Of a stretch of 64,000 bases of DNA, positions 1 to 64,000 are shown in pieces. Below the pieces are notes generated by a model. That model had not been told where the DNA came from. It did not search any database and saw only the letters and a list, made by a program, of their open reading frames with translations. Origin of the DNA: Sneathiella marina (GTDB taxonomy: Bacteria; Pseudomonadota; Alphaproteobacteria; Sneathiellales; Sneathiellaceae); assembly GCF_023746535.1 (NCBI RefSeq), contig NZ_CP098747.1, forward strand, positions 2,254,501 through 2,318,500. The letters are read 5' to 3'. A program made the position numbers and the translations under genes. Each line of letters opens with the position of its first letter. Positions within the stretch are counted from its first letter, which is position 1.

Positions 1-1
1 C

Positions 2-727
2 GCGACCAGTCGCTTACGCCTGCCCGGAAAGCTTGCCGACTGTAGTCAAAGCGGCAAGGAAGGTACGGAGATATTCATCGTCGAGGGTGATTCCGCGGGC
101 GGCTCAGCAAAGCAGGGGCGCAACCGGAAAACACAGGCAATCCTGCCATTGCGCGGCAAGATCCTGAACGTCGCCTCAGCCGGGGCTGACAAAATCAAGG
201 CCAATCAGGAGCTGAAAGATCTTATTCAGGCGCTGGGATGTGGACTACGTGATAAATATCGCGATGAAGATTTGCGCTATGAGAAAGTCATCATCATGAC
301 TGACGCCGATGTGGACGGGGCACATATCGCTTCCTTGCTCATGACATTCTTTTACCGGGAAATGCGGCAATTGATCACCGATGGACATCTTTATCTGGCG
401 CAACCGCCCTTGTTCCGTATCTCGCAAGGCGGCAAGACACTCTATGCCATGGATGATGCAGATAAAGACAAGCTGATGGAAACAGAATTTACCGGCCGCG
501 GAAAAATAGATATCAGCCGCTTCAAGGGGTTGGGAGAAATGCCTCCCGCACAACTTAAAGAAACAACCATGAACCCGGACAAGCGCGTCTTGTTGAAAGT
601 CGATGTTCCCCTTGAAGAGTTTGGCGAAACCGCCGACCGGGTTGAAAGCCTAATGGGGAAAAAGCCAGAACTGCGGTTTTCCTTTATTCAGGAGAATGCC
701 CGTTTCGTTGAAGACATCGACGTTTAA
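2..727 (+). CDS. parE: DNA topoisomerase IV subunit B, C-terminal part (5' end outside window)
   Basis: This is the 3' part of a type IIA topoisomerase B subunit, open in frame from base 2 to the stop at 725-727. The TOPRIM domain is visible: EGDSAGGSAK at about fragment residue 28-37 (catalytic Glu) and the metal-binding TDADVDGAH at about residue 100. The end reads RFKGLGEM followed by the usual C-terminal tail. The short tail without a long GyrB insert, and RLRLPGKLADC near the left edge, favour ParE over GyrB. ParE provides the ATPase for chromosome decatenation with ParC, which is not in this window. The true start is upstream of the window. Confidence 0.93.
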   Translation, partial: ATSRLRLPGKLADCSQSGKEGTEIFIVEGDSAGGSAKQGRNRKTQAILPLRGKILNVASAGADKIKANQELKDLIQALGCGLRDKYRDEDLRYEKVIIMTDADVDGAHIASLLMTFFYREMRQLITDGHLYLAQPPLFRISQGGKTLYAMDDADKDKLMETEFTGRGKIDISRFKGLGEMPPAQLKETTMNPDKRVLLKVDVPLEEFGETADRVESLMGKKPELRFSFIQENARFVEDIDV

Positions 728-765
728 ACCTGTAACCGCCGAAAATACGCAACAACCTATTTGCC

Positions 766-1470
766 TTATCGAGCCAGCCAGATCCGCATGATTTCCGTCG
801 TCTTCTCCGGCCTCTCCATGGTCGGCAGATGTCCGCAATCGGGAATTTCAGTATATACAGCGGTTGGGATCTCAATGGCCATCTCCCGCTGGATTTGCGG
901 CGGGATCAGTGCATCCTGGGCACCCGCCAGAACCAAGGTTGGGCACTGGATATCCTTCAGTATACCGGTCAGCTCCTCGCGTTCCAGCAACGCCTTTTCC
1001 TGTCGAATAAAGGCTTCTTTTCCAATATCTTCGGCCATTTTATAAATGCGTTCAGTTAAAATATCGTCGGTCAGCCGCGACGGATGTATCAGCATGGGCA
1101 GCAGGGTTTCCGTGACCCCCTTGAAGGTCTTCCCCCGTTCCACCAGTTTAATAAAGTCCTGTCGGCGCTGCCGCTCAATGGGGGTGTCATTAATGGGCCG
1201 ACTATCCATTATCGCCAGATGGGTCACCCGTTCCGGTGCCTGTCGCACGATTTCGAGGGCGATATAACCGCCCATGGACAATCCGGCGAGAGCAAAAGTC
1301 GGAGGCGCCGACGCCAGAAACCGGGCGGCAATGGCAGGCATCCGATCATCTTTGGTGTGATCAGCAACCATAATAGAGTACTGATTTTCAAATGCCGAAA
1401 TCTGTTCACGCCATAAATCAGCAGTGCATAACAGGCCGGGAACGAGGACTAACGAAGGTTTTTCTGTCAT
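766..1470 (-). CDS. alpha/beta-fold hydrolase
   Basis: A 234-residue cytoplasmic alpha/beta hydrolase. The nucleophile elbow is GLSMGG with Ser65, and the likely triad is completed by Asp186 (GAQDALIP) and His214 (DCGHLPTMERPE). An oxyanion-hole motif VPGLLC lies near residue 10. This layout fits the esterase/C-C hydrolase group often annotated as alpha/beta fold hydrolase, but the substrate cannot be read. It converges with parE across 38 bases with no clear terminator, and it is divergent from the rhlE-like gene over a 240-base region. Confidence 0.85.
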   Translation of the reverse strand: MTEKPSLVLVPGLLCTADLWREQISAFENQYSIMVADHTKDDRMPAIAARFLASAPPTFALAGLSMGGYIALEIVRQAPERVTHLAIMDSRPINDTPIERQRRQDFIKLVERGKTFKGVTETLLPMLIHPSRLTDDILTERIYKMAEDIGKEAFIRQEKALLEREELTGILKDIQCPTLVLAGAQDALIPPQIQREMAIEIPTAVYTEIPDCGHLPTMERPEKTTEIMRIWLAR

Positions 1471-1633
1471 TTTCGTCTAATTTGTTGTAATATAATGGAT
1501 GATTCTGCCAATTTTGTTGTTATCACCTGTACAACGGCTGGTGTCGCCTGAGAACAAAATTCTTTAAAATGTGCCATTTAGGCGGAATTTAACCGTTTTA
1601 CACCGGTATTATTAGAAAATACGCAGGAAACGT

Positions 1634-1661
1634 TTGACAGAGCGCCCCTTTTCACTAAATT
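1634..1661 (+). promoter_or_regulatory. candidate sigma-70 promoter for the DEAD-box helicase gene
   Basis: TTGACA (1634-1639) is followed after 16 bases by TAAATT (1656-1661), about 50 bases before the helicase ATG. The -35 is consensus and the -10 is weak. No strong Shine-Dalgarno precedes the ATG at 1713. The assignment rests on sequence only. Confidence 0.35.
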
Positions 1662-1712
1662 GCGCAATGTTTTACAGACTTTACACCATTTTTATACGGC
1701 AGTTCTTAATAT

Positions 1713-3173
1713 ATGAATTTTGCAGATCTCGGCTTAAGCCCTGAAGTTTTGAAAGCAGTCGGGGATTCCGGATACGACACCCCTACTCCCATCCAAGAAA
1801 AAGCCATCCCTTATGTTCTTATGGGGCGGGATGTGCTTGGTACGGCGCAAACTGGTACTGGTAAGACAGCAAGTTTTACGCTGCCGATGATTGATATCCT
1901 GGCCTCCGGTCAAGCAAAATCCAGAATGCCACGTTCCCTGATCCTAGAACCAACACGTGAGTTGGCCGCCCAGGTAGCGGATAATTTCGAAAATTACGGA
2001 AAATACAGCAACCTGTCCATGGCCCTGTTGATTGGCGGTGTCTCCTTTGCTGACCAGGAAGCCAAACTTGACAAGGGCGTCGATGTCTTAATCGCGACAC
2101 CTGGGCGCCTGCTGGATCATTTTGAGCGCGGCAAGGTTCTGCTAAACGGTGTCAAGACGCTGGTGATCGATGAAGCTGACCGAATGATGGATATGGGCTT
2201 TATTCCGGATGTAGAGCGTATCGTCTCGTTGATGCCTCCTTTACGCCAAACCTTGTTCTTCTCGGCCACCATGTCCAAGGACATGCGCAAACTGGCTGAC
2301 AAATTCCTGATGAACCCTAAAGAAGTCGAAGTTTCCGCCCCCACAGATACAGCCAAAACCGTGACACAGGGTCTGGTAACTGTTCAACGATCCGAAAAAC
2401 GCCCTGCCATTCGTAAATTGCTTAAAAACGAAGATGTGAAAAACGCCTTTATTTTCTGTAACCGGAAAAAAGACGTGGACATCCTGTTCGGCTCTTTGGA
2501 AAAGCACGGCTTCAGTGCCGGCGCAATGCATGGCGATATGAGCCAGAGCCACCGCATGGAAACACTGGCCAAGTTTAAATCCGGCGAAATATCGCTGTTG
2601 GTCTGTTCCGACGTTGCTGCACGCGGTATTGATGTCAGCTCTGTCAGCCATGTCTTCAATTTCGACGTCCCATCCCATGCAGAAGATTATATCCATCGCA
2701 TCGGCCGGACAGGCAGAGCAGGTCAGGAAGGCCATGCCTATACCATCGCAACCAAAAGCGATGGCAAATATCTTGAGGCCATCAATAAACTGGTGGGTAA
2801 GGAAATTCCTCCGCTCGCACTTGATGGTATGGACGATATCGCCGCGGAAGCGTCAGAAATTTCCACCCGTGAAAAGCGCCAGTCAAAAACTCCGGCACGC
2901 AGCCGTTCCCGGACGCCCGGAAAATCTTCAAAAGGTGCGACCGCCACTGAAACCGCCAATTCAGTTTCAGAGAATAAAACTGCCGAAAAAACAGAAGCGA
3001 CCCCGACCGGGTCAGCACAAAAGGAAGTCGCTGCCGCCAAACCCCGGAAATCGCAGAATAAATCAAGACGTTCCCGCTATTCAAACGACGATGATGGCGT
3101 TCCGGTCCTGGGTCTTGGTGACAATGTTCCCGCTTTCTTCAATATCCCTTTCCGGAAATCCGCTTCAGAATAA
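1713..3173 (+). CDS. rhlE: DEAD-box ATP-dependent RNA helicase (RhlE-like)
   Basis: A 486-residue DEAD-box helicase that unwinds structured RNA, usually in ribosome assembly or cold adaptation. Motifs in order: Q motif GYDTPTPIQ (20-28), Walker A AQTGTGKT (45-52), PTREL (80-84), DEAD (153-156), SAT (184-186) and HRIGRTGRAG in the second RecA domain. After about residue 375 a low-complexity basic tail rich in Lys, Ser, Thr and Ala follows, typical of RhlE-group proteins and probably an RNA-binding extension. The start MNFADLGLSP matches the usual beginning of this group although the ribosome-binding site is poor. The paralogue assignment (RhlE rather than RhlB or SrmB) is a family judgement. 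Confidence 0.9.
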   Translation: MNFADLGLSPEVLKAVGDSGYDTPTPIQEKAIPYVLMGRDVLGTAQTGTGKTASFTLPMIDILASGQAKSRMPRSLILEPTRELAAQVADNFENYGKYSNLSMALLIGGVSFADQEAKLDKGVDVLIATPGRLLDHFERGKVLLNGVKTLVIDEADRMMDMGFIPDVERIVSLMPPLRQTLFFSATMSKDMRKLADKFLMNPKEVEVSAPTDTAKTVTQGLVTVQRSEKRPAIRKLLKNEDVKNAFIFCNRKKDVDILFGSLEKHGFSAGAMHGDMSQSHRMETLAKFKSGEISLLVCSDVAARGIDVSSVSHVFNFDVPSHAEDYIHRIGRTGRAGQEGHAYTIATKSDGKYLEAINKLVGKEIPPLALDGMDDIAAEASEISTREKRQSKTPARSRSRTPGKSSKGATATETANSVSENKTAEKTEATPTGSAQKEVAAAKPRKSQNKSRRSRYSNDDDGVPVLGLGDNVPAFFNIPFRKSASE

Positions 3174-3182
3174 AATTCCCAT

Positions 3183-3214
3183 AAAAGCGGGTTTAGACAA
3201 ATCCGCTTTTTTTT
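3183..3214 (+). terminator. intrinsic terminator after the helicase gene
   Basis: A 12-base-pair stem with one G-T pair, AAAAGCGGGTTT against AAATCCGCTTTT with an AGAC loop, runs directly into eight T residues. It starts 10 bases after the helicase stop codon. Confidence 0.85.
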
Positions 3215-3258
3215 ATTTTCCCGTGCTCTGTCATTCCCAAAATTCATTGTTTTGTGTT

Positions 3259-3280
3259 ATAAAAATCTCGTGATTTTTAT
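3259..3280. repeat. perfect inverted repeat before the stand-alone RAM-domain gene
   Basis: ATAAAAATC (3259-3267), a TCGT spacer, then GATTTTTAT (3272-3280): nine perfectly paired bases on each side. It ends 27 bases before the ATG at 3307. It could be an operator for an Lrp-type protein or a hairpin in the leader; no T-run follows to make it a terminator. Confidence 0.5.
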
Positions 3281-3306
3281 TTCCAGGCTTCAAAGAGGAC
3301 CCGCCA

Positions 3307-3549
3307 ATGAAAACAATCTTTATCATGGTAAAGTGTGAGCTTGGAAAAGCCTATGACGTCGCGGCGGAAGCCGTTGAAAATGTAGAGCAGGTATCCGAAG
3401 TCTATTCGATTTCCGGCCAATATGACCTGATGATGAAATGCTACCTCTCTGATGAGCAGGATATTGGCCATTTCGTCAATGAGCAAATCCAGACCCTGGG
3501 AAATATTAAAGATACTTTTACGATGATTACCTTCAAGGCATTCAACTAG
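3307..3549 (+). CDS. stand-alone Lrp/AsnC ligand-binding (RAM) domain protein
   Basis: An 80-residue protein consisting only of the AsnC/Lrp effector-binding domain (RAM, alpha-beta sandwich). The hallmark VYSISGQYDLMMK segment lies near residue 37-49, and there is no helix-turn-helix. GAGGA at 3295-3299 supports the ATG. Such SMALR-type proteins form oligomers and may bind amino acids or modulate a full-length Lrp. It sits 171 bases before an ABC substrate-binding protein gene, which suggests a link with that importer, but this is inference. A full-length Lrp is encoded at 27063-27518. Confidence 0.85.
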   Translation: MKTIFIMVKCELGKAYDVAAEAVENVEQVSEVYSISGQYDLMMKCYLSDEQDIGHFVNEQIQTLGNIKDTFTMITFKAFN

Positions 3550-3720
3550 GCCAAGCCGCGGAAGCATCATATCAATACAAGAATTCGTGATAATAACAAA
3601 AGTGAATAGCAATTTTAAACAAATTCTTTGCGCTCTCTCAAAAAATACCTAATCTATCAGCTGCTTAATTGGTCGAAACAGGTAAAGGGCTTGTTTCCAC
3701 ACAGCACAGGGAGTTATATC

Positions 3721-4899
3721 GTGAACAAGAAATTTATTGGCCTTGTCTCCGCTATCGCGTTGCTTGGCACACCAGCTTTGTCGGTTGCGGCAGACAGTGT
3801 GAAAATCGGTTTCGTGACAACATTGTCAACGGGTGCCGGTGCAATTGGTAAAGACATGCGCGAAGCCGTAGATCTTGCCGTGGATCATCTCGGCGGTAAA
3901 ATGGCCGGTAAAGATATCGAGATCATTTATGAAGATGACGGTTTCAAGCCGGAAATCGGAAAACAAAAAACCGACAAGCTTGTCAAAAAAGACAAAGTCG
4001 ACTTTGTCGCCGGATATATCTGGAGCCATGTTCTTATGGCCTCCTATAAAAGCGTTGTCGACAGCGATACTTTCTTGATCAGCTCAAATGCCGGCCCAAG
4101 CCCGGTTGCTGGCAAGCTCTGCCATGAGAATTTCTTCTCCACCTCCTGGCAGAATGACCAGACACCTATGGCAATGGGTGAAGTTCTTAATCAGCGGGGT
4201 ATCAAGAACCTGTATATCATGGCGCCTAACTATGCTGCGGGTAAAAACATGGTCACCGGCGTCGAGCGGACATTTAAAGGAAAAATCGTCGGCAAGGACA
4301 TGACAAAATTCCCGGCACAGCTCGATTTCTCCGCCGAATTGGCAAAAGTCCGGGCAGCCAAGCCTGATGCACTCTTTGTTTTCTATCCTGGGAAACATGG
4401 CGCACAATTCATGAAGCAGTATTCACAAGCCGCTCTGGCTGCCTCCGTACCGCTTTATACAGTGTTTACAGTGGACAGTATCAGCCTGCCGCGTATTGGT
4501 GAATTGGCTGATGGCAGCTTGATGACACAATTCTGGTCTCCGGACCTTGACGTACCGGCAAACAAGAAATTCGTGGCGGATTTCAAGGCCAAATACGGCC
4601 ATTATCCAAGCCATTACGCTGCTCAGTCATATGATTCAATCATGCTGATAAATAGTGCTGTTGAAAAAGTAAAGGGTGACTTGAGCAATCGAGACGATAC
4701 GCGTAACGCCCTACGGCTTGCTGAATTCGACAGTATTCGCGGTAATTTCAAGTTCGGCCAGAATCATATGCCCATCCAGAACTTCTACCTGCGTCAAGTT
4801 GGTAAAGATCCAGAAGGCGTTTATACAACAAAAGTTGTTGATACCGTATATGTCGATCATCAGGACACATATGTAAAAGACTGCAAATTGTCCTGGTAG
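3721..4899 (+). CDS. Liv-type ABC transporter, periplasmic substrate-binding protein
   Basis: A type I periplasmic binding protein of 392 residues. The GTG at 3721 is chosen because GGGAG lies just before it and it gives a clean signal peptide: MNKK, a hydrophobic stretch, then ALSVAAD as the probable cleavage site. The longer upstream reading has no such start. The mature protein opens with VKIGFVTTLSTGAGAIG, typical of the branched-chain amino acid/aromatic acid binding family. It begins a five-gene importer (binding protein, two permeases, two ATPases). The substrate is unknown; the downstream phenylacetate genes make an aromatic or other carboxylic acid possible. Confidence 0.88.
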   Translation: MNKKFIGLVSAIALLGTPALSVAADSVKIGFVTTLSTGAGAIGKDMREAVDLAVDHLGGKMAGKDIEIIYEDDGFKPEIGKQKTDKLVKKDKVDFVAGYIWSHVLMASYKSVVDSDTFLISSNAGPSPVAGKLCHENFFSTSWQNDQTPMAMGEVLNQRGIKNLYIMAPNYAAGKNMVTGVERTFKGKIVGKDMTKFPAQLDFSAELAKVRAAKPDALFVFYPGKHGAQFMKQYSQAALAASVPLYTVFTVDSISLPRIGELADGSLMTQFWSPDLDVPANKKFVADFKAKYGHYPSHYAAQSYDSIMLINSAVEKVKGDLSNRDDTRNALRLAEFDSIRGNFKFGQNHMPIQNFYLRQVGKDPEGVYTTKVVDTVYVDHQDTYVKDCKLSW

Positions 4900-4930
4900 A
4901 TTTACCGGTCACGTTTCTTCGGAAACATTC

Positions 4931-4967
4931 AAGCGCGCAGCTGCAGCCGATGCTGCGCGCTTTTTTC
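4931..4967 (+). terminator. hairpin with T-run between binding-protein and permease genes
   Basis: AAGCGCGCAG (4931-4940) pairs with CTGCGCGCTT (4953-4962), followed by TTTTTTCTT. It lies inside the operon. As in other ABC operons it probably lets the binding protein be made in excess by terminating or stabilising most messages there. Confidence 0.8.
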
Positions 4968-5003
4968 TTCATTAACTTCGTACCCACCTTTTAAGGCTTC
5001 TCT

Positions 5004-5933
5004 ATGAACTGGTTGCTTTTGCTGGAACAAGTATTGAACGGGTTCCAACTCGGTATATTGTTGTTTTTGCTCGCAGCAGGATTGACTCTTGTTTTCGGGA
5101 TAATGGATCTGGTTAATCTGGCCCATGGTTCCCTGTATATGATGGGGGCCTATTTCTGCGCGACATTCACAGGTTGGACAGATTCCTTCCTGTTAGGGGC
5201 GCTTCTGGCTATACCGGCGACGTTTATTTTGGGCATCCTGGTCGAGGTCATAGCCCTTAGGAACTTGTATGCACGCGATCACCTTGATCAGGTTCTGGCA
5301 ACATTTGGCCTGATCCTGTTTTTCAACGAATTCGTCCGTCTTGTCTGGGGCCCTATCGGACTGGATATTCCGCTACCGGCTTTCCTCAATTCCACGGTCG
5401 AGGTTATACCGGGCGTGCCCTACCCGACTTATCGGGTCGCCATTATCCTGATCGGTTTCTTCGTTGCCGGATTGCTTTACGCCATTGTGTCCAAAACCCG
5501 CATGGGCATGTTAATCCGCGCTGGAGCCAGTAACCGGGAAATGATCGGCGCACTCGGGATTAATATCAAGCTCCTCTTTACACTGGTGTTCGGGTTGGGC
5601 GCGGCTTTGGCGGCGCTCGCAGGCCTGATGGCTGGACCAATCCTCTCTGTTGAAATCGGAATGGGAGATGGTATTCTTATCCTGACACTTGTTGTTATCG
5701 TGATCGGTGGGATCGGTTCTATCAAGGGGGCATTTATTGCGGCCATCATTGTCGGACTGATTGATACGGTCGGCCGGTCGTTTTTGCCCGAAATACTAAA
5801 GCTTATGGTTGCCGAGGATAGCGCCGCTACAGCGGCACCCGCCATTTCCTCCATGCTTATCTATATCCTGATGGCACTTGTACTTGCCGTCCGGCCGCAA
5901 GGCCTGTTCCCACCGAAGGGAGTTGGCCGATGA
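5004..5933 (+). CDS. Liv-type ABC transporter permease, LivH family
   Basis: A 309-residue inner-membrane permease with about eight hydrophobic helices. It opens with the LivH pattern QLGILLFLLAAGLTLVFGIMDLVNLAHGSLYMMGAY. A Gly- and Ala-rich EAA-like region GALGINIKLLFTLVFGLG (about residues 180-198) would contact the ATPases. It forms a heterodimeric channel with the next gene, whose ATG overlaps its stop (ATGA at 5930). It follows the binding-protein gene after a hairpin spacer of 104 bases. Confidence 0.9.
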   Translation: MNWLLLLEQVLNGFQLGILLFLLAAGLTLVFGIMDLVNLAHGSLYMMGAYFCATFTGWTDSFLLGALLAIPATFILGILVEVIALRNLYARDHLDQVLATFGLILFFNEFVRLVWGPIGLDIPLPAFLNSTVEVIPGVPYPTYRVAIILIGFFVAGLLYAIVSKTRMGMLIRAGASNREMIGALGINIKLLFTLVFGLGAALAALAGLMAGPILSVEIGMGDGILILTLVVIVIGGIGSIKGAFIAAIIVGLIDTVGRSFLPEILKLMVAEDSAATAAPAISSMLIYILMALVLAVRPQGLFPPKGVGR

Positions 5934-6922
5934 GTATGTCCCCCCGCGTTCTGATCAACAGCGCCTTGATCCTTTTACTGGCCCTGGTCCCCTTTATTGC
6001 CGAGATGATCGATGACAGTTTCTATGTGGGCCTGACCACTCGCATCCTCATTCTGGCCATCGCCGCCCTTAGCCTCAATCTGTTAATCGGATATGGCGGA
6101 ATGGTCAGTTTTGGCCACGCTGCCTATATTGGCGTTGGTGCCTATATGGTTGGGATTGGTGCCTTTCATGCCTTTGAAGACGGTGTTGACTGGATGCTGA
6201 ACGGCTATGTTCAGCTATTCGGTGCAATCTTTGGCTCAGCGGTCATCGCGCTGGTCATTGGTGCCATCAGCCTTCGAACCCGCGGTGTTTACTTTATTAT
6301 GATCACCATGGCCTTTTCCCAGATGCTGTATTTCACTGCAGTCGGGGTGGAAACCTATGGCGCCGATGATGGCCTCAGCATCTATTCACGCAGCGATATG
6401 TTGGGTCTGATCGATATGAGCAATGAAAACAGCCTGTATTATCTGGTCTTCTTCTCCTTGCTCATTCTGCTTTACCTCATGCACCGATTAGTCGGTTCGC
6501 AGTTCGGAAATGTGATCCGCGGTAGTAAATCCAATGAAGCCCGCATGCGATCCATTGGTTTTTCCCCATATAAATATCGTCTGGTCGCCTTTGTCATCGC
6601 TGGCACCATCGCAGGATATGCCGGGTTTCTGATGGCCAACCTGAATGATTTTGTCAGCCCCGACATGATGCATTGGACCCGATCCGGTGATTTGATCATC
6701 ATGATTGTTCTTGGCGGTATCGGCAACTTGTTCGGCCCTTTATATGGGGCAGTCGCCTTTCTCATGCTCGAAGAACTCCTGTCCTCAATCCCGTTGACGA
6801 TCGGTGGATTGCGTGTCGGGGAATATTGGCAACTTTTGTTTGGCCCTCTCCTCATCATCATTGTCCTTTATGCCCGCAACGGCATCGACAGCTTCCTGCC
6901 CGGAAAAGATAAACGCTCATGA
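5930..6922 (+). CDS. Liv-type ABC transporter permease, LivM family
   Basis: A 330-residue membrane permease of the LivM group. NLLIGYGGMVSFGHAAYIGVGAY (about residues 46-68) is the family signature, and the contact loop RSIGFSPYKYRLVAFVIAG lies near 205-223. It overlaps the LivH-type gene by four bases and the ATPase gene that follows by four bases, so translation is probably coupled. It pairs with LivH to form the transmembrane path. Confidence 0.9.
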   Translation: MSMSPRVLINSALILLLALVPFIAEMIDDSFYVGLTTRILILAIAALSLNLLIGYGGMVSFGHAAYIGVGAYMVGIGAFHAFEDGVDWMLNGYVQLFGAIFGSAVIALVIGAISLRTRGVYFIMITMAFSQMLYFTAVGVETYGADDGLSIYSRSDMLGLIDMSNENSLYYLVFFSLLILLYLMHRLVGSQFGNVIRGSKSNEARMRSIGFSPYKYRLVAFVIAGTIAGYAGFLMANLNDFVSPDMMHWTRSGDLIIMIVLGGIGNLFGPLYGAVAFLMLEELLSSIPLTIGGLRVGEYWQLLFGPLLIIIVLYARNGIDSFLPGKDKRS

Positions 6923-7668
6923 GTACAGATCTTCTCATCATCGAAAATATGGTCAAACGCTATGGCGGGTTACTGGCAACCGATACCCTGTCACTCACTG
7001 TCCGGCAAGGAGAGCTTCACGCCATTATCGGTCCTAATGGTGCTGGCAAGACAACCCTCATCAAGCAGCTGACCGGCGAGATCCAGTCCGATGCTGGTTC
7101 GGTAACCTTCGCCGGACGGCAAATCCGCCGAATGTCAGAACCTGCGCGCTCCCACCTTGGGCTCGCGCGGTCGTTTCAGATCACGTCGTTGTTCCAGAAT
7201 TTCTCGGTCCTGGAGAATATTACACTTGCCGTTCAAGCCCATCAGGGCCATTCCTTCCGCTTCTGGCGCCCGGCAAATAAAACGCCCTCGCTTGTCGAGC
7301 CTGCGCTTAAAACCCTTCGGCAGATGGGCCTGGAAAACAAGAAGGACACCATTGTTTCTGCTCTCAGCCACGGTGAGCAACGCCAGCTTGAACTGGCCGT
7401 CGCCCTGGCCACTAATCCGAAAATGCTGCTACTCGATGAACCCATGGCGGGGATGTCCGTGGAAGACAGCGCCAATCTGGTCACGATCCTGAAATCCCTA
7501 AAGGAGCAATATTCCATTCTTTTGATTGAGCATGATATGGACGCCGTCTTCAGTCTTGCTGATCGGATCACAGTTCTGGTGTATGGCAAGGCTATTGCCA
7601 CCGGCACGCCGGAAGAAATTCGTCAGAATCCGGAAGTCCGCCAGGCCTATCTCGGCGAGGATGCGTAA
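6919..7668 (+). CDS. Liv-type ABC transporter ATP-binding protein, LivG family
   Basis: A 249-residue cytoplasmic ATPase. Walker A GPNGAGKTT is at 38-46, the family-specific signature LSHGEQRQLE near 151-160, Walker B LLLDEPMAGM just after, and the H-loop His in LIEHDMD. The signature has H in place of the second G, which is common in LivG proteins. It starts within the LivM-type gene (ATGA). Confidence 0.9.
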   Translation: MSTDLLIIENMVKRYGGLLATDTLSLTVRQGELHAIIGPNGAGKTTLIKQLTGEIQSDAGSVTFAGRQIRRMSEPARSHLGLARSFQITSLFQNFSVLENITLAVQAHQGHSFRFWRPANKTPSLVEPALKTLRQMGLENKKDTIVSALSHGEQRQLELAVALATNPKMLLLDEPMAGMSVEDSANLVTILKSLKEQYSILLIEHDMDAVFSLADRITVLVYGKAIATGTPEEIRQNPEVRQAYLGEDA

Positions 7669-7670
7669 AT

Positions 7671-8372
7671 ATGCTTGAAGTCAATTCCATAAATACATTC
7701 TATGGCCAAAGTCAGGTGCTGTTCGGCATGTCCTTGAAAATAGCCGCCGGGGAAGTGGTGACCCTGATGGGCCGCAACGGCATGGGAAAAACCACCACAG
7801 TGCGTTCCATTATGGGGCTGACCGCAGCCCAATCCGGTGAGATCCTGTTTGAAGGAACCAACATCACGGCACTGCCTTCCTATAAGATCGCCAGACTTGG
7901 CATCGGTCTTGTCCCGGAGGGGCGCCTGATTTCCCCCAATTTGGATGTTTTGGAAAATCTGGTGGCAACTGCCTATGTCGGCCGCGATGGAAAAGGTAAC
8001 TGGAGCCTCGATCGGGTTCTCGAGCTATTTCCCCGGCTTCGCGAACGTAAAACCAGCATGGGAAATCAGTTGTCGGGGGGTGAACAGCAAATGCTGGCCA
8101 TTGCCCGCGCCCTAATGACCAACCCGGAATTGCTCATTCTCGATGAGGCCACTGAAGGATTAGCCCCGCTAATCCGTGAAGAAATTTGGACCTGCCTCGC
8201 CGGTCTGAAACAAGAAGGCCAGTCAATTCTGGTGATTGACAAGAACGTTCAGGCTCTCAGTAAATTCGCGGATCGCCACTATATCATGGAAAAAGGACAA
8301 GTGGTTTGGGAAGGCAACTCAACCTCTCTAGTTGAGGATGATGAAGTAAAATACAAGTATTTAGGGATTTAA
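7671..8372 (+). CDS. Liv-type ABC transporter ATP-binding protein, LivF family
   Basis: A 233-residue ATPase. Walker A GRNGMGKTT is at 34-42, the LivF-typical GLVPEGR near 81-87, signature LSGGEQQML near 125-133, and Walker B LLILDEATEGLAP. The H-loop position reads VIDKNV, as in many LivF proteins, where Lys replaces the usual His. It begins two bases after LivG's stop and closes the importer; no strong terminator follows. Confidence 0.9.
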   Translation: MLEVNSINTFYGQSQVLFGMSLKIAAGEVVTLMGRNGMGKTTTVRSIMGLTAAQSGEILFEGTNITALPSYKIARLGIGLVPEGRLISPNLDVLENLVATAYVGRDGKGNWSLDRVLELFPRLRERKTSMGNQLSGGEQQMLAIARALMTNPELLILDEATEGLAPLIREEIWTCLAGLKQEGQSILVIDKNVQALSKFADRHYIMEKGQVVWEGNSTSLVEDDEVKYKYLGI

Positions 8373-8520
8373 CGGCATTTTTGGGTAAATTTTCAGCCAA
8401 AGTGACCTAATTTTTTATTACTTTGATCGGCTTTAATATCTTGGTAACCAATTTGTGGTTTCTTGCAGCAATAGAGTTCAGAAGTGTAACAAAACCTTAA
8501 TCTTTTTAGGAAACAAGCGC

Positions 8521-9564
8521 GTGGCACAAAGTAACTCATTTAAGACTATAGAGGCCAATGCCAAAAACACCATGGCATTACTCAAAGATCAGAGTATTCG
8601 TCAACTCCCAAGGAATTATACTATTTGGTATGAGTACCTGACGGAATCTAATCCTGATCTGGTGCGCCGCGTCAACGAACTCATGGAAACGGATGGGAAA
8701 TTCACGGATAAAATCGCCAGTGAAATCTATCGCGACTTTTTCACGTTTGAAAAAGAAAACAAAGCCATTCAGGAATCAAACCGCATTGTTCAGAAATCGA
8801 TGGACAGCGTAATGGTGAACCTCAACGCAACTACTGGCGATTTTTCCAATTATGGCGAACAGCTTTCCGATTTTGCTACCAAGGCGGACAGCCTCAGTGT
8901 CACTGAGTTGCAAGATGTTATTGGTGAAATTGTCAGTCAAACTTCAACCATGTCCGACAATGCAATGAAGTTGAATGACAGTCTGGATAGCGCGTCGAAG
9001 GAAATATCCAATTTACGCAAGTTATTGGCTGAAGTGCAGGAAGAGGCATTAACTGATGGTTTAACAGGTATCGCAAATCGGAAGAGCTTTGACGCTGCGT
9101 TGGCGAAAGCCACTTCTATGTCTCTTGAGACAAACACACCGACTTGCCTTCTTCTTTCTGATATTGATCATTTTAAGAAATTCAATGATACCCACGGGCA
9201 CCCCTTTGGGGATCAGGTCTTAAAACTGGTTGCCAAAACACTGACCGGCGGCATTGGCAGGACGGCAACAGCAGCTCGGTATGGAGGCGAAGAATTCGGG
9301 ATAATCCTGCCCAATACAGAATTGGATGAAGCCGTCGACCTCGCCAATGACTTACGAACCGCCGTTTCTTCGAAAAAGCTGGTAAAACGGTCAACTGGAG
9401 AAGATGTCGGAAAAATCACCATGTCATTCGGGGTGGCGCTCTATACCCCCCGCGAAGACGCCTTAACATATATTAATCGTGCAGACGAAGCGCTTTACGC
9501 GGCTAAAAATGCTGGCCGCAACCAAGTGAAACACTTGCAGAGCGGCCTGGCGCAGACAGGCTAA
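8521..9564 (+). CDS. GGDEF-domain diguanylate cyclase
   Basis: A soluble 347-residue protein. The GTG at 8521 is preferred because AGGAA lies about eight bases upstream; a longer reading starts at 8455. Residues 1-165 form a helical, probably coiled-coil N-terminal region with no recognised sensor. The GGDEF domain follows: metal-binding SDIDHFKKFNDTHGH near 211-225 and active-site GGEEF near 256-260, so it should make cyclic di-GMP from two GTP. No RxxD inhibitory site is present five residues before GGEEF. It has no transmembrane segment and no EAL domain. It lies between the Liv-type importer and paa genes with its own terminator. Confidence 0.9.
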   Translation: MAQSNSFKTIEANAKNTMALLKDQSIRQLPRNYTIWYEYLTESNPDLVRRVNELMETDGKFTDKIASEIYRDFFTFEKENKAIQESNRIVQKSMDSVMVNLNATTGDFSNYGEQLSDFATKADSLSVTELQDVIGEIVSQTSTMSDNAMKLNDSLDSASKEISNLRKLLAEVQEEALTDGLTGIANRKSFDAALAKATSMSLETNTPTCLLLSDIDHFKKFNDTHGHPFGDQVLKLVAKTLTGGIGRTATAARYGGEEFGIILPNTELDEAVDLANDLRTAVSSKKLVKRSTGEDVGKITMSFGVALYTPREDALTYINRADEALYAAKNAGRNQVKHLQSGLAQTG

Positions 9565-9584
9565 AGTCATAATTCCTCACCCTC

Positions 9585-9617
9585 AAAGCGGTTGTCTTCG
9601 ACAATCGCTTTTTTTTG
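9585..9617 (+). terminator. intrinsic terminator after the GGDEF gene
   Basis: AAGCGGTTGTC, a TTC loop and GACAATCGCTT form a compact stem (one G-T pair) followed by a run of eight T residues. It lies 20 bases after the stop codon. Confidence 0.8.
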
Positions 9618-9728
9618 CCTCATTTATTTTCTCGGCATCTTACGCATAAGTAGGTAATCTTTCCTTTATCATTTTTCCGAAAACGGTTAATGATACACTT
9701 AGATAAAAAAAACGGGAAAATCTGTACT

Positions 9729-10514
9729 ATGTCTTATTCGACCATTTTACTTGATATTCAGGATGGAGTAGCAAAACTTACTCTTAACCGCCCTGAGAAA
9801 TTAAACAGTTTCAGCAGCCTAATGCATCGGGAATTGAAAGATATCCGGCCCGAGTTGGAAAGCGATAGCGTCCGATGTGTCCTGATAACCGGCGCTGGCC
9901 GAGCATTTGGAGCAGGCGCCGATCTGTCTGATGAAGGGGATGCTGAAAATCCCCGCCTCACCGCTGGTGAGGCGCTGGAGAAACAATATAATCCATTAAT
10001 CCTTTTCCTTCGCGAACTGGACAAGCCGGTCATTGCCGCTGTAAATGGAATTGCCGCTGGCGCCAGCATGAGTCTGGCCCTTGCAAGCGATATTGTTCTT
10101 GCTGCCCATTCAGCCTATTTCTTGCAAGCTTTTTGCCATATTGGCCTCATCCCTGATGCTGGAAGTACTTATTTCCTGCCCCGGCTTATCGGATCAGGCA
10201 AGGCCATGGGTCTTGCTATGCTGGGTGACAAGATTTCCGCAGAAGAAGCTGAGAGAATGGGCCTCATCTGGAAGGTTTATGAGGATGACGAGCTTATGGA
10301 GGCGGCCGAAAACCTTGCAATACGTATGGCTTCCGGCCCGACTAAGGGATATGCCCTGATCAAGCAGGCGATGAATGCCAGCCTAGGAAATAATCTTAAA
10401 GCCCAGTTGGATGTGGAGCGAGATTTCCAACAAATTGCTCATCACACAGAAGATTTTCAGGAAGGTGTCTCAGCTTTCATGGAAAAACGGCCGGCAAAAT
10501 TTAAAGGTCGTTGA
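9729..10514 (+). CDS. paaG: 2-(1,2-epoxy-1,2-dihydrophenyl)acetyl-CoA isomerase
   Basis: A crotonase-fold enzyme of 261 residues from the ATG at 9729 (GGGA 11 bases upstream; a 13-residue longer start exists). In phenylacetate degradation PaaG converts the ring epoxide of phenylacetyl-CoA to an oxepin and later isomerises an enoyl-CoA. The catalytic Asp region reads GLIPDAGSTYFLPR, matching the PaaG pattern GLIPDAGG rather than the Glu pair of hydratases. The oxyanion-hole motif AFGAGADLS lies near residue 60. The next three genes are also paa genes, which supports the assignment. No epoxidase (paaABCDE), paaZ or paaH is in the window. Confidence 0.85.
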   Translation: MSYSTILLDIQDGVAKLTLNRPEKLNSFSSLMHRELKDIRPELESDSVRCVLITGAGRAFGAGADLSDEGDAENPRLTAGEALEKQYNPLILFLRELDKPVIAAVNGIAAGASMSLALASDIVLAAHSAYFLQAFCHIGLIPDAGSTYFLPRLIGSGKAMGLAMLGDKISAEEAERMGLIWKVYEDDELMEAAENLAIRMASGPTKGYALIKQAMNASLGNNLKAQLDVERDFQQIAHHTEDFQEGVSAFMEKRPAKFKGR

Positions 10515-10515
10515 G

Positions 10516-10980
10516 ATGGCGGATAATGAAAGCCTTTCACCCGAAGATGTAGCGAAAACAGTTGCGGAGACCATGTATCGAAAGGATATCGCTGCGCAAC
10601 ATCTTGGGATTGCCCTTAAGGAAATCGGACCGGGCCGGGCTGTCATGACAATGCGGGTTACAGACACCATGTTGAACGGTCACAATATCTGTCACGGCGG
10701 GTACGTCTTTACCCTTGCCGATACCGCTTTCGCCTATGCCTGCAATGCGTATAATCAAAATGCAGTGGCTCAATCCGCACAAATAAATTTCCTGAAAGCA
10801 GTCGCTCCAGATACTCTATTAACAGCAACGGCAGAAGAACAATCAAGAACCGGTCGAACGGGCTTGTATGACATTACGGTTACCAATGAGCAGGATGACA
10901 TCGTTGCTCTTTTCCGCGGTAACTCTCACACTATTAAGGGTCAAATGATCCCGGGTCTCACATCGAAAGAAGAAAAATGA
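10516..10980 (+). CDS. paaI: hydroxyphenylacetyl-CoA thioesterase, PaaI type
   Basis: A 154-residue hot-dog thioesterase. The ATG at 10516 follows the paaG stop by one base; a longer reading would run into paaG. The signature NICHGGYVFTLADTAFAYACN near residues 56-76 carries the catalytic Asp and is characteristic of PaaI. The enzyme is thought to rescue CoA from dead-end hydroxyphenylacetyl-CoA products. It overlaps the thiolase gene by four bases (ATGA). Confidence 0.88.
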   Translation: MADNESLSPEDVAKTVAETMYRKDIAAQHLGIALKEIGPGRAVMTMRVTDTMLNGHNICHGGYVFTLADTAFAYACNAYNQNAVAQSAQINFLKAVAPDTLLTATAEEQSRTGRTGLYDITVTNEQDDIVALFRGNSHTIKGQMIPGLTSKEEK

Positions 10981-12179
10981 AAAATGCATATATTTGTGAC
11001 GCGACAAGAACACCAATTGGCCGCTATGGCGGTTCCCTGTCGGCCGTCCGGCCCGACGATCTCGGTGCGATTCCCATCAAGGCTTTGATGGAGAGAAACC
11101 CGTCTGTTGACTGGGAGAAGGTCGACGACGTGATCTTTGGTAATGCCAATCAAGCCGGAGAAGACAATCGGAATGTTGCCCGCATGAGCTCCTTATTGGC
11201 GGGATTGCCGGATACAGTGTCCGGTGCAACCATCAACCGTTTATGCGGATCCGGCATGGACGCCACGGCAACAGTCGCCCGGCAAATTATGACAGGTGAA
11301 GCCGAGCTGGGAATTTCTGGCGGTGTGGAAAGCATGAGCCGAGCGCCATTTGTTATGGGGAAAGCCACAGCAGCATTTTCGCGCAATGCAGAAGTCTATG
11401 ACACAACCATTGGCTGGCGTTTCGTTAATAAGAAAATGCATGAGGGTTTTGGAACTGATTCAATGCCTGAAACCGCTGAAAATGTCGCAGAGGATTATCA
11501 GGTCCGACGGGAAGATCAGGATCTTTTTGCCCTGCGTAGTCAGGAAAAAGCCGCTGCAGCTCAAGAAAATGGGATGTTGGCGGAAGAAATCACTCCGGTT
11601 CATATTCCCCAACGAAAAGGCGATCCCATTGTTGTTGATCGCGATGAACATCCGCGGGCAACGAGTATCGAAAAACTGGCTGCCCTGAAGGCACCGTTCC
11701 GTGCTGGAGGGTCGGTGACCGCCGGTAACGCATCCGGTGTCAATGATGGCGCCTGCGCTATTTTGCTGGCATCTGAAGAAGCCATCGAAAAATACGGCCT
11801 GACCGCAAAAGCACGGGTTGTTGGCGCAGCCACAGCCGGCGTTCCTCCCCGTATCATGGGGATGGGTCCCGCCCCGGCCAGCAAGAAGCTTCTCGAGCGC
11901 TTGGGACTCAGTATTGACGAAATGGATGTTATTGAACTGAATGAAGCTTTTGCTGCCCAAGGTCTTGCTGTCATGCGGGAACTGGGTTTGAAAGATGACG
12001 ATCCAAGGGTCAATCCCTTAGGCGGCGCCATTGCCCTGGGCCATCCCTTGGGAATGTCGGGCGCGCGTTTGATCACAACGGCCATGTATCAGCTGCAACG
12101 GACAGGTGGACGGTATGCCCTTTGCACCATGTGCATCGGCGTCGGTCAGGGTATCGCGACTGTAATTGAGCGGATATAA
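10977..12179 (+). CDS. paaJ: 3-oxoadipyl-CoA/3-oxo-5,6-dehydrosuberyl-CoA thiolase
   Basis: A 400-residue thiolase, the same length as E. coli PaaJ. The acyl-accepting Cys is in NRLCGSGMDA (about residue 90), the His is in GGAIALGHPLGMSGAR, and the second Cys is in CTMCIGVGQG near the C-terminus. These enzymes release acetyl-CoA and succinyl-CoA at the end of the phenylacetate or beta-ketoadipate pathway. Position between paaI and paaK favours PaaJ; PcaF of the protocatechuate pathway is the alternative because the two are hard to separate by sequence. Confidence 0.87.
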   Translation: MKNAYICDATRTPIGRYGGSLSAVRPDDLGAIPIKALMERNPSVDWEKVDDVIFGNANQAGEDNRNVARMSSLLAGLPDTVSGATINRLCGSGMDATATVARQIMTGEAELGISGGVESMSRAPFVMGKATAAFSRNAEVYDTTIGWRFVNKKMHEGFGTDSMPETAENVAEDYQVRREDQDLFALRSQEKAAAAQENGMLAEEITPVHIPQRKGDPIVVDRDEHPRATSIEKLAALKAPFRAGGSVTAGNASGVNDGACAILLASEEAIEKYGLTAKARVVGAATAGVPPRIMGMGPAPASKKLLERLGLSIDEMDVIELNEAFAAQGLAVMRELGLKDDDPRVNPLGGAIALGHPLGMSGARLITTAMYQLQRTGGRYALCTMCIGVGQGIATVIERI

Positions 12180-12204
12180 CCACTAATCATACTAAGATGA
12201 GGGA

Positions 12205-13506
12205 ATGATGCGTCTAACACCACCGACACATGCGGAGCTGGATCCCATTGAAATAGCCAGTCGCGATGAAATATCAGCCTTACAGGTTGAACGTTTAAAA
12301 ACCAGTCTTGCGCATAGTTATGCGAATGTCCCGCTGTTTAAAGACAGGTTTGATGCGGCTGGTGTTCACCCTGAAGACTTTCATTCCCTTGAAGATCTCG
12401 CGAAGTTTCCATTTTGTAAAAAACAGGACCTTCGCGATAACTATCCTTTTGGAATGGTCGCTGTTCCAAAATCAGACATTGTTCGCTTTCACGCTTCTTC
12501 CGGTACAACGGGGCGTGCGACGGTTGTCGCCTACACGCAAAATGATATTGATAACTGGGCAGATTTGGGAGCCAGATCAATCAGGGCATGTGGTGGAACG
12601 CGAGATCACACAGTCCATGTAACCTATGGATATGGCCTTTTCACAGGCGGTCTGGGTGCACACTATGGGGCAGAGCGTCTCGGTTGCGCCGTTGTTCCCA
12701 TGTCTGGCGGCCAAACAGAGCGTCAGGTGCAGGTGATAAATGACTTCGGTGCGGACATTATTATGGTGACCCCTTCCTACATGCTCGCCATTGCAGAAGA
12801 ATATGAACGTCAAGGAATTGATCCTAGAAAAAGCCCCTTAAAAGCCGGTATTTTTGGAGCCGAACCCTGGACCAACGCCATGAGGGAGCAAATTGAAGAC
12901 CGTTTCGATATTGATGCTTTGGATATTTACGGACTATCTGAAGTAATGGGCCCCGGTGTGGCTGTTGAATGTCTGGAATCCAAAGATGGCCCGGTGATTT
13001 GGGAAGATCATTTTTATCCGGAAATCATAGATCCAGATACCGGAGAGGTTCTTCCTGACGGAGAGCAAGGTGAGCTCGTTTTTAGTTCTCTTACGAAAGA
13101 AGCATTTCCCGTCATACGCTACAGAACGGGAGATTTATCAAGATTGCTGCCTGGAACCTCCAGATCCATGCGCCGAATGGAAAAGATAACCGGCCGGACA
13201 GACGATATGTTGATAATCAGGGGTGTAAATCTATTTCCGTCGCAAGTTGAGGAACTGGTTGTTCAGACCGGCGGATTATCCGCACATTATGTTCTGGAAG
13301 TACGGCGTGAGGGCGCGTTGGATACGTTGACAGTCCGCGTAGAACGCGATTTATCTGCCACACCCGATGACGCAACAGCCAAAGAACTGCAACATAGAAT
13401 AAAGGGAGTGCTTGGGGTCAGCGCTGCCATTGACATTTGCGAACCAGGATCGATCGACAGATCGCTGGGTAAGGCAAAACGAGTATTGGATCTTCGTAAA
13501 ATTTAA
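12205..13506 (+). CDS. paaK: phenylacetate-CoA ligase
   Basis: A 433-residue adenylate-forming enzyme that activates phenylacetate to phenylacetyl-CoA using ATP. The phosphate-binding loop SSGTTGRATVV is near residues 99-109. The AMP-binding YGLSEVMGPG segment lies near 246-255, the adenylation hinge YRTGDLSRL further on, and the C-terminal lid carries the conserved RGVNLFPSQVEE. GAGGGA precedes the ATG. It closes the short paaG-I-J-K run and is the one committed step that ties the run to phenylacetate rather than to another aromatic. Confidence 0.9.
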   Translation: MMRLTPPTHAELDPIEIASRDEISALQVERLKTSLAHSYANVPLFKDRFDAAGVHPEDFHSLEDLAKFPFCKKQDLRDNYPFGMVAVPKSDIVRFHASSGTTGRATVVAYTQNDIDNWADLGARSIRACGGTRDHTVHVTYGYGLFTGGLGAHYGAERLGCAVVPMSGGQTERQVQVINDFGADIIMVTPSYMLAIAEEYERQGIDPRKSPLKAGIFGAEPWTNAMREQIEDRFDIDALDIYGLSEVMGPGVAVECLESKDGPVIWEDHFYPEIIDPDTGEVLPDGEQGELVFSSLTKEAFPVIRYRTGDLSRLLPGTSRSMRRMEKITGRTDDMLIIRGVNLFPSQVEELVVQTGGLSAHYVLEVRREGALDTLTVRVERDLSATPDDATAKELQHRIKGVLGVSAAIDICEPGSIDRSLGKAKRVLDLRKI

Positions 13507-13527
13507 TTAAGGTAATGTTTTAGCATT

Positions 13528-14226
13528 ATGTCTACGCAATTTTCGGGATTTCCCAAAGACCTTTTGGCCTTTTACTCCGAACTTATCGAAAATAATAATC
13601 GCCCCTGGTTTAACGAGAACAAGCAGCGATTTAAGGATACTGTCGTTTACCCGATGAGTGACTTTATCGAAGCCATGGCGCCCCGTCTGGAAGCCATTGC
13701 CCCCATGTATATTGCGGATCCCCGCCCAAATGGTGGCTCCATGTTCCGCATCTATCGTGATGTCCGCTTCTCTCGGGATCCCCGCCCCTACAAAGAGCAT
13801 TGTGCCTGTCAGTTCCGGCATCAGGCTGGCCGGGATGCTCATGCGCCGGGGTTTTATGTACATATTGCCCCAAATGGCGTGCGATTTGGGGGTGGTGTTT
13901 ATTTACCCCCGGCCCCGGTTCTTTCGGAAATTCGACGTAATATCCACGAGCAAGGTGCGAAATGGAATGCCATCAAGCAAGATCCCGAATTTATGAATGC
14001 TTTTACTGACGTAAATGGGGATGGCCTGAAGCGCGCACCTAAGGGCTATGACATAGATCATCCCAATATTATCGATTTACGCCGGAAAACCTTTTTTATC
14101 ATGAAACCGTTGGCTTCCATTGACAGCATCACGACGCCTGGTTTTATTGATGAAGTCGACGAAACCTTTCAAAAAGCCGTGCCTTTTATGCGTTTCCTGA
14201 CAAATGCCGTTGATTTGCCCTTTTAG
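13528..14226 (+). CDS. DUF2461 (TIGR02453) family protein
   Basis: A 232-residue soluble protein of the DUF2461 family, recognised from WFNENKQRFKD near residue 29 and MFRIYRDVRFSRDPRPYK near 72-89. The function of the family is unknown. It follows paaK by 21 bases and may share its transcript, but nothing links it to phenylacetate. Confidence 0.8.
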   Translation: MSTQFSGFPKDLLAFYSELIENNNRPWFNENKQRFKDTVVYPMSDFIEAMAPRLEAIAPMYIADPRPNGGSMFRIYRDVRFSRDPRPYKEHCACQFRHQAGRDAHAPGFYVHIAPNGVRFGGGVYLPPAPVLSEIRRNIHEQGAKWNAIKQDPEFMNAFTDVNGDGLKRAPKGYDIDHPNIIDLRRKTFFIMKPLASIDSITTPGFIDEVDETFQKAVPFMRFLTNAVDLPF

Positions 14227-14328
14227 CGTCCTGCTTTCTTTAATCATCTTCTTAACCCGCTGTTAAGACGAATTTTCTAAGCTTCTTCCTAGCAACCAAT
14301 ATTGACGGCCACTGTAAGGAAGAGTGCC

Positions 14329-14553
14329 ATGATGAATGTTATTGAACTTCACCCGGAAACAACGGTGGATCTCTATAGTACAGCCCATAACCTGATATTG
14401 CAGCAAGGCGAGCATGCCATTGACCTGCTAAATGGCGAAGCCCAGAATTTGCGGGACACGAACCAGGCTGAAGAAGATCTGTACGCCTGCGTGGAATTAC
14501 TACGGGTTGTCAATGAACTGATTGACATGGAAATGGGTGGCCCAATCCACTAG
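14329..14553 (+). CDS. small acidic protein of unknown function
   Basis: A 74-residue acidic, mostly helical protein I do not recognise. AAGGAAGAG at 14316-14324 supports the ATG at 14329 (or 14332). It has no signal peptide or membrane segment, and a single Cys near residue 53. The good ribosome-binding site and the terminator just after it argue that it is real. Confidence 0.6.
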   Translation: MMNVIELHPETTVDLYSTAHNLILQQGEHAIDLLNGEAQNLRDTNQAEEDLYACVELLRVVNELIDMEMGGPIH

Positions 14554-14557
14554 CTAA

Positions 14558-14583
14558 AAAAAAGGCGGCTAACGCCGCCTTTT
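14558..14583. terminator. bidirectional intrinsic terminator
   Basis: AAAAGGCGGC, loop TAAC, GCCGCCTTTT lies between the small ORF and the convergent alcohol dehydrogenase gene. A-rich and T-rich flanks on both sides allow it to serve both strands. Confidence 0.85.
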
Positions 14584-14605
14584 CATCATATTATCCCGGG
14601 CAACT

Positions 14606-15655
14606 TTAGCTTTGAAGCACAACGCGGCCAACAATATTCCCAGCTCTTAAATCTTCCAGTGTCGCATTCGCTTCCGCCATTGGACGCGGCGTAATCGCCA
14701 GCTCACTTAGCTTCCCTGCTTTCGCCAAATCCATCAGCTCACGCATTTCAGACAAACTTCCCACATAACTTCCCTCCACCGACATGGCTTTGATAGGGAA
14801 CATGGGGATAGGCATGGAAAAACTACCGCCGAATAATCCGACAATCACGAGCTTGCCACCTTTGGCCAGCACTTTGGCACCAAAGGCCGCACTGCTTTCC
14901 GCACCAACAAAATCAATGGTGGCGTTCACACCGCCACCGGTCATACCCATAAAGCTTTTAAAGGTTGCAGGATCGGACGGATCAATCGCAGCTACAGCAC
15001 CCGCGTCCAGACCAGCCTGGCGTTTTTCAGGGTCGATATCTGCCACATATATATCCGCATTGGTTACGGATTTGGCAATCGCCATGGCTGCAAGTCCGAC
15101 ACCACCGGCACCAATAACCAACAGCTTACCGCCATCTGCTCGGGATTTAACTTTTTTAAGAGCTCCGTAAGCCGTCAACCCAGAACAGGTGTAGGTACAA
15201 GCAAGATCTTTTGACAAGTCACCGTAATCCAGGAGGTATTTTGAGTTCGGAACCACTAGCGTATCCGTATAGCCGCCATTTACGTTGATACCCAAGGCGC
15301 GCGGGCGATTGCATAAATGCTCGTTCCCCGATGCGCATATATTGCATTGATCGCAACCGATCCAGGGGAAAACAACCCGTTTGTCACCAACTGCAACATC
15401 CGTAACATTCTCTCCAACTGCCGTGACTATTCCAACAATCTCGTGACCCAGTGTGAAGGGCAATTCCCGTCCAGCTTTAATATCCAGCTGTTTACCATGC
15501 CCCAAATCAAAATGGCCTTCCCACATATGAATGTCACTGTGGCAAACACCGCATGCCGTTACATTTACAAGAACCTCGTCCCCCGATGCTGTTGGGTTCT
15601 CTCCAATATTTTCAACGAGGGGTGCGCCATATTCTTCAAATTGGTAGCTTTTCAT
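14606..15655 (-). CDS. zinc-dependent alcohol dehydrogenase
   Basis: A 349-residue medium-chain dehydrogenase. The catalytic zinc ligands are Cys in TACGVCHSD (about residue 37) and His in TLGHEIVG. The structural zinc loop GCDQCNICASGNEHLC holds four Cys near residues 99-114. The Rossmann motif GAGGVGLAA lies near 178 and an Asp ending the second strand (VADID) points to NAD(H). AAGGAAACAAGT precedes the ATG. It is divergent from the LysR gene across 190 bases, so the regulator might control it as well; its alcohol or aldehyde substrate is unknown. Confidence 0.88.
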   Translation of the reverse strand: MKSYQFEEYGAPLVENIGENPTASGDEVLVNVTACGVCHSDIHMWEGHFDLGHGKQLDIKAGRELPFTLGHEIVGIVTAVGENVTDVAVGDKRVVFPWIGCDQCNICASGNEHLCNRPRALGINVNGGYTDTLVVPNSKYLLDYGDLSKDLACTYTCSGLTAYGALKKVKSRADGGKLLVIGAGGVGLAAMAIAKSVTNADIYVADIDPEKRQAGLDAGAVAAIDPSDPATFKSFMGMTGGGVNATIDFVGAESSAAFGAKVLAKGGKLVIVGLFGGSFSMPIPMFPIKAMSVEGSYVGSLSEMRELMDLAKAGKLSELAITPRPMAEANATLEDLRAGNIVGRVVLQS

Positions 15656-15810
15656 ACTTGTTTCCTTGTTTTTCTTATCTGTCGATGAGCATAATCAATG
15701 TAGGTGACCTGCGAAAGAGCTAGTTTGTCTCTCGGCATCATTTTATCGATCAGCGCTGCGTGAACTATTTGCCCTGAACGGTTTACAAATGAGCGTACAA
15801 GATTTATTTT

Positions 15811-15830
15811 TTGAATATCACCATATTCAA
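15811..15830. promoter_or_regulatory. palindromic candidate operator before the LysR gene
   Basis: A perfect 8+4+8 palindrome, TTGAATAT-CACC-ATATTCAA, ends 15 bases before the GTG start of the LysR gene and just before its AGGAA ribosome-binding site. It contains T-N11-A, the LysR-type consensus form. The same TTGAAT-N8-ATTC spacing recurs at 16838-16855 before the operon downstream, so it is probably the regulator's own site. Confidence 0.6.
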
Positions 15831-15845
15831 TAGGAATAATTTATC

Positions 15846-16754
15846 GTGCAGGAAAATCTCAGTTTAATACAATTGCAGACCTTTTTATGGGTGACCTCTC
15901 TAAGAAGCTTTCGCAAAACAGCGGAAAAAATGAATGCAACGCAACCTGCCATATCATCGCGCATCGCCAAACTTGAAGAAATTTTGGGTGTTCGGTTGTT
16001 TGAACGAGATACAGGTCAAATACGTCTGACGGCCAAAGGACTTGAACTCTTACCGTACGCTGAGAAAATGCTCCGCACTTCCACGCTTTTGCGAGATCGT
16101 ATCGGAGATACGACAACTATTTCCGGGATTTTACGACTGGGAGTATCTGAAACCATCGTTCATACATGGTTGCCGCAGTTTATTTCGGGTCTCCACAATA
16201 GATTTCCGGATGTGGATGTCGAGATTATGGTGGATGCAACAATCAACTTGAGGCGGGAATTGACGGAACGCTCACTTGATTTCGCCTTTTTAATGGGACC
16301 GGTTTCAGAATTTCACATTGAAAACTATGACCTTATGGATTTTTCCTTGATATGGGCCGCCTCACCGGAACTGCAGATTCCAATAGAAAAACAGCTATCT
16401 TTGGCGGAGTTGGCGAAATTCCCGTTTTTAACCTATGCACGCAACACTCGGCCTTATGCAGAAATCACACGTCAACTGCGACAAACAACAGAACTGCCGA
16501 CCCGGATTTTCCCGTCCAGTTCTCTGGCCGCTATTCTAAGAATGACCCTTGATGGCATTGGCATTGCAACTCTTCCCAAGGCCATGATAAAACGAGAATT
16601 GGAAACTGGAAAATTACAGGAAATTAAATCCGACTGGGTACCTTCGGCCTTAAAATTCACGGCCTCTTATCCAACAGATCCTTATAATCCCATCACTGAA
16701 AAAGTTGTCAGTCTTGCATTGGAAATCACTCAAAATTACCAAAATAGGGGCTAA
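15846..16754 (+). CDS. LysR-family transcriptional regulator of the TRAP/oxoprolinase island
   Basis: A 302-residue LysR regulator. The winged helix-turn-helix is at about residues 6-65 (FLWVTSLRSFRKTAEKMNATQPAISSRIAKLE) and the remainder is a periplasmic-binding-like effector domain. The start is GTG with AGGAA upstream. It precedes, on the same strand, a DUF1445-family gene, a TRAP importer and an oxoprolinase gene, separated by 250 to 270 AT-rich bases that carry a related palindrome. A role as their activator or repressor, with the transported compound or its product as effector, is inferred from position and shared sites. Confidence 0.87.
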   Translation: MQENLSLIQLQTFLWVTSLRSFRKTAEKMNATQPAISSRIAKLEEILGVRLFERDTGQIRLTAKGLELLPYAEKMLRTSTLLRDRIGDTTTISGILRLGVSETIVHTWLPQFISGLHNRFPDVDVEIMVDATINLRRELTERSLDFAFLMGPVSEFHIENYDLMDFSLIWAASPELQIPIEKQLSLAELAKFPFLTYARNTRPYAEITRQLRQTTELPTRIFPSSSLAAILRMTLDGIGIATLPKAMIKRELETGKLQEIKSDWVPSALKFTASYPTDPYNPITEKVVSLALEITQNYQNRG

Positions 16755-16837
16755 ATTTAAAATTTCTGAACCAAAATCTGTCTTCTTAATCATATTTTTG
16801 ATTTTAGAATAATTATTAAAAATAAGCCGCAACTTGT

Positions 16838-16855
16838 TGAATTTGAACAAATTCT
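16838..16855. promoter_or_regulatory. second candidate LysR site before the DUF1445-TRAP-oxoprolinase operon
   Basis: TTGAAT-N8-ATTC occurs again here, with an inner perfect palindrome GAATTTG-AA-CAAATTC at 16840-16855. It is the only obvious match to the site at 15811-15830 in the 270-base region between the LysR gene and the first structural gene. Confidence 0.55.
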
Positions 16856-16883
16856 CTAAATATGTATTTAAAAATCTACTTTT

Positions 16884-16902
16884 TGATAAAAATTATTTAT
16901 CA
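16884..16902. repeat. AT-rich inverted repeat in the same upstream region
   Basis: TGATAAA (16884-16890), AATTA, TTTATCA (16896-16902): seven paired bases per arm. It may be an accessory regulator site or part of the promoter. Because the region is very AT-rich, it could be chance. Confidence 0.3.
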
Positions 16903-17022
16903 GAACGAGTAAATTTTAAGAATTAGAATTTATTTCGATGATGTGAAATAACATTCCCAACGAACAGGCTGAAATTTCTGAAAACTGGAATTCAGTAAGG
17001 AAAATTGGGGATATTAGCTAAC

Positions 17023-17856
17023 ATGACAAAAAGTGACGCTGCTGAACTCTTCCAGCAACTGAAAAACTGCTCCCCTGACGAAATCCGCTCCACCATTCGG
17101 CGCGGCGACTATTGCGGGCAGACATCCGGGCTCGGGCTCGGGTATCTGCAAGGTAATGTCGCGATTGTTCCTTCAAAAAATGCACTAGATTTCTTCCGGT
17201 TTTGCCAGAGAAATCCGAAACCTTGCCCTTTAATTGGCGTCACGGATGGGGGCAGTTCCCTGCTGAACGATCTTGGTAAGGACGTAGATATCAGAAGTGA
17301 CGTCCCTGCCTACAACATTTACCGCAACGGTGATCTCGTTGAAACTACACTCGATATCAGCAACATCTGGACAAATGATCTTGTCGCATTCGTTCTCGGT
17401 TGCTCGTTTTCCTTTGAGGAGGCGTTGATTTCTGAAGGCATCCCGTTACGGCATATGGAAGAAAACAAGACGGTTCCCATGTATCGTACAAATATTGCAA
17501 CGACAGCGGCAGGGCCTTTCACCGGGCCGCTGGTCGCGTCCATGCGACCGATGTCGCAAATAGACGCTATTCGGGCCGTAAATATTACATCCCGCTTTCC
17601 GCAGGCCCATGGATCGCCCGTTCATGTCGGAGATCCAAAAACAATCGGCATATCAAATATCGATGCGCCGGATTGGGGGGACGCGACAGAAATCAAGGCC
17701 GGAGAGGTTCCTGTTTTCTGGGCCTGCGGTGTCACGCCACAAGCGGCAATCCGGTCCGCAAAGCTACCCATTTTCATTTCACATGCACCGGGGCACATGC
17801 TGATCACGGACATAAAAAGCTGGGATACCACCCGGCTACAAGACCCGAACCTTTAA
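17023..17856 (+). CDS. DUF1445/UPF0317 family protein (D-glutamate cyclase-like, putative hydro-lyase)
   Basis: A 277-residue protein of the UPF0317 family, which databases label putative hydro-lyase and which shares its domain family with mammalian D-glutamate cyclase (that enzyme makes 5-oxo-D-proline). Recognisable blocks are RRGDYCGQTSGLGLGYLQGN (about 26-45), LGCSFSFEEAL (about 125-135) and MYRTNI near 155. The C-terminal block reads CGVTPQAA followed by ISHAPGHMLITD. The ATG at 17023 is taken because GGGGA lies upstream; a TTG at 17005 is possible. It heads the TRAP-oxoprolinase operon, and the combination points to 5-oxoproline or D-glutamate chemistry. The exact reaction is not proved. 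Confidence 0.82.
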   Translation: MTKSDAAELFQQLKNCSPDEIRSTIRRGDYCGQTSGLGLGYLQGNVAIVPSKNALDFFRFCQRNPKPCPLIGVTDGGSSLLNDLGKDVDIRSDVPAYNIYRNGDLVETTLDISNIWTNDLVAFVLGCSFSFEEALISEGIPLRHMEENKTVPMYRTNIATTAAGPFTGPLVASMRPMSQIDAIRAVNITSRFPQAHGSPVHVGDPKTIGISNIDAPDWGDATEIKAGEVPVFWACGVTPQAAIRSAKLPIFISHAPGHMLITDIKSWDTTRLQDPNL

Positions 17857-17895
17857 CCACTAACCAAACCTCTAATCCTAACAGGGAGAAACACT

Positions 17896-18951
17896 ATGAA
17901 AACATTTGTAAAACTCGGCTCCGCCGCTGCCATGCTAGCAGCGGTCAGCCTTTTCGGATTATCAGCGCAAGCAGATGATCCAATTGTCATCAAGGGCGTT
18001 GGCACCTGGGGCAGCTTGACCAATTATCAAAAGCATGAAGGGCCCTTCTGGAACGAAAAAATTGCAGCCGCGACTAATGGCATGATTACCGGAGACATCA
18101 AGCCGCAAACCGAGCTCGGCTTGAAAGGCTTCGAAATTATGCGCCTGTTAAAGCTAGGTGTCTATGACTACGCCTATGGTCTGCCAGGGTATGTTGCCGC
18201 GGAAAACCCGGTTTTTGAAGGAGGCGATCTTTCCTCGGTCACTCAGGATATCGCGACACAGCGCAAAGTAGCGGAAGCATATTTTCCAATTCTGGAAAAG
18301 GCCGTGGCCGAAACTTATAACGCAAAACTGTTGCAGCTTTACCCATTTCCAAGCCAGATGCTGTGGTGCAAAGGCGCCATCAATAACATTGGTGACTTAA
18401 AGGGTAAGAAAATTCGTGTTTATGCAACAACCCTTGGTGATTTCGTAGAAGGTGTTGGCGGCACAAGCGTCACGGTGCCATTTGCGGAAGTCATTCCTGC
18501 GCTTGAAAAAGGCGTTGTCGATTGCGGCATCACCGGGACAATGTCCGCATATAAAGCAAAATGGTATCAAGTTGCAGATCATGCCTACACCATGCGTGTT
18601 GGATGGGGTTTGGCGTTTGGCGCCATGAATATGGACAAATGGAACGATCTGGGCGCCGAAAAACAGGCCGCGTTGAAAACCGAACTGGATAAGCTCACAG
18701 ACGCAATGTGGGACGAAACAGCAAAAGAAGATGCGATCGCATTGGATTGCCTGTCTGGTAAAAAATGTGACATCGGTGAAAAGGCAAACATGACGTTGGT
18801 TACGCCAAGTGACGCCGATCTTAAAGTTCGGGATCAGATAGCCTCAGATGTCATTCTTGCTCGTTGGGCAGAACGCTGTGGTGATGATTGCGCGAAAAAC
18901 TGGAATGCATCCGTTGGCACGATCATCGGTATGGACGCCACAAAAAAGTAA
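17896..18951 (+). CDS. TRAP transporter solute-binding protein, DctP family
   Basis: A 351-residue periplasmic binding protein with a clear signal peptide (MKTFVKLGSAAAMLAAVSLFG, cleavage near SAQADD). The family core is visible: GDLKGKKIRVY carries the conserved Arg that salt-bridges a substrate carboxylate. GVVDCGITGTMSAYKAKWYQ follows about 45 residues on. Four or more Cys in the mature part (for example LDCLSGKKCD and ERCGDDC) suggest disulphides, unusual for DctP proteins. It starts 39 bases after the DUF1445 gene behind AGGGAGAA. A carboxylic acid such as 5-oxoproline or a D-amino acid is the likely ligand by context. Confidence 0.88.
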   Translation: MKTFVKLGSAAAMLAAVSLFGLSAQADDPIVIKGVGTWGSLTNYQKHEGPFWNEKIAAATNGMITGDIKPQTELGLKGFEIMRLLKLGVYDYAYGLPGYVAAENPVFEGGDLSSVTQDIATQRKVAEAYFPILEKAVAETYNAKLLQLYPFPSQMLWCKGAINNIGDLKGKKIRVYATTLGDFVEGVGGTSVTVPFAEVIPALEKGVVDCGITGTMSAYKAKWYQVADHAYTMRVGWGLAFGAMNMDKWNDLGAEKQAALKTELDKLTDAMWDETAKEDAIALDCLSGKKCDIGEKANMTLVTPSDADLKVRDQIASDVILARWAERCGDDCAKNWNASVGTIIGMDATKK

Positions 18952-18964
18952 AGAAGTTTGCTCA

Positions 18965-18991
18965 GGGTGGCAGCCAGACCGGCCGCCACCC
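18965..18991 (+). repeat. GC-rich hairpin after the TRAP binding-protein gene
   Basis: GGGTGGC (18965-18971) pairs with GCCACCC (18985-18991), with further possible pairing inside the loop. It is followed by only a short CTTTC tract. It sits 13 bases after the DctP-family stop and before the DctQ gene, where such hairpins protect the message for the abundant binding protein. Confidence 0.5.
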
Positions 18992-19017
18992 TTTCAATTA
19001 CTAAAAGGGCATTTCTC

Positions 19018-19584
19018 ATGTTAAATACGCTTTTGACAGGCTGCGAAGGAATATCAAAAAGACTTGTCTGGCTCGGTGGCATATTACTTATCGGGGCCGC
19101 TTTTCTGGTTACAATTGACGTGTTTGTTCGTAAATTGTTCAACATAAGCCTCGCGGGCTCTGATGAATTGTCAGGATATGCTTTTGGTATGTCCACCAGC
19201 TTGGCCTTCGCTTATGCAATAATCACCCGATCCAATATTCGCGTAGACGCTTTCTACCATCTCTTTCCCCATTGGGCGCGGATTGCCTCAGATATCATCG
19301 GACTGGCCCTTCTCCTCGGGTTTATGGGGTTAATGGCTTATCTGGGCTTCAATCTGTTGGCAGATAGCTATTTTCATGGGTCTCGTTCTATTACACCTTT
19401 AAGAACCCCCCTCGCGATCCCACAGACCGTTTGGTGGTTTGGTCTGGCATTTGCCCTCGCCACCGGTGGATTGATCCTAATTGCCTCGTTAGTTGCTGTT
19501 TTCCAAAAGGACTGGACCGCGATCCAAAGATTGGTCGGCGTAAAATCCGTCGATGAACAAATCACTGAAGAAACAGTCGAATAA
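19018..19584 (+). CDS. TRAP transporter small permease, DctQ family
   Basis: A 188-residue membrane protein with four predicted helices, the usual DctQ design. The ATG at 19018 has AAGGG eight bases upstream and gives the expected short cytoplasmic N-terminus; a longer TTG reading would overlap the hairpin. The family's central FVRKLFNISLAGSDELSGYAF region is near residues 36-56. It partners with the DctM-type protein that follows after 13 bases. Confidence 0.88.
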   Translation: MLNTLLTGCEGISKRLVWLGGILLIGAAFLVTIDVFVRKLFNISLAGSDELSGYAFGMSTSLAFAYAIITRSNIRVDAFYHLFPHWARIASDIIGLALLLGFMGLMAYLGFNLLADSYFHGSRSITPLRTPLAIPQTVWWFGLAFALATGGLILIASLVAVFQKDWTAIQRLVGVKSVDEQITEETVE

Positions 19585-19597
19585 AGGGGATGATCAA

Positions 19598-20887
19598 ATG
19601 TTAATTCATGCAGTAATAGTCCTGATGGGCCTGGTCGCTCTCGGAATTCCAATAGCAGCTGCACTCGGCTGGCTTGCTCTTTCCCTAAACTTCACATTCA
19701 GTTCCAGCCCCCTTTATTTGGCGCTGGGAGATATTGCCTGGCAGAATAGCACTGAATTCCTGCTCGTCGCCATTCCCATGTTTGTCCTGCTCGGCGAAAT
19801 TCTCCTGCGCTCGGGTATTGCCTCAAAAATGTACGAAGGCATGGTCCAATGGCTTGGCTGGTTACCTGGTGGGCTGATGCATTCAAACATCGGCGCCTGC
19901 TCTTTATTTGCGGCAACATCCGGCTCAAGTGTCGCAACGGCCGCGACCATTGGTACGGTGGCCCTTCCGGAAGTGAACAAACGTAAATATAACGAGAGAT
20001 TATTTCTCGGCACATTAGCTGCCGGCGGTACCCTCGGAATCCTGATCCCGCCGTCGATCAATCTTATTCTCTACGGGCTTCTTACAGACACATCCGTTCC
20101 CGAACTTTATCTCGCCGGGTTCTTACCAGGCATGTTACTGGCCGGCCTGTTTATGTTGACCGTAATCATTGCCTGTACCTTCAAAAAAAGCTGGGGCGGC
20201 ACAAAAGTAGAGGTCACTTGGTCCTCTCGCATTGCAAGCTTACCCGGTCTGGTGCCTCCCCTCGGAATATTTGTCGTCGTCGTTGGCTCCATATATGCTG
20301 GTCTTGCAACACCTACGGAAGCTGCGTCGTTGGGTGTTGTTGCGGCTATGGCCCTCGCCGCCGCCAATAAATCACTGACAATTGAAATGCTGAAAGGCGC
20401 AATTGAAGGAACAATGCGGACAACGGCTATGATCATGCTGATTATTCTTGCGGCAATATTCCTGAATTTCATTCTTGCCACCATCGGCCTGACACAAGCC
20501 CTGACCCAGTTCATCATTAGTCTTGGCTTAAGCCCCTTTGAAACCATGCTCATGATCATCGGTTTCCTAATCCTGCTTGGCTGTTTTATGGAAACATTAT
20601 CCATGCTCCTGACAACCGCGCCATTATTGGCCCCGATTATTATTCAGCTTGGCTATGATCCGGTCTGGTTTGGCATCCTGCTCATGGTCCTTTTGGAAAC
20701 AGCTTTGATCACGCCGCCCATCGGTATCAATCTCTATGTGGTTCAAGGTATCCGGAAATCCGGGCGGCTAAACGACGTGATGATCGGTACCCTGCCCTTC
20801 GTTCTAACCATGTTTGTGATGATCGGTATGCTTCTGGCATTTCCACAAATTGCCTTATGGCTCCCTGAACTCGTATACTCACGTTAA
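19598..20887 (+). CDS. TRAP transporter large permease, DctM family
   Basis: A 429-residue permease with about twelve helices, which carries the sodium-coupled translocation path. AGGGGA at 19585-19590 fits the ATG at 19598. Family blocks include FVLLGEILLRSGIASKMYEG, a Gly/Ala/Thr-rich loop AATSGSSVATAATIGTVALPEV, and LGILIPPSINLILYG. A late TALITPPIGINLYVVQGI completes them. The order P-Q-M with an oxoprolinase directly after is unusual enough to suggest substrate rather than coincidence. Confidence 0.9.
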   Translation: MLIHAVIVLMGLVALGIPIAAALGWLALSLNFTFSSSPLYLALGDIAWQNSTEFLLVAIPMFVLLGEILLRSGIASKMYEGMVQWLGWLPGGLMHSNIGACSLFAATSGSSVATAATIGTVALPEVNKRKYNERLFLGTLAAGGTLGILIPPSINLILYGLLTDTSVPELYLAGFLPGMLLAGLFMLTVIIACTFKKSWGGTKVEVTWSSRIASLPGLVPPLGIFVVVVGSIYAGLATPTEAASLGVVAAMALAAANKSLTIEMLKGAIEGTMRTTAMIMLIILAAIFLNFILATIGLTQALTQFIISLGLSPFETMLMIIGFLILLGCFMETLSMLLTTAPLLAPIIIQLGYDPVWFGILLMVLLETALITPPIGINLYVVQGIRKSGRLNDVMIGTLPFVLTMFVMIGMLLAFPQIALWLPELVYSR

Positions 20888-20908
20888 ATATATCTAAGGA
20901 ACAAGAGA

Positions 20909-23900
20909 ATGTGGCAAATCTGGATTGACCGCGGCGGGACCTTTACGGACATCGTCGGAAAGCGCCCTGATGGACGTCTGGTATCCCATAAATTGCTGTC
21001 AGAAAATCCCGAGCGTTATAAGGATGCTGCCGTACAGGGTATAAAAGACCTTCTGGCGCAAGAGAGCGATCTGTTTGACCCGTCGACACAGATTGAAAAC
21101 ATCAAGATGGGTACGACCGTCGCCACTAACGCCCTTTTGGAACGCAAGGGTGATCGTACCCTTTATGTGACCAGCCAGGGTTTTGGCGATGCGCTCCGCA
21201 TCGGGTATCAAAGTCGGCCCCGTATTTTTGACCTTGATATTAAACTACCGGAGCTTCTGTACGAACAGGTAATCGAGGCTGAAGAACGCATAGACGCGCA
21301 TGGCACCATCTTGGTATCGCTCAATAAAAAGACGTTAAAAGCCAAGATGATTTCGGCTTATGAGCAAGGTATTCGGTCCATCGCGATCGCCTTTATGCAT
21401 GGTTATAAATATACTGAACATGAGGTACAAGCCGCAGAAATTGCTGAACAAATCGGGTTTACTCAGATTTCAACGAGCCACGCTGTAAGCCCGTTGATCA
21501 AGCTAATTGCCCGAGGTGACACCACTATGGTGGATGCGTATCTTTCTCCCATTTTACGGCGCTACGTAAATCAGGTTAAAGATGAATTAGGCATGTCGGA
21601 AGCGTCCGAAAACAATCCAAGATTGATGTTCATGCAATCAAATGGCGGCCTGACAGATGCCAGCCTGTTTCAAGGTAAAGACGCCATCCTGTCTGGTCCG
21701 GCTGGCGGTGTCGTCGGCATGACCCGGACTGCCGCTATGAGTAACCTGACAAAACTTATCGGCTTTGATATGGGCGGAACCTCCACGGACGTCACCCATT
21801 ACGAAGGAAATTACGAACGCAGTTTCGAAACGGAAGTCGCTGGCGTACGCATGCGCGCACCGATGATGCATATACATACAGTAGCAGCCGGCGGGGGATC
21901 CATTTTACAGTTTGACGGATCGCGGTACCGTGTGGGCCCTGAATCTGCCGGTGCCAATCCCGGTCCGGCCTGTTACCGACGCGGCGGCAGACTGGCAGTC
22001 ACCGATTGCAATGTGATGCTTGGAAAAATACAGCCGGAATATTTTCCGAAAGTATTCGGACCCGATGCCGATGAGTCTTTGGACAGCCAGGCAGTCCGCA
22101 ACAGATTTATCGAAATGGCAGATCAGATAGCCGGGTCAACAAATTCACCCGCACCGTCGCCAGAAGAAGTGGCCGAAGGGTTTTTGAAAATCGCCGTGGA
22201 GAATATGGCAAATGCCGTAAAGCAAATATCTGTCCAACGCGGGTATGATATCACGGAATATACCCTGAACTGCTTTGGCGGTGCCGGCGGTCAGCATGCC
22301 TGCCTGGTGGCTGATGCTCTGGATATGAAAAGCGTCTTTATCCATCCGTTTGCCGGGGTTCTTTCCGCGTATGGAATGGGACTTGCCGACGTGAGAGCCA
22401 TGCGTGAAGCCCAGCTTGACCTGCCGTTTAACGCCGACTTACAAAACCAATTGATTGCCGTTAGTGCCCCGTTGACGAAAGATGCACAAGCTGAAGTCCT
22501 GGCGCAAGGCATACCCAAAGAAAACTTGAGCTATATCCAGCAGGTACATCTGCGGTATGAGGGTACAGATACATCAATATTGATTGATCTTGGGTCGGTC
22601 GAAAGCATGAAAGAAGCATTTGAAGCAGCCCATCACAAACGTTTTGGATTTATAGCGGAAAACCGGGGGTTGGTTGCGGAAGCGCTTTCGGTGGAGGTTA
22701 TAGGTGTTACGGAAACGGAAATCGATCCCCTATCGGATTTACCACAATCTTCAGGCGAAGCGACAGCACTGGATGATGTCGATATGTATGTTAATGGGGA
22801 TTGGCAAAAGGTTTCCTTATATGACCGCGAAGCAATTCGACCCGGTGAAACCGTCACTGGGCCAGCCATTATTACAGAATCTACCGGAACCATTGTCGTC
22901 GAAGAGGGATGGCGTGCGACACTCAATACAAGGTTACATTTGATTGTTAGCCGATATAAGGACAAGGCGCAGCTGAAAGCCATCGGGACCGACGCAGACC
23001 CGGTTATGTTGGAAGTGTTCAATAACCTATTTATGTCCATTGCCGAGCAGATGGGCGCGACACTTTCCAATACGGCTTATTCCGTCAATATCAAGGAGCG
23101 GCTGGATTTCTCTTGCGCGATCTTCGATCAAGCAGGCAATCTGGTCGCCAACGCTCCACATGTACCGGTACATTTGGGCTCTATGGGTGAATCCATCAAA
23201 ACCGTTATCACGGAAAACACCGGACAAATGAAACCGGGGAACGTTTATGCCTTGAACGCACCCTATAACGGAGGAACACATCTTCCTGATGTCACGGTCA
23301 TCACACCGGTCTTCGACCAGCAAGGGGAGAAAATCCTGTTCTATGTTGGCTCACGAGGGCACCATGCGGATATCGGTGGCCGCACACCGGGTTCCGCACC
23401 TCCCGATAGCCAGGTTATTGAAGAAGAAGGCGTCCTTATCGATAATTTTCTACTTGTTGAAGAAGGTCGCTTTCGCGAAACCGAAACACGTGCCCTGCTC
23501 GCCTCCGGCAAATACCCTTGTCGTAACCCGGATCATAATATTGCAGATCTAACAGCCCAGATCGCCGCCAATGAAACCGGCGTGCAGGAAGTTCGCAAAA
23601 TGATCCGTCAGTTCGGGTTTGCTGTGGTCGAAGCCTATATGCGTCATGTACAGGACAATGCCGAAGAATCCGTCCGTCGTGTGCTGGATGTGTTGAAGGA
23701 CGGATCCTTTTTATATCCTCTGGATAACGGAACACAAATTAAAGTCGACATTTCCGTCAATCGCGCTAACCGGGATGCGACCATCGATTTTACTGGCACA
23801 TCGGATCAGATTGCAGGAAATTACAATGCGCCTATCGCTATCTGCAAGGCAGCGGTGCTTTACGTTTTCAGAACACTGGTCGGCGATGATATTCCCCTCA

Positions 23901-24532
23901 ACGAAGGATGCATGAAGCCATTGAAGATTATTGTGCCGGAACGGAGCATGATAAATCCCCAATACCCGGCCGCTGTCATTGCAGGGAATACCGAGGTGTC
24001 ACAAGCCATAACCGATGCTTTGTATGGTGCTTTGGGGATTCTGGCGTCCAGTCAGGGCACGATGAATAATTTCGTCTATGGCAATGATATTCATCAAAAC
24101 TACGAAACTATCTGCGGCGGAACCGGCGCCGGCTCTGATCATAATGGAGCGGATGCCGTGCACAGTCATATGACAAACACCAGAATGACAGATCCGGAAG
24201 TATTGGAGCAACGGTTTCCTGTTCGAATTGAGGAATTCTCAATCCGTCAAAACTCCGGTGGAAATGGCGCATTCAAAGGTGGCAACGGAGCAATTCGAAA
24301 AATGAAATTTCTGGAGCCCATGACAGTTACGATCCTTTCATCACACCGAGATACAGACCCCTATGGCATGGCCGGAGGAAACGCTGGCCAAAGAGGGATA
24401 AATTATGCAATTCTTAACAATGGTAAGGTAGTGTCATTAAGTGGTAACTCTGAATCCAACCTGTCGGCCGGAGACATGATTGTAATTGAAACCCCCGGTG
24501 GTGGCGGATTTGGACGCGTAACTGAAAAGTAG
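20909..24532 (+). CDS. 5-oxoprolinase (ATP-hydrolysing), fused HyuA-HyuB type
   Basis: A 1207-residue protein with the full eukaryote-like 5-oxoprolinase arrangement. An N-terminal hydantoinase A/oxoprolinase ATPase half (DRGGTFTDIVG at residues 7-17, FDMGGTSTDV near 290, FGGAGGQHAC near 455) is joined to a C-terminal HyuB half from about residue 690 (NNLFMSIAEQMGATLSNTAYS and later GSRGHHADIGG). The ATPase half phosphorylates the lactam and the other half completes ring opening, giving L-glutamate from 5-oxo-L-proline. The related N-methylhydantoinases and acetophenone carboxylases are usually separate subunits, so the fusion favours oxoprolinase, though hydantoin or another lactam remains possible. 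It follows the TRAP genes after 21 bases. Confidence 0.88.
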   Translation: MWQIWIDRGGTFTDIVGKRPDGRLVSHKLLSENPERYKDAAVQGIKDLLAQESDLFDPSTQIENIKMGTTVATNALLERKGDRTLYVTSQGFGDALRIGYQSRPRIFDLDIKLPELLYEQVIEAEERIDAHGTILVSLNKKTLKAKMISAYEQGIRSIAIAFMHGYKYTEHEVQAAEIAEQIGFTQISTSHAVSPLIKLIARGDTTMVDAYLSPILRRYVNQVKDELGMSEASENNPRLMFMQSNGGLTDASLFQGKDAILSGPAGGVVGMTRTAAMSNLTKLIGFDMGGTSTDVTHYEGNYERSFETEVAGVRMRAPMMHIHTVAAGGGSILQFDGSRYRVGPESAGANPGPACYRRGGRLAVTDCNVMLGKIQPEYFPKVFGPDADESLDSQAVRNRFIEMADQIAGSTNSPAPSPEEVAEGFLKIAVENMANAVKQISVQRGYDITEYTLNCFGGAGGQHACLVADALDMKSVFIHPFAGVLSAYGMGLADVRAMREAQLDLPFNADLQNQLIAVSAPLTKDAQAEVLAQGIPKENLSYIQQVHLRYEGTDTSILIDLGSVESMKEAFEAAHHKRFGFIAENRGLVAEALSVEVIGVTETEIDPLSDLPQSSGEATALDDVDMYVNGDWQKVSLYDREAIRPGETVTGPAIITESTGTIVVEEGWRATLNTRLHLIVSRYKDKAQLKAIGTDADPVMLEVFNNLFMSIAEQMGATLSNTAYSVNIKERLDFSCAIFDQAGNLVANAPHVPVHLGSMGESIKTVITENTGQMKPGNVYALNAPYNGGTHLPDVTVITPVFDQQGEKILFYVGSRGHHADIGGRTPGSAPPDSQVIEEEGVLIDNFLLVEEGRFRETETRALLASGKYPCRNPDHNIADLTAQIAANETGVQEVRKMIRQFGFAVVEAYMRHVQDNAEESVRRVLDVLKDGSFLYPLDNGTQIKVDISVNRANRDATIDFTGTSDQIAGNYNAPIAICKAAVLYVFRTLVGDDIPLNEGCMKPLKIIVPERSMINPQYPAAVIAGNTEVSQAITDALYGALGILASSQGTMNNFVYGNDIHQNYETICGGTGAGSDHNGADAVHSHMTNTRMTDPEVLEQRFPVRIEEFSIRQNSGGNGAFKGGNGAIRKMKFLEPMTVTILSSHRDTDPYGMAGGNAGQRGINYAILNNGKVVSLSGNSESNLSAGDMIVIETPGGGGFGRVTEK

Positions 24533-24542
24533 AGAATGTAAG

Positions 24543-24746
24543 ATGAGTGCTTTTATTTTTTCTGTATACAACGCTAAAGTTCGTGAGGCTGTTAAAGACA
24601 ATCAGGAACATCCTCATATTTCAGAACGCTGGGCTTCGCCTTGCATGTTTGAAGTAGAGGCAGATAGTGCAACAGCAGCCGAAGATTGCGTTAAGAAAAA
24701 ATACCCGGCAGCAGAAGGCTTTGTGACTAAACGAATTGAAAACTAG
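24543..24746 (+). CDS. small protein of unknown function downstream of the oxoprolinase
   Basis: A 67-residue soluble protein not recognised from any family. It begins 10 bases after the oxoprolinase stop and is convergent with sthA. It has two Cys (about residues 34 and 49) and an alternating Lys/Glu composition. No strong Shine-Dalgarno is seen, but the tight spacing suggests it belongs to the operon. Confidence 0.5.
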   Translation: MSAFIFSVYNAKVREAVKDNQEHPHISERWASPCMFEVEADSATAAEDCVKKKYPAAEGFVTKRIEN

Positions 24747-24760
24747 CGACGTTTAGTACC

Positions 24761-26191
24761 TTAGTTGGATTGTTGTTGTGATTTCCCAGCTGCGCTTTGG
24801 GGCATTTTGTTCCAAGCGTCGAGCGCAGCAACTTTATATGCTTCTGCTAAGGTCGGATAGTTGAATGTATTCTCAACAAAATAATCCAGCGTACCTTTCA
24901 AATTCAAAACCGCTTGTCCGATATGAATAAGTTCCGTCGCCCCTTCCCCCAAGATATGAGCTCCTAGCAAGCGTCTGGTTTTCATGGAGAAAATCAATTT
25001 CATCATGCCGTGATCAAGCCCCATGATTTGCCCTCGTGAAGTCTCCCGAAAACGGCATATACCGCTTTCAAAAGCGATTCCCCGTTCAACAACCTCTTCT
25101 TCAGACATGCCAACTGTTGAAAGTTCCGGAACCGAATAAATACCGTAAGGAAAATAATCTGGCGCACTGTAAGCAAACGCATCTTTATCAAATGCGTGAA
25201 ATACCGCGAGCCGTCCCTGCTCCATTGAAGTAGACGCAAGACTTGGAAAACCGATGACATCACCCGCAGCGTAAATATGCGGCACCACGGTTTGAAAACT
25301 ATTGGCGTCGGCCAATGATAACCGTCCGCGGCTATCTGCCTCCAGACCACAATTATCGAGCTTTAGGCCACTAGTATTTCCAATACGGCCCGCAGCAAAC
25401 ATCGTAACTTCAGAATAGATCATACGACCGTTTTCAAGCTCAACGACGGAACCTCCCCCCTCCAGCCCCACGGATTTCACCTGTTGTCCAAATCGCATAT
25501 TGACGCCGCAATCCCGCATTTGATGCATGAGGTCATCCACCAACTCACGGTCGATAAAATCCAACATGCTGTTTCTTGGCTCAACCAATGTCACTTTGAC
25601 GTCAAGCGCACTGAAGATTGTGGCATACTCGACCCCGATAACACCCGCCCCAATAATTGTTATGGATTTTGGCACCTGTTTAATCTTGAGTATATCATCG
25701 CTATCGATAATTCGTTCGTCGTCAAACGGTATATCGTCAGGACGGTACGGATGGGTGCCGGTCGCGATTAAAATTCTGCTTGCGCGATATTGCTGCTTTT
25801 CCCCCTCTTCCAGCTCAACTTCAATAACATCGGGACTGATAAAATGGGCAATCCCATAGACAATATTCACATTGTTACGTGCGAATTGATGCTCAAGGGT
25901 ATCTACTTCATGATTAAGGGTTATATCCATGCGCTGACGTAAGTCATTGGCCGTGATGTCGCTTTTTACCCGATAAGATCGACCATAGAACGCCCGTTCT
26001 CTCCATCCAGACAGGTTGAGGACCGTTTCCCGAAGGGTTTTGCTTGGGATCGTTCCGGTATGCACAGTTACACCACCAACCTCCGAGTTTTTCTCGATTA
26101 CATAAACCTTTTTACCCCATTTCGCGGCCTGAATTGCCGCCCGCTTCCCGGCAGGGCCGCTCCCAATAACTAATAAATCACATGAAATCAT
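24761..26191 (-). CDS. sthA: soluble pyridine nucleotide transhydrogenase
   Basis: A 476-residue flavoprotein that moves hydride between NADPH and NAD, relieving NADPH excess. The N-terminal FAD motif GSGPAG is followed by GGVTVHTGTIPSK, in which both redox-active Cys of the lipoamide dehydrogenase pattern are Thr. This is expected for a transhydrogenase and separates it from disulphide reductases. The second nucleotide motif GAGVIGVEYA lies near 180, and the dimerisation domain ends the protein. GGGGGAGAATGGT precedes the ATG at 26191, so it is preferred over the GTG at 26206. Confidence 0.9.
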   Translation of the reverse strand: MISCDLLVIGSGPAGKRAAIQAAKWGKKVYVIEKNSEVGGVTVHTGTIPSKTLRETVLNLSGWRERAFYGRSYRVKSDITANDLRQRMDITLNHEVDTLEHQFARNNVNIVYGIAHFISPDVIEVELEEGEKQQYRASRILIATGTHPYRPDDIPFDDERIIDSDDILKIKQVPKSITIIGAGVIGVEYATIFSALDVKVTLVEPRNSMLDFIDRELVDDLMHQMRDCGVNMRFGQQVKSVGLEGGGSVVELENGRMIYSEVTMFAAGRIGNTSGLKLDNCGLEADSRGRLSLADANSFQTVVPHIYAAGDVIGFPSLASTSMEQGRLAVFHAFDKDAFAYSAPDYFPYGIYSVPELSTVGMSEEEVVERGIAFESGICRFRETSRGQIMGLDHGMMKLIFSMKTRRLLGAHILGEGATELIHIGQAVLNLKGTLDYFVENTFNYPTLAEAYKVAALDAWNKMPQSAAGKSQQQSN

Positions 26192-26281
26192 ACCATTCTC
26201 CCCCACTTACCTTTACCATAGGCTAAAAACCAAAGACTCCAACAAGCATTTCGAGATGCAGATCTAAAAGGAAGCCCGAGA

Positions 26282-27043
26282 ATGAGCCAAGAAAAAATTT
26301 TAATGAAGAAAAATGGCCCTGTAACAACAATCACCCTTAACCGACCAGAAGTTAGAAATGCCCTGGATCAGTCCTCTGCAAATTTACTGACGGAAATGTT
26401 TCGGGAATTTGATACGGATGACAGCCAACGTGTAGCTGTCGTCACAGGTTCTGGCGGCGCATTCTGTGCTGGCGCTGACTTGAAGGAAACCGCAACCCGG
26501 GTTGACTACATAGCCTGGGCCGGTCATGCAGATGGGCCGTTTCATGCGCCGTTATCCAAGCCGCTTATTGCCGCAGTTTCCGGCCACGCCTGCGCCGGAG
26601 GATTGGGTCTCGCTTTATATTGTGACATTCGAATTGCTGATGAAACCGCTGTTTTTGGTGTCTTTTCCCGTCGTTGGGGCGTCCCCATGAGCGATGGAAC
26701 GACGGTTCGTTTACCACGGGTAATTGGCACCGGTCCGGCAATGGATATGATGCTAACCGGAAAAGCTGTAACTGCCTCCGAAGCCCTGTCGCTTGGCCTG
26801 ATCACACGTATCTGCACGAGTGAAAATGTTGTAGCAGATGCAGAACAGCTCGCCCAGAAAATGGCAACTTTTCCGCAAGTCGCCATGCTGTCTGACCGGC
26901 AAAGCCTCTATGCTCAAAACGGACACCCTGAATCCGACGCTATCGCTTATGAAACTAAATGTGCCGAAGCAGCCAAGCAACAAGAAGCGCAATCCGGCGC
27001 TGCACGTTTTGCTGCAGGGGAAGGCAGGCATGGTGCTTTCTAG
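26282..27043 (+). CDS. crotonase-family protein lacking the hydratase glutamates
   Basis: A 253-residue crotonase-fold protein with the oxyanion-hole block AFCAGADLKE near residue 61 and SGHACAGGLGLALYCD near 99. Where true enoyl-CoA hydratases have PE, this reads FSRRWGVPMSDGTT, and the second Glu position is Asp in PAMDMMLTG. It is therefore probably not a hydratase; an isomerase, hydrolase or other crotonase reaction is more likely. It is divergent from sthA and convergent with the lrp gene, with no operon partner to name the substrate. Confidence 0.8.
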   Translation: MSQEKILMKKNGPVTTITLNRPEVRNALDQSSANLLTEMFREFDTDDSQRVAVVTGSGGAFCAGADLKETATRVDYIAWAGHADGPFHAPLSKPLIAAVSGHACAGGLGLALYCDIRIADETAVFGVFSRRWGVPMSDGTTVRLPRVIGTGPAMDMMLTGKAVTASEALSLGLITRICTSENVVADAEQLAQKMATFPQVAMLSDRQSLYAQNGHPESDAIAYETKCAEAAKQQEAQSGAARFAAGEGRHGAF

Positions 27044-27062
27044 GTTATAGGATCAAAAACCC

Positions 27063-27518
27063 TTAATTAACCGGATACCCTGTCCAGGGTTTAATCGATC
27101 GCAGTGTAAAAGTTGACCTCATGCTGGAGACATGAGGCAGCTTTGCCAGACAGTTTCGATGTATCCGATCGAAATCGGTAACCTCCTTTGCGGCAACCCG
27201 GATAATATAATCCGCATTCCCTGTGGTTAAATGGCATTCAAGTATTTCGTTATACGTGACCACTGCCTTTTCGAAAGACTCCAAAGCTTCCTGACTTTGA
27301 GAAATAAGCGATATCTCGACGAAAACGTCCATTTCCAGCCCAAGCTTTTTTTTATCGAGACGTGCGGCATAGCTCATTATCACGCCGCTTTCTTCCAGGT
27401 TTTTAATTCGGCGATGACAAGCAGATAAAGACAGATTAACCGCGGCCGCAATGTCAATTATGGGCCTGTTGGAATTAATTTGTAATTCCGACAAAATACG
27501 ACGATCGAAGGAATCCAT
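27063..27518 (-). CDS. Lrp/AsnC-family transcriptional regulator
   Basis: A 151-residue full-length Lrp: helix-turn-helix in residues 1-60 (LSELQINSNRPIIDIAAAVNLSLSACHRRIKNLE) and the RAM effector domain after about 65 (GNADYIIRV). It is divergent from the alanine dehydrogenase gene over 141 bases, the standard arrangement for an alanine-responsive regulator of ald. Confidence 0.9.
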   Translation of the reverse strand: MDSFDRRILSELQINSNRPIIDIAAAVNLSLSACHRRIKNLEESGVIMSYAARLDKKKLGLEMDVFVEISLISQSQEALESFEKAVVTYNEILECHLTTGNADYIIRVAAKEVTDFDRIHRNCLAKLPHVSSMRSTFTLRSIKPWTGYPVN

Positions 27519-27659
27519 ACTGTTTTTTCCTAATATTTTTAAAATTTCAACCGTATTTTACCATAATTCTCATAATTTGAAAGAAATTCAGGAAAAATTA
27601 CATGCGGTTTTCAATTATAATTAGCCTCGAAATTAATCTTGTAACTGGGAGTTGTTACT

Positions 27660-28778
27660 ATGTTGATCGGTGCACCTAAGGAAATTAAAAACCACGAATA
27701 TCGTGTTGGACTGACGCCGGAAAGCGTCGGCGAACTTATCGCCAATGGCCATGATGTAATAGTCGAGAAAGATGCCGGTCGTGGCATCGGGGCTTTTGAC
27801 GATTCCTACATCGCAGCGGGCGCAAAAATCGTTGCCACAGCTGAAGAAATTTTCGCCACTGCAGAAATGGTGGTTAAAGTTAAGGAACCTCAGCCAGCCG
27901 AGCGGGCACAGCTTCGCGAAGGCCAGATTCTTTATACCTACCTGCACCTTGCTCCAGATCCTGAGCAAACCAAGGACTTAATGGCTTCCGGTGCTGTTTG
28001 TATTGCCTACGAAACGGTAACCGATAACCAAGGTGGCCTCCCCCTCCTCAAACCCATGAGCCAGGTTGCCGGCCGAATGTCGGTTCAAGCCGGTGCAACT
28101 GCCCTTGAAAAAGCACATGGTGGTCGCGGTGTCCTATTGGGCGGCGTTCCAGGCGTTGCTCCTGGTAAAGTAGTTATTATTGGCGGGGGAGTTGTTGGTT
28201 TCAATGCAGCCCAAATGGCCGTCGGTATGCATGCCGATGTTACTATTCTGGATCGCAATCCAACAACACTTGAAAGCCTCGAAAACCATTTTGAATCGTC
28301 AGCCAAAGTTATCTACTCGACGGCTGCCGCTCTTGAGAAACTGGTCGCCGAGGCTGATCTGGTTGTCGGAGCAGTTCTTATTCCAGGTGCGGCGGCACCA
28401 AAACTGGTAACCCGTGAAATGCTTTCTACCATGCAGGAAGGCGCCGTCATTGTCGATGTCGCCATTGATCAGGGTGGTTGCTTCGAAACATCGAAAGCGA
28501 CAACCCATGCGGATCCGACATATGTTGTCGATGGCGTTGTTCACTATTGCGTCGCCAATATGCCCGGTGGTGTGGCCAGAACCTCCACATATGCTTTGAA
28601 TAACGTGACCCTGCCCCATGCCATCAAGATCGCCAACAAAGGCTGGAAGGGTGCCTTGGCTGCAGATCCGCATCTTGCCAATGGCCTGAATGTCTGGAAT
28701 GGGCAAATTACCTGTGAACCTGTAGCACGGGATCTCAATCTGGACTACACAACGGTAGAAACGGCGATCAACAGCTGA
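27660..28778 (+). CDS. ald: alanine dehydrogenase
   Basis: A 372-residue enzyme that interconverts L-alanine and pyruvate plus ammonia using NAD. The substrate-binding start [20 protein letters not shown] is intact. The Lys/His catalytic region TYLHLAPDP lies near 93-101, the NAD motif [14 protein letters not shown] near 173-186, and [13 protein letters not shown] near 270 follows. GGGAG precedes the ATG. It is divergent from an Lrp-type gene and ends with its own terminator, so it is a single-gene unit. Confidence 0.95.
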
Positions 28779-28795
28779 TAGCGTTCTTTATCTAT

Positions 28796-28826
28796 AAAAA
28801 GGCTCGGATATTCCGGGCCTTTTTTG
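28796..28826 (+). terminator. intrinsic terminator after ald
   Basis: AAAAAGGCTCGGA, loop TAT, TCCGGGCCTTTTT, with one G-T pair, and a T-rich end. It starts 18 bases after the ald stop. Confidence 0.8.
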
Positions 28827-28942
28827 TTTTAGAAATTTGTCCAGAACCATATGCCTGTCCACTTTCCTACAATCTAAAAAAATAATGTCGTTGGTGAGCA
28901 AACTTTGTTCTATCATGTCCAGTATCCGAGATTTAGTCGATA

Positions 28943-30205
28943 GTGGGCGAGTGTGTGGCAGACAAAAAATCCAAAAAACAGCTTACTTCGCATCGACTAG
29001 CAACAGCTTTCTTGCTGCCGTCAATACTCATATTTCCGGCTCAAATGACATTCGCAGCAGATGTTGGCGAATTTGAAATCAAATTAAAAACCTACTATTT
29101 CAATCGGGACAAGGATCAGGATAACCCGGATTCTGTCGCTTTTACACAAGGTTTGATGCTCTATTATAATTCACCTTATCTGAATGATTTCGTAAATCTC
29201 AATGCCGCTGGATTCGCCAACCTCAAGCTGGTCGGCGAGAGCGGCAAAGGTGGGTCAGGACTGTTACAGGTTCAACCTGATGGCAGCCAGACGTCTTACG
29301 CGAAGCTCGGTGAATTAAATCTGGATTTTAAATTGCCAAAAAACGGAAATCTGATAATCGGCCGCAAACAATTAACCTATCCACTCAAAAACGATATAAA
29401 TAACCGGGCAACCCCTGCCGCGAGCCAGGCGGCTGTCCTCACCTATGACATCGGTGGGACAACCTTATATGCCTTGGCATCGGATAGAGGGTCGCCAAAA
29501 ACAGTTACCAAGTTCAACAAATACCAGGATAATAATGGCGACGATTTTATAGTTTACATTGCCGGGGCAAAGCATGAGTTCGAAAATTCACTCTTCATAG
29601 AAGCGTCGGCCGGGCATGCGGATAATGTCATGAACCGTGCCTATCTCGATGTTCAATATCCCATTACGCTTAATGACGATTACACCCTTAAACTTGATGC
29701 GCATCAATATTTCGGTTGGGCCGATGGAGAAGGTGCTGTCGCGAATGTCGGTTCTGACTACTACTCCAGCCTGACCAGCCTTGTCGGGCACCTGAGTGCT
29801 CATAACGCACGCTTCACCCTTGGATTCCAGAATGTAAGTGGCGACAGCCACCAGGTCTCATGGGATGGCGGCGTCAATGACGAAAATAGCTACAAGACAT
29901 GGCATAGTGTAACCCGTCTTGATTTCGATCGCGGCGGCGAACGCACGTATATTGTCCGCCTCGACTATGACCTGAAGGATTTTATTGAAGGCCTCACTTC
30001 AATGGTCCGATATACATCCGGCCACAATATCAAACGAAACGATGGCCAACGAGGATCGGAATGGGAAAGAGACTTTGTACTCACTTACCGCCCACCCATG
30101 CTGCCCGATTTGTCCTTTTCCTGGATAAATGGCTACGTAAAATCCAGCGAAACATATAATTCGGTGGAAAACCGGATTATTGTCAATTACGCCATTAAAT
30201 ACTAA
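28943..30205 (+). CDS. OprD-family outer membrane porin
   Basis: An outer-membrane beta-barrel of up to 420 residues. After a basic N-terminus comes a signal segment (LATAFLLPSILIFPAQMTFAAD). Alternating polar/aromatic strands follow, such as GEFEIKLKTYYFNRD, an OprD-like start, and the protein ends in a C-terminal aromatic-rich strand (IVNYAIKY). The true start may be the GTG at 28955, because neither candidate has a strong ribosome-binding site. OprD proteins pass basic amino acids, carboxylates or aromatics; the substrate is not readable and the neighbours (ald, a LysR gene) give only a weak hint of amino acids. Confidence 0.75.
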   Translation: MGECVADKKSKKQLTSHRLATAFLLPSILIFPAQMTFAADVGEFEIKLKTYYFNRDKDQDNPDSVAFTQGLMLYYNSPYLNDFVNLNAAGFANLKLVGESGKGGSGLLQVQPDGSQTSYAKLGELNLDFKLPKNGNLIIGRKQLTYPLKNDINNRATPAASQAAVLTYDIGGTTLYALASDRGSPKTVTKFNKYQDNNGDDFIVYIAGAKHEFENSLFIEASAGHADNVMNRAYLDVQYPITLNDDYTLKLDAHQYFGWADGEGAVANVGSDYYSSLTSLVGHLSAHNARFTLGFQNVSGDSHQVSWDGGVNDENSYKTWHSVTRLDFDRGGERTYIVRLDYDLKDFIEGLTSMVRYTSGHNIKRNDGQRGSEWERDFVLTYRPPMLPDLSFSWINGYVKSSETYNSVENRIIVNYAIKY

Positions 30206-30341
30206 ATCTCAATCAGTGTTATCTCGTTCAGTTGCAAGAAGGATTGAATAGCATTCATTGCGAATATGGGGCTTGTAAATTCACTCTCCTAAATGATGGT
30301 ATGCATATATTTACTTGCTAACGGTTATAGCCGCACAGTCT

Positions 30342-30503
30342 CTACTCTCTATCGCGGGCAAAAACCGTGAGCTTGCCCCGACACCAGCAATATAGTCGAC
30401 GAATTCGGCTTTTTGGCTTCGAATGTTTAGGATCAGGTGGCTCAGGCTCAATCGGTTCACCCCAACGATCCCGAATAACCGGGCGTCCAAATCGAGGATC
30501 CAT
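30342..30503 (-). CDS. small basic, proline-rich protein, 53 residues
   Basis: A short ORF with GGAGGT nine bases before its ATG at 30503, one of the best ribosome-binding sites in the window. The product runs MDPRFGRPVIRDRWGEPIEP, then a Pro/Lys-rich middle (PPDPKHSKPKSRIRR) and a Cys-Trp-Cys stretch near residue 40. It shows no membrane segment. It is divergent from the LysR gene at 30636. I recognise no family; the stop at 30342-30344 and strong start support translation. Confidence 0.55.
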   Translation of the reverse strand: MDPRFGRPVIRDRWGEPIEPEPPDPKHSKPKSRIRRLYCWCRGKLTVFARDRE

Positions 30504-30635
30504 GGATGATTCACCTCCAAATCAATCATTATTAAGTGAAATTTAATCATGTAATAAGGAGAATATTATTTGCTATAACAAGCTAAATCAAAGGATTTGT
30601 ATTCATCTCTATCATGAGGTATAATTCATGTTATA

Positions 30636-31604
30636 ATGTCCGATCACCTTCCTCCATTAGCAGCGCTGAGAGCGCTTGAATCAGCAGCTCGTCATGGTAG
30701 CTTTACTCGTGCTGCGGCGGAACTTAACGTGACGCAGAGCGCGATAAGCCACCAAATCCGCCATCTGGAGGAAATCTGGAGCCTTGAACTCTTTGCCCGT
30801 GATGCTCGGCCGCTTACCCTGACCAAAAGCGGCGCCGCTCTCGCCCCAATTGCGCGCGACTTTTTCTCCAAATTGTCAGCAACATTGGAAAGCTTACGTG
30901 TAGAAGACAAGCAAGGACCGCTTAAGATCAGTGCGCTTGAATCCTTTTCATTAACTTGGCTAGTGCCACGGCTCAGTGATTTTCGCGAATGCCATCCAGA
31001 GATTGATGTCTGGATATCAACGACTGATCGATTGATCGATTTTTCGGCTGAAGATGTCGACTTGGGAATCCGGCTTGGACGCGGTGTCTTTCCTGGGTTG
31101 CATAGCAGCCTATTGTTGCGTGAGTATGTCTTTCCGGTATGTAGCACTCAATTATTGAAACGCCTAGGCGTACCAAAATCTCCGGCTGAGCTGGCACGTT
31201 TTCCCCTGTTACTGCGCCACGATGATATGCTGAGCCCACGCTGGGACACCTGGCTTGGCGCCGCCGGTGTGCCAGATCTACCTCTTGATCAGGGCCCGCG
31301 CTTCCCCAACTCGAATATGGCCCTGCAGGCGGCAATTGCAGGCCAAGGAGTGGCGCTGGTCCGCAGCGCACATGTAGACAGCGGCATGAACGCAGCAGGC
31401 TTGGTACGATTGTTCGACGTGCATTACCCGTCCGAGGCAGCCTATTACCTTGTTTGCCCGGAAGGAACTCAAGCGCGTCCAAGGATTACAGCTTTTCGAG
31501 AGTGGATCCAAGCAGAAGCCGCTCAATCGCAGCTACAATATGACCGTGAAGTGAGCCAGTCGAAAGTCCCAAGCGAAACGAATGATCGCCTGGTACCTGA
31601 TTGA
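30636..31604 (+). CDS. LysR-family regulator, GcvA-like
   Basis: A 322-residue LysR regulator. The N-terminal block PPLAALRALESAARHGSFTR, followed by AAAELNVTQSAISHQIRHLE, is characteristic of the GcvA/AmpR-like branch, and the effector domain occupies about residues 95-300. Poor Shine-Dalgarno; GAGGT is 15 bases before the ATG. Its target is not evident: the nearest genes are the divergent 53-codon ORF and an OprD porin on one side and a tRNA on the other. Confidence 0.85.
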   Translation: MSDHLPPLAALRALESAARHGSFTRAAAELNVTQSAISHQIRHLEEIWSLELFARDARPLTLTKSGAALAPIARDFFSKLSATLESLRVEDKQGPLKISALESFSLTWLVPRLSDFRECHPEIDVWISTTDRLIDFSAEDVDLGIRLGRGVFPGLHSSLLLREYVFPVCSTQLLKRLGVPKSPAELARFPLLLRHDDMLSPRWDTWLGAAGVPDLPLDQGPRFPNSNMALQAAIAGQGVALVRSAHVDSGMNAAGLVRLFDVHYPSEAAYYLVCPEGTQARPRITAFREWIQAEAAQSQLQYDREVSQSKVPSETNDRLVPD

Positions 31605-31683
31605 CTCTTACGCGCCTCTCTTTGACAAAAGTCGAATTTGAGAGCAAACCAGACGCGTATCTCTCAAATTTTCAGTACATGTA

Positions 31684-31720
31684 AAAAAAACCGCTGAAAA
31701 TATAAAATTTTCAACGGTTT
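31684..31720 (-). terminator. terminator after tRNA-Arg
   Basis: On the minus strand AAACCGTTGAAAA pairs with TTTTCAGCGGTTT across a short AT loop and continues into a T-run. It directly follows the tRNA 3' end. Confidence 0.8.
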
Positions 31721-31723
31721 AAC

Positions 31724-31800
31724 TGGCGACCCCGGCACGATTCGAACGTGCGACCTATTGATTAGAAGTCAATTGCTCTATCCAACTGAGCTACGGGGCC
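31724..31800 (-). tRNA. tRNA-Arg (anticodon TCT)
   Basis: A 77-base cloverleaf with encoded CCA. The acceptor GGCCCCG pairs with CGGGGTC (one G-T), the discriminator is G, and the anticodon stem ATTGA/TCAAT holds loop CTTCTAA with TCT at 31764-31766 (reverse strand). The TTCGAAT T-loop is present. It lies 24 bases after the NDUFS4 gene stop on the same strand and is probably processed from that transcript. Confidence 0.96.
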
Positions 31801-31824
31801 GTTATCTCTGGCAAACTTGCAGGA

Positions 31825-32127
31825 TCAGCCTCTAACACGGCTAAAAGAAAAATTGTCCGCATAGGCTTTTAAGTGAAGCTTGCGTTTTTTGGGTTCGAAC
31901 ACTGTAAAGGCGATGTCATTTGCCTCGCAAAATTCGATAGCGGCTTCCTTGTCATCGAAATCAACGACAACTTGCTGTGTCGTATCTGTTGAACCTGTCC
32001 ATCCCATCAATGGCTCTACATATTTATGAGCCGCAGGTGCATATTCCAAACGCCAATGCTTCGTGCCCTTACGGCCCGATTGCATGGCATTTTTAGCCGG
32101 TTGAAAAATTCTCGCCTTGAGGCTCAT
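31825..32127 (-). CDS. complex I accessory subunit, NDUFS4 family
   Basis: A 100-residue protein matching the ETC complex I subunit conserved region (NDUFS4, 18-kDa IP subunit). MSLKARIFQPAKNAMQSG at the start and HWRLEYAP, MGWTGSTDTTQQV and AIEFCEANDIAF are the family blocks. It stabilises the N-module of NADH dehydrogenase and is found in alphaproteobacteria and mitochondria. AAGG lies nine bases before the ATG, inside the end of the PA14 gene six bases away. No nuo genes are near. Confidence 0.93.
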   Translation of the reverse strand: MSLKARIFQPAKNAMQSGRKGTKHWRLEYAPAAHKYVEPLMGWTGSTDTTQQVVVDFDDKEAAIEFCEANDIAFTVFEPKKRKLHLKAYADNFSFSRVRG

Positions 32128-32133
32128 GCTGCC

Positions 32134-32751
32134 TTACTTTCCTATATGTGCAAACGCTTCTGCTGGAACAAAATCCATGTCTCCCCCGCTGGGGGCTTCC
32201 CAATAAAGTTCGAGAGTGGATGTATTCTTCTTTTCAAAATATTTTATGTGGATCGGATACCAGCCCGGCTCAGAAATCTCAAGCACTAATTCATCTGAAA
32301 ATGTGTCAGCATGAACCGTCGGGAATTCATAAATCAGTTTGTCTCCAATGGCCAAGTAAACACCATCATTGGAATGAACCAAAAATGTATAGCGGCCCGG
32401 CTTATCCATCTTGATAAAGCCCTTGATATCGGCGCCAACAAAATCATTGCTTTTGGTTGTCAGCACATCGCCAGTACCGACATGATAATTTAACATCGGC
32501 AGCGGAATACCCGGCTTCCCGTCATCATATTTCATCCAGTCGTCTAATTCTTCCAGGTTATTGAATTTCGCCCCATAATATTGGACAGCGAGGCCTGGTT
32601 TAAGTTCTGCTGCATTAGGCTGCGGAGAGGCTGGCTTCAACCCGGTGAACGGTTCAGCCGACGCTGTAAATGCAGTAAACGTTACACCCATCGCCAAAAA
32701 TCCAGCGACAAAAATTTTAAAAATATCTGACTTCATACTAAATTTAAACAT
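32134..32751 (-). CDS. secreted PA14-domain protein
   Basis: A 205-residue exported protein. The signal peptide covers roughly residues 1-32 (ending TASAEP). A PA14 beta-sandwich follows, with KMDKPGRYTFLVHSNDGVYL as the clearest block and PGWYPIHIKYFEKKNTSTLELYWEAP near the end. PA14 domains bind carbohydrate in enzymes and adhesins; no catalytic domain is attached. A shorter start at residue 6 is possible. It is followed after six bases by the NDUFS4 gene and then a tRNA. Confidence 0.8.
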   Translation of the reverse strand: MFKFSMKSDIFKIFVAGFLAMGVTFTAFTASAEPFTGLKPASPQPNAAELKPGLAVQYYGAKFNNLEELDDWMKYDDGKPGIPLPMLNYHVGTGDVLTTKSNDFVGADIKGFIKMDKPGRYTFLVHSNDGVYLAIGDKLIYEFPTVHADTFSDELVLEISEPGWYPIHIKYFEKKNTSTLELYWEAPSGGDMDFVPAEAFAHIGK

Positions 32752-32880
32752 AGCACGCTGTTCCCTTATGAATTTATTCCATATCTATTTTAGAGAAATT
32801 TTCAATTACAGCAATCGAAACGAGACGACAATCAGCATGATAACATAAAACAAATTTGAAAATGATAACCTAATAAATAA

Positions 32881-32917
32881 AAAAAACGCTGCAAAACATT
32901 GTTTTACAGCGTTTTTA
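32881..32917 (-). terminator. terminator after tRNA-Pro
   Basis: On the minus strand AAAAACGCTGTAAAAC pairs with GTTTTGCAGCGTTTTT and ends in T residues, just past the tRNA-Pro 3' end. Confidence 0.8.
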
Positions 32918-32920
32918 TGT

Positions 32921-32999
<79 letters not shown>

Positions 33000-33107
33000 C
33001 GTGAGGTGATGATCTATACTATTGCGAGGCGCCCTGCAAGTGAATGATAGAAAAAACGTCATCTTTTTTTTACAACCACGGATCATCTGGAAATTGGAGG
33101 ATTAATT

Positions 33108-33539
33108 TTAATCACGTCCAATATGTACATAGTGAAAAATCGCATCGGCTTTAAAAATTGTTCGCCGACCTACCTTGAGCTCTCCACGAACGAAAACCAC
33201 TGTTTTTGTGCTTTTTGTGACTTCGACAAACGCCTCTATCCAATCTCCTTCTCTGGCCGGCGAAAGGAATTCCGAATTCATCTTGATAGTGACGCACCGA
33301 CGGCCGGTTGCGCGAATGACGCCACGGGCGAGGGCTGAATCCGCAAAAGACATCAGCATGCCGCCATGAACCAGCTTTACACCATTCAAATGCTTTTCAG
33401 CCGCCCGAAAGGCCCGAATGGACGTTTCATCATCGATCTTCTTTTCATAATAAGGCCCATTTCGATTGGCAAAAGGGGCAGCCCCTGTAACTTCCTCAAA
33501 TCCTTCGGGAATTACAGTCTTTCCGATATTTTTTTTCAT
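33108..33539 (-). CDS. hot-dog fold thioesterase, PaaI/ACOT13 type
   Basis: A 143-residue hot-dog protein. The catalytic segment is NGVKLVHGGMLMSFADSALARGV near 52-74, with the His-Gly-Gly and Asp of acyl-CoA thioesterases. It differs from the paaI product at 10516 and lies outside any pathway cluster, so the acyl substrate is unknown. It follows the DUF192 gene after 30 bases and may be in one transcript. Confidence 0.8.
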   Translation of the reverse strand: MKKNIGKTVIPEGFEEVTGAAPFANRNGPYYEKKIDDETSIRAFRAAEKHLNGVKLVHGGMLMSFADSALARGVIRATGRRCVTIKMNSEFLSPAREGDWIEAFVEVTKSTKTVVFVRGELKVGRRTIFKADAIFHYVHIGRD

Positions 33540-33569
33540 TTTTATGTCGGCACTCTCTTACATACTGCA

Positions 33570-34046
33570 TTAATTATTACTAAAAATGATATCCTCGACG
33601 GTATCACCAATTCGAATATCATGCCTCTCAGCAAAGCCCGCGACAACCTCCAATACAGCACGAACGGGTTGCGGAGCTGAAATTACTTCAAGTGAACCGG
33701 GCTGCGCATACTCCTTGATAAATATAATTTCGCCCCGATCATCGATAAACATTATATCCAATGACAGGGGCGTATTCTTCATCCACATAAATACGGGTTT
33801 TAAGTCATTAAAATCAAAAAGCATACCGGTCATTGGCGCCAGCGCTTCCCGAAGCATCAAACCCTTTTCGCGGGCGGCCTGGTTATCGGCCACTTCCACA
33901 ACTAATTTAATTTCCTGAGATGTCGTTTTCAAAATTATCGATCGCGTTTTAATTTCATTTGCAATCGTTGGAGGAGTCAAAAAAAGAAGACAAAAAAAAC
34001 CCAATGTAATTACATTTCTGAAAAATGGCCTAACGTTCTGCTGCAT
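33570..34046 (-). CDS. exported DUF192 family protein
   Basis: A 158-residue protein with a signal peptide (hydrophobic residues 12-28, cleavage near TIANE) and a DUF192 domain. AREKGLMLREALAPMTGMLF, FMWMKNTPLSLDIMFID and LEVVAGFAERHDIRIGD are the family blocks. Function of the family is unsettled. It is divergent from the TPP riboswitch-thiamin transport operon. Confidence 0.85.
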   Translation of the reverse strand: MQQNVRPFFRNVITLGFFCLLFLTPPTIANEIKTRSIILKTTSQEIKLVVEVADNQAAREKGLMLREALAPMTGMLFDFNDLKPVFMWMKNTPLSLDIMFIDDRGEIIFIKEYAQPGSLEVISAPQPVRAVLEVVAGFAERHDIRIGDTVEDIIFSNN

Positions 34047-34061
34047 TCTCCTTAATTTCCT

Positions 34062-34089
34062 TTGCCGAGAAAAATATTTTCCCTATAGT
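34062..34089 (+). promoter_or_regulatory. promoter of the thiamin-precursor transport operon
   Basis: TTGCCG (34062-34067), 16 bases, TATAGT (34084-34089). Transcription would start around 34096, exactly where the first strand of the TPP riboswitch begins, so position supports it. Confidence 0.6.
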
Positions 34090-34095
34090 GAGCCA

Positions 34096-34185
34096 TCCTC
34101 GGGGGGAGCCATGTCGGCTGAGAGGTTCCAATACAGGAACGACCCCGGTACCTGATCAGGCTAATACCTGCGTAGGAACGAGCTA
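34096..34185 (+). promoter_or_regulatory. TPP (thi-box) riboswitch
   Basis: Conserved thi-box elements are present in order: GGCTGAGA (34116-34123), ACCTGATCAGG, CTAATACCTGCGTAGGAACGA, and closing P1 strands CTCG (34098-34101) and CGAG (34179-34182). It binds thiamin pyrophosphate and represses the transport genes when thiamin is plentiful. The ATG of the first gene is at 34189, only a few bases after P1, and the only good Shine-Dalgarno (AGGA, 34173-34176) lies in the conserved 3' aptamer strand. Ligand binding should therefore block ribosome access directly; no separate terminator is seen. Confidence 0.93.
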
Positions 34186-34188
34186 AAC

Positions 34189-34998
34189 ATGGCGTCTGAC
34201 AACACAAAAAACATATTACCCGCAAAGGGTAGCGTGGTACGAGCAGCTAATCAAGCGATAGAGCCGGTCGGTTTGGACTTGAAGCTTACCAATTTGGTCT
34301 TTGGTGAGATTCAGGTTCTGAGTGATCTGCGGCTTTCACTGAAGCCCGGGAAAGTAACCTGTCTGCTGGGACCAAGCGGCGTCGGTAAAAGCAGTATCTT
34401 GAAAATTATTGCAGGATTTATACCCTTGCCCGCTGGCAGTTTACTGACCAGCAATGACAACACCCCGTTAAGCAACCGGATTTCATTTATGGATCAAAAG
34501 GATTTACTGCTGCCATGGGCTTCAGTGATTGAAAATGTTGTTATTGGTGCTCGGTTGAGAGGGGAATCCCCTGATTTCGAGCAAGCCCGGGCAATACTTA
34601 CGCATGTCGGCTTGGAGGATCGCGAGACAGCCCGTCCAGATACATTATCCGGGGGGATGCGCCAGCGGGTCGCTCTCGTCCGAACATTGATGGACAATTG
34701 CCCAATTGTTCTCATGGATGAACCTTTCTCTGCTCTTGATGCTATCACCAAATTCCGGTTACAGGGATTGGCCGCAGATCTGTTACGAGAGAAAACAGTG
34801 TTACTTATAACCCATGATCCCATGGAGGCTTTGCGTTTGGGGGATGTGATTCACGTATTATCCGGATCTCCCGTAGCATTGTCGCCTGAAATCGTTCCTG
34901 AAGGAAAAATTCCGCGCGATCCGGCTGATGAAACTCTGAAACACCAATATTCCGAAATCATGCGCCAGCTCGCTCTTACAGAGAGTGAGGTTATATGA
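34189..34998 (+). CDS. thiZ: thiamin-precursor ABC transporter, ATP-binding protein
   Basis: A 269-residue ATPase. Walker A GPSGVGKSS is at 61-69, signature LSGGMRQRVA near 154-163, and Walker B IVLMDEPFSALD follows. It is of the NitT/TauT type and is controlled by the TPP riboswitch immediately before it, which identifies it as the energy unit of a thiamin-related importer (ThiXYZ, pyrimidine precursor salvage). Its stop overlaps the permease ATG. Confidence 0.85.
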   Translation: MASDNTKNILPAKGSVVRAANQAIEPVGLDLKLTNLVFGEIQVLSDLRLSLKPGKVTCLLGPSGVGKSSILKIIAGFIPLPAGSLLTSNDNTPLSNRISFMDQKDLLLPWASVIENVVIGARLRGESPDFEQARAILTHVGLEDRETARPDTLSGGMRQRVALVRTLMDNCPIVLMDEPFSALDAITKFRLQGLAADLLREKTVLLITHDPMEALRLGDVIHVLSGSPVALSPEIVPEGKIPRDPADETLKHQYSEIMRQLALTESEVI

Positions 34999-35768
34999 AG
35001 ATCATACGACCGACCATCACCATATTCGGTTTACTTTTCCTGTGGGGTGCAATTACAGCGATCACTGACTTGCCAAGATTTATCCTGCCCTCACCGATCC
35101 TTGTCTTGCAGGCTTTGGTTACCAAGGCAGATCTGATCGCCGGGCACGCCGTCATTACGGCGACAGAAATTTTACTTGGATTTGCAGCGGGCCTGATATT
35201 TGGAATGTTTTCAGCCTTGATGATTTCCGCATACCAACCTGTGCGCCAGTGGGTTTTTCCAATTCTGATAGCCAGTCAAGCGGTTCCGGTATTTGCCATT
35301 GCTCCAATTCTCGTTTTATGGCTCGGATACGGAATTGGCCCAAAAATCATTGTCGGCGCTCTGATCATCTATTTTCCGGTAGCCGTTGGCTTTTTGGATG
35401 GATTGAACAGAACTGACCCGGCCTGGACTAATCTTGCATCGCTTTTACAGCAACGTAGTGACAAGTCAAAAATGGCCAAGCTCTATTATATTTACAGATA
35501 CATCAAAATTCCCTTTGCATTACCGTCGTTATCGTCCGGCATCCGTGTCGCAGCAGCAGTCGCCCCCATTGGGGCGATCGTTGGCGAATGGGTAGGTTCC
35601 TCTGCCGGGCTAGGATTTCTGATGCTCCATGCAAACGCCCGGATACAAACAGACTTACTATTCGCCAGCCTGTTCGTTCTTACGCTTATGGCTATTTCTT
35701 TGTACTACCTGGTTGACCATGTTTTACGCCGCCTTATGCCCTGGCAGCCAGATCAAAAATCAACTTAA
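34995..35768 (+). CDS. thiX: thiamin-precursor ABC transporter, permease
   Basis: A 257-residue permease of the NitT/TauT family with about six helices. The C-terminal contact region IRVAAAVAPIGAIVGEWVGSS (about 181-201) is the usual EAA-type loop. It overlaps the ATPase gene by four bases and is 21 bases from the binding-protein gene. Confidence 0.85.
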   Translation: MKIIRPTITIFGLLFLWGAITAITDLPRFILPSPILVLQALVTKADLIAGHAVITATEILLGFAAGLIFGMFSALMISAYQPVRQWVFPILIASQAVPVFAIAPILVLWLGYGIGPKIIVGALIIYFPVAVGFLDGLNRTDPAWTNLASLLQQRSDKSKMAKLYYIYRYIKIPFALPSLSSGIRVAAAVAPIGAIVGEWVGSSAGLGFLMLHANARIQTDLLFASLFVLTLMAISLYYLVDHVLRRLMPWQPDQKST

Positions 35769-35789
35769 CCCAAGACCTGGAGTCACTTT

Positions 35790-36728
35790 ATGAAATTAAG
35801 ATCACTATTCTTTGCTGCTATGCTGTTCATTCCGATCAGCCAAGCCAATGCCGCAGATAAAATTACCGTCCTTCTCGACTGGTTCGTCAATCCCGACCAT
35901 GCAACACTCATCGTTGCCCAGGAAAAAGGGTATTTTAAGAAACACGGATTGGAAGTTGAACTCATTGCCCCAGCTGATCCAAGCGACCCGCCGAAGCTTG
36001 TTGCGGCAGGCAAAGCCGATCTTGCCATTTCTTATCAGCCGCAATTGCATTTGCAGGTATCCGAGGGGCTGCCCCTCACGCGTGTCGGCACACTGGTTGC
36101 CACACCACTCAACAGCCTAGTCGTGTTGAAAGACGGGCCAATTAAAAGCCTTGCGGATTTAAAGGGCAAAAAGATTGGTTATTCCGTTAGTGGCGTTGAA
36201 GATGCCATGCTGAAAGCCATGCTGGAACCAAACGGCGTAAGTCTTTCAGATATTGAACTTATCAATGTGAACTTTTCCTTGTCGCCCAGTTTACTCTCTG
36301 GGCAGGTTGACGCCGTAATCGGTGCATTTAGGAATTTTGAGCTGAATCAAATGGATATTGAAGGATATCCTGGTCGCGCGTTTTTCCCCGAAGAAGAAGG
36401 TGTCCCTGCATATGATGAGCTTATCGTCATAGCGAACAATAGCAAGGTTTCTGATCCCCGTTACAAAACCTTTATGTTGGCACTTGAAGAAGCAGTGCAA
36501 TATCTTGTCAATCACCCCGATGAAAGCTGGAAGCTATTTATTAAAAAGCATAAAGAGCTGGATGACGAGCTGAACAAGCGAGCCTGGGCGGATACACTTC
36601 CACGATTTGCGCTGCGTCCGGCAGCATTGGATACAGGCAGATATGTCCGATTTGCAAAATTCATGCTGGATCAAGGGTTAATCAAGACCACCGTGCCGGT
36701 CAAAGATTACGCTATCGCATTAGATTAG
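35790..36728 (+). CDS. thiY: thiamin-precursor ABC transporter, periplasmic binding protein
   Basis: A 312-residue NMT1/THI5-like binding protein with a signal peptide (cleavage near SQANAAD). The mature start KITVLLDWFVNPDHATLIVAQEKGYFKKHGL is the ThiY/THI5 signature and binds formylaminopyrimidine. LVAAGKADLAISYQPQL and GKKIGYSVSGVEDAMLKAML follow. GGAG precedes the ATG. It completes the TPP-controlled ThiZXY operon. Confidence 0.87.
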   Translation: MKLRSLFFAAMLFIPISQANAADKITVLLDWFVNPDHATLIVAQEKGYFKKHGLEVELIAPADPSDPPKLVAAGKADLAISYQPQLHLQVSEGLPLTRVGTLVATPLNSLVVLKDGPIKSLADLKGKKIGYSVSGVEDAMLKAMLEPNGVSLSDIELINVNFSLSPSLLSGQVDAVIGAFRNFELNQMDIEGYPGRAFFPEEEGVPAYDELIVIANNSKVSDPRYKTFMLALEEAVQYLVNHPDESWKLFIKKHKELDDELNKRAWADTLPRFALRPAALDTGRYVRFAKFMLDQGLIKTTVPVKDYAIALD

Positions 36729-36734
36729 GAACTT

Positions 36735-36772
36735 TCGAACGCCTTGGATACATCAAGACTCAAGGCGTTCGA
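36735..36772. terminator. bidirectional hairpin overlapping the cold-shock gene end
   Basis: TCGAACGCCTTG (36735-36746) pairs perfectly with CAAGGCGTTCGA (36761-36772). It lies between thiY and the convergent cold-shock gene and includes that gene's last codons. No strong T-run is seen, so it may act more as an end-protecting hairpin than as a classic terminator. Confidence 0.6.
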
Positions 36773-37325
36773 TTTCTGCGACTTGCGGACCTTTTTCGCT
36801 GTCTCCGATACGCACTCGAAATCTTTGGCCAGCCTGTATTGGCAAGGCCCCTTCGCGGCGCAGGGTTTCCATATGGACAAACACATCTTGCGTTCCCTCT
36901 CCGCGGGACAAAAAGCCATATCCTTTTACAGGATCGAACCATTTCACTTCCACGTCAACGAAATCACCCTCGCCTTGCACAGCGGGATGCGCGGTTACGT
37001 TATCTTTCGCCACAGGTAGGGGCTCAAAGGGCACTGCAGTGGACGTATCGATATCCAGAACTTTGATTGCTTGCAGACCTTTGGCACGACGGACGACTTC
37101 GCAGCTAATGCTAACACCTTCAGCAACGAATTCATGTCCGGCTTCACGTAGACAAGAAAGATGCAGGAATATATCTCCAGGCTCGCTAGCAGGCGTCAAA
37201 AAGCCAAAACCTTTAGCCGTGTTAAACCACTTAACCCGGCCGGTTAATTCAAAGGATTCTTCCTGAGGCTCGGCTGAGGCTTGAATTTCATCTTTACTAT
37301 GTAACTGCTCGATTTTTGCCGTCAT
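36753..37325 (-). CDS. double cold-shock-domain protein
   Basis: A 190-residue protein with two cold-shock domains. The first is near residues 28-93 (GRVKWFNTAKGFGFLTP and GDIFLHLSCL) and the second near 123-190 (EVKWFDPVKGYGFLSR and DVFVHMETL). Each keeps RNP1/RNP2-type aromatic residues that bind single-stranded nucleic acid. The double form is common in alphaproteobacteria. A leader of up to about 400 untranslated bases precedes it, which is typical for cold-shock regulation by RNA folding. Confidence 0.9.
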   Translation of the reverse strand: MTAKIEQLHSKDEIQASAEPQEESFELTGRVKWFNTAKGFGFLTPASEPGDIFLHLSCLREAGHEFVAEGVSISCEVVRRAKGLQAIKVLDIDTSTAVPFEPLPVAKDNVTAHPAVQGEGDFVDVEVKWFDPVKGYGFLSRGEGTQDVFVHMETLRREGALPIQAGQRFRVRIGDSEKGPQVAEIERLES

Positions 37326-37728
37326 AAATTACTCCCACAACTACCAGACGCGCTTTTTCTCTTTCCTGCCAGAGAGATAGTTTAGCATATTATTAATCAT
37401 AATTTCAATATTCGCATTATCTCATTCAAAAGATGTCAAAAAACAATATGTGGCGCCAAGCTGCCTTCCTAAAAGCAACTGGGGATTAAACAAGCCGGTT
37501 TCCTGCCTGATTTGTCGACCTTAATTGGGAAGCTCCTCTGTAGTGAAGGTGACAAAACACCAATTACCGCAGGATTTACATTTGCTTGGATCAATAATCA
37601 CCTTTGCTGCACGTCCTGTCTTGTTCGCTCTTGCAGGCTGGTAATTACCATGGCATATACAAAAGAAAGATGTTCCATAAAAGCAATCGGTTTAAATTGA
37701 TTGTCGTCAAACAGGGGAAATTTGTAAT
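37326..37728. other. 403-base intergenic region between csp and mrpE
   Basis: Divergent region. The left half is AT-rich and should hold the cold-shock promoter and long leader. The right half should hold the mrp promoter; AGGGGA near 37713 is the mrpE ribosome-binding site. A 62-codon ORF at 37512-37700 lacks a ribosome-binding site and looks fortuitous. I see no RNA gene or repeat. Confidence 0.5.
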
Positions 37729-38205
37729 TTGCTAAAAACCATCAGTCTTTTTCTTGTGCTAATGGCAGTTTGGCTACTTTTATCCGGACATTATACACCT
37801 CTGATTACGGGTTTTGGTGTTGCATCATGCTTGCTCACAGCGTTGATTGCCCGCCGCATGGATGTTGTTGACCATGAAGGCCATCCGCTTCATCTCGGCC
37901 CGAAAATCGTAATGTATTGGGGCTGGCTGCTTGTTGAAATTTTCAAGGCAAACCTGGATGTTGCCAAATGTGTCCTTTTCCCCGGGACATATCTCAACCC
38001 CTCCATGTTTACAACGAAGGTGACGCAAACTTCTGATCTCGGCAAAGTAATTTATGCAAACTCCATCACGCTGACACCCGGAACCGTTACTGTCGATTTG
38101 GATGGTGACGAAGTAACAGTCCACGCTTTGACGCAAACGTCCGCCGAGGGCGTAAAAAATGGTGATATGGATCGCAGGGTCACGAAAGTCATGGGGGAAG
38201 CATGA
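37729..38205 (+). CDS. mrpE: Mrp-type cation/proton antiporter subunit E
   Basis: A 158-residue protein with two or three N-terminal helices and the family block MYWGWLLVEIFKANLDVAKCVLFP near 62-85. ITLTPGTVTVDLDGDEVTVHALTQ is typical of the C-terminal domain. TTG start with AGGGGA about 11 bases upstream. It starts the nine-gene antiporter operon; E is normally needed for assembly, and the next gene overlaps by four bases. Confidence 0.88.
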   Translation: MLKTISLFLVLMAVWLLLSGHYTPLITGFGVASCLLTALIARRMDVVDHEGHPLHLGPKIVMYWGWLLVEIFKANLDVAKCVLFPGTYLNPSMFTTKVTQTSDLGKVIYANSITLTPGTVTVDLDGDEVTVHALTQTSAEGVKNGDMDRRVTKVMGEA

Positions 38206-38489
38206 TCATTTACGCCATAACGGCAATCGCAATTCTTGTGAGTATTGCTTTCGCACTCAGCCGCGCGATCCTTGGGCCTACTTCCTACGATCGCATTTTA
38301 TCAGTCAATGCAATCGGGACAAAAACCGTTTTGCTTATTGGTGTTGTCGGTTTTCTCGCCGGGAGGCCGGATTTTCTGGATTTGGCGCTCGTTTACTCCC
38401 TAGTAAATTTCATTGGCACTCTCGCGGTTTTGAAATATTTCAAATTCGGTACCTTGCGTGGCCGGCTATCCAAGTCTGAGGATTCATGA
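38202..38489 (+). CDS. mrpF: Mrp-type antiporter subunit F
   Basis: A 95-residue three-helix protein. RAILGPTSYDRILSVNAIGTKTVLL near 22-46 and RPDFLDLALVYSLVNFIGTLAVLKYF are MrpF family blocks. Start and stop overlap the flanking genes by four bases (ATGA), indicating translational coupling. Confidence 0.87.
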   Translation: MIIYAITAIAILVSIAFALSRAILGPTSYDRILSVNAIGTKTVLLIGVVGFLAGRPDFLDLALVYSLVNFIGTLAVLKYFKFGTLRGRLSKSEDS

Positions 38490-38845
38490 TGATTGATATT
38501 GTCCTGGATATTGCGACTTGGGTATTGCTGATTGCCGGAAGCCTTCTTCTTCTGGTTACCGGTCTTGGATTACTGCGTCTTCCGGATCTGTATACGCGTG
38601 TCCATGCCGGCGGCATGGCAGATACTCTGGCCACATTTTTGATATTTGTTGGCTTGTCTTTTCAAAGCGGCTTTTCACTCGTTACGGTAAAACTCCTCAT
38701 GGTCATTGTCTTCGTGTTTTTTACCAGTCCAACTGCATCCTACGCCCTCGCCCATGCCAGCTTCGTAGCAGGTTTGAAACCCAAACTAGACGGTTTCAAG
38801 GCAAGTAAAGAGGATCCGACAGAAGGGAAAAATAGCGATGCTTGA
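38486..38845 (+). CDS. mrpG: Mrp-type antiporter subunit G
   Basis: A 119-residue three-helix protein with the MrpG signature GLLRLPDLYTRVHAGGMADTL near 27-47, then FFTSPTASYALAHASFVAGLKP. A charged tail follows. The last codon precedes the fused B-type gene with no intervening base. Confidence 0.88.
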   Translation: MMIDIVLDIATWVLLIAGSLLLLVTGLGLLRLPDLYTRVHAGGMADTLATFLIFVGLSFQSGFSLVTVKLLMVIVFVFFTSPTASYALAHASFVAGLKPKLDGFKASKEDPTEGKNSDA

Positions 38846-39892
38846 TTGGGGGGAATGGTCATAGCTCAGTTTATTGATATATTTTTGATGTTTCTTCTGG
38901 TTGCCGGGGCTCTTACGGTCCTGACTGTGCGCAATCTGTTTGTGGCAACAATGATGCTTGGTATTGTCAGTTTTGTCATGGCACTTGTCTTTATCAGTCT
39001 CGACGCTGTTGATGTGGCCTTCACGGAGGCAGCCGTGGGTGCGGGTATCAGTACGGTTCTATACATTGGGACATTGGCCCTGGTCGGATCCGAGGAAAAA
39101 GCGGGTATAAAGATCGCACCTGCACCAATGGCGATTTGTCTGGCGGTTGGTGCCGTGCTCGTTTACGCAACTTATCAAATGCCCAGTTATGGCAATGCGG
39201 ACAACCCGGTCCATACCCACGTCGCACCGCGCTACATTCAGGTCAGTCCGACCGAAATTGGCGTTCCGAATATGGTAACGTCCGTGCTGTCCAGTTATCG
39301 GGGCTTTGATACATTTGGCGAAACAACCGTTGTCTTTACGGCGGGCATTGGCGTTCTGCTCATCCTCAGTCAGCGTCGGCGCCGGAAACCCGGCGAGGAA
39401 GAAGAAAAGCCCGCGGCGAGAAACGGCCATGGCCGCAATTTACTGGGGATCGGGAGTGATCATGATCTTATCCCTCATGTAATCGCTAAATTATTGATTC
39501 CATTCATTCTTTTATTCGCACTATATGTCCAGTTCCATGGAGATTATGGCCCGGGCGGCGGATTTCAGGCAGGCGTAATATTCGCGGCAGGGTTCATTCT
39601 ATATGCCCTCATATTCGGACTGCAGCTTGCTCAGCGTGTCTTAAGTCAGAATGCCGTTCTGTATTTGATTGCTTTTGGAGTTCTGCTGTATGGGGGTGTC
39701 GGTGTGGTCGGTATTCTCCTGGGTGGTAATTTCCTTGACTACAACGTCCTGTCAAGCGATCCGGTCAGTGGCCAGCATTTGGGAATTCTGCTCATTGAAC
39801 TAGGTGTCGGCATTACGGTTGCCGCTGCCATGCTGGCGATTTATTACGCGTTTGTCGGACGTGCAGATCCTGTCTCAAAGCTGCCGGATTAG
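38846..39892 (+). CDS. mrpB: Mrp antiporter fusion: DUF4040 + MbhE-like + subunit B
   Basis: A 348-residue membrane protein made of three parts. Residues 1-85 are DUF4040 (TEAAVGAGISTVLYIGTLAL). About 130-175 are MbhE-like (VTSVLSSYRGFDTFGETTVVFTAG). About 205-348 are MrpB (KLLIPFILLFALYVQFHGDY, then GPGGGFQAGVIFAAGF). The first two parts are normally the C-terminal end of MrpA, so here MrpA is split and its end is joined to MrpB. The start is TTG at 38846 or ATG at 38855; neither has an ideally placed ribosome-binding site. Confidence 0.85.
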   Translation: MGGMVIAQFIDIFLMFLLVAGALTVLTVRNLFVATMMLGIVSFVMALVFISLDAVDVAFTEAAVGAGISTVLYIGTLALVGSEEKAGIKIAPAPMAICLAVGAVLVYATYQMPSYGNADNPVHTHVAPRYIQVSPTEIGVPNMVTSVLSSYRGFDTFGETTVVFTAGIGVLLILSQRRRRKPGEEEEKPAARNGHGRNLLGIGSDHDLIPHVIAKLLIPFILLFALYVQFHGDYGPGGGFQAGVIFAAGFILYALIFGLQLAQRVLSQNAVLYLIAFGVLLYGGVGVVGILLGGNFLDYNVLSSDPVSGQHLGILLIELGVGITVAAAMLAIYYAFVGRADPVSKLPD

Positions 39893-39901
39893 GGACCAGA
39901 A

Positions 39902-40273
39902 ATGTATTTTAGTTACTTTAATTACTGGATTTGCATCATTTTGCTGATGATCGGTTTATACACGGTCATGAGCAGAAGCAATCTGGTCAAAAAACTCATT
40001 GGGCTCTCTTTGTTCCAGATTTCCGTTTTCCTGTTTTATATCAGCATGGGGAAAATCAGTGGCGGCACGGCTCCTATCGTGGTTGAAGCGTTGGAAGGGG
40101 CGCCTGAACCCGTATACTCCAATCCCCTGCCCCATGTTCTAATCCTGACGGCCATCGTGGTTGGCGTCGCCACCACGGCACTTGGATTATCTCTCGTTGT
40201 TCGGATTAAGGAAGCATTCGGGACGATTGATGAAGATGAAATCCTCGAACTTGAGAGTGAGGAAGATAAGTAG
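39902..40273 (+). CDS. mrpC: Mrp-type antiporter subunit C
   Basis: A 123-residue NuoK-like subunit with three helices. NLVKKLIGLSLFQISVFLFYI near residue 27 and ALEGAPEPVYSNPLPHVLILTAIVVGVATTALGLSL are MrpC signatures. GGGA lies 10 bases before the ATG. It is followed after one base by a D-type gene. Confidence 0.88.
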   Translation: MYFSYFNYWICIILLMIGLYTVMSRSNLVKKLIGLSLFQISVFLFYISMGKISGGTAPIVVEALEGAPEPVYSNPLPHVLILTAIVVGVATTALGLSLVVRIKEAFGTIDEDEILELESEEDK

Positions 40274-40274
40274 A

Positions 40275-41771
40275 ATGGTTTTCTTGTCGACCCACCTCCC
40301 CATCCTCACAGTGGTCATTCCCCTGCTTTCCGCAGCCGTCTGCGCCTTGCTAAAAGGCAAAAACCTGCCCTGGGCACTGACCACGATCATCAGTGCCATT
40401 TCATTCCTGATGAGCATTCAACTCCTCCTGGAAGTTAATGTATCCGGCCCTATTTCTTATGAACTGGGCAGCTGGGCGCCGCCTTGGGGTATCGAGTATC
40501 TTGTTGACCCGTTAAACGCTTTTTTGTTGCTGATCATCAGCGGTATCAGTACCGGTGTCCTGCTTTATGCGCGGGACAGTATCGCCAGTGAAGTTCCCGA
40601 AAAACAACAGGGCTTGTTTTATGCGGCGTATTTGCTGGCCCTCACGGGAATGCTGGGCATTTGTATTACTGGCGACGCGTTTAACATATTTGTTTTCCTC
40701 GAGATTATGTCATTGTCGTCTTACGTGCTTATCGCTGCCGGTGCTCCGCAGGATAAACGCGCCCTGACGGCCGCCTATCAATATCTGATCATCGGTACCG
40801 TGGGCGCGACATTTTTCCTCATCGGTGTCGGCTTGCTCTATGTGATGACCGGTACTTTGAACCTCGCGGATATTGCCTCGCGGTTTTCCGAAATCGAGGA
40901 TACCCGCCCCATCCGGGCCGCCGTCGGCTTCCTGGTCGTTGGAATTGTCATCAAACTGGCCCTTTTCCCGTTCCATGTCTGGCTGCCCAATGGCTATACC
41001 TATGCACCAAGCGTCGTTACGGCGTTTTTTGCAGGCACGGCGACCAAGGTTTCCGTCTATTTGTTGATCCGGTTCATTTATACGGTATTCGGCGGCGATT
41101 ACAGTTTCGGTATCATTGATCTGGCTGACATTCTGTTGCCGCTTGCGGTCATCGGATTTCTTTCCATGTCTGCCGTGGCCATATTCCAGAAAAACATCAA
41201 ACGCCTGCTTGCCTATTCCAGCGTTGCCCAGTTGGGCTATATGGTTCTGGGTATTTCCCTGGCCAGTGAAAGCGGATTGACAGCATCGCTGGTTCATGTG
41301 TTCAACCATGCTATCGTTAAAACCGGCCTCTTCCTGTCCGTCGGCTGTATGTTCTATGCGGTCGGTTCCGTTTACTTGAAGGATCTTGAAGGTATTGGCC
41401 AGCGAATGCCGATTACGACTTTCGGCTTTGTACTGGGCGGGCTTGGCCTGATTGGCGTGCCGCTGACGCCCGGGTTCATCAGCAAATGGTATCTTATTCT
41501 GGCGGCGCTGGAAAAAGGCTCCTATCTCGGATACGCCCTGGTGACCGCTGTATTGGTTTCAAGTTTACTGGCGGTCATCTATATCTGGCGCGTGGTCGAA
41601 GTCGCCTATTTCCGATCGCCACCGGAGGGGACGGAAAAAGCAGAAGCTCCGTTATCCATGCTGGTTCCATGCTGGATTTTTATTCTGGGCAGCTTTTATT
41701 TCGGCATCGACACCACCATTAACGTGGGCTTTGCCGAAGCGGCGACCAGCTTTCTTCTAGGGGGATCGTGA
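40275..41771 (+). CDS. mrpD: Mrp antiporter subunit D, first NuoL/M/N-like subunit
   Basis: A 498-residue proton-channel-like subunit of about fourteen helices. The ATG at 40275 is chosen over an upstream start that would overlap mrpC. The helix-5 Glu (FVFLEIMSLSS) and helix-7 Lys (IVIKLALFPFHVWLPNGY) of the antiporter family are both present, so it should be able to move ions. It is adjacent to two more such genes. Confidence 0.87.
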   Translation: MVFLSTHLPILTVVIPLLSAAVCALLKGKNLPWALTTIISAISFLMSIQLLLEVNVSGPISYELGSWAPPWGIEYLVDPLNAFLLLIISGISTGVLLYARDSIASEVPEKQQGLFYAAYLLALTGMLGICITGDAFNIFVFLEIMSLSSYVLIAAGAPQDKRALTAAYQYLIIGTVGATFFLIGVGLLYVMTGTLNLADIASRFSEIEDTRPIRAAVGFLVVGIVIKLALFPFHVWLPNGYTYAPSVVTAFFAGTATKVSVYLLIRFIYTVFGGDYSFGIIDLADILLPLAVIGFLSMSAVAIFQKNIKRLLAYSSVAQLGYMVLGISLASESGLTASLVHVFNHAIVKTGLFLSVGCMFYAVGSVYLKDLEGIGQRMPITTFGFVLGGLGLIGVPLTPGFISKWYLILAALEKGSYLGYALVTAVLVSSLLAVIYIWRVVEVAYFRSPPEGTEKAEAPLSMLVPCWIFILGSFYFGIDTTINVGFAEAATSFLLGGS

Positions 41772-41772
41772 A

Positions 41773-43281
41773 ATGATATTTTCCCTGGAAACCCATGTTG
41801 CCCTTTCCCTGCTCATCCCCCTCATCGGCGCCGTGGGCATTGCACTAGCCCATTCAGTTCCCAATGTTAGAGAAACCGTCACCCTTGTGACATCTGCGGT
41901 CCTTTGTGCCAATGTTTTCAGCATCTTGCCGTCGATTATGAACGGTGTGGAACCTGTCGTGACAATGGCGGAAATGTTGCCGGGGATTGCTCTGGTTTTG
42001 AAAGTCGAACCGCTCGGTATGACATTTGCCGCTGTTGCCTCCACTTTATGGATCATAAATTCGATCTATTCAATCGGGTATATGCGCGGCAATAACGAAG
42101 CCAAACAAACCCGGTTCTATATCTGTTTTGCCATCGCCATCGCCGCGACCATGGGGGTGGCTTTTTCCGGCAACCTGATTACATTATTCGTGTTCTATGA
42201 AGTCCTGACGCTGTCCACTTATCCCCTTGTTACCCATAAAGGGAATGCAGATGCATTGCGGGGCGGCCGTATTTACCTGGGAATTTTGATCAGTACCTCG
42301 ATTGGCCTGTTTCTGCCGGCCATCATCTGGGTTTACAGCCTGACGGGAACGATCGATTTCGTCAAAGGGGGTATATTGCAAGGTCATGCAAGCGCCGGTG
42401 TCACGGGCGTTCTGCTGTTCCTCTTCATGTATGGGATCGGCAAGGCCGCGCTGATGCCGATCCACCGATGGCTTCCGGCGGCCATGGTGGCGCCGACACC
42501 TGTTAGCGCGTTGCTGCATGCCGTCGCCGTGGTCAAGGCCGGCGTATTCTCCGTCCTGAAAGTCGTTATTTATGTGTTCGGGATCGATTTCCTGGCAACC
42601 ACCGGCTCGGCGGAATGGCTCACCTGGGTTGCCGCCTATACGTTGGTTGCTGCCTCAGTGGTGGCGCTGACCAAAGACAATCTCAAGGCACGGCTTGCCT
42701 ATTCGACCATTAGCCAGCTGGCTTATGTGGTTCTTGCCGCGTCCATGGCCTCTTCCATGGCGGTCGCCGGCGGCGCCTTGCAAATTGTCATGCATGCGTT
42801 TGGCAAGATTACCTTGTTCTTCTGCGCCGGGGCGATTTATACCGCCGTGCATAAAACAGAAGTCAGTGATATGCGCGGGCTCGGACGGCAAATGCCCATC
42901 ACCTTCATGGCCTTCCTGATTGGATCTTTGAGTATCATCGGCCTGCCGCCGCTGGGCGGAAGCTGGAGTAAATTTTACCTGATGGTCGGTGCCGCCGAAA
43001 CCGGCGAATTATACATCATGGCCGTGCTTTTGATCAGCTCGCTTCTCAACATTGCCTACCTGTTACCGATTGTCGCCCGCGGGTTCTTTTACCCGCCCTT
43101 GGGACAGACGGACCCGCCGGTTGCTGTCGGGTATGAAGAATCGAGCTTTTCCTGGTCACAAATCAAGGAAGCACCTTTATTCTGTGTGCTACCGCCCGTT
43201 ATAACGGCACTGATGTGCTTTGTTTTATTTTTCCTCGCGGATCCGATCATGAATTTGATCGAACCCATATTGACACCATAG
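41773..43281 (+). CDS. second NuoL/M/N-like antiporter subunit
   Basis: A 502-residue paralogue with the same plan. Helix-5 Glu is in FVFYEVLTLSTYPLV and helix-7 Lys in YGIGKAALMPIHRWLPAAMVAP. The C-terminal third lacks DUF4040, which is present in the fused gene at 38846. It may take the place of MrpA's N-terminal half. It starts two bases after the mrpD stop. Confidence 0.85.
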   Translation: MIFSLETHVALSLLIPLIGAVGIALAHSVPNVRETVTLVTSAVLCANVFSILPSIMNGVEPVVTMAEMLPGIALVLKVEPLGMTFAAVASTLWIINSIYSIGYMRGNNEAKQTRFYICFAIAIAATMGVAFSGNLITLFVFYEVLTLSTYPLVTHKGNADALRGGRIYLGILISTSIGLFLPAIIWVYSLTGTIDFVKGGILQGHASAGVTGVLLFLFMYGIGKAALMPIHRWLPAAMVAPTPVSALLHAVAVVKAGVFSVLKVVIYVFGIDFLATTGSAEWLTWVAAYTLVAASVVALTKDNLKARLAYSTISQLAYVVLAASMASSMAVAGGALQIVMHAFGKITLFFCAGAIYTAVHKTEVSDMRGLGRQMPITFMAFLIGSLSIIGLPPLGGSWSKFYLMVGAAETGELYIMAVLLISSLLNIAYLLPIVARGFFYPPLGQTDPPVAVGYEESSFSWSQIKEAPLFCVLPPVITALMCFVLFFLADPIMNLIEPILTP

Positions 43282-43292
43282 GGGCAGAACAG

Positions 43293-43565
43293 ATGTCGAA
43301 CCCTGATGACGAAAAGAAATACTGGCTGGATGACCCGAAAAATCATGACAAGGTTTTTTACGGCGTCCTGGTGATAGCCGTTCTGGTCTCCATTCCCGAT
43401 GTCCTATCCCTGCTCAATATCGTCTACCACAAGCATGTGGAATTCGAGTTTGAGAATATTTTCGAATTCTACTCATTGTATGGTCTGGTGTGTTACGTGG
43501 GATTGGTCCTGATTGCCAAAAAGCTGCGTGTCCTCCTCAAGCGCGATGAGGATTATTATGATTGA
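43293..43565 (+). CDS. small two-helix membrane protein within the Mrp operon
   Basis: A 90-residue protein I do not recognise. A hydrophilic N-terminus (many Asp, Lys) is followed by two hydrophobic segments, near 25-45 and 60-78, and an acidic end DEDYYD. GGGGCAGA precedes the ATG. Its stop lies inside the start of the third antiporter gene, so the two are probably translated together. An assembly or accessory subunit is plausible but unproved. Confidence 0.75.
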   Translation: MSNPDDEKKYWLDDPKNHDKVFYGVLVIAVLVSIPDVLSLLNIVYHKHVEFEFENIFEFYSLYGLVCYVGLVLIAKKLRVLLKRDEDYYD

Positions 43566-45249
43566 AGGCCTAAATCCCGGTTTCATCCTGATTTTCGGCG
43601 CGCTATTGGTGCCGATCACTTCAGGTGTTGTCCGCTCATTCGTCATCCTGGCTTTACCAGTACTGGCCTTTACGCAGCTCTATTATCTGGGACTTGGTAC
43701 CTGGGGACAGTATGAGTTTTTAGGGCTTTCCATCGAAATGACGCGGATCGATCCGCTGTCCCGGATATTCGGGACCATTTTCTGTATCGCCTCTTTCATT
43801 GGCATGATCTATTCCCTGCATGTCAAAGACACCATTCAGCATTTCGTCGCGCTCATTTATATGGGCTCTGCCCTGGGTGCCGTTTTTGCCGGTGATCTGG
43901 TTACCCTGTTCATATTTTGGGAACTGACCGCCATTTCCTCCGTCTTCCTGATCTGGGCAAGCCGAACCGAACGCGCCTACAAGGCCGGCATGCGGTATCT
44001 GATCATTCAGGTGACCTCGGGTGTCATCTTGCTTGGCGGCCTCATCCTCTATTACCAGGATACCGGCTCGATCGCCTTTGAGTATCTCGGTCTCAGCAGC
44101 ATTGCAACGGGCCTTATCCTCGTTGCTTTCGGCATCAAGGCCTGCTTTCCGTTTCTGCATAACTGGATGCAGGATGCCTATCCGGAAGCAACGGTTACCG
44201 GAACGGTTATCCTGTCCGCCTTTACAACCAAGCTGGCGATATATGCCTTGGCCCGCGCCTATCCCGGCACGGATATTCTGATCCCCATTGGCGGCGTGAT
44301 GACCGTGTTCCCGATATTTTATGCGGTTCTGGAAAACGACCTGCGCCGGGTTCTGGCCTATTCACTGAATAACCAGCTCGGCTTTATGGTCGTCGGTGTC
44401 GGCATTGGGACGGAACTGTCCATTAACGGAACAGCCGCCCATGCCTTTGCCCATATCATGTATAAAAGCCTGTTGTTCATGAGCATGGGGGCGGTCCTTT
44501 TCCGCACAGGGACCATCAAGGCATCAGAACTTGGCGGGCTGTATAAATCCATGCCGGTTACAATGGTGTTCTGTATTATCGGTGCCATGTCGATCGCAGC
44601 TTTTCCGCTCACCGGCGGCTTTGTCTCGAAAGCCATGATCCAGTCCGCCGCCGGCGATGCCGGTATGCTCATCATCTGGCTGGTCATGTTGTTTGCAAGT
44701 GCCGGTGTCATGGATCATTCGGGCATCAAGGTGCCCTATTTCACCTTCTTCGCCCATGACAGTGGTATCCGGGTAAAAGAAGCCCCCATGAATATGCTGC
44801 TTGCCATGGGCATTGCGGCGTTTTTCTGTATCGCCATTGGTGTCTTCCCGGACGCGCTCTATATCCTGCTACCCTATGAGCCGACATATCAACCTTATAC
44901 GACAAGCCATGTGGTGACATCGCTCCAACTCCTGATGTTTGCCGTTCTCGCCTTTGCATTATTGATGCGCTACAAAATATATCCGCCGGAGCTGCGATCA
45001 ACCAATCTCGATTTCGACTGGTTCTATCGAAAGCCGTTGAAAGCTCTGGCCTTGGCCATTGGCCGGCTTATTGCCATCATCTGGACCTGGGTCACCGATA
45101 CCGGCACTGACTATGCGCGCAAAGTCATTACGGCAACGGCAGATACACATGGCTATGGGAAATTTATGGCAAAAACATCCTCATCAAGCGCTGCGGTCAC
45201 GCTGATTGTCGCCTTGCTGGGATTTATTGTCGTATTTCTGTATCGCTGA
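43558..45249 (+). CDS. third NuoL/M/N-like antiporter subunit
   Basis: A 563-residue membrane protein with helix-5 Glu (LFIFWELTAISSVFL) and helix-7 Lys (AFGIKACFPFLHNWMQDAYPE), plus an extra C-terminal extension with helices and a hydrophilic linker after residue 470. ATG at 43558 with GAGGA upstream; 43546 is an alternative. This is the third potentially ion-moving subunit, one more than in a standard Mrp complex. It ends the operon and converges with the next gene. Confidence 0.85.
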   Translation: MIEGLNPGFILIFGALLVPITSGVVRSFVILALPVLAFTQLYYLGLGTWGQYEFLGLSIEMTRIDPLSRIFGTIFCIASFIGMIYSLHVKDTIQHFVALIYMGSALGAVFAGDLVTLFIFWELTAISSVFLIWASRTERAYKAGMRYLIIQVTSGVILLGGLILYYQDTGSIAFEYLGLSSIATGLILVAFGIKACFPFLHNWMQDAYPEATVTGTVILSAFTTKLAIYALARAYPGTDILIPIGGVMTVFPIFYAVLENDLRRVLAYSLNNQLGFMVVGVGIGTELSINGTAAHAFAHIMYKSLLFMSMGAVLFRTGTIKASELGGLYKSMPVTMVFCIIGAMSIAAFPLTGGFVSKAMIQSAAGDAGMLIIWLVMLFASAGVMDHSGIKVPYFTFFAHDSGIRVKEAPMNMLLAMGIAAFFCIAIGVFPDALYILLPYEPTYQPYTTSHVVTSLQLLMFAVLAFALLMRYKIYPPELRSTNLDFDWFYRKPLKALALAIGRLIAIIWTWVTDTGTDYARKVITATADTHGYGKFMAKTSSSSAAVTLIVALLGFIVVFLYR

Positions 45250-45270
45250 GGGAGAGCTAAACAACCCCTG

Positions 45271-45870
45271 TCAGGATTTTGCAGACACCCGCTTTGTCGG
45301 CGCCCATTTCGTCACGGAGCGGCCATCGGCGGTGAACCGTACTTCCTGCCCGGCATTCGGCGCGGCTTCAAGGTTTGAGCTTTTGGTCGCAACTTCGGAG
45401 CCGTCGGGGAATTTGTTAAAGGCAATTTCATTCCGCGACAAGGGTCCGCCATTTTTATAGGCGCCGGCCATCTCGCCAATTGTAATTTCCGCGTTTCTTC
45501 CCCGGGCGGAGGCCGACTTGAGGGCTGAATCAAAGGACAGGATGAAGTCTAACTCGGTCAGGCTTTTGTCCTGACAGATTTGCCATACGGTATTCAAGGT
45601 CTTTTCAACATCGGCCGACGGTGCCACGGCCGTGCTTAATTCAAATCCATGTTCCAGGGCCAGGAAGGCATCCGGCTCGATGGGGCCCGCTTCTGTTGAT
45701 AGAAAAGTCGCAGGCATTAGTTTCTGTTGCTGATGGGACGCCGCGTGGAGCGCCTGGCAAAGATACAGAAGCTTGATGAGAAACGCAGTTTCCAAAGGAC
45801 GGCCGCTTTCCGCTGCCTTGAGATTAAACCAGTACAGAATATCAAAGGTTGATCTTGTTGCCGGACGCAT
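45271..45870 (-). CDS. protein of unknown function, weak Panacea (DUF4065)-like N-terminus
   Basis: A 199-residue soluble protein. The segment FDILYWFNLKAAESGRPLET, followed by AFLIKLLYLCQALHAA (together about residues 10-45), resembles the start of Panacea/SocA-like domains, but I would not claim it firmly. The ATG at 45870 has GAGG about nine bases upstream. It is convergent with the antiporter operon. If Panacea-like, it could be an antitoxin or chaperone-like protein, but no toxin gene is adjacent. Confidence 0.5.
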   Translation of the reverse strand: MRPATRSTFDILYWFNLKAAESGRPLETAFLIKLLYLCQALHAASHQQQKLMPATFLSTEAGPIEPDAFLALEHGFELSTAVAPSADVEKTLNTVWQICQDKSLTELDFILSFDSALKSASARGRNAEITIGEMAGAYKNGGPLSRNEIAFNKFPDGSEVATKSSNLEAAPNAGQEVRFTADGRSVTKWAPTKRVSAKS

Positions 45871-46021
45871 GCTGAGCCTCACTTCATTTTGAATTGCAAA
45901 CCAATCTACAAATTATTGGTTAAGTGACTATTAACATCCGGACGCGCAGCATATCCATGGGCTGCCCGGTCTTTGGAAGCCATCCGTTGGTCCGTTCACC
46001 ACCATAGCAAGATTTATTTAC

Positions 46022-46050
46022 TTGCATATAATATATTTATATGTTATAAT
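46022..46050 (+). promoter_or_regulatory. promoter before the PAS-domain gene
   Basis: TTGCAT (46022-46027), 17 bases, TATAAT (46045-46050): close to sigma-70 consensus in an AT-rich stretch, 36 bases upstream of the PAS gene. Confidence 0.55.
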
Positions 46051-46085
46051 ACATTCCTGTTCCCAACCTTGCGAGTTTGCAATTG

Positions 46086-46580
46086 ATGACGAAATATACG
46101 GATGTTGATTTCGATATCAAGAGTACGGAACTCGCAGACCTGTTGAGGTACTGGAGAGAGATAAAAGAGGATCAGACCCTCCCCTTGCGGGATCAATTCA
46201 ATCCGGCGGCCGTGCCGCAATGTTTGAAATATATTGTCTTACTGGATGTAAAGGAGCAAACACCGACATATTATATTCGCCTGGCTGGATCCGCGGTAAA
46301 TCCGGCGTATCTGGAACCGATTTCCGGCCGGTATCTGGAACATATCCTGGCGCAGAAGGACCTGGATACAATCCTACCGCAATACGAGCATACCGTAAAA
46401 TTTCGCGTCCCCACATTTATGCAGGGGTCGGCCAATATGCCGTCCAATATCCGGTTAAGTTATGAGAGATTAATTCTGCCGGCATCAACCGACGGACGTA
46501 CAGTCGATAAACTGATTGTCGGCATAAAGTTTGCCGATATCAAACAGGAGCTCCTCGACCGACCAGTGTATAAAACTTAA
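46086..46580 (+). CDS. PAS-domain protein (PAS_5 family)
   Basis: A 164-residue protein of the PAS_5 group: LLRYWREIKEDQTLPLRDQF followed by NPAAVPQCLKYIVLLDV is the family opening, and the remainder completes a single sensor fold with no output domain. Start at 46086 (weak ribosome-binding site; 46077 TTG is an alternative). It lies 81 bases before coxG and may sense a signal for that cluster, or may be unrelated. Confidence 0.72.
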   Translation: MTKYTDVDFDIKSTELADLLRYWREIKEDQTLPLRDQFNPAAVPQCLKYIVLLDVKEQTPTYYIRLAGSAVNPAYLEPISGRYLEHILAQKDLDTILPQYEHTVKFRVPTFMQGSANMPSNIRLSYERLILPASTDGRTVDKLIVGIKFADIKQELLDRPVYKT

Positions 46581-46607
46581 GTTCATCATCCGCTTGCCCT
46601 GCAAGAC

Positions 46608-46637
46608 TTGAATAGAGTAGGTTTATCCCAACATAAT
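46608..46637 (+). promoter_or_regulatory. candidate promoter for coxG
   Basis: TTGAAT (46608-46613), 18 bases, CATAAT (46632-46637), 24 bases before the coxG ATG; GGGAGAA follows as ribosome-binding site. Confidence 0.42.
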
Positions 46638-46661
46638 AAAAATTGTTGTCGGGAGAATACT

Positions 46662-47300
46662 ATGCAAATGAACGGCGAAGAATTAATCAGTGCGTCCAGA
46701 GAGCGCGTCTGGGAAGCGCTCAACGATCCTGAAATATTACGACAAGCCATTCCCGGCTGCGAGTCTGTCGAGAAAACAGGAGACGACGCCTTTGCCGCAA
46801 CGGTCAAGGTGAAAATTGGTCCGGTAAAAGCGACCTTTAAAGGAGATGTCACCTTAAGTAACATTGATGCCCCCAATGGCTACACAATTACTGGTGAAGG
46901 TAAAGGGGGAGCTGCCGGCTTCGGTAAGGGGGGCGCCGATATCACGTTGAAGGACGCCGATAACGGCACCCTTCTCGCCTATGACGTAAATGCGTCGGTT
47001 GGCGGGAAGATGGCGCAGATCGGTTCACGGCTCATCGACGGCACCGCCAAGAAGCTGGCCGGTGAGTTTTTTACCAGCTTTAACGAACTGGTCAGTAACG
47101 CAGCCTCCGATGAGGGCGAGGTTCCGGCAACGGCAGCGCCGTCATCAGATCAGTCAGAGGCACCCATCATTGCCGAGGACACCGAAGAAAAAGCGGCGCC
47201 TCAGCAACCAGAGACGCCAAGTCAGGGCTGGATGAAACCATCTATCCTGATTCCGTTGGGCATAGTGGCGGCAATTATCCTCTACTATCTGGCGGGCTGA
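46662..47300 (+). CDS. coxG: CoxG-like SRPBCC protein with C-terminal membrane anchor
   Basis: A 212-residue protein. Residues 1-150 form the CoxG/START-like fold (MQMNGEELISASRERVWEAL; GPVKATFKGDVTLSN), then a Glu/Ala/Pro-rich linker and one hydrophobic helix near residues 188-209. In characterised CO dehydrogenase systems CoxG recruits or anchors the enzyme to the membrane, and the C-terminal helix fits. GGGAGAA precedes the ATG. It is the first cox gene, 161 bases before coxS. Confidence 0.85.
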   Translation: MQMNGEELISASRERVWEALNDPEILRQAIPGCESVEKTGDDAFAATVKVKIGPVKATFKGDVTLSNIDAPNGYTITGEGKGGAAGFGKGGADITLKDADNGTLLAYDVNASVGGKMAQIGSRLIDGTAKKLAGEFFTSFNELVSNAASDEGEVPATAAPSSDQSEAPIIAEDTEEKAAPQQPETPSQGWMKPSILIPLGIVAAIILYYLAG

Positions 47301-47372
47301 TTAAAATCATTTCGCGATTGGGCTTATCAAGCCTTGACGTCGCGTTACATCATGTGGAAACTCTTTTCCATA

Positions 47373-47388
47373 AAGAACGATCGTTCTT
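47373..47388. promoter_or_regulatory. perfect 16-base palindrome upstream of coxS (TetR-operator-like)
   Basis: AAGAACGATCGTTCTT, perfectly symmetrical, lies 74 bases before coxS between a possible -35 (TTTCCA, 47365-47370) and -10 (TTAAAT, 47387-47392). It has the form of TetR-family operators. The 12-base core AACGATCGTTCT recurs at 58019-58030. No TetR gene is in this window. Confidence 0.5.
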
Positions 47389-47461
47389 AAATAAAATTGC
47401 AGGAAGTTCGACCAGCTAACATTTCGGTCGGTCGGGAATTAAACTCAGGGAGGAAGACAAT

Positions 47462-47929
47462 ATGACAACCGTTTCCATGACGGTGAATGGGAAAAACGTA
47501 TCGGCAGATATTGCGCCAAATACACTTCTCGTTCAGTTTATCAGAGACCATCTACGACTGACCGGAACACATGTTGGCTGTGATACCAGCCAGTGTGGCG
47601 CCTGTACGGTCCATGTAAATGGCGACAGCATGAAATCCTGTACAATGCTGGCTGTTCAGGCCGACGGTGCGGATGTCACAACAATCGAGGGGCTTTCCGC
47701 TGGCGGTGAGCTCCATCCGATGCAAGCCTCCTTTAAGGAAAATCACGGCCTGCAATGCGGATTCTGCACACCGGGCATGATCATGAGCGCGGTTGATCTT
47801 GTGAATCGCAACCCTAATCCTTCTGAAGAGACAATCAGATCTGAGCTGGAAGGCAACATATGCCGATGCACCGGATATCACAATATTGTCAAATCGGTTA
47901 AAGCCGCAGCGGATAACATGGGAGGGTGA
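47462..47929 (+). CDS. coxS: form II CO dehydrogenase-like small (iron-sulphur) subunit
   Basis: A 155-residue [2Fe-2S] subunit. The plant-type cluster is bound by Cys in [18 protein letters not shown] and MKSC; the second cluster uses QCGFCTPG and [11 protein letters not shown]. It passes electrons from the molybdenum site to FAD. GGAGGAAGA precedes the ATG. The order S-L-M is that of form II clusters. Confidence 0.92.
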
Positions 47930-47932
47930 ACA

Positions 47933-50281
47933 ATGTCTGTAGAAAATGGTATTGGCGCCTCTGTCAGGCGTAAGGAAGACCAGAGATTTATTACCGGTAA
48001 CGGGAATTATCTCGATGATATGAACCGGGTAGGACAAGCACATGGATATTTCCTGCGCTCGCCCCATGCCCATGCGAAAATCAACAGCATCAATCTGGAT
48101 GCCGCAAAAGCAGCGCCTGGCGTTGTTGATATTTTCGTCGGCGCCGACATGGCCGCGGACGGTATTGGTGGCTTGATTTGCGGTTGGGGTATCACCAGTA
48201 AAGACGGGACCCCTCATAACGCCCCGCCCCATAACAGCATGGCGATTGATGCCGTGCGTCACGTGGGGGACCAGGTTGCTTTTGTTATTGCGGACAGTTT
48301 GCAGCAGGCAAAAGACGCCGCGGAGCTTATTGACGTCGATTATTCCGAATTGCCAGCCGTCACGGATATCTCCAAGGCGTTGGCAGCCGGTGCGCCGCAA
48401 ATTCACGAAGAAGCGCCGGGCAATCAGTGTTATGACTGGGAACTGGGGGACAAAGAGGCTGTTGAGGCCGCCTTTGCCAATGCCCATTCCGTATCGAAAA
48501 TTGATCTCATCAATAACCGGGTTGCACCCAATCCAATGGAACCACGCGCCGCTCTTGGTGAGTTTGATGCGGGCACAGATGAACTGACGCTGTATACGAC
48601 AAGTCAAAATCCGCATGTTGCGCGTTTGATCATGTCAGCCTTCCTGGCCATTGCACCGGAAAACAAGCTTCGCGTCGTTGCCCCGGATGTCGGCGGCGGC
48701 TTTGGCAGCAAGATTTTCGTTTATGCCGAAGAAACAGTCACTGTCTGGGCGGCGAGAAAAATCAACCGCCCGATCAAATGGACGGCTGATCGCTCGGAGG
48801 CCTTCCTGACCGATGCCCATGGACGGGATCATGCGTCACATGGTGAGTTGGCCTTGGATGCGGACGGACATATCCTAGGCTTTAAAGTATCGACCAAAGC
48901 CAATATGGGGGCCTATCTGTCGACCTTTGCCTCTGCTGTTCCGACATATCTTTATGGCACGCTGTTAAACGGGCAATATAAAATACCCTGCATCTATGTT
49001 GAGGTTCAGGCCGGATTTACCAACACGACACCGGTTGATGCCTATCGCGGTGCCGGCCGTCCGGAAGCCACCTATATTGTCGAGCGTATTATTGAAACCG
49101 CCGCGCGCGATCTCAATATGGATCCAACAGAATTCAGGATGAAAAACTTTATCCAGCCTGATGCCTATCCTTACGAGACGCCTGTCATCATGACGTATGA
49201 CAGCGGTGACTATCCGGCTAACATGAATGCCGCCAAGGCATTGATTGACTATGACGGCTTCGCCGCCAGAAAAGCCCAGTCAGAAGCCAATGGCAAGATC
49301 AGGGGCATTGGTTGCGCCGCTTATATTGAAGCCTGTGGTATCGCGCCGTCCGCTGCTGTCGGATCTTTGGGAGCTGGCGTTGGTCTTTGGGAATCTGCCG
49401 AAGTCCGGTTTAATCCCACGGGAAGTGTCACCGTCTTCACGGGTAGTCATAGCCACGGTCAGGGACATGAAACGACATTCGCGCAGATTATCTCTGACAA
49501 ATTGGGGGTTCCGATTGAAAGTGTCGAGGTGGTGCATGGCGATACGGATAAGGTGCCTTTCGGTATGGGAACCTATGGCTCGCGGTCTTTGGCCGTTGGC
49601 GGATCGGCTATTGTCAAAGCTGTTGACAAGATTGTCGAGAAATCCAAGAAAGTCGCCGCTCATCTAATGGAGGCAGCGGTCGAGGATATCGAGCATGAAC
49701 ATGGTGTGTTCTCAGTCGCCGGGACGGATAAGTCCCTAACCATGGGAGAAATTGCCTTCGCCGCATATGTCCCCCATAATTATCCGGCGGACCTTGAACC
49801 CGGCATGGCCGAAAACGCCTTTTACGATCCGCTTAACTTCACCTTCCCGGCCGGTACTCATATTGCCGAAGTGGAAATCGATCCGAATACGGGGGTTGTG
49901 GATATCGTCGATTGGGCCGCGTCCGATGACTTTGGAAACATCATCAACCCGATGATCGTCGAAGGTCAGGTCCATGGCGGTATTGCGCAAGGAATTGGTC
50001 AGGCTCTGCTGGAAGGCGTTGTATATGACGACACCGGACAGCTGGTGACCGGCTCCTACATGGATTACTGCATGCCACGGGCGGATGATTTACCAAACTT
50101 CAAGGTTGATACAACAAGTACACCCTGCCCCAGTAACCCACTCGGAGTTAAAGGATGTGGTGAAGCAGGAGCTATTGCGGCGCCTGCGGCTCTTATGAAC
50201 GCCATAACCAATGCTCTTGGTAAAGACATCGATATGCCTGCGACGCCTGAAAAGGTCTGGCGCGCAGCTCAAAGCAATTAA
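47933..50281 (+). CDS. coxL: form II CO dehydrogenase-like large (molybdenum) subunit
   Basis: A 782-residue molybdenum hydroxylase large subunit. The active-site loop reads AYRGAGR (about residues 369-375), the form II pattern; the CO-oxidising form I enzymes have AYXCSFR with Cys. The catalytic Glu is in [10 protein letters not shown] near residue 742. The cofactor-binding GGGFGSK and [16 protein letters not shown] are present. Form II enzymes have been proposed to oxidise CO slowly or to act on other substrates, so CO is uncertain here. Confidence 0.92.
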
Positions 50282-50296
50282 GAAGGGAAAACTTCA

Positions 50297-51082
50297 ATGT
50301 ACTCTTTCGATTATGAACGCCCTTCTGGGGTAAATGACGCGGCTTCCTCCCTCGGTGAGGATGACAAGTTGCTGGCCGGTGGCCAGACACTGATACCGAC
50401 GTTGAAACTTCGTCTTGCGCAAGTTGGCAAGTTGGTTGATTTGGCAGGTATTGATGAGCTCAAGGGCATTTCCTCCAACGGAAGTGAACTCAGCATTGGT
50501 GCCATGACGACGCATGTTGACGTGGCCTCCTCCGCTGAGGTTAAATCCGGCATTCCGGCTCTCGCCTCCCTCGCCTCCCATATTGGCGACGCGCAAGTGA
50601 GAAACCGGGGAACAATTGGCGGATCAATTTCCAACAATGACCCGGCGGCTGATTATCCATCGGCTCTGGTCGCTCTGGGCGCCACCGTCCATACCAGCAA
50701 GCGCAGCATTTCTGCCGAAGACTTTTTCGTGGATTTGTTTGAAACCGCCTTGGAAGAGGATGAAATCGTTACAAAGGTTTCTTTCCCGATCCCGGAGAAG
50801 GCTGCCTATGCGAAATTCCCGAACCCGGCATCACGCTATGCTCTGGTTGGTGTTTTTGTCGCTAAATCAGCCAATGGCACCAAAGTTGCCGTAACCGGCG
50901 CCGGGCCTTGCGTGTTCCGTCAGTCTGATATGGAAGCCGCTCTGGACTCCGACTTTTCGGCAGGCGCCGTTTCAGGTATAGCAACCGACGCCTCAGGATT
51001 AAACTCGGATATTCATGCGTCTGCGGAATATCGTTCAAACCTGATTTCGGTTATGGCGTCACGGGCTGTCGCCTCAGCCTGA
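50297..51082 (+). CDS. coxM: form II CO dehydrogenase-like medium (FAD) subunit
   Basis: A 261-residue flavin-binding subunit. AGGQTLIP (about residues 31-38) and TIGGSISNNDPAADYPSAL near 110-128 are the FAD-binding blocks of this family. AGAAGGGA is in front of the ATG. It completes the S-L-M enzyme and is followed by a hairpin before coxD. Confidence 0.9.
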   Translation: MYSFDYERPSGVNDAASSLGEDDKLLAGGQTLIPTLKLRLAQVGKLVDLAGIDELKGISSNGSELSIGAMTTHVDVASSAEVKSGIPALASLASHIGDAQVRNRGTIGGSISNNDPAADYPSALVALGATVHTSKRSISAEDFFVDLFETALEEDEIVTKVSFPIPEKAAYAKFPNPASRYALVGVFVAKSANGTKVAVTGAGPCVFRQSDMEAALDSDFSAGAVSGIATDASGLNSDIHASAEYRSNLISVMASRAVASA

Positions 51083-51108
51083 TTGGTGTTGAGTTTATTA
51101 CAATGATC

Positions 51109-51133
51109 AAGGGGAAGCTTCGGCTTCCCCTTA
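51109..51133 (+). terminator. GC-rich hairpin after coxM
   Basis: AAGGGGAAG (51109-51117) pairs with CTTCCCCTT across CTTCGG. Only a short T stretch follows (AGCTGTTTG), so it may reduce rather than stop readthrough into coxD. Confidence 0.5.
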
Positions 51134-51231
51134 GCTGTTTGTGACGCCCGTACCATTCCTGTAGTTTCTTTGTTGCTAGAATTGCCGAAATAAGCTCAGC
51201 CAGATATTGTCACCTTGAATTAACCGATTGG

Positions 51232-52158
51232 ATGCCCGAAAAAATGTCAAACACCCTTCCGCAAAGCATCGATGATGTACAAAGCATGCTCCGGGACGCC
51301 AATTACGTTGCCGATCGAAGTCTTGCGACGATCCTGTTCCTGTCTCTCAAAATGGGACGCCCGCTTTTTCTGGAAGGGGAAGCCGGTGTCGGGAAAACAG
51401 AAATTGCAAAAGTTCTGGCAGACCAGCTGGATCGCCCGCTCATAAGGCTGCAATGTTATGAAGGGCTGGATGTCAGTTCTGCTGTTTATGAATGGAACTA
51501 TGCCCGGCAAATGATTGAAATTCGTCTGGCCGAGGCCGCCAATGACGCCAACAAGGATGATCTGGTCAGCGAAATTTTTTCCGAAAAATTCCTGATCAAG
51601 CGTCCTCTCCTCAACGCCCTTGAAGGCAGTGCCGGGAAAGCCCCGGTGTTGCTGATCGATGAACTGGACAGAACGGACGAACCGTTTGAAGCCTATTTGC
51701 TGGAAATACTGTCGGATTTTCAGGTTACAATACCGGAGATGGGCACCATCAAGGCCGATGAAACGCCGATTGTTATTATTACGTCCAACAGAACCCGCGA
51801 AATCCATGATGCCTTGAAACGCCGCTGCCTTTATCACTGGGTTGACTATCCCAACGCAGAGCGGGAAAAGGAAATTATCGCGCTTAAAGTCCCGGGGGCG
51901 GATGTTCGGCTGTCGGAACAAATCGTTGAATTTATTCAGGCCCTGCGAAAAGATCCAAACCTGTTCAAACTCCCCGGTATTGCCGAAAGTCTGGACTGGA
52001 CAAGTGCGCTCACAGAACTAAATGTCATTTCCCTTGATCCGGATGTCATTAATGACACCTTGGGTGTCCTGTTGAAGTACCAGGACGATATTACCAAGAT
52101 CCAGGGCAGTGAAGCGGCGGAGATCATCCATCAGATTAACCAGGAAATTGACCAGTAA
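51232..52158 (+). CDS. coxD: CoxD-like MoxR AAA+ ATPase
   Basis: A 308-residue AAA+ ATPase. Walker A GEAGVGKT is at about residues 50-57, Walker B LLIDELDRTDEPFEAYLLEILSDF near 141-163, sensor 1 VIITSNRTREIHDALKRRC near 178. CoxD-type ATPases, with the VWA protein CoxE, insert sulphur and copper or otherwise activate the molybdenum site. A second ATG at 51244 is possible. The gene is 150 bases after coxM. Confidence 0.88.
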   Translation: MPEKMSNTLPQSIDDVQSMLRDANYVADRSLATILFLSLKMGRPLFLEGEAGVGKTEIAKVLADQLDRPLIRLQCYEGLDVSSAVYEWNYARQMIEIRLAEAANDANKDDLVSEIFSEKFLIKRPLLNALEGSAGKAPVLLIDELDRTDEPFEAYLLEILSDFQVTIPEMGTIKADETPIVIITSNRTREIHDALKRRCLYHWVDYPNAEREKEIIALKVPGADVRLSEQIVEFIQALRKDPNLFKLPGIAESLDWTSALTELNVISLDPDVINDTLGVLLKYQDDITKIQGSEAAEIIHQINQEIDQ

Positions 52159-52159
52159 A

Positions 52160-52873
52160 ATGAGCGGGACGAAACGAAATCTGGCTATTTTTGATATCGA
52201 CGGAACAATCATGCATTCCGCCGGTCACGATGTCAGCTTGTTTCGTGAAGCACATGCGCGCCATATCCCCGAAGACAGCATGACAGCGCATTGGGGCAAT
52301 TTCAGCCAGATGACCGACTATGCCATTAACAACGAGTTTTTTGACCGGGTCCATGGGCGCGCGCCTACGGATGAAGAGCTCAATGCCATAAAATCGACAT
52401 TTATTACCCTGGTAAAAGACGCGCATACCGCCCGTCCGGAGATTTTCTCACCGGTGCTGGGCGCCCTTCACGCCATCGAGAGCTTATCGGGCCATACGGA
52501 CTGGGCTGTCGGTTTTGCCTCCGGTGGCTGGGAGATATCGGCAACTTATAAACTTGCCTCAATGGGCATCGATGCCGATGCCTACCCGACAGCCTTTGGC
52601 GATGCCCATGCGGATCGGCTGACGCTTGTGCAAAGTGCGATTGATGCGGCAAAAGAAACCCATAACCGCGATGGCTTTGATCATGTTGTCTCCGTCGGGG
52701 ATGGCCTGTGGGATATTGCGGCGGCGCGCGATCTGAACCTGCCCTTTATCGGTATCTCCTCCTGGGTATCTCGCGATACCCTATTGGAAGCCGGCGCCCA
52801 TGATGTCCTCGATCATTTCGAGGATTACGCAGCCTTTGAACAGATATTACTGAATTCACGGGTTCCGGACTGA
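52160..52873 (+). CDS. HAD-superfamily hydrolase inserted between coxD and coxE
   Basis: A 237-residue HAD phosphatase from the ATG at 52160, one base after the coxD stop (the longer reading overlaps coxD). The catalytic motif FDIDGT has Asp12 and Asp14; the cap domain follows, and the late acidic motif SVGDGLWDIAAARDL lies near residue 176. Its stop TGA overlaps the coxE ATG by one base. Placement inside the tightly packed coxD-coxE pair suggests a function in the cluster, such as phosphoester removal, but the substrate is unknown. Confidence 0.82.
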   Translation: MSGTKRNLAIFDIDGTIMHSAGHDVSLFREAHARHIPEDSMTAHWGNFSQMTDYAINNEFFDRVHGRAPTDEELNAIKSTFITLVKDAHTARPEIFSPVLGALHAIESLSGHTDWAVGFASGGWEISATYKLASMGIDADAYPTAFGDAHADRLTLVQSAIDAAKETHNRDGFDHVVSVGDGLWDIAAARDLNLPFIGISSWVSRDTLLEAGAHDVLDHFEDYAAFEQILLNSRVPD

Positions 52874-54093
52874 TGTTGACCCGGGAAAATCATAACGGCA
52901 CCTTTGTCGAGAATATCATGCATTTCGCCCGCGCCTTGCGGCGGGCCGGACTGCCCGTCGGTCCGGGCCGGGTTATCGAAGCGATCCGGGCTGTGGAAAC
53001 CGCAGGTATTCGTCGGCGCGATGATTTCTATTGGACACTCCATTCAGTGTTCGTCAATCGCCGGGATCAATGGGATGTTTTTGATCAGGCTTTTCATGTT
53101 TTCTGGAGAAATCCTGAGCTATTGAAAAAAATGATGGATATGATGCTGCCGACAAACTTCCTCGACAGCGTTAAAGGCGAAGATGAAGATCAGCTGAATC
53201 GCCGGGTTTCAGAAGCCCTTGCACCGCCAGCATCGAAAAATAACGAGGACAGCGAACAAGAGCAGGAAGAGGTCGAGATCAATGCGACTTTGACGGCTTC
53301 GGAAAAAGAGCTTTTGCAGACGAAGGACTTCGAGAGCATGAGTGCGGATGAAATGGAAGCCGCCAAAAAAGCGCTCTCCGCTCTCCGGCTGCCGATCATG
53401 AAAGTCAAAACCCGGCGTCGGCGGGCTGATTTGCATAAGGGAAGCATTGACATGCGGCGGACTTTACGGGCCAGCCTGCGGTCTGGCGGCGCAACAATCC
53501 CGATGCGGTTCAAATCCCCGGTCACCCGTCATCCCCCGTTGGTGATTTTATGCGATATTTCGGGCTCCATGACCCAGTATAGCCGCATGTTTCTGCATTT
53601 CATGCATGCGCTGACCAATGACCGCGATCGCGTTCATACTTTTGTTTTTGGCACCCGCCTGACCAATATAACCCGATATATGCGCTATAAGGATGTTGAT
53701 GCCGCCCTGGATGCGGTCAGTGAAAAAGTCGAGGATTGGTCTGGCGGCACCCGGATCGGGGCGACCATCAAGGAGTTCAACAAGGACTGGTCGCGACGGG
53801 TCCTGGGTCAGGGCGCCGTGACGTTGCTCATTTCTGACGGCCTGGACCGGGATGCGGGCGAAGGGTTGGGGATTGAGATGGAGCGCCTCCATAAATCCTG
53901 CCGTCAGCTTATCTGGCTCAACCCGTTGCTGCGATATCAGGGATTTGAGCCCCGCTCTCGCGGTGTAAAAGCCATATTACCCCATGTGGACCTGTTTCGG
54001 ACAGTCCACAATCTTGATAGTCTGATCCAATTGGCGGATATTCTGTCCAAGCCACAACCGCATCTAAATGAAAGCAGGAGTTTTGCCGCATGA
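52873..54093 (+). CDS. coxE: CoxE-like VWA-domain protein
   Basis: A 406-residue protein with a C-terminal von Willebrand A domain. The MIDAS motif is DISGSM at about residues 227-232 with Thr and Asp further on (GGTRIG and SDGLDRD). The N-terminal half is helical and acidic in the middle. CoxE works with CoxD to mature the molybdenum site in known systems. It overlaps the HAD gene and the XdhC N-terminal gene. Confidence 0.88.
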   Translation: MLTRENHNGTFVENIMHFARALRRAGLPVGPGRVIEAIRAVETAGIRRRDDFYWTLHSVFVNRRDQWDVFDQAFHVFWRNPELLKKMMDMMLPTNFLDSVKGEDEDQLNRRVSEALAPPASKNNEDSEQEQEEVEINATLTASEKELLQTKDFESMSADEMEAAKKALSALRLPIMKVKTRRRRADLHKGSIDMRRTLRASLRSGGATIPMRFKSPVTRHPPLVILCDISGSMTQYSRMFLHFMHALTNDRDRVHTFVFGTRLTNITRYMRYKDVDAALDAVSEKVEDWSGGTRIGATIKEFNKDWSRRVLGQGAVTLLISDGLDRDAGEGLGIEMERLHKSCRQLIWLNPLLRYQGFEPRSRGVKAILPHVDLFRTVHNLDSLIQLADILSKPQPHLNESRSFAA

Positions 54094-54428
54094 CCGAACT
54101 TTCCTCCGTTCTTCCCGCTGATGATATTCTTGAGCAGGCCCTCAACTGGAAACTTGATGGTAAAAATGTTGCCATCGCCACTGTCATCAACACCTGGGGC
54201 TCGGCCCCTCGCCCGGCTGGCAGCCAGTTGGCCATCGATGAGAGCGGTAATATGATTGGGTCCGTCAGTGGCGGCTGCGTCGAAAGTGCCGTTATCCAGG
54301 AAGCCATGGATATCATGCAAACTGGCATCTCCAAAACACTGGAATTTGGTGTCAGTGATGACGAAGCCTGGGAAGTCGGGCTTGCCTGCGGCGGTAAAAT
54401 CAACGTGTTTGTCGAAAAACTCAACTAG
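54090..54428 (+). CDS. XdhC/CoxI N-terminal domain protein
   Basis: A 112-residue protein that is only the N-terminal XdhC_CoxI domain (AIATVINTWGSAPRPAGSQLAI, then GSVSGGCVESAVIQEAMD). XdhC proteins protect or sulphurate the molybdenum cofactor before insertion. Here this domain and the Rossmann domain are two separate genes 11 bases apart. Overlaps the coxE stop by four bases. Confidence 0.86.
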   Translation: MTELSSVLPADDILEQALNWKLDGKNVAIATVINTWGSAPRPAGSQLAIDESGNMIGSVSGGCVESAVIQEAMDIMQTGISKTLEFGVSDDEAWEVGLACGGKINVFVEKLN

Positions 54429-54439
54429 GATTTACATCC

Positions 54440-55126
54440 ATGGATCTCGGTTTACTAAAAGAACTGCAACAGGCGCGCAAAGCAAAGCAACAGGTTGTCC
54501 TCGCGACCAACCTGTCAACTGGCCAGGAACAGCTGTTATACCCGTTTGAGACGGACGAGAATTCCGAGCTTCTTACCGGGGCCCGCAACGCGCTGATCAG
54601 CGATAAGGCCGGCAGTCTGGAAACAGATGAAGGTCCGGTGTTTCTCAATATCTTCAACCCCCGTCTCCGCTTGTTCGTGGTCGGCGCCGTTCATATTGCC
54701 CAGCATCTGGTTCCCATGGCCGCTGGCGCCGGGTATGAGGTAACCGTCATAGATCCACGCCGCAGTTTCGGATCAGACTTTCGCTTTCCTGACGTTACCT
54801 TGGATGACCGCTGGCCGGACGACGCCTTTGCCGACCTGCAAGCGGATCGCCGGTCCGCTATCGTTACGCTTACTCACGATTCAAAACTGGATGATCCGGC
54901 CCTGGTCTACGCCTTGGGGTCGGATGCCTTTTACATTGGCGCGCTTGGCAGCAACCGGACCAACGGAAAACGACAGTTACGACTGGAGAAAAAAGGCTTT
55001 AAGGGCGAGGATATAGATCGTATTCATGGCCCCATCGGCCTTGATATCGGCGCGAAGTCGCCCGCTGAAATCGCCATTTCCATCATGGCGCAAATGACGG
55101 CTGTTCTGCGTCAGAAAGCAGTGTAA
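54440..55126 (+). CDS. XdhC Rossmann-domain protein
   Basis: A 228-residue protein carrying the C-terminal XdhC Rossmann fold. LRLFVVGAVHIAQHLVPMAAGAGYEV is the nucleotide-binding region near 75-100, with IDPR and GALGSNRTNGKR as family blocks. The N-terminal 60 residues are variable. It complements the separate N-terminal domain gene before it. Its stop overlaps the next ATG by one base. Confidence 0.86.
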   Translation: MDLGLLKELQQARKAKQQVVLATNLSTGQEQLLYPFETDENSELLTGARNALISDKAGSLETDEGPVFLNIFNPRLRLFVVGAVHIAQHLVPMAAGAGYEVTVIDPRRSFGSDFRFPDVTLDDRWPDDAFADLQADRRSAIVTLTHDSKLDDPALVYALGSDAFYIGALGSNRTNGKRQLRLEKKGFKGEDIDRIHGPIGLDIGAKSPAEIAISIMAQMTAVLRQKAV

Positions 55127-56760
55127 TGATATTTGGCCGCCTGCCCATTGACGAAGCCGAAGGTGCCATTCTGGCCCATGCCGTCGATACCGGGGACGGT
55201 AAATTACTGCGCAAGGGCCATATCGTCTCAGCCGCTGATATCGCAGGCTTAAAGGCCAATAACATTGCAAATGTCCTGGCGGCCCGACTGGAACCCGGGG
55301 ATATGGCAGAAAATGACGCAGCCAAGGCGATTGGCGATGCCTTGACCGGCGCTCATATCACCGTCAAACCCCCCTTTACAGGCCGGGCCAATCTCTTTTC
55401 CTCCGATCATGGTGTTGTCAGGCTGAATGAGGATTTATTACATAAAATCAACCATGTAGACGAATCTCTTACGATCGCGACTATGGCCAATCATGACATG
55501 GTTTCACCGGAGCAGATGCTGGCGACCATCAAGATCATTCCGTTTGCTGCTGAAAAACGTAACGTTGATAAAATACTGGACATAATTGCGCAATCCGCTG
55601 AACCCTTGATTGATATTGCCCCCTTTCAGCAGCGAAAAATCGGGGTGATTTCCACGAAATTACCCCAGACCCGGGCAAGCGTTATCTCAAAATCCGAGAA
55701 AATCCTGGAAGACCGATTGATCAGTTGCCAAAACCGGATACAGGAGAGACTGACGCTGGATCACCATGAGACGGAACTGGCCGGCGGCATAACCCATCTG
55801 ATGAATTCCGGCTGTGACATGGTGCTGATATTCGGCGCGTCCGCCATAACCGATCGTAAGGATGTGGTCCCGACAGCCATTCTGGAAACCGGCGGCGTGA
55901 TCGATCATTTTGGCATGCCGGTGGATCCGGGAAATCTCCTGCTGCTTGGCCATAACGGGCCCGTTGATATCATTGGCCTGCCCGGATGCACCCGGTCACC
56001 CAAGCTGAACGGTTTTGACTGGGTGTTGCAACGAAGGTTGGCCCGCATCGATGTGACGGCGTCTGATATCATGGCTATGGGGTCAGGCGGACTGCTCAAG
56101 GAAATCAGCAGCCGGCCGCAGCCCCGTAACATTGCCCCGTCCCTGCTGGAGAACAAGTCCGTCGCCATTCTTATCCTTGCAGCCGGGCAATCAAGACGCA
56201 TGGGCCGGGATAATAAACTTCTTGCCGAGATCGACGGTAAACCTATGTTCCGGCATGTCGCAGAACAGGCGCTCAACTCTACGGCCTCTGGTGTTTTTGC
56301 AGTGACCGGACATGAGCGGGATAAAATAGAGAAGGTTATTGAGGATCTCGATATCAAGACCTTCCATAATCCGGATTTCGCAGAAGGATTAAGCAGCAGC
56401 CTTAAAACAGGGTTCCGGGCGCTATCGAAGCAATATGACGGCATACTTGTCTGCCTTGGCGATATGCCCTTCGTAAAAGCGGAACTCTTCAATCAGCTGA
56501 TAAATGCCTTCGATGTGGAAGAAGGCCGCTCAATCATCGTGCCGACTTATCAGGGCAAGCGCGGTAATCCGGTTCTGATTGCCAGCCTGTTTGCAGCTGA
56601 TGTGACCAGGGTAACCGGCGATATCGGCGCAAAATCACTTATTGCGGAAAATGAGCATGTGGTTTTTAACCTGGACATCAACGCAAAAAGTATATTTACC
56701 GATATCGACACCCCAGAGGCGCTTGTAAATCTTCAACAAAGAAAAGATGTGGCATTGTGA
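55126..56760 (+). CDS. molybdopterin-binding domain fused to CTP:molybdopterin cytidylyltransferase (MocA-like)
   Basis: A 544-residue two-domain protein. Residues 1-340 resemble a MoeA/MoCF-type molybdopterin-binding domain (GASAITDRKDVVPTAILETGG; HNGPVDIIGLPGCTRSPKLN). From about 347 to the end is a MobA/MocA nucleotidyltransferase (LILAAGQSRRMGRDNKLL; CLGDMPFV; RGNPVLI). MocA makes the cytosine dinucleotide cofactor that form I and II CO dehydrogenases use, so cofactor and enzyme are encoded together. GTGA overlap with the next gene. Confidence 0.87.
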   Translation: MIFGRLPIDEAEGAILAHAVDTGDGKLLRKGHIVSAADIAGLKANNIANVLAARLEPGDMAENDAAKAIGDALTGAHITVKPPFTGRANLFSSDHGVVRLNEDLLHKINHVDESLTIATMANHDMVSPEQMLATIKIIPFAAEKRNVDKILDIIAQSAEPLIDIAPFQQRKIGVISTKLPQTRASVISKSEKILEDRLISCQNRIQERLTLDHHETELAGGITHLMNSGCDMVLIFGASAITDRKDVVPTAILETGGVIDHFGMPVDPGNLLLLGHNGPVDIIGLPGCTRSPKLNGFDWVLQRRLARIDVTASDIMAMGSGGLLKEISSRPQPRNIAPSLLENKSVAILILAAGQSRRMGRDNKLLAEIDGKPMFRHVAEQALNSTASGVFAVTGHERDKIEKVIEDLDIKTFHNPDFAEGLSSSLKTGFRALSKQYDGILVCLGDMPFVKAELFNQLINAFDVEEGRSIIVPTYQGKRGNPVLIASLFAADVTRVTGDIGAKSLIAENEHVVFNLDINAKSIFTDIDTPEALVNLQQRKDVAL

Positions 56761-57191
56761 TACAGGAACTTTACCAAAAACAGCTTATGCGGCTGGCAGC
56801 TGACGCGACAGGCGAAGGTGTCATGAGCGATCCGGATGCGGAAACGGTTCTCGACAATCCGACTTGTGGCGATCGCATAAAAATTCAGATCAAGATCTCG
56901 GACGGCAAAATTACCGCCCTCAATCATGAAAATCGGTCCTGCATGTTGTGTCAGGCCGCTGCATCCGTTGTCGGGGAGAATGCGATCGGGCATTCACATG
57001 ATGATATTACCGCCCTTCGGGGAACCATCGATGGGATGCTAAAAAATAATGCCTTCAGTGCGATACCGGGATGGAATGCCCTTGAAAATTTTGCACCCGT
57101 TGCACATCACAAAAGCCGGCATGCTTGCGTTCTCCTGCCCTTTGATGCCCTGATTAATGTTTTAAGCGAAGCACAAACGAAAAATGCGTAG
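56757..57191 (+). CDS. SufU/NifU-N-like iron-sulphur scaffold
   Basis: A 144-residue protein with the three Cys sites of the SufU/IscU family: NPTCGDRI (about residue 38), RSCMLCQAAASVV near 59-71, and SRHACVLLPFDAL near 121. The Cys are placed to hold or transfer a cluster. The GTG start overlaps the previous stop. It may supply the two [2Fe-2S] clusters of CoxS; no sulphurase gene is adjacent. Confidence 0.8.
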   Translation: MIQELYQKQLMRLAADATGEGVMSDPDAETVLDNPTCGDRIKIQIKISDGKITALNHENRSCMLCQAAASVVGENAIGHSHDDITALRGTIDGMLKNNAFSAIPGWNALENFAPVAHHKSRHACVLLPFDALINVLSEAQTKNA

Positions 57192-57390
57192 ACAAAATCC
57201 TCAAATAAGAAAAATCCCTGACTTACCCTCCCCTTGCACAGGCGTCTGTACAATGGATATGGATAACAAATACTGCAAAGGCTGTTTCCGCACGCGTCTT
57301 GAGATCGGAGGATGGGCAACATTAAGCAATGAAGAGAAGCTTGATATTGTCAAAAATCTCCGGATACGCCGAGCTCAATCCAAAACTTAA
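57184..57390 (+). CDS. DUF1289 small Cys-rich protein
   Basis: A 68-residue DUF1289 protein: SPCTGVCTMD (about 16-25), YCKGCFRTRLEIGGW near 30-44 and LSNEEKLDIVK. Four Cys suggest metal binding. It overlaps the scaffold gene by eight bases and closes the cox cluster. The family is common in proteobacteria and its function is unknown. Confidence 0.85.
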   Translation: MRRQNPQIRKIPDLPSPCTGVCTMDMDNKYCKGCFRTRLEIGGWATLSNEEKLDIVKNLRIRRAQSKT

Positions 57391-57480
57391 GAAATTTTGC
57401 CTTATTTTTGCCTATTTCAAACCGCTTAATACCGCACTCTCCTGATATGCTGGACACGGCACCTTCAGAAAGCTTGGCGG

Positions 57481-57972
57481 ATGTATTTAAAAACTTTAAG
57501 CGTTGTAACAGGGACATTTCTGACAGTGTTATTTGCTGTCATGAGTCATTTCATGCCGGCTGCAACCACATTGACAACGACAGCAACACTCGCTGATCCG
57601 CAAATTAAATGCCTGGCCCAAGCGGTCTATTTCGAGGCCCGCGGCGAACCGTTTAGCGGGCAGATCGCCGTTGCCCAGGTTGTGCATAACCGTGTTGCAA
57701 CTCGGGACAAGTCCTATTGTGACGTTGTTTTCGAAGGAAGCCATCGACGAAATGCCTGTCAGTTTTCCTTTGCCTGCGATGGGAAATCCGATGTCGCAAC
57801 GGAGGTTTTAGCGTGGAACCAATCCGTCTCCATCGCCAATATTGTCCGCACGGGTAATCTAAGGGATATTTCCGGCATGGCCACCCATTATCATGCGAAT
57901 TATGTCTCGCCGAAATGGTCTAAAAAGCTTGTCAAAACGGCGACAATTGGGAATCATATATTTTACCGGTAG
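57481..57972 (+). CDS. SleB-type cell wall hydrolase
   Basis: A 163-residue exported protein with an N-terminal hydrophobic segment (residues 6-28) and the Hydrolase_2 (SleB) domain: CLAQAVYFEARGEPFSGQIAVAQVVHNR (about 44-71), with the catalytic Glu in FEARGE. QFSFACDG and THYHANYV follow. SleB-type enzymes cleave peptidoglycan. Its four Cys are likely paired outside the cytoplasm. Not linked to the cox genes by function. Confidence 0.85.
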   Translation: MYLKTLSVVTGTFLTVLFAVMSHFMPAATTLTTTATLADPQIKCLAQAVYFEARGEPFSGQIAVAQVVHNRVATRDKSYCDVVFEGSHRRNACQFSFACDGKSDVATEVLAWNQSVSIANIVRTGNLRDISGMATHYHANYVSPKWSKKLVKTATIGNHIFYR

Positions 57973-58018
57973 CCCTGTTCATGGGAAAAAGCGGCCAAAT
58001 TATGGCAATTCAATTTGT

Positions 58019-58030
58019 AACGATCGTTCT
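58019..58030. promoter_or_regulatory. second copy of the AACGATCGTTCT motif
   Basis: AACGATCGTTCT is identical to the core of the palindrome upstream of coxS (47376-47387). Here the perfectly symmetrical part is 10 bases. It lies 47 bases after the SleB-type stop and 278 bases before padR. Confidence 0.4.
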
Positions 58031-58212
58031 AAAACATTTCAAATTCAATTGAGCAAAATTCCCAAAAACCGTTATTTTCTAAATAGATACGATATTTCTT
58101 AATAATTTGTTCAGTATAATTTCCATGCCGTGTCACTAAAGCGTGACCAGTATCACATACAGGTGATGATGGTTCCCTCACTATTTAAGTCAGTAAAGTA
58201 TAACAGTTCGAT

Positions 58213-58231
58213 ATATTACATTTTGTAATAT
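58213..58231. promoter_or_regulatory. palindromic candidate PadR operator
   Basis: ATATTACA-TTT-TGTAATAT, perfectly symmetrical over 19 bases, 65 bases before the padR ATG. PadR-family proteins bind AT-rich inverted repeats with TGTAAT/ATTACA-like arms in their own promoters, so autoregulation is the simplest reading. Confidence 0.5.
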
Positions 58232-58296
58232 GTACGATTGGGTGATATATACTTTCTCCTGTATAAATGATTTCGTCTGAGAATTGAGCTGGTTTA

Positions 58297-58833
58297 ATGG
58301 ATATTAGAACATTGTGCCTTGGTGTCCTGACAATGGGCGACGCCACGGGTTATGAAATCAAGAAGATTTTCGAAGATCGCCTTGATTTGATCTTTCATGC
58401 CAGTTACGGCTCTATTTATCCGGCCCTCAACAGACTAACGGACGAAGGTCTTGTATCCTGCGAGGAATTTGTTCAGGAGAAAAGACCTGACAAGAAAATC
58501 TACTCGATTACAGCGAAAGGCCGGTACAGTTTTCTGGAAGAGATCATGAAAAAACCGGCACCGGATCGTTTTCGATCCGAATATCTGGCAACCATCATGT
58601 TTTCACATCTCCTGCCGGCGGGAACAATCGCTGAATTGATTGACCAACGTATTGTTGAGAGAACCGAGAAAATCAAGGACATGACCGCACAATGCCCCGG
58701 TTCACCTGAAAATGCGGAGCAGTTTATGTGCGGCTACGGCCAGGCTGTTTATCAGGCTGAAATCGATTACTTGAATGAATATAGACATTTGCTCGAAGCG
58801 GATGCCCTGATGGGCCGCCGGGCTGCAGAATGA
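58297..58833 (+). CDS. PadR-family transcriptional regulator
   Basis: A 178-residue PadR regulator: winged helix at residues 1-85 (CLGVLTMGDATGYEIKKIFE; SYGSIYPALNRLTDEGLV) and a helical dimerisation domain. It precedes an efflux pair by 40 bases on the same strand and is probably its local repressor, responding to a pump substrate. Confidence 0.9.
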   Translation: MDIRTLCLGVLTMGDATGYEIKKIFEDRLDLIFHASYGSIYPALNRLTDEGLVSCEEFVQEKRPDKKIYSITAKGRYSFLEEIMKKPAPDRFRSEYLATIMFSHLLPAGTIAELIDQRIVERTEKIKDMTAQCPGSPENAEQFMCGYGQAVYQAEIDYLNEYRHLLEADALMGRRAAE

Positions 58834-58873
58834 TTACCAAGTTGGACACCCTACAAAATAAAGAGGTACAGTT

Positions 58874-60004
58874 GTGAACCGCTCTATAATTATTGCCATA
58901 ATTATCGCCATAGCAGTCGTTGCCTGGATTGCCTCAGGTCAAATGGATAATTTCAATGGCTCGACGGGAAATGATGCTGCCGCGGCAACCGAGAAAGACG
59001 GGGTCAGCGCCCTTGCCTCTTCCGATGCTGAAAAGCCGAAGGAAAAGCGGAAATTGGCGGGGGTTCGCATCCAAACCTTTACCGCCCAACCTCGCCAACA
59101 GGAAGTTATTGTGCATGGCAAGACCGAAGCCTCGCGCGTTGTTCAGTTGAAAGCAGAGATCTCCGGCCGGGTTAAGAAGGTTCATGTTGATGATGGGGAC
59201 CGCGTCAAGGCGGGAGATCCAATTGTCAGCTTTGACGTGAAGGATAACAAGGCCAAGCTCCAGGAAGCCGAAGCCCTCGTCCGCCAACGCCAGATCGAAT
59301 ATAAAGCGGCGAAAGCCCTGAATAAAAAAGGGTTCAGTTCCAACACGACCCTGGCAAGCGCAAAAGCACTCCTCGATAGTGCCAAAGCACAGGCAACCGG
59401 TATGCGTATCCGGCTTGACGATCTTGTGGTAACAGCCCCGTTCGACGGATATATCGAGCATCGGACGGCAGAAGTCGGGGATTTCTTTAAAGATGGCGCA
59501 GAAATCACGACGATCGTCGATGGCAACCCTCTATTGGTAACAGGACAGATTTCTGAACTTCAGGTCAACAACATCGAAGTTGGCGGCAAGGGAACAGCGA
59601 AACTGGTCACCGGAGAAGAGGTTTCCGGCGAAATCACCTTCATCAGCAATATGGCCGAAGCCGCAACACGGACATTTAAAATTGAGCTGGAAGTGCCTAA
59701 TGAGGATAACAAACTCCGTAATGGTGTCACTGCAGAAATAAATATCAAGACCAAATCGGTGGACGCACATTTTATCTCCCCGGCCCTGCTGACATTGGAT
59801 GATACCGGTGTTCTGGGATTACGCGCGGTTGGAGAGGGTGACATCGTCGCTTTCTACCCGGTAAAAATTCTTGCTGATACGCCCGAGGGCGTTTGGATCG
59901 CCGGCTTGCCGGAAACCGTCAATTTGATTGTCGTCGGTCAGGATTTCGTCCGCGAGGGCGATCAGGTGAAACCAGATTTTTATACGGCTGAGGCTTCCCA
60001 ATGA
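58874..60004 (+). CDS. RND efflux periplasmic adaptor (membrane fusion protein)
   Basis: A 376-residue adaptor with one N-terminal membrane helix (residues 4-22). The biotinyl-lipoyl-like domain comprises SGRVKKVHVDDGDRVKAGDPIVSF and DLVVTAPFDGYIEHRTAEVGDFF, with an alpha-hairpin between. Beta-barrel parts follow. GTG start with GAGG 7 bases before. It overlaps the pump gene by four bases. No TolC-type gene is adjacent. Confidence 0.88.
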   Translation: MNRSIIIAIIIAIAVVAWIASGQMDNFNGSTGNDAAAATEKDGVSALASSDAEKPKEKRKLAGVRIQTFTAQPRQQEVIVHGKTEASRVVQLKAEISGRVKKVHVDDGDRVKAGDPIVSFDVKDNKAKLQEAEALVRQRQIEYKAAKALNKKGFSSNTTLASAKALLDSAKAQATGMRIRLDDLVVTAPFDGYIEHRTAEVGDFFKDGAEITTIVDGNPLLVTGQISELQVNNIEVGGKGTAKLVTGEEVSGEITFISNMAEAATRTFKIELEVPNEDNKLRNGVTAEINIKTKSVDAHFISPALLTLDDTGVLGLRAVGEGDIVAFYPVKILADTPEGVWIAGLPETVNLIVVGQDFVREGDQVKPDFYTAEASQ

Positions 60005-63000
60005 ACGCAATTATTGATGCGGCGATTGAACGATCAAGAACGGTAATTTCCGCGCTGGTTCTCATTTTGGTGGCCGGAATCTATGCTTATGTTGATATCG
60101 CCAAGGAAGCTGATCCTGATATCAATATTCCGATCATCTATGTATCGATGACCCATGAGGGTATTTCCCCCGAAGACGGTGAACGCCTCCTCATCCGGCC
60201 CATGGAGCAGGAATTGCGGACCATTGAGGGCGTCAAGGAAATGCGCTCCAATGCGGGCGAAGGACATGCCTCGGTCACCCTTGAATTCGACGCGGGGTTT
60301 GACTCAGAAAAAGCCCTGGAAGATGTGCGCGAAAAGGTGGATGTCGCCAAGACTGAACTGCCCCAGGAAACTGACGATCCGGTCGTCAATGAAGTCAATG
60401 TTGGACTGTTTCCCGTTCTCATTGTGACCCTGTCCGGTGATGTTCCCTTGCGGTCCCTGATCCGGCTGGCGCAGGACCTTCAGGACGAGATTGAAGGGCT
60501 TCCGGGCGTTCTCGAAGCCAATATCGGCGGCGACCGCGAAGAAGTGCTGGAGGTGATTGTTGATCCGGTCAAGCTGGAAAGCTACCAGATTTCCAACACG
60601 GATTTGGCCAATGCGGTTGAACTCAACAATAAACTTGTTGCCGCGGGTTCCATGGATACGGGTAAAGGGCGGTTTTCCATTAAGGTCCCTGGCCTGTTCA
60701 AGACCGCCTCAGACGTCCTTGATATCCCGATCAAGGTGTTTAATGAAGGTGTCGTGACGCTGCGTGATGTAACGGATATTCGCCGAACCTTTAAGGATGC
60801 GGACAGTTACGCACGCCTGAACGGTCAGCAAGCCGTCGCGCTGGAAGTGAAAAAACGGCTCGGTGAGAATATTATCGGAACCATTGAGGATGTGCAAGCC
60901 CTGGTACTGGCAGAGAAAGCCCATTGGCCTGCCGGTGTAGAGGTTACCTTCAGTCAGGACAAATCGGAAGATATCCGATCCATGTTGAATGACCTGCAGA
61001 ATAACATCATCAGTGCCATCATCCTCGTGATGATCGTCGTTATCAGTGCCCTGGGGGTTCGCACGGCTGGCCTGGTTGGTCTTTCCATACCGGGGTCCTT
61101 CCTGATCGGCATCCTGTATATGTACCTGTTCGGACTGACCATCAATATTGTTGTTCTGTTTGGATTGATCCTGGCCGTTGGAATGTTGGTTGATGGCGCC
61201 ATCGTGGTGACCGAATTTGCCGACCGGAAAATGGCGGAAGGTATCCACAAGAAAGATGCCTATGCCCTTGCGGCGAAACGGATGGCCTGGCCTATCATCG
61301 CCTCCACAGCGACAACATTGGCTGTCTTCATGCCGCTGCTGTTCTGGCCCGGCGTTGTCGGGGAGTTCATGAAATTCCTGCCCATCACCCTGATTACAAC
61401 GCTAACTGGTTCTTTGTTGATGGCCTTGATTTTTGTGCCGACACTCGGATCCGTTTTCGGTCGTGCTGGCTCAACCAATTCGAAAACACTTGCAGCGCTG
61501 GCGGCGGCAGAATCTGGTGATATCAGAGAGATTGGCGGGTTTACCGGACGCTATGTCAGGTTGTTGTCTGTCTGTCTTCGGCATCCGGCAAAAATCATGG
61601 TTGTTGGCGTGGTTACCCTGGTTGGGGTTCAATATTATTACTCTAATCACGGAAACGGCGTTGAGTTCTTTCCCGAAGTAGAGCCGGAATTGGCGCTTCT
61701 TTATGTCCATGCCCGCGGCAATATGTCGACAGATGAAAAAGATGTGTTGGTTGCCGAAGTTGAAAAGGAAGTTCTTAAGCTGGGCGATTTCTCGTCGATT
61801 TACACCCGAACCGGTGGCCCCGGTGAAGGCCAGGATATTGCCGAGGATGTGATTGGCACCATCCAGATGGAATTCAAGGACTGGCAGGATCGCCGGCCGG
61901 CGAAAGTGGTCTTTGAGGATATCCGCGACAGAACCGCGCATTTAACCGGGATAACTGTGGAAACACGCGAACCGGATACGGGTCCGCCAACCGGGAAAGA
62001 TGTCCAGATTCAGTTATCTTCACGTAACCCGGATCTCTTGCCCGCTGAAATCGCTAAAATTCGTAATCACCTTGAAACCAACGTCAAGGACCTTCTCGAC
62101 CTGGAAGATAGCCGGGCCATTCCCGGCATTGAATGGGAAGTGAAGGTTGATCGGGCGCAAGCGGGTCGGTTTGGTGCCGATATCCTGACCGTCGGTAAAA
62201 CCATTCAACTTGTCACCAATGGTATCAAGGTCGGCGAGTATCGCCCCGATGACGCCGATGAAGAACTGGATATCCGGGTTCGGTATCCGGATGACAAACG
62301 CAGCATCGACCAGTTGGACAGCCTCCGTGTATCCACAGCCAATGGCATGGTTCCCTTGTCAAACTTCGTCACCCGGGAAGCCAAGCAAAAAGTCGGTACG
62401 ATAAACCGTGTCGATGCCCGCCGGGTCATGACCGTCAAGGCAAATGTCGGCGGTGATGTTCTGGTGGATACAAAGGTTCAGGAAATACAGGACTGGATTG
62501 TAAATGAAGCTAATATTCACCCGGAAGTCAGCTATGTCTTCAAAGGTGAAGATGAAGAACAGAAAAAAGCCATGGCCTTCCTGGTGAAAGCTTTCGCCGT
62601 TGCCCTGTTTGTTATGGCAATCATTCTGGTCACCCAGTTCAACAGCTTCTATCATGCGTTCCTGATCCTGACGGCGGTCATCATGTCAACCATTGGCGTG
62701 TTCGTTGGCCTGATTATTACCGGACAGCCCTTTGGCATCGTCATGACGGGCGTTGGGGTGATATCCCTCGCCGGAATTGTTGTGAATAACAATATCGTTC
62801 TTATTGATACCTATGCCCATCTTCGAAAACAGGGCATGGAAGCAATGGAAGCGATTTTGCGGACCGGCGCGCAACGTCTACGTCCCGTTCTGTTGACGAC
62901 AATCACGACGATTTTCGGGTTGCTGCCAATGACGCTGCAAATCAATATTGATTTCGTCACGCGCGAGATTGTCACCGGAGCCCCCTCCTCGCAATGGTGG

Positions 63001-63174
63001 GTTCAGCTATCCACGGCAGTTGCCTTTGGCCTGACCTTCGCGACGATCCTCACGTTGGTGATGACGCCGTCCCTGTTGATGGTTGGTGCCAATGTCAGCA
63101 GCTTCTTTGATCGGCGGAGGGCGCGCAAAGCCGAACGGAAACTGATGAAAAATCATCCGGCTCCGGCAGAGTAA
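60001..63174 (+). CDS. RND-family efflux transporter, inner-membrane pump
   Basis: A 1057-residue AcrB-type protein with twelve helices and two large periplasmic loops. The helix-4 proton relay reads GMLVDGAIVVTEFADR, keeping one Asp (second position Gly, as in several RND groups). LRPVLLTTITTIFGLLPM in the second half is typical. An N-terminal MNAIIDAAIERSRTVISALV start is normal. The substrate cannot be told from sequence; the PadR partner suggests a small toxic or phenolic compound, which is inference. Confidence 0.9.
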   Translation: MNAIIDAAIERSRTVISALVLILVAGIYAYVDIAKEADPDINIPIIYVSMTHEGISPEDGERLLIRPMEQELRTIEGVKEMRSNAGEGHASVTLEFDAGFDSEKALEDVREKVDVAKTELPQETDDPVVNEVNVGLFPVLIVTLSGDVPLRSLIRLAQDLQDEIEGLPGVLEANIGGDREEVLEVIVDPVKLESYQISNTDLANAVELNNKLVAAGSMDTGKGRFSIKVPGLFKTASDVLDIPIKVFNEGVVTLRDVTDIRRTFKDADSYARLNGQQAVALEVKKRLGENIIGTIEDVQALVLAEKAHWPAGVEVTFSQDKSEDIRSMLNDLQNNIISAIILVMIVVISALGVRTAGLVGLSIPGSFLIGILYMYLFGLTINIVVLFGLILAVGMLVDGAIVVTEFADRKMAEGIHKKDAYALAAKRMAWPIIASTATTLAVFMPLLFWPGVVGEFMKFLPITLITTLTGSLLMALIFVPTLGSVFGRAGSTNSKTLAALAAAESGDIREIGGFTGRYVRLLSVCLRHPAKIMVVGVVTLVGVQYYYSNHGNGVEFFPEVEPELALLYVHARGNMSTDEKDVLVAEVEKEVLKLGDFSSIYTRTGGPGEGQDIAEDVIGTIQMEFKDWQDRRPAKVVFEDIRDRTAHLTGITVETREPDTGPPTGKDVQIQLSSRNPDLLPAEIAKIRNHLETNVKDLLDLEDSRAIPGIEWEVKVDRAQAGRFGADILTVGKTIQLVTNGIKVGEYRPDDADEELDIRVRYPDDKRSIDQLDSLRVSTANGMVPLSNFVTREAKQKVGTINRVDARRVMTVKANVGGDVLVDTKVQEIQDWIVNEANIHPEVSYVFKGEDEEQKKAMAFLVKAFAVALFVMAIILVTQFNSFYHAFLILTAVIMSTIGVFVGLIITGQPFGIVMTGVGVISLAGIVVNNNIVLIDTYAHLRKQGMEAMEAILRTGAQRLRPVLLTTITTIFGLLPMTLQINIDFVTREIVTGAPSSQWWVQLSTAVAFGLTFATILTLVMTPSLLMVGANVSSFFDRRRARKAERKLMKNHPAPAE

Positions 63175-63183
63175 CAAGCGAAG

Positions 63184-63212
63184 TCGAGCGCGGGTTCAGA
63201 TCCCGCGCTCGA
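63184..63212. terminator. bidirectional hairpin between the RND gene and pssA
   Basis: TCGAGCGCGGG (63184-63194) pairs perfectly with CCCGCGCTCGA (63202-63212) around TTCAGAT. It is the boundary between converging genes, ending two bases from the pssA stop; T-rich sequence follows on the plus strand. Confidence 0.75.
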
Positions 63213-63213
63213 T

Positions 63214-63999
63214 TTACTTTTCTGTTTTTTTGGATTTGTCTCCATTCGCTGCGGTTTCTTCCGCGGCTTTTTCAACATCAGCTTTTTGCGCTTCCTGCCG
63301 TTCCAATCGATGGTGACTAATCACGGCAAAGGGTATAGTCGCCAGATAAGCAAGGGCAATAAGCGACAAAAGCTGCCAGGGATAGCTGGCCATCATCGCC
63401 GCCATCCCCCCCACAAGGATCAGCATCGGCATAATGAAGCGTCGGGAAATTTTAATGCGCTTGATCGAATAAGTCGGGATCCGGCTGGCCATTAAAAAGG
63501 CCATGAACAACAACCAGGCGGCATTGAGAATGTCCGACCTGAAAAAATCGCTGTCGGTGAAAAAACTCATGACCATAAACAGCAGGGAAATCGACGCGCC
63601 CGCCGGCGCCGCAATCCCCGTAAAATATCCGGCTGCCCATACAGGTTGATCCTCATCCAGCATTGAGTTAAACCGCGCCAGACGCAATCCGCAGGAAACC
63701 GTGTAAATCAAGGCAATAATCCAGCCGATGCCGCCCATACCGGCATCCAGTGTCCATAAAAACAGGACCAGTGCCGGAGCGACACCAAAGCTTACAAAAT
63801 CAGAGAGAGAATCCAATTCGGCGCCAAACCGTGACGTCCCTTTGAGCAATCGGGCCATCCGCCCATCAAGGCCGTCGAGAACCCCTGCTGCCAAAATGGC
63901 GATAACAGCCAATTCCCATTTTTCGTTCAAGGCAAAGCGGACGGATGTCAAACCGGCGCAAAGCGCAAGTGTCGTCAGCATGTTGGGAATGAGAGAGTT
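63214..63999 (-). CDS. pssA: CDP-diacylglycerol-serine O-phosphatidyltransferase (start outside window)
   Basis: The gene reads in frame past its internal ATG at 63981 (upstream codons give SLIPN), so the true start lies beyond the right edge. The CDP-alcohol phosphotransferase motif is complete: DGRMAR, then eight residues, Gly, and the two Asp in AELDSLSD, fitting D-G-x2-A-R-x8-G-x3-D-x3-D. About six or more membrane helices follow and a Lys/Glu-rich tail ends it. It makes phosphatidylserine, the precursor of phosphatidylethanolamine, in the inner membrane. Confidence 0.9.
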   Translation of the reverse strand, partial: NSLIPNMLTTLALCAGLTSVRFALNEKWELAVIAILAAGVLDGLDGRMARLLKGTSRFGAELDSLSDFVSFGVAPALVLFLWTLDAGMGGIGWIIALIYTVSCGLRLARFNSMLDEDQPVWAAGYFTGIAAPAGASISLLFMVMSFFTDSDFFRSDILNAAWLLFMAFLMASRIPTYSIKRIKISRRFIMPMLILVGGMAAMMASYPWQLLSLIALAYLATIPFAVISHHRLERQEAQKADVEKAAEETAANGDKSKKTEK

Positions 64000-64000
64000 T

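Follow-up and report, generated by a model that had tools for sequence, protein, structure and literature searches.

According to the sections consulted of the papers cited here, 5-oxoprolinase is the PxpABC enzyme in Bacillus subtilis and Corynebacterium glutamicum (PMC10448178, PMC13274462), and in the first species ycsI is part of the pxpA-ycsG-ycsI-pxpBC operon (PMC10448178). In Bordetella pertussis, the pyroglutamate TRAP receptors DctP6 and DctP7 (2pfz and 2pfy) are encoded near a eukaryotic-type 5-oxoprolinase (OPLAH) gene (PMC13274462). As for the DUF1445 domain, the protein on which cyclase activity was assayed is a mouse one with two domains, DUF1445 and DUF4392; its reported product is 5-oxo-D-proline, and L-glutamate was not seen. 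The sections consulted of that paper neither assign the activity to DUF1445 alone nor mention 5-oxo-L-proline (PMC5339696). A DUF1445 gene of Acinetobacter baumannii lies beside LamB/YcsF and allophanate-hydrolase-like genes (PMC2848557).

The window studied here, a stretch of 64,000 nucleotides from Sneathiella marina, carries an operon in which a DUF1445 gene, a TRAP transporter and a fused OPLAH-type enzyme stand together (coordinates are those of the window). We read this operon as a catabolic one for 5-oxo-L-proline (pyroglutamate), responsible for its import and ATP-dependent opening to L-glutamate, with a probability of about 0.78. The LysR-type regulator would probably switch the operon on; 5-oxoproline would be captured in the periplasm by DctP and carried inward by DctQM, and the fused enzyme would activate it with ATP and open the lactam at a metal site, yielding L-glutamate. 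The DUF1445 protein may act as a cytoplasmic partner, most likely channelling an off-form of what is imported, either the D-enantiomer or a lactam derived from D-glutamate, into the pathway. The preliminary description of this locus had already proposed that 5-oxoproline is imported and opened. This substrate is now well supported by the exchange of the ring opener for PxpBCA in related operons, the likeness of DctP to pyroglutamate receptors, a Polaromonas operon and the conservation, in the enzyme, of the residues for ATP and metal.

All the genes listed in that description are present on the forward strand, and profile matches confirmed the families named for every one except the last, a 67-residue ORF. 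The LysR-type gene (15846..16754; PF00126 and PF03466), probably the regulator of the operon, starts with GTG at 15846, position 15811 being only a promoter-like site, and occupies the same place in operons L010-L013, L015 and L016. It is followed by a gap of 250 bp (16755..17004), by its sequence a likely promoter/operator region, with inverted repeats that are AT-rich and at most candidates for an operator. The DUF1445 gene (17005..17856; PF07286, the "putative hydro-lyase" of PRK05463) opens with TTG, and its likely start is the ATG at 17023, six codons further in. Next come DctP (17896..18951), the small permease subunit DctQ (18958..19584; PF04290) and the large subunit DctM (19553..20887; PF06808, with TIGR00786 above cut-off), whose ORF has an internal ATG about 15 codons in. 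The fused enzyme (20909..24532) and the 67-residue ORF (24543..24746) complete the row. From DUF1445 onwards the genes are closely spaced, as first noted, with distances of 39, 6, -32, 21 and 10 bp. The product of the last ORF had no match in Pfam or NCBIfam. A conserved copy of this ORF also follows that enzyme in L012 (63%) and L015 (79%), and the differences from L015 by codon position (11, 4 and 33) are distributed as in coding DNA, suggesting a small conserved protein gene. The region has 18 promoter-like sites, where shuffled sequences have 13.2 (sd 4.3), and 8 terminator-like sites, where they have 10.7 (sd 3.4). Since both counts are near shuffled levels, the operon borders were placed by spacing and conservation.

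A strong pointer to the substrate came from the relatives. Of 25 genomes in the family, nine carry DUF1445; four of these (G000, G004, G021 and G013) show the order DUF1445-DctPQM-fused enzyme, with LysR in front in the first three; the short contig of G013 ends before a LysR. In three other genomes, all of the same genus, an orthologous LysR-DUF1445-DctPQM core is followed by PxpB-PxpC-PxpA, so that an unrelated bacterial 5-oxoprolinase replaces the fused enzyme. Another genome has LysR-DUF1445-PxpB-PxpC-PxpA without TRAP genes, and the last has neither ring opener. In a tree of DctP plus DctM, the three Pxp operons group with seven fused-enzyme operons in a ten-row clade (100/100); from this tree, the exchange may or may not have taken place in a single branch of the genus. 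No pxpA, pxpB or pxpC was found in the window operon itself; a PxpA-PxpB-PxpC set lies elsewhere, at about 230 kb of G000:C1 (L099). In fact, the genome carries, outside this operon, a second fused enzyme, PxpABC and a HyuAB-like pair, and therefore the operon need not be a routine clean-up route. The possibility that the window enzyme and the second fused enzyme belong to one clade was rejected, as the two are 61% identical and fall in different clades. G006 has an enzyme from the window enzyme's clade next to a divergent TRAP, and no DUF1445 was found in that genome.

The fused enzyme has PF05378 (Hydant_A_N), PF01968 (Hydantoinase_A), PF19278 (Hydant_A_C) and PF02538 (Hydantoinase_B) in one chain of 1207 residues, with the A and B halves joined and a length within the 1200-1300 residues or so of OPLAH-type enzymes. 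Its D7 and D287 align with the ATP-site residues D11 and D295 of CapA, and D733, H791, D794 and H818 with the Asp-His-Asp-His metal site of CapB (D41, H99, D102 and H124); all six are invariant in 30/30 full-length rows, that of the window included. It is most likely an ATP-dependent 5-oxoprolinase, and from the exchange with PxpBCA we infer that it would open 5-oxo-L-proline to L-glutamate. Among the ten PDB sequences listed, its best match was the N-methylhydantoinase 7hk5, which raises the possibility of another lactam or amide as substrate, for example hydantoin or some N-acyl compound. Moreover, many related operons have DUF2848 (13/60) and amidase (7/60) genes instead, and the Bradyrhizobium-type locus L038 has Iso_dh and a four-carbon-acid kinase-like gene nearby. 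We regard such a substrate as distinctly unlikely in view of the PxpBCA exchange and of the structural ranking of DctP. Besides, presumably none of the ten PDB sequences is an OPLAH-type fused 5-oxoprolinase, so none could outrank 7hk5. One of them, 6yra_A, is titled 5-oxoprolinase, but its residue numbering fits the caprolactamase CapA, and we take 6yra to be CapAB.

The transporter, made up of DctP, DctQ and DctM, is of the DctP type. R174 of DctP, which we take to be the carboxylate-binding arginine, is invariant in 30/30 DctP rows, in agreement with what had been noticed at first. By profile, sequence and model comparison, DctP is a solute-binding protein whose predicted fold is closest to pyroglutamate receptors: the three best PDB matches of its model were 2pfy (Z 35.6), 2pfz (Z 35.2) and 6wgm (Z 33.8), each of them annotated as binding pyroglutamate or as specific for it. 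The margins are small, the third rank being tied with the fourth and fifth (33.8 against 33.3) and the titles of the other rows naming their ligands only in part; identity to the three is 20-21%, the alignment behind the model included DctP6/7-like rows, and in the sequence ranking 2pfy and 2pfz stand behind three other TRAP receptors. In a Polaromonas operon (L046), with the order LysR-DUF1445-DctP-DctM-DctP-oxoprolinase, one DctP matches 2pfz (E 2.9e-97) and the other 2pfy (E 4.7e-69).

The role of the DUF1445 protein is a separate question. The domain assignment is firm (219.9 bits to PF07286), there are solved homologues (3db9 and 2pif) and the AF2 model has a pLDDT of 90.8. Among the matches listed in the fold search, no enzyme of known chemistry outside its own family had Z above 5, the sole outside match of any kind above that value being the NrpR-like MJ0159 (3nek), with a Foldseek E of 1.7e-05 and a VIA Z of 9.5 over 169 residues. 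Together with the report that NrpR binds 2-oxoglutarate, as stated in the sections consulted (PMC11957540), this match may indicate a non-enzyme, that is, a ligand-binding accessory or regulator sensing 5-oxoproline or a glutamate-like acid. Nevertheless, the Foldseek TM is only 0.36-0.45, a best Z of 7 to 8 is typical of models that have no clear match, and a LysR regulator is already present in the operon. Moreover, 22 polar, Cys or Trp residues are invariant in 44/44 DUF1445 rows and look more like an active site, which makes a sensor unlikely.

The invariant residues include C74, C133 and C241 (44/44 rows), two of which lie at strand-to-helix turns of the model. Two-Cys racemases have their catalytic cysteines at such turns, and DUF1445 is kept beside both types of ring opener. 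In addition, six gammaproteobacterial loci read DUF1445-PxpA-PxpB-PxpC-DUF4392, with DUF4392 confirmed by Pfam in 6/6 (208-243 bits). DUF1445 might then be a 5-oxoproline racemase working without a cofactor, or might, together with DUF4392, provide the second half of a path from D-glutamate through 5-oxo-D-proline to 5-oxo-L-proline, feeding two unrelated families of L-specific 5-oxoprolinases. We hold this to be quite improbable, as no racemase was among the fold matches listed and the reported product of the mouse protein is 5-oxo-D-proline, L-glutamate not having been seen (PMC5339696).

It was also suggested at first that DUF1445 handles a D-form. The domain itself stands, but cyclase activity, having been measured on the two-domain mouse protein, need not carry over: DUF4392 (GLUCM-like_C) had no match in the S. 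marina genome, in a search that was positive in the genome of L068, and the DUF4392 of Fischerella had no tblastn match in 60/60 loci of the class-wide sample described below. It seems unlikely that DUF1445 alone is a D-glutamate cyclase, in an operon that would import D-glutamate or produce 5-oxo-D-proline before the opening step, in spite of the Pfam family name, the mouse product, the six rows with PxpABC and the adjoining DUF1445 and DUF4392 genes of Fischerella. To our knowledge, oxoprolinases are L-specific, so that producing the D-lactam next to them would be wasteful. The six rows with PxpABC make a link of DUF1445 to the D-form possible.

Neighbours of DUF1445 were counted by tblastn, because a greedy choice of ORFs did not work in some GC-rich loci; single queries were used and distant genes may be missed. 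The 80 named relatives, a non-random sample, were those that best matched the window protein, 57 of them with at least 9 kb on both sides and 23 without; L018 is on the same contig as G023/L016, and the DUF1445 tree, with many weak forks, leaves out L030 (a bad ORF pick). A class-wide sample took 60 of 65 DUF1445 places outside the genus, the five weakest being dropped. Fused enzymes were called at identities of at least 50% in the 80 and at least 48% in the 60. Within 10 kb, 40/80 named loci had a fused enzyme or two or more Pxp genes, and 11/60 class loci had a fused enzyme or PxpABC, or 17/60 once Hyu-like enzymes are added. The idea that DUF1445 is tied to oxoprolinases everywhere was rejected, given that 40/80 and 49/60 loci have neither within 10 kb. 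TRAP genes were found at 32/60 class loci, some of them with DUF2848 and amidase. The fused enzyme and TRAP accompany DUF1445 together in 10/80 named and 6/60 class loci, so the co-occurrence on which the first proposal depended does recur elsewhere. As decoys, 57 other window genes were searched, with a median of 0 loci matched in both sets. No decoy matched more than 8/60 loci of the class-wide set, where the oxoprolinase query, counting Hyu-like matches, found 14 and DctM 32. Among the named loci, three decoys, all LIV-type ABC genes, matched 17, 23 and 23 of 80, above the 16 of the oxoprolinase; 13, 16 and 16 of these matches are Bradyrhizobium-type loci, and the remaining decoys match 6 at most. 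The PF07286 search also matched B. subtilis, whose YcsI is presumably a DUF1445 protein.

The substrates of TRAP transporters and of fused hydantoinase-like enzymes are hard to assign by sequence, and two unrelated 5-oxoprolinases in one operon slot are a strong, assay-free pointer to what both act on. The question of DUF1445 is also narrowed: this domain, whose range extends from bacteria to human DGLUCY, is kept beside either ring opener, and in some bacteria DUF4392, the other half of the mammalian protein, joins DUF1445 and the ring opener in one row. Bacterial loci with DUF1445 alone or with DUF4392 therefore offer systems for testing the domain singly and with its partner. The gene pairing had been thought unfamiliar; its parts are already in print, but in the literature searched, mainly outside subscription papers, we found no description of the whole DUF1445-TRAP-fused-oxoprolinase operon, of the exchange with PxpBCA or of the DUF1445-PxpABC-DUF4392 row.

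As far as the sections consulted of the sources go, the B. subtilis operon pxpA-ycsG-ycsI-pxpBC resembles that of the window in having a DUF1445 gene (if YcsI is one) together with 5-oxoprolinase, but differs in its PxpABC instead of a fused enzyme, its manganese importer YcsG instead of a TRAP system, and its regulators. The pxpTABC genes of C. glutamicum, with PxpR, likewise combine dedicated uptake and opening of 5-oxoproline with a local regulator, but the carrier is of the APC superfamily, the regulator is of the GntR type and the enzyme is PxpABC; the terms DUF1445 and ycsI are absent from the main text of that paper (PMC13274462). Mammalian D-glutamate cyclase (DGLUCY, 9030617O03Rik) has the DUF1445 domain in common, but its second domain is DUF4392, which had no match in the S. 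marina genome (PMC5339696, PMC5132392). The caprolactamase CapAB belongs to the same superfamily as the window enzyme and has the same ATP and metal residues, but consists of two subunits and acts on caprolactam (PMC8453981). The B. pertussis region of DctP6 and DctP7 has, as the window does, a TRAP receptor of the same fold and an OPLAH-type enzyme; in the window the DctP is about 20% identical to those receptors, there is a single receptor instead of two, and DUF1445 is part of the operon.

The gene island proposed in the preliminary description was borne out, with all its genes on the plus strand: a LysR gene (15846-16754), a DUF1445 (PF07286) gene (17005-17856), the TRAP transporter genes for DctP, DctQ and DctM (17896-20887), a gene for a fused hydantoinase-A/B enzyme of 1207 residues (20909-24532) and an ORF of 67 residues (24543-24746). 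The gap between LysR and DUF1445 is 250 bp, and the later spacings are 39, 6, -32, 21 and 10 bp. The function suggested at the same time, import and opening of 5-oxoproline, is likely, with a probability that we put at about 0.78. The 67-residue ORF, which has no family match, is probably a gene, because it is kept 3' of the same enzyme in two other loci (L012 and L015) and its differences from the L015 copy (11, 4 and 33 by codon position) lie chiefly at the third position. Upstream of the operon (3628-8372 and 10977-13506) are found genes for LIV-type ABC transporters, and also a thiolase gene next to that of an AMP-binding ligase.

The fused enzyme gave only sub-threshold NCBIfam matches, to caprolactamase and acetophenone-carboxylase. 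In alignment with 6yra, which we take to be caprolactamase as the residue numbers agree, it keeps both ATP-site Asp residues (D7, D287) together with the four metal-site residues (D733, H791, D794, H818), all of them invariant in 30/30 full-length rows, the window's included. The roles of the equivalent residues in CapAB are treated in PMC8453981. The same genome carries a second fused enzyme, 61% identical and in a different clade (L098, contig C1 near 1720 kb), a PxpA-PxpB-PxpC set (L099, near 230 kb) and a HyuAB-like pair (L100, near 1182 kb). Clade mates of the window's enzyme are those of loci L012, L015, L105, L110 and L019. Since L105 and L110 adjoin a divergent TRAP system with no DUF1445 nearby, and a search of the L110 source genome (G006) found no DUF1445, this protein is a frequent companion of the clade and not a requirement.

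DUF1445 is present in nine of the 25 genomes of the family sample, the window's own among them, and up to 20 kb was taken around it in the other eight (one contig has only 5 kb). Two of these (G004 and G021) show the gene order of the window, with the fused enzyme, and G013 follows it as far as its contig reaches, which ends before LysR and inside the enzyme; broken frames occur there in three genes. In G002, G015 and G023, LysR-DUF1445-DctPQM is followed by PxpB, PxpC and PxpA, the bacterial 5-oxoprolinase unrelated to the fused enzyme, assigned by Pfam in G015 (CT_C_D, CT_A_B, LamB_YcsF) and by tblastn match to the G015 genes in the other two. G018 has LysR-DUF1445-PxpB-PxpC-PxpA without TRAP genes, and in G003 a more remotely related DUF1445-DctPQM set precedes genes for DUF2848, amidase, IF-2B and class II aldolase.

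When the DctP and DctM rows of 27 loci were joined and placed on one tree, the three Pxp operons came out as a clade inside a ten-row clade (100/100), whose other seven rows, from the window's family, families f2 and f67 (tool labels) and a Rhodospirillaceae record (L019), all have the fused enzyme. Branching order at the base of this ten-row clade is not firm; the window's group pairs with a locus of another family (L131; 91/86) and not with the Pxp operons of its genus. By this tree, the operon underwent one exchange of ring opener, most simply from the fused enzyme to PxpBCA, which may have happened within this genus or earlier, ahead of a transfer to it. On the DUF1445 tree (86 rows, many weak forks), parsimony requires no fewer than four switches from one of these enzymes to the other. 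Because PxpABC is a 5-oxoprolinase, with activity reported for C. glutamicum and B. subtilis (PMC13274462, PMC10448178), the exchange, wherever it took place, speaks for 5-oxoproline as the probable substrate of both operon versions.

The receptor points the same way. By sequence, many TRAP receptors match the window's DctP, 2pfy and 2pfz ranking fourth and fifth after 5i5p, 5iga and 4n4u. The best PDB rows for its AF2 model (pLDDT 91.5) were DctP7 (2pfy; Z 35.6, 299 aligned, 2.5 Å), DctP6 (2pfz; Z 35.2, 300 aligned, 2.4 Å) and the marine pyroglutamate receptor 6wgm (Z 33.8, 303 aligned, 2.8 Å), followed by rows at Z 33.3 and lower, several with titles from which the ligand is not readable. 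This ranking is support for a pyroglutamate receptor and not proof, because identities to the three are 20-21% and the alignment used for the model included DctP6/7-like rows. The Polaromonas locus L046 has the order LysR, DUF1445, DctP, DctM, DctP, oxoprolinase (DctQ was not detected by the query used), its DctM gene being flanked by two DctP genes resembling Bordetella DctP6 and DctP7 (L046:10794-14696). As the E values of these two are 2.9e-97 to 2pfz and 4.7e-69 to 2pfy, respectively, receptors crystallised with pyroglutamate do have close kin within a DUF1445-oxoprolinase operon.

Of the best 80 named relatives, from at least 581 candidates encoding a DUF1445 relative, 16 have the fused enzyme within 10 kb, 25 have two or more Pxp genes in that range, one has both and 40 have either; TRAP genes occur in 27/80, ten of them together with the fused enzyme. 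Counted by genus or nearest label, either enzyme is present in 32/54, and the Bacillota of this set have Pxp genes in 13/15 and the fused enzyme in 0/15. A class-wide draw gave a DUF1445 match in 62 of 289 genomes, 61 above the cut-off, and 60 of the 65 DUF1445 places outside the genus were taken as loci. TRAP genes accompany 32 of these 60, DUF2848 13, the fused enzyme eight, amidase seven, Hyu-like enzymes six (both halves in five, the B half alone in L166) and PxpABC three; the 32 TRAP loci include one of the lactamases in eight and DUF2848 in 11. In the class, therefore, DUF1445 accompanies TRAP oftener than any single ring opener, and the opener varies between the fused enzyme, PxpBCA, a Hyu-like pair and DUF2848 with amidase. 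The sister rows L118 and L119 of the TRAP tree, one with PxpBCA and DUF2848 and the other with DUF2848 and amidase, show an example of such exchange.

DUF1445 and TRAP stand with DUF2848 and amidase in L017 (9502-17157), L033, L037, L057, L119, L133 and L155, L017 having in addition IF-2B-family and class II aldolase genes and L057 a fused oxoprolinase further along. In the stretch available at each of 16 Bradyrhizobium-type loci, the fused enzyme or two Pxp genes were found in none, and tblastn matches to LivH or LivG in all. By Pfam, one of them (L038) has a branched-chain-type ABC system, with Iso_dh and a four-carbon-acid kinase-like protein nearby, and DUF1445 may therefore serve acids of a different kind in such loci. 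A gamma-glutamyltranspeptidase gene lies directly downstream of DUF1445 in the Rhodospirillaceae locus L020 (9950-14572), with no oxoprolinase found near.

As to the role of DUF1445 itself, NCBIfam names the window's protein a putative hydro-lyase (398.5 bits; cut-off 324). Beyond its own family (2pif, Z 33.6; 3db9, Z 29.1), the sole match of its model (pLDDT 90.8) above Z 5 was the NrpR-like MJ0159 (3nek; Z 9.5, 169 residues, 3.6 Å; Foldseek TM 0.36-0.45). Because 2-oxoglutarate is reported as a ligand of NrpR (PMC11957540), it is just conceivable that the two proteins share a fold that binds small C5 acids. We found 49 residues invariant in 44/44 DUF1445 rows, among them C74, C133, C241, H202, H260 and several Arg and Asp, a set that looks catalytic; a non-catalytic binding protein appears unlikely. 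The name D-glutamate cyclase derives from a mouse protein that combines DUF1445 with DUF4392, and the purified whole protein is described as giving 5-oxo-D-proline, no L-glutamate (PMC5339696). The fusion was suggested, in a DUF4392 structure paper, to serve perhaps for sequential steps (PMC5132392). No DUF4392 match was obtained in the window's genome by a search that found it in a positive control, and a D-glutamate cyclase activity of the window's DUF1445 is doubtful. We tentatively prefer, at odds clearly below even, an enzyme through which the D-form, or some other off-form in the pool of lactam, reaches an L-specific ring opener.

DUF1445 adjoins DUF4392 in Fischerella. In six gammaproteobacterial loci (L039, L042, L052, L062, L071 and L079, from about 10001), DUF1445-PxpA-PxpB-PxpC-DUF4392 lie on one strand, and in L042 PxpA follows DUF1445 at a distance of 1.8 kb; the last gene is PF14336 by Pfam in 6/6 (208-243 bits, cut-off 27.9). 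Such rows join both halves of the mammalian D-glutamate cyclase to 5-oxoproline metabolism.

In the literature searched, we found no description of the DUF1445-TRAP-fused-oxoprolinase combination or of a swap between unrelated ring openers. Both this swap and the DUF1445-PxpABC-DUF4392 rows should be of use to specialists, without being startling. The operon type is known in outline, and a 2026 paper (PMC13274462) places the Bordetella receptor genes near a gene for a 5-oxoprolinase of the eukaryotic type.

Follow-up and report, generated by a model that had tools for sequence, protein, structure and literature searches.

Gene clusters of the kind described here appear in published work as group 3 Mrp (passages of PMC5703873 and PMC7784846), a designation that covers irregular gene order and more than one mrpD gene (PMC5703873). 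The group is a catch-all and also holds cyanobacterial examples with another order and fewer large subunits. Candidatus Nitrospira alkalitolerans has two NuoM/NuoL-like genes after mrpD (passages of PMC7784846), and the Microbacterium TS-1 cluster, mrpFGBCDDAE, also has three antiporter-like genes. A second likeness is to respiratory complexes. In the rhizobial green complex I two MrpD-like subunits replace NuoL, and Ca. Manganitrophaceae possess a complex I with five pumps as well as an oxidase cluster with two MrpD-like subunits, the genes of Complex_I_3 and TO_2 being described as closest to the rhizobial ones (passages of PMC9040806); the green complex I of S. meliloti has reportedly been found upregulated during nitrogen-fixing symbiosis (PMC7415380). 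For two-channel Mrp antiporters, the relevant passages of PMC7419157 and PMC9568556 give a model of 2 H+ per Na+ and a proposed path past MrpF D35/D38, MrpA E687 and E780, the MrpC His residues and MrpB F41; in the same literature, a conservative change of the MrpF Asp to Asn is reported as mild in B. subtilis. Three-large-subunit Mrp clusters and the MrpD-like pair of green complex I are already published, as passages of PMC5703873, PMC7784846 and PMC9040806 attest. What is apparently new here is a small protein (s), its place in a D2-s-D3 module, a lateral helix that serves as a ruler, and changed residues on the Na+ path. The literature passages searched contain no mention of s, of an Mrp end module equal to the green complex I pair, of a cross-system ruler or of the MrpF Asn fingerprint, and the passages found in PMC5703873 and PMC7784846 mention neither the small protein nor the link to green complex I.

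The locus lies in the 4.07-Mb genome of Sneathiella marina, within the window that was analysed (64,000 nucleotides, positions 2,254,501 to 2,318,500 of contig NZ_CP098747.1), and its nearest named relatives are other Sneathiella, with D3 identities of 84% and 83%. It was annotated by ORF calling and by Pfam and NCBIfam profile searches, and s and D3 were modelled with AlphaFold (Table 1).

Table 1. Genes of the Sneathiella marina Mrp operon, with positions counted from the first nucleotide of the window.
Feature	Position	Strand	Evidence and remarks
MrpE-type subunit, 158 aa, TTG start	37729..38205	+	PF01899 (MNHE) E=4e-30
MrpF-type subunit	38202..38489	+	PF04066 E=3e-17; Asn replaces conserved Asp (A. 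flavithermus D35, B. pseudofirmus D38)
MrpG-type subunit (MnhG)	38486..38845	+	PF03334; TIGR01300 above cut-off
DUF4040/MbhD-MbhE-MnhB fusion (MrpA-C part + MrpB)	38846..39892	+	PF13244, PF20501, PF04039; motif TEAAVGAG, MBH/MBS-type
MrpC/NuoK-type subunit	39902..40273	+	PF00420 E=2e-23; Gln invariant in this Mrp type
D1, antiporter-like subunit nearest canonical MrpD	40275..41771	+	PF00361 E=3e-61; tree; residue alignment
D2, second antiporter-like subunit, own clade	41773..43281	+	PF00361 E=4e-54; tree; residue alignment
s, 90-aa membrane protein, two TM helices	43293..43565	+	8-base overlap with the beginning of D3
D3, third antiporter-like subunit, MrpA-N/NuoL-like	43558..45249	+	PF00361; lateral helix 488-537 + TM16; AlphaFold pLDDT 83

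The first-pass annotation had described a rearranged Mrp operon in the order E, F, G, a DUF4040-MbhE-MrpB fusion, C and three NuoL/M/N-like subunits. These genes are all found intact and in that order, but a further one had been missed: s, which codes for 90 aa with two helices and separates D2 from D3. The split of MrpA that it proposed is partly right, D3 being the MrpA-N/NuoL-like part and the MrpA-C part lying in the B fusion; the latter is, however, of MBH/MBS type and not of classical Mrp type. The fusion gene probably starts at ATG 38855 rather than at 38846. With X standing for this fusion, E-F-G-X-C-D1-D2-s-D3 has the irregular order and the supernumerary mrpD-type genes of group 3 Mrp as defined in PMC5703873, and D2, s and D3 are adjacent in that order at 41773-45249. 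The fusion ORF scores 397 bits against the NCBIfam equivalog NF009161/PRK12507 (cut-off 272), and D3 scores 713 bits against NF009310/PRK12668 (cut-off 564); the existence of these models means that the fused B and the third subunit are both proteins known to curators. Six PF00361 genes are present in the whole genome, three of them belonging to Nuo and the others being D1, D2 and D3 of its only Mrp; about 70 kb separate this operon from the nuo operon of the genome. Promoter and terminator scans at the locus yielded no excess of sites over shuffled sequence.

The E, F, G, B, C, D and A-type Pfam families are all represented in this one operon, A by D3 together with the DUF4040/MbhE part. Counterparts of A-N, A-C, B, C, D, E, F and G of canonical Mrp groups 1 and 2 (6z16, 7qru, 7d3u) are all here, with E780/D776 and MrpB F41 conserved. 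Unlike the canonical antiporters, the S. marina operon encodes three antiporter-like subunits instead of two and the extra protein s, and it has no full-length single-chain MrpA (NuoL-like plus DUF4040/MbhE): the two parts are on separate genes, and D3 stops after TM16. Three sites also differ: the MrpF Asp is Asn, the MrpC His is Gln, and MrpA-C E687 is Gly with a Glu at 683. The EAAVGAG form of the DUF4040 motif and the split MrpA-C part are shared with Pyrococcus MBH and MBS (6cfw, 6u8y), but their redox module is absent here and both retain the MrpF Asp.

Relatives were sought by scanning GTDB species genomes with a D3 alignment, and 80 loci among the matches listed were annotated with HMMs. 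The full order E-F-G-(DUF4040/MbhE)-B-C-D1-D2-s-D3 is found in 65 of them, while 12 are cut by contig ends and 3 occur in other contexts; these 80 listed loci span Alpha-, Beta- and Gammaproteobacteria, Nitrospirota, Planctomycetota, Gemmatimonadota, Desulfocapsaceae (Desulfobacterota) and Myxococcales (Myxococcota). Because this nine-gene order recurs in so many of the listed loci, across at least six phyla, the synteny is far beyond chance. Of 190 Alphaproteobacteria genomes, 41 score above the cut-off of the PRK12668 model of the third subunit. A haloarchaeal plasmid from Haloarcula carries E-F-G-DUF4040-MnhB-C-D-D-D3, without s. Calling the operon "rearranged" was thus misleading, since its order is the standard one of a large, ancient Mrp type. 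The fusion of the DUF4040 part to B is real in S. marina but a minor state, the two forming one gene in 13 of the 80 listed loci and mostly two genes in the rest, and it was dropped as a special feature. The phylogeny of the three subunits that had been proposed at first pass places D1 with MrpD and D3 with MrpA/NuoL, and D2 in a clade of its own. D1, D2 and D3 form old, separate clades, which rules out D2 or D3 as a recent duplicate of another subunit. One subunit is indeed extra, as had been claimed, but this role falls to D2 and not just to whichever gene comes last. The proposed complex with an additional ion channel gains support from these clades, from the synteny across phyla and from the length of the D3 lateral helix described below.

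The sequence shows a core of MBH/MBS kind, E-F-G-(DUF4040/MbhE)-B-C, three antiporter-like subunits whose proton-path residues are intact, and a small subunit of its own, s. We consider it likely that a single membrane complex is formed, a three-channel Mrp-type cation/proton antiporter with a complex-I-like arm. We infer that all subunits co-assemble in the order core-D1-D2-D3, and the succession along the membrane would be E/G/F, DUF4040/MbhE/B, C, D1, D2, (s) and D3. D3 would stand at the far end and send its lateral helix back over D2 and D1, as NuoL does over M and N in complex I. Such a complex would exchange a monovalent cation for H+ electrogenically. Since the two-channel model has 2 H+ per Na+, three coupled channels would, by extrapolation, probably exchange about 3 H+ per cation, and could drive stronger cation extrusion per unit of membrane potential. 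A three-channel Mrp looks intermediate between the antiporter with two channels and the complex I arm with three, and as a stand-alone exchanger without redox chemistry it offers a system for asking whether each antiporter-like subunit adds one proton.

When aligned to E. coli NuoL/M/N, D1, D2 and D3 each carry the conserved Glu in TM5 and the Lys residues of TM7, TM8 and TM12, in agreement with the helix-5 Glu and helix-7 Lys noticed in the three subunits at first pass. The Glu and Lys residues are essentially invariant in D1 and D2 across relatives. In D3 the TM7 Lys is retained in most Mrp operons and is replaced by Asn in most Nitrospirota and in the nuo-operon copies (17/17), a difference between green complex I and the S. 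marina operon; the TM8 Lys is retained in all relatives but one. The canonical cation path is altered. At the MrpF site, the three-channel type has Asn in 83 of 89 sequences, Gly or Ser in the rest and Asp in none, as against Asp in 9/9 canonical operons and in 5/5 solved structures, MBH and MBS included. In the MrpA-C part, residue 687 is Gly in 89/89 and the Glu is found one turn away, at 683, whereas canonical MrpA has Gln at 683 and Glu at 687 (8/8); the Glu-683 form is common to MBH and MBS. Gln occupies the position of A. flavithermus H37 in all 92 MrpC sequences of the three-channel type, a site that is variable in any case and is Ser or Gly in canonical alphaproteobacterial MrpC. E780 is kept in 90/90, and D776 and MrpB F41 are also retained (E780/D776 in B. 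pseudofirmus numbering), so that of the canonical cation-path residues E687 and the MrpF Asp are replaced and E780 is preserved. The MrpF Asn, MrpC Gln and TEAAVGAG fingerprint recurs in Haloarcula.

This altered path suggests that the preferred ion may be other than Na+. The different ion ratio or ion choice envisaged in the first-pass annotation would now have a concrete basis in the MrpF change from Asp to Asn and in the substitutions of MrpA-C and MrpC. The MrpF Asn does not establish that Na+ transport is lost, because the same change was reported as mild in B. subtilis. It is unlikely, in our view, that the operon encodes an ordinary Na+/H+ Mrp with a silent or structural third channel and the ion and ratio of group 1: such an antiporter would account for the retention of the second-site residues E780/D776 and of MrpB F41 in every sampled member, but not for complete proton-path residues in all three antiporter-like subunits of the locus, nor for an MrpF D35 site that is never Asp and an E687 site that is always Gly.

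The three-channel antiporter must also be weighed against the separability of its outer part. Judged by gene order and phylogeny, D2-s-D3 forms a module, which is found also in the place of NuoL in green complex I and in the company of bd-like oxidases. The two MrpD-like genes of rhizobial green complex I are D2 and D3 of this family; there the cassette stands in for NuoL beside NuoM/N and a redox arm, whereas here it is carried on an Mrp core. Of the three listed loci with other contexts, one (L103) reads nuoB-D-I-A-C-H-J-K-[D2-s-D3]-M-N, with the cassette in the nuoL position; in another (L110) the cassette follows a bd-like oxidase-type protein among multihaem cytochromes, and in L050 it is on its own. 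Further Nitrospirota loci again place the cassette in nuo, Mrp and oxidase contexts, side by side, and a single genome (G476) carries three cassettes, each in a different one of these contexts. The halves of the Mrp operon are separable: E..D1 and D2-s-D3 are on separate contigs in genome G477 (L050, L142), and genome G259 has an additional lone D2-s-D3 (L126). In the tree, D2 of all contexts forms one clade and D3 of all contexts another, with the contexts interleaved within each.

The AlphaFold model of D3, whose best Foldseek match is MrpA (7qru_A) with NuoL also scoring high, has a 50-residue lateral helix (488-537) followed by a last TM helix (543-562). Our ruler was the residue count between the conserved FDxxY motif and the last TM helix, a measure that depends on the start of that helix as chosen by hydropathy. 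It gives 20-22 in MrpA of eight two-channel operons, where one subunit is spanned, and 48 (E. coli) and 53 (this genome) in NuoL, which spans two. D3 of complex I operons with M and N (three spanned) measures 77-82 (n=13), and 104 where there are two M (four spanned, n=2), a slope of about 27 residues per spanned subunit. In the three-channel Mrp type the median for D3 is 55 (range 46-62, n=82), with about 55 here, and the simplest reading is that D3 would span D2 and D1 in the order D3-D2-D1-core, like NuoL. The helix length is computational evidence that the third subunit belongs to the same arm. Ten Nitrospirota Mrp operons are outliers at 80-103 residues, and the ruler was not accepted as a universal law; as their excess stretch is charged (37% charged residues versus 17-21% elsewhere), it is probably soluble rather than membrane-lying. 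Locus L159 is also long, and the complex I locus L163 measures 105 with a single M before the contig end.

These observations bear on a division of the locus into two complexes, in which E..D1 would be a minimal Mrp/MBH-like exchanger and D2-s-D3 would work separately, for example on complex I or an oxidase. We hold this to be quite improbable: the cassette is a real module, standing in for nuoL, occurring with bd-like oxidases and lying apart from E..D1 in G477, but its linkage to E..D1 is kept across phyla, the D3 helix in the Mrp context has the length for two subunits and is nearly absent in the oxidase context (tail of 35-37 residues), and E..D1 alone would hold a single antiporter subunit. 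Least probable is that the operon forms the membrane arm of an unrecognised energy-converting enzyme with its redox or catalytic partner elsewhere or docking from complex I, for although the core is of MBH/MBS type, the cassette is common to complex I and oxidase clusters, and one Gemmatimonadota genome (L072) has the whole Mrp set between nuoM and nuoN, no NuoB/C/D/H/I redox or quinone subunit lies within the S. marina operon, no NiFe-hydrogenase-like redox module was found among its checked neighbours, no nuo gene other than in L072 stands beside complete Mrp sets with annotated context, and E, F and G are retained as in antiporters.

Beyond the single three-channel antiporter complex, we put forward a broader reading, more tentatively and at somewhat less than even confidence. 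The S. marina operon may represent a distinct ancient Mrp class, with a three-channel arm on an MBH-like core and loss of the conserved cation-path carboxylate, so that its ion and ratio would differ from those of classical Mrp; D2-s-D3 would be an exchangeable end-cap fitted to Mrp, complex I and bd-type oxidases, s a previously unnamed obligate bacterial subunit, and the lateral helix would lengthen by about 27 residues for each subunit crossed. The shared end-cap and the helix ruler suggest a construction of such arms from units that can be exchanged for one another.

The small protein s is modelled by AlphaFold as a hairpin (helices 15-40 and 59-82) and has no relative in Pfam, NCBIfam or PDB, also when thresholds are relaxed. 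It is present in 79 of the 80 listed loci, the sole exception being cut at a contig edge. Across 299 evenly sampled Pseudomonadota genomes, s and D3 occur in the same 15 and neither is in the other 284; those 15 genomes contain 18 s and 17 D3 genes, each D3 having s directly upstream and the surplus s lying at the end of a short contig. Between Sneathiella species, the pN/pS of s is 0.14-0.17, a purifying selection comparable to that on D2 and D3. A chance ORF is ruled out by this conservation, the co-occurrence with D3 and the selection. The profile barely recognises s in the divergent operons L135 and L138, and a profile search recognised none in the operons L136 and L162. Single-sequence tblastn of s against plasmids gave no match although S. 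meliloti has s; the protein is therefore too short and diverged for that search. As the Haloarcula order is without s, the protein seems to have joined an older arrangement in bacteria, and it presumably serves as a linker holding the D2-D3 end pair together. For annotators and structural biologists, s is a new component to seek in the green complex I of S. meliloti, whose MrpD-like pair flanks an 84-aa hypothetical protein (WP_100673255) that corresponds to s, with 66 bits against the s profile.

Among D3 proteins (the antiporter-type subunits ending in a lateral helix and one further TM) encoded in nuo operons, the TM7 lysine is replaced by asparagine in 17 of 17, and the TM5 glutamate and TM8 lysine are retained (loci L103, L117, L118, L129, L130, L132, L139, L140, L147, L152, L156-L158 and L160-L163). 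In complex I variants with this asparagine, the distal channel may work differently. The small two-helix membrane protein s, encoded between D2 and D3, has a homologue, WP_100673255, in the Sinorhizobium meliloti LMB1 operon for green complex I, the rhizobial complex in which two MrpD-like subunits replace NuoL; this symbiosis-upregulated enzyme therefore probably contains one subunit that has so far gone unrecognised.

In three-channel Mrp operons of Nitrospirota (L101, L141, L144, L145, L146, L148, L150, L151, L153 and L155), the D3 lateral helix is followed, ahead of the last TM, by an inserted charged stretch some 30-45 residues long. In Nitrospirota L154 and L110/L143, D2-s-D3 is preceded by bd-like oxidase-type proteins, with cytochrome genes, and the lateral helix is nearly absent from D3.

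Some three-channel Mrp sets have other genes next to or within them. The complete set of L072 (Gemmatimonadota) is flanked by nuoM and nuoN and lies immediately before ATP synthase genes. Next to the L150 operon are a DabA-like gene and, in reversed orientation, a second E-F-G set, a neighbourhood suggestive of a locus that combines bicarbonate and Mrp functions. In L159, a transporter gene separates D1 from D2. Downstream of the window operon, the 203-aa ORF has no Pfam match.

Features and their positions
Locus	Position	Strand	Feature	Context
L117, S. meliloti LMB1 plasmid pB	13754-14008		WP_100673255, 84-aa hypothetical protein	flanked by two MrpD-like genes
L072	4081-11686		whole three-channel Mrp set (located between nuoM and nuoN)	
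L150	14248-17259		DabA-like gene (DUF2309-type, by eye), with second reversed E-F-G set	
L159	7835-9205		NhaD/ArsB-like transporter gene (by eye)	
Window	45271-45882	(-)	203-aa ORF	directly downstream of D3, convergent with it
Window	46608-51082		CoxG, then the small, large and FAD-binding subunits of a CO-dehydrogenase-type enzyme in the xanthine dehydrogenase family	downstream of Mrp operon
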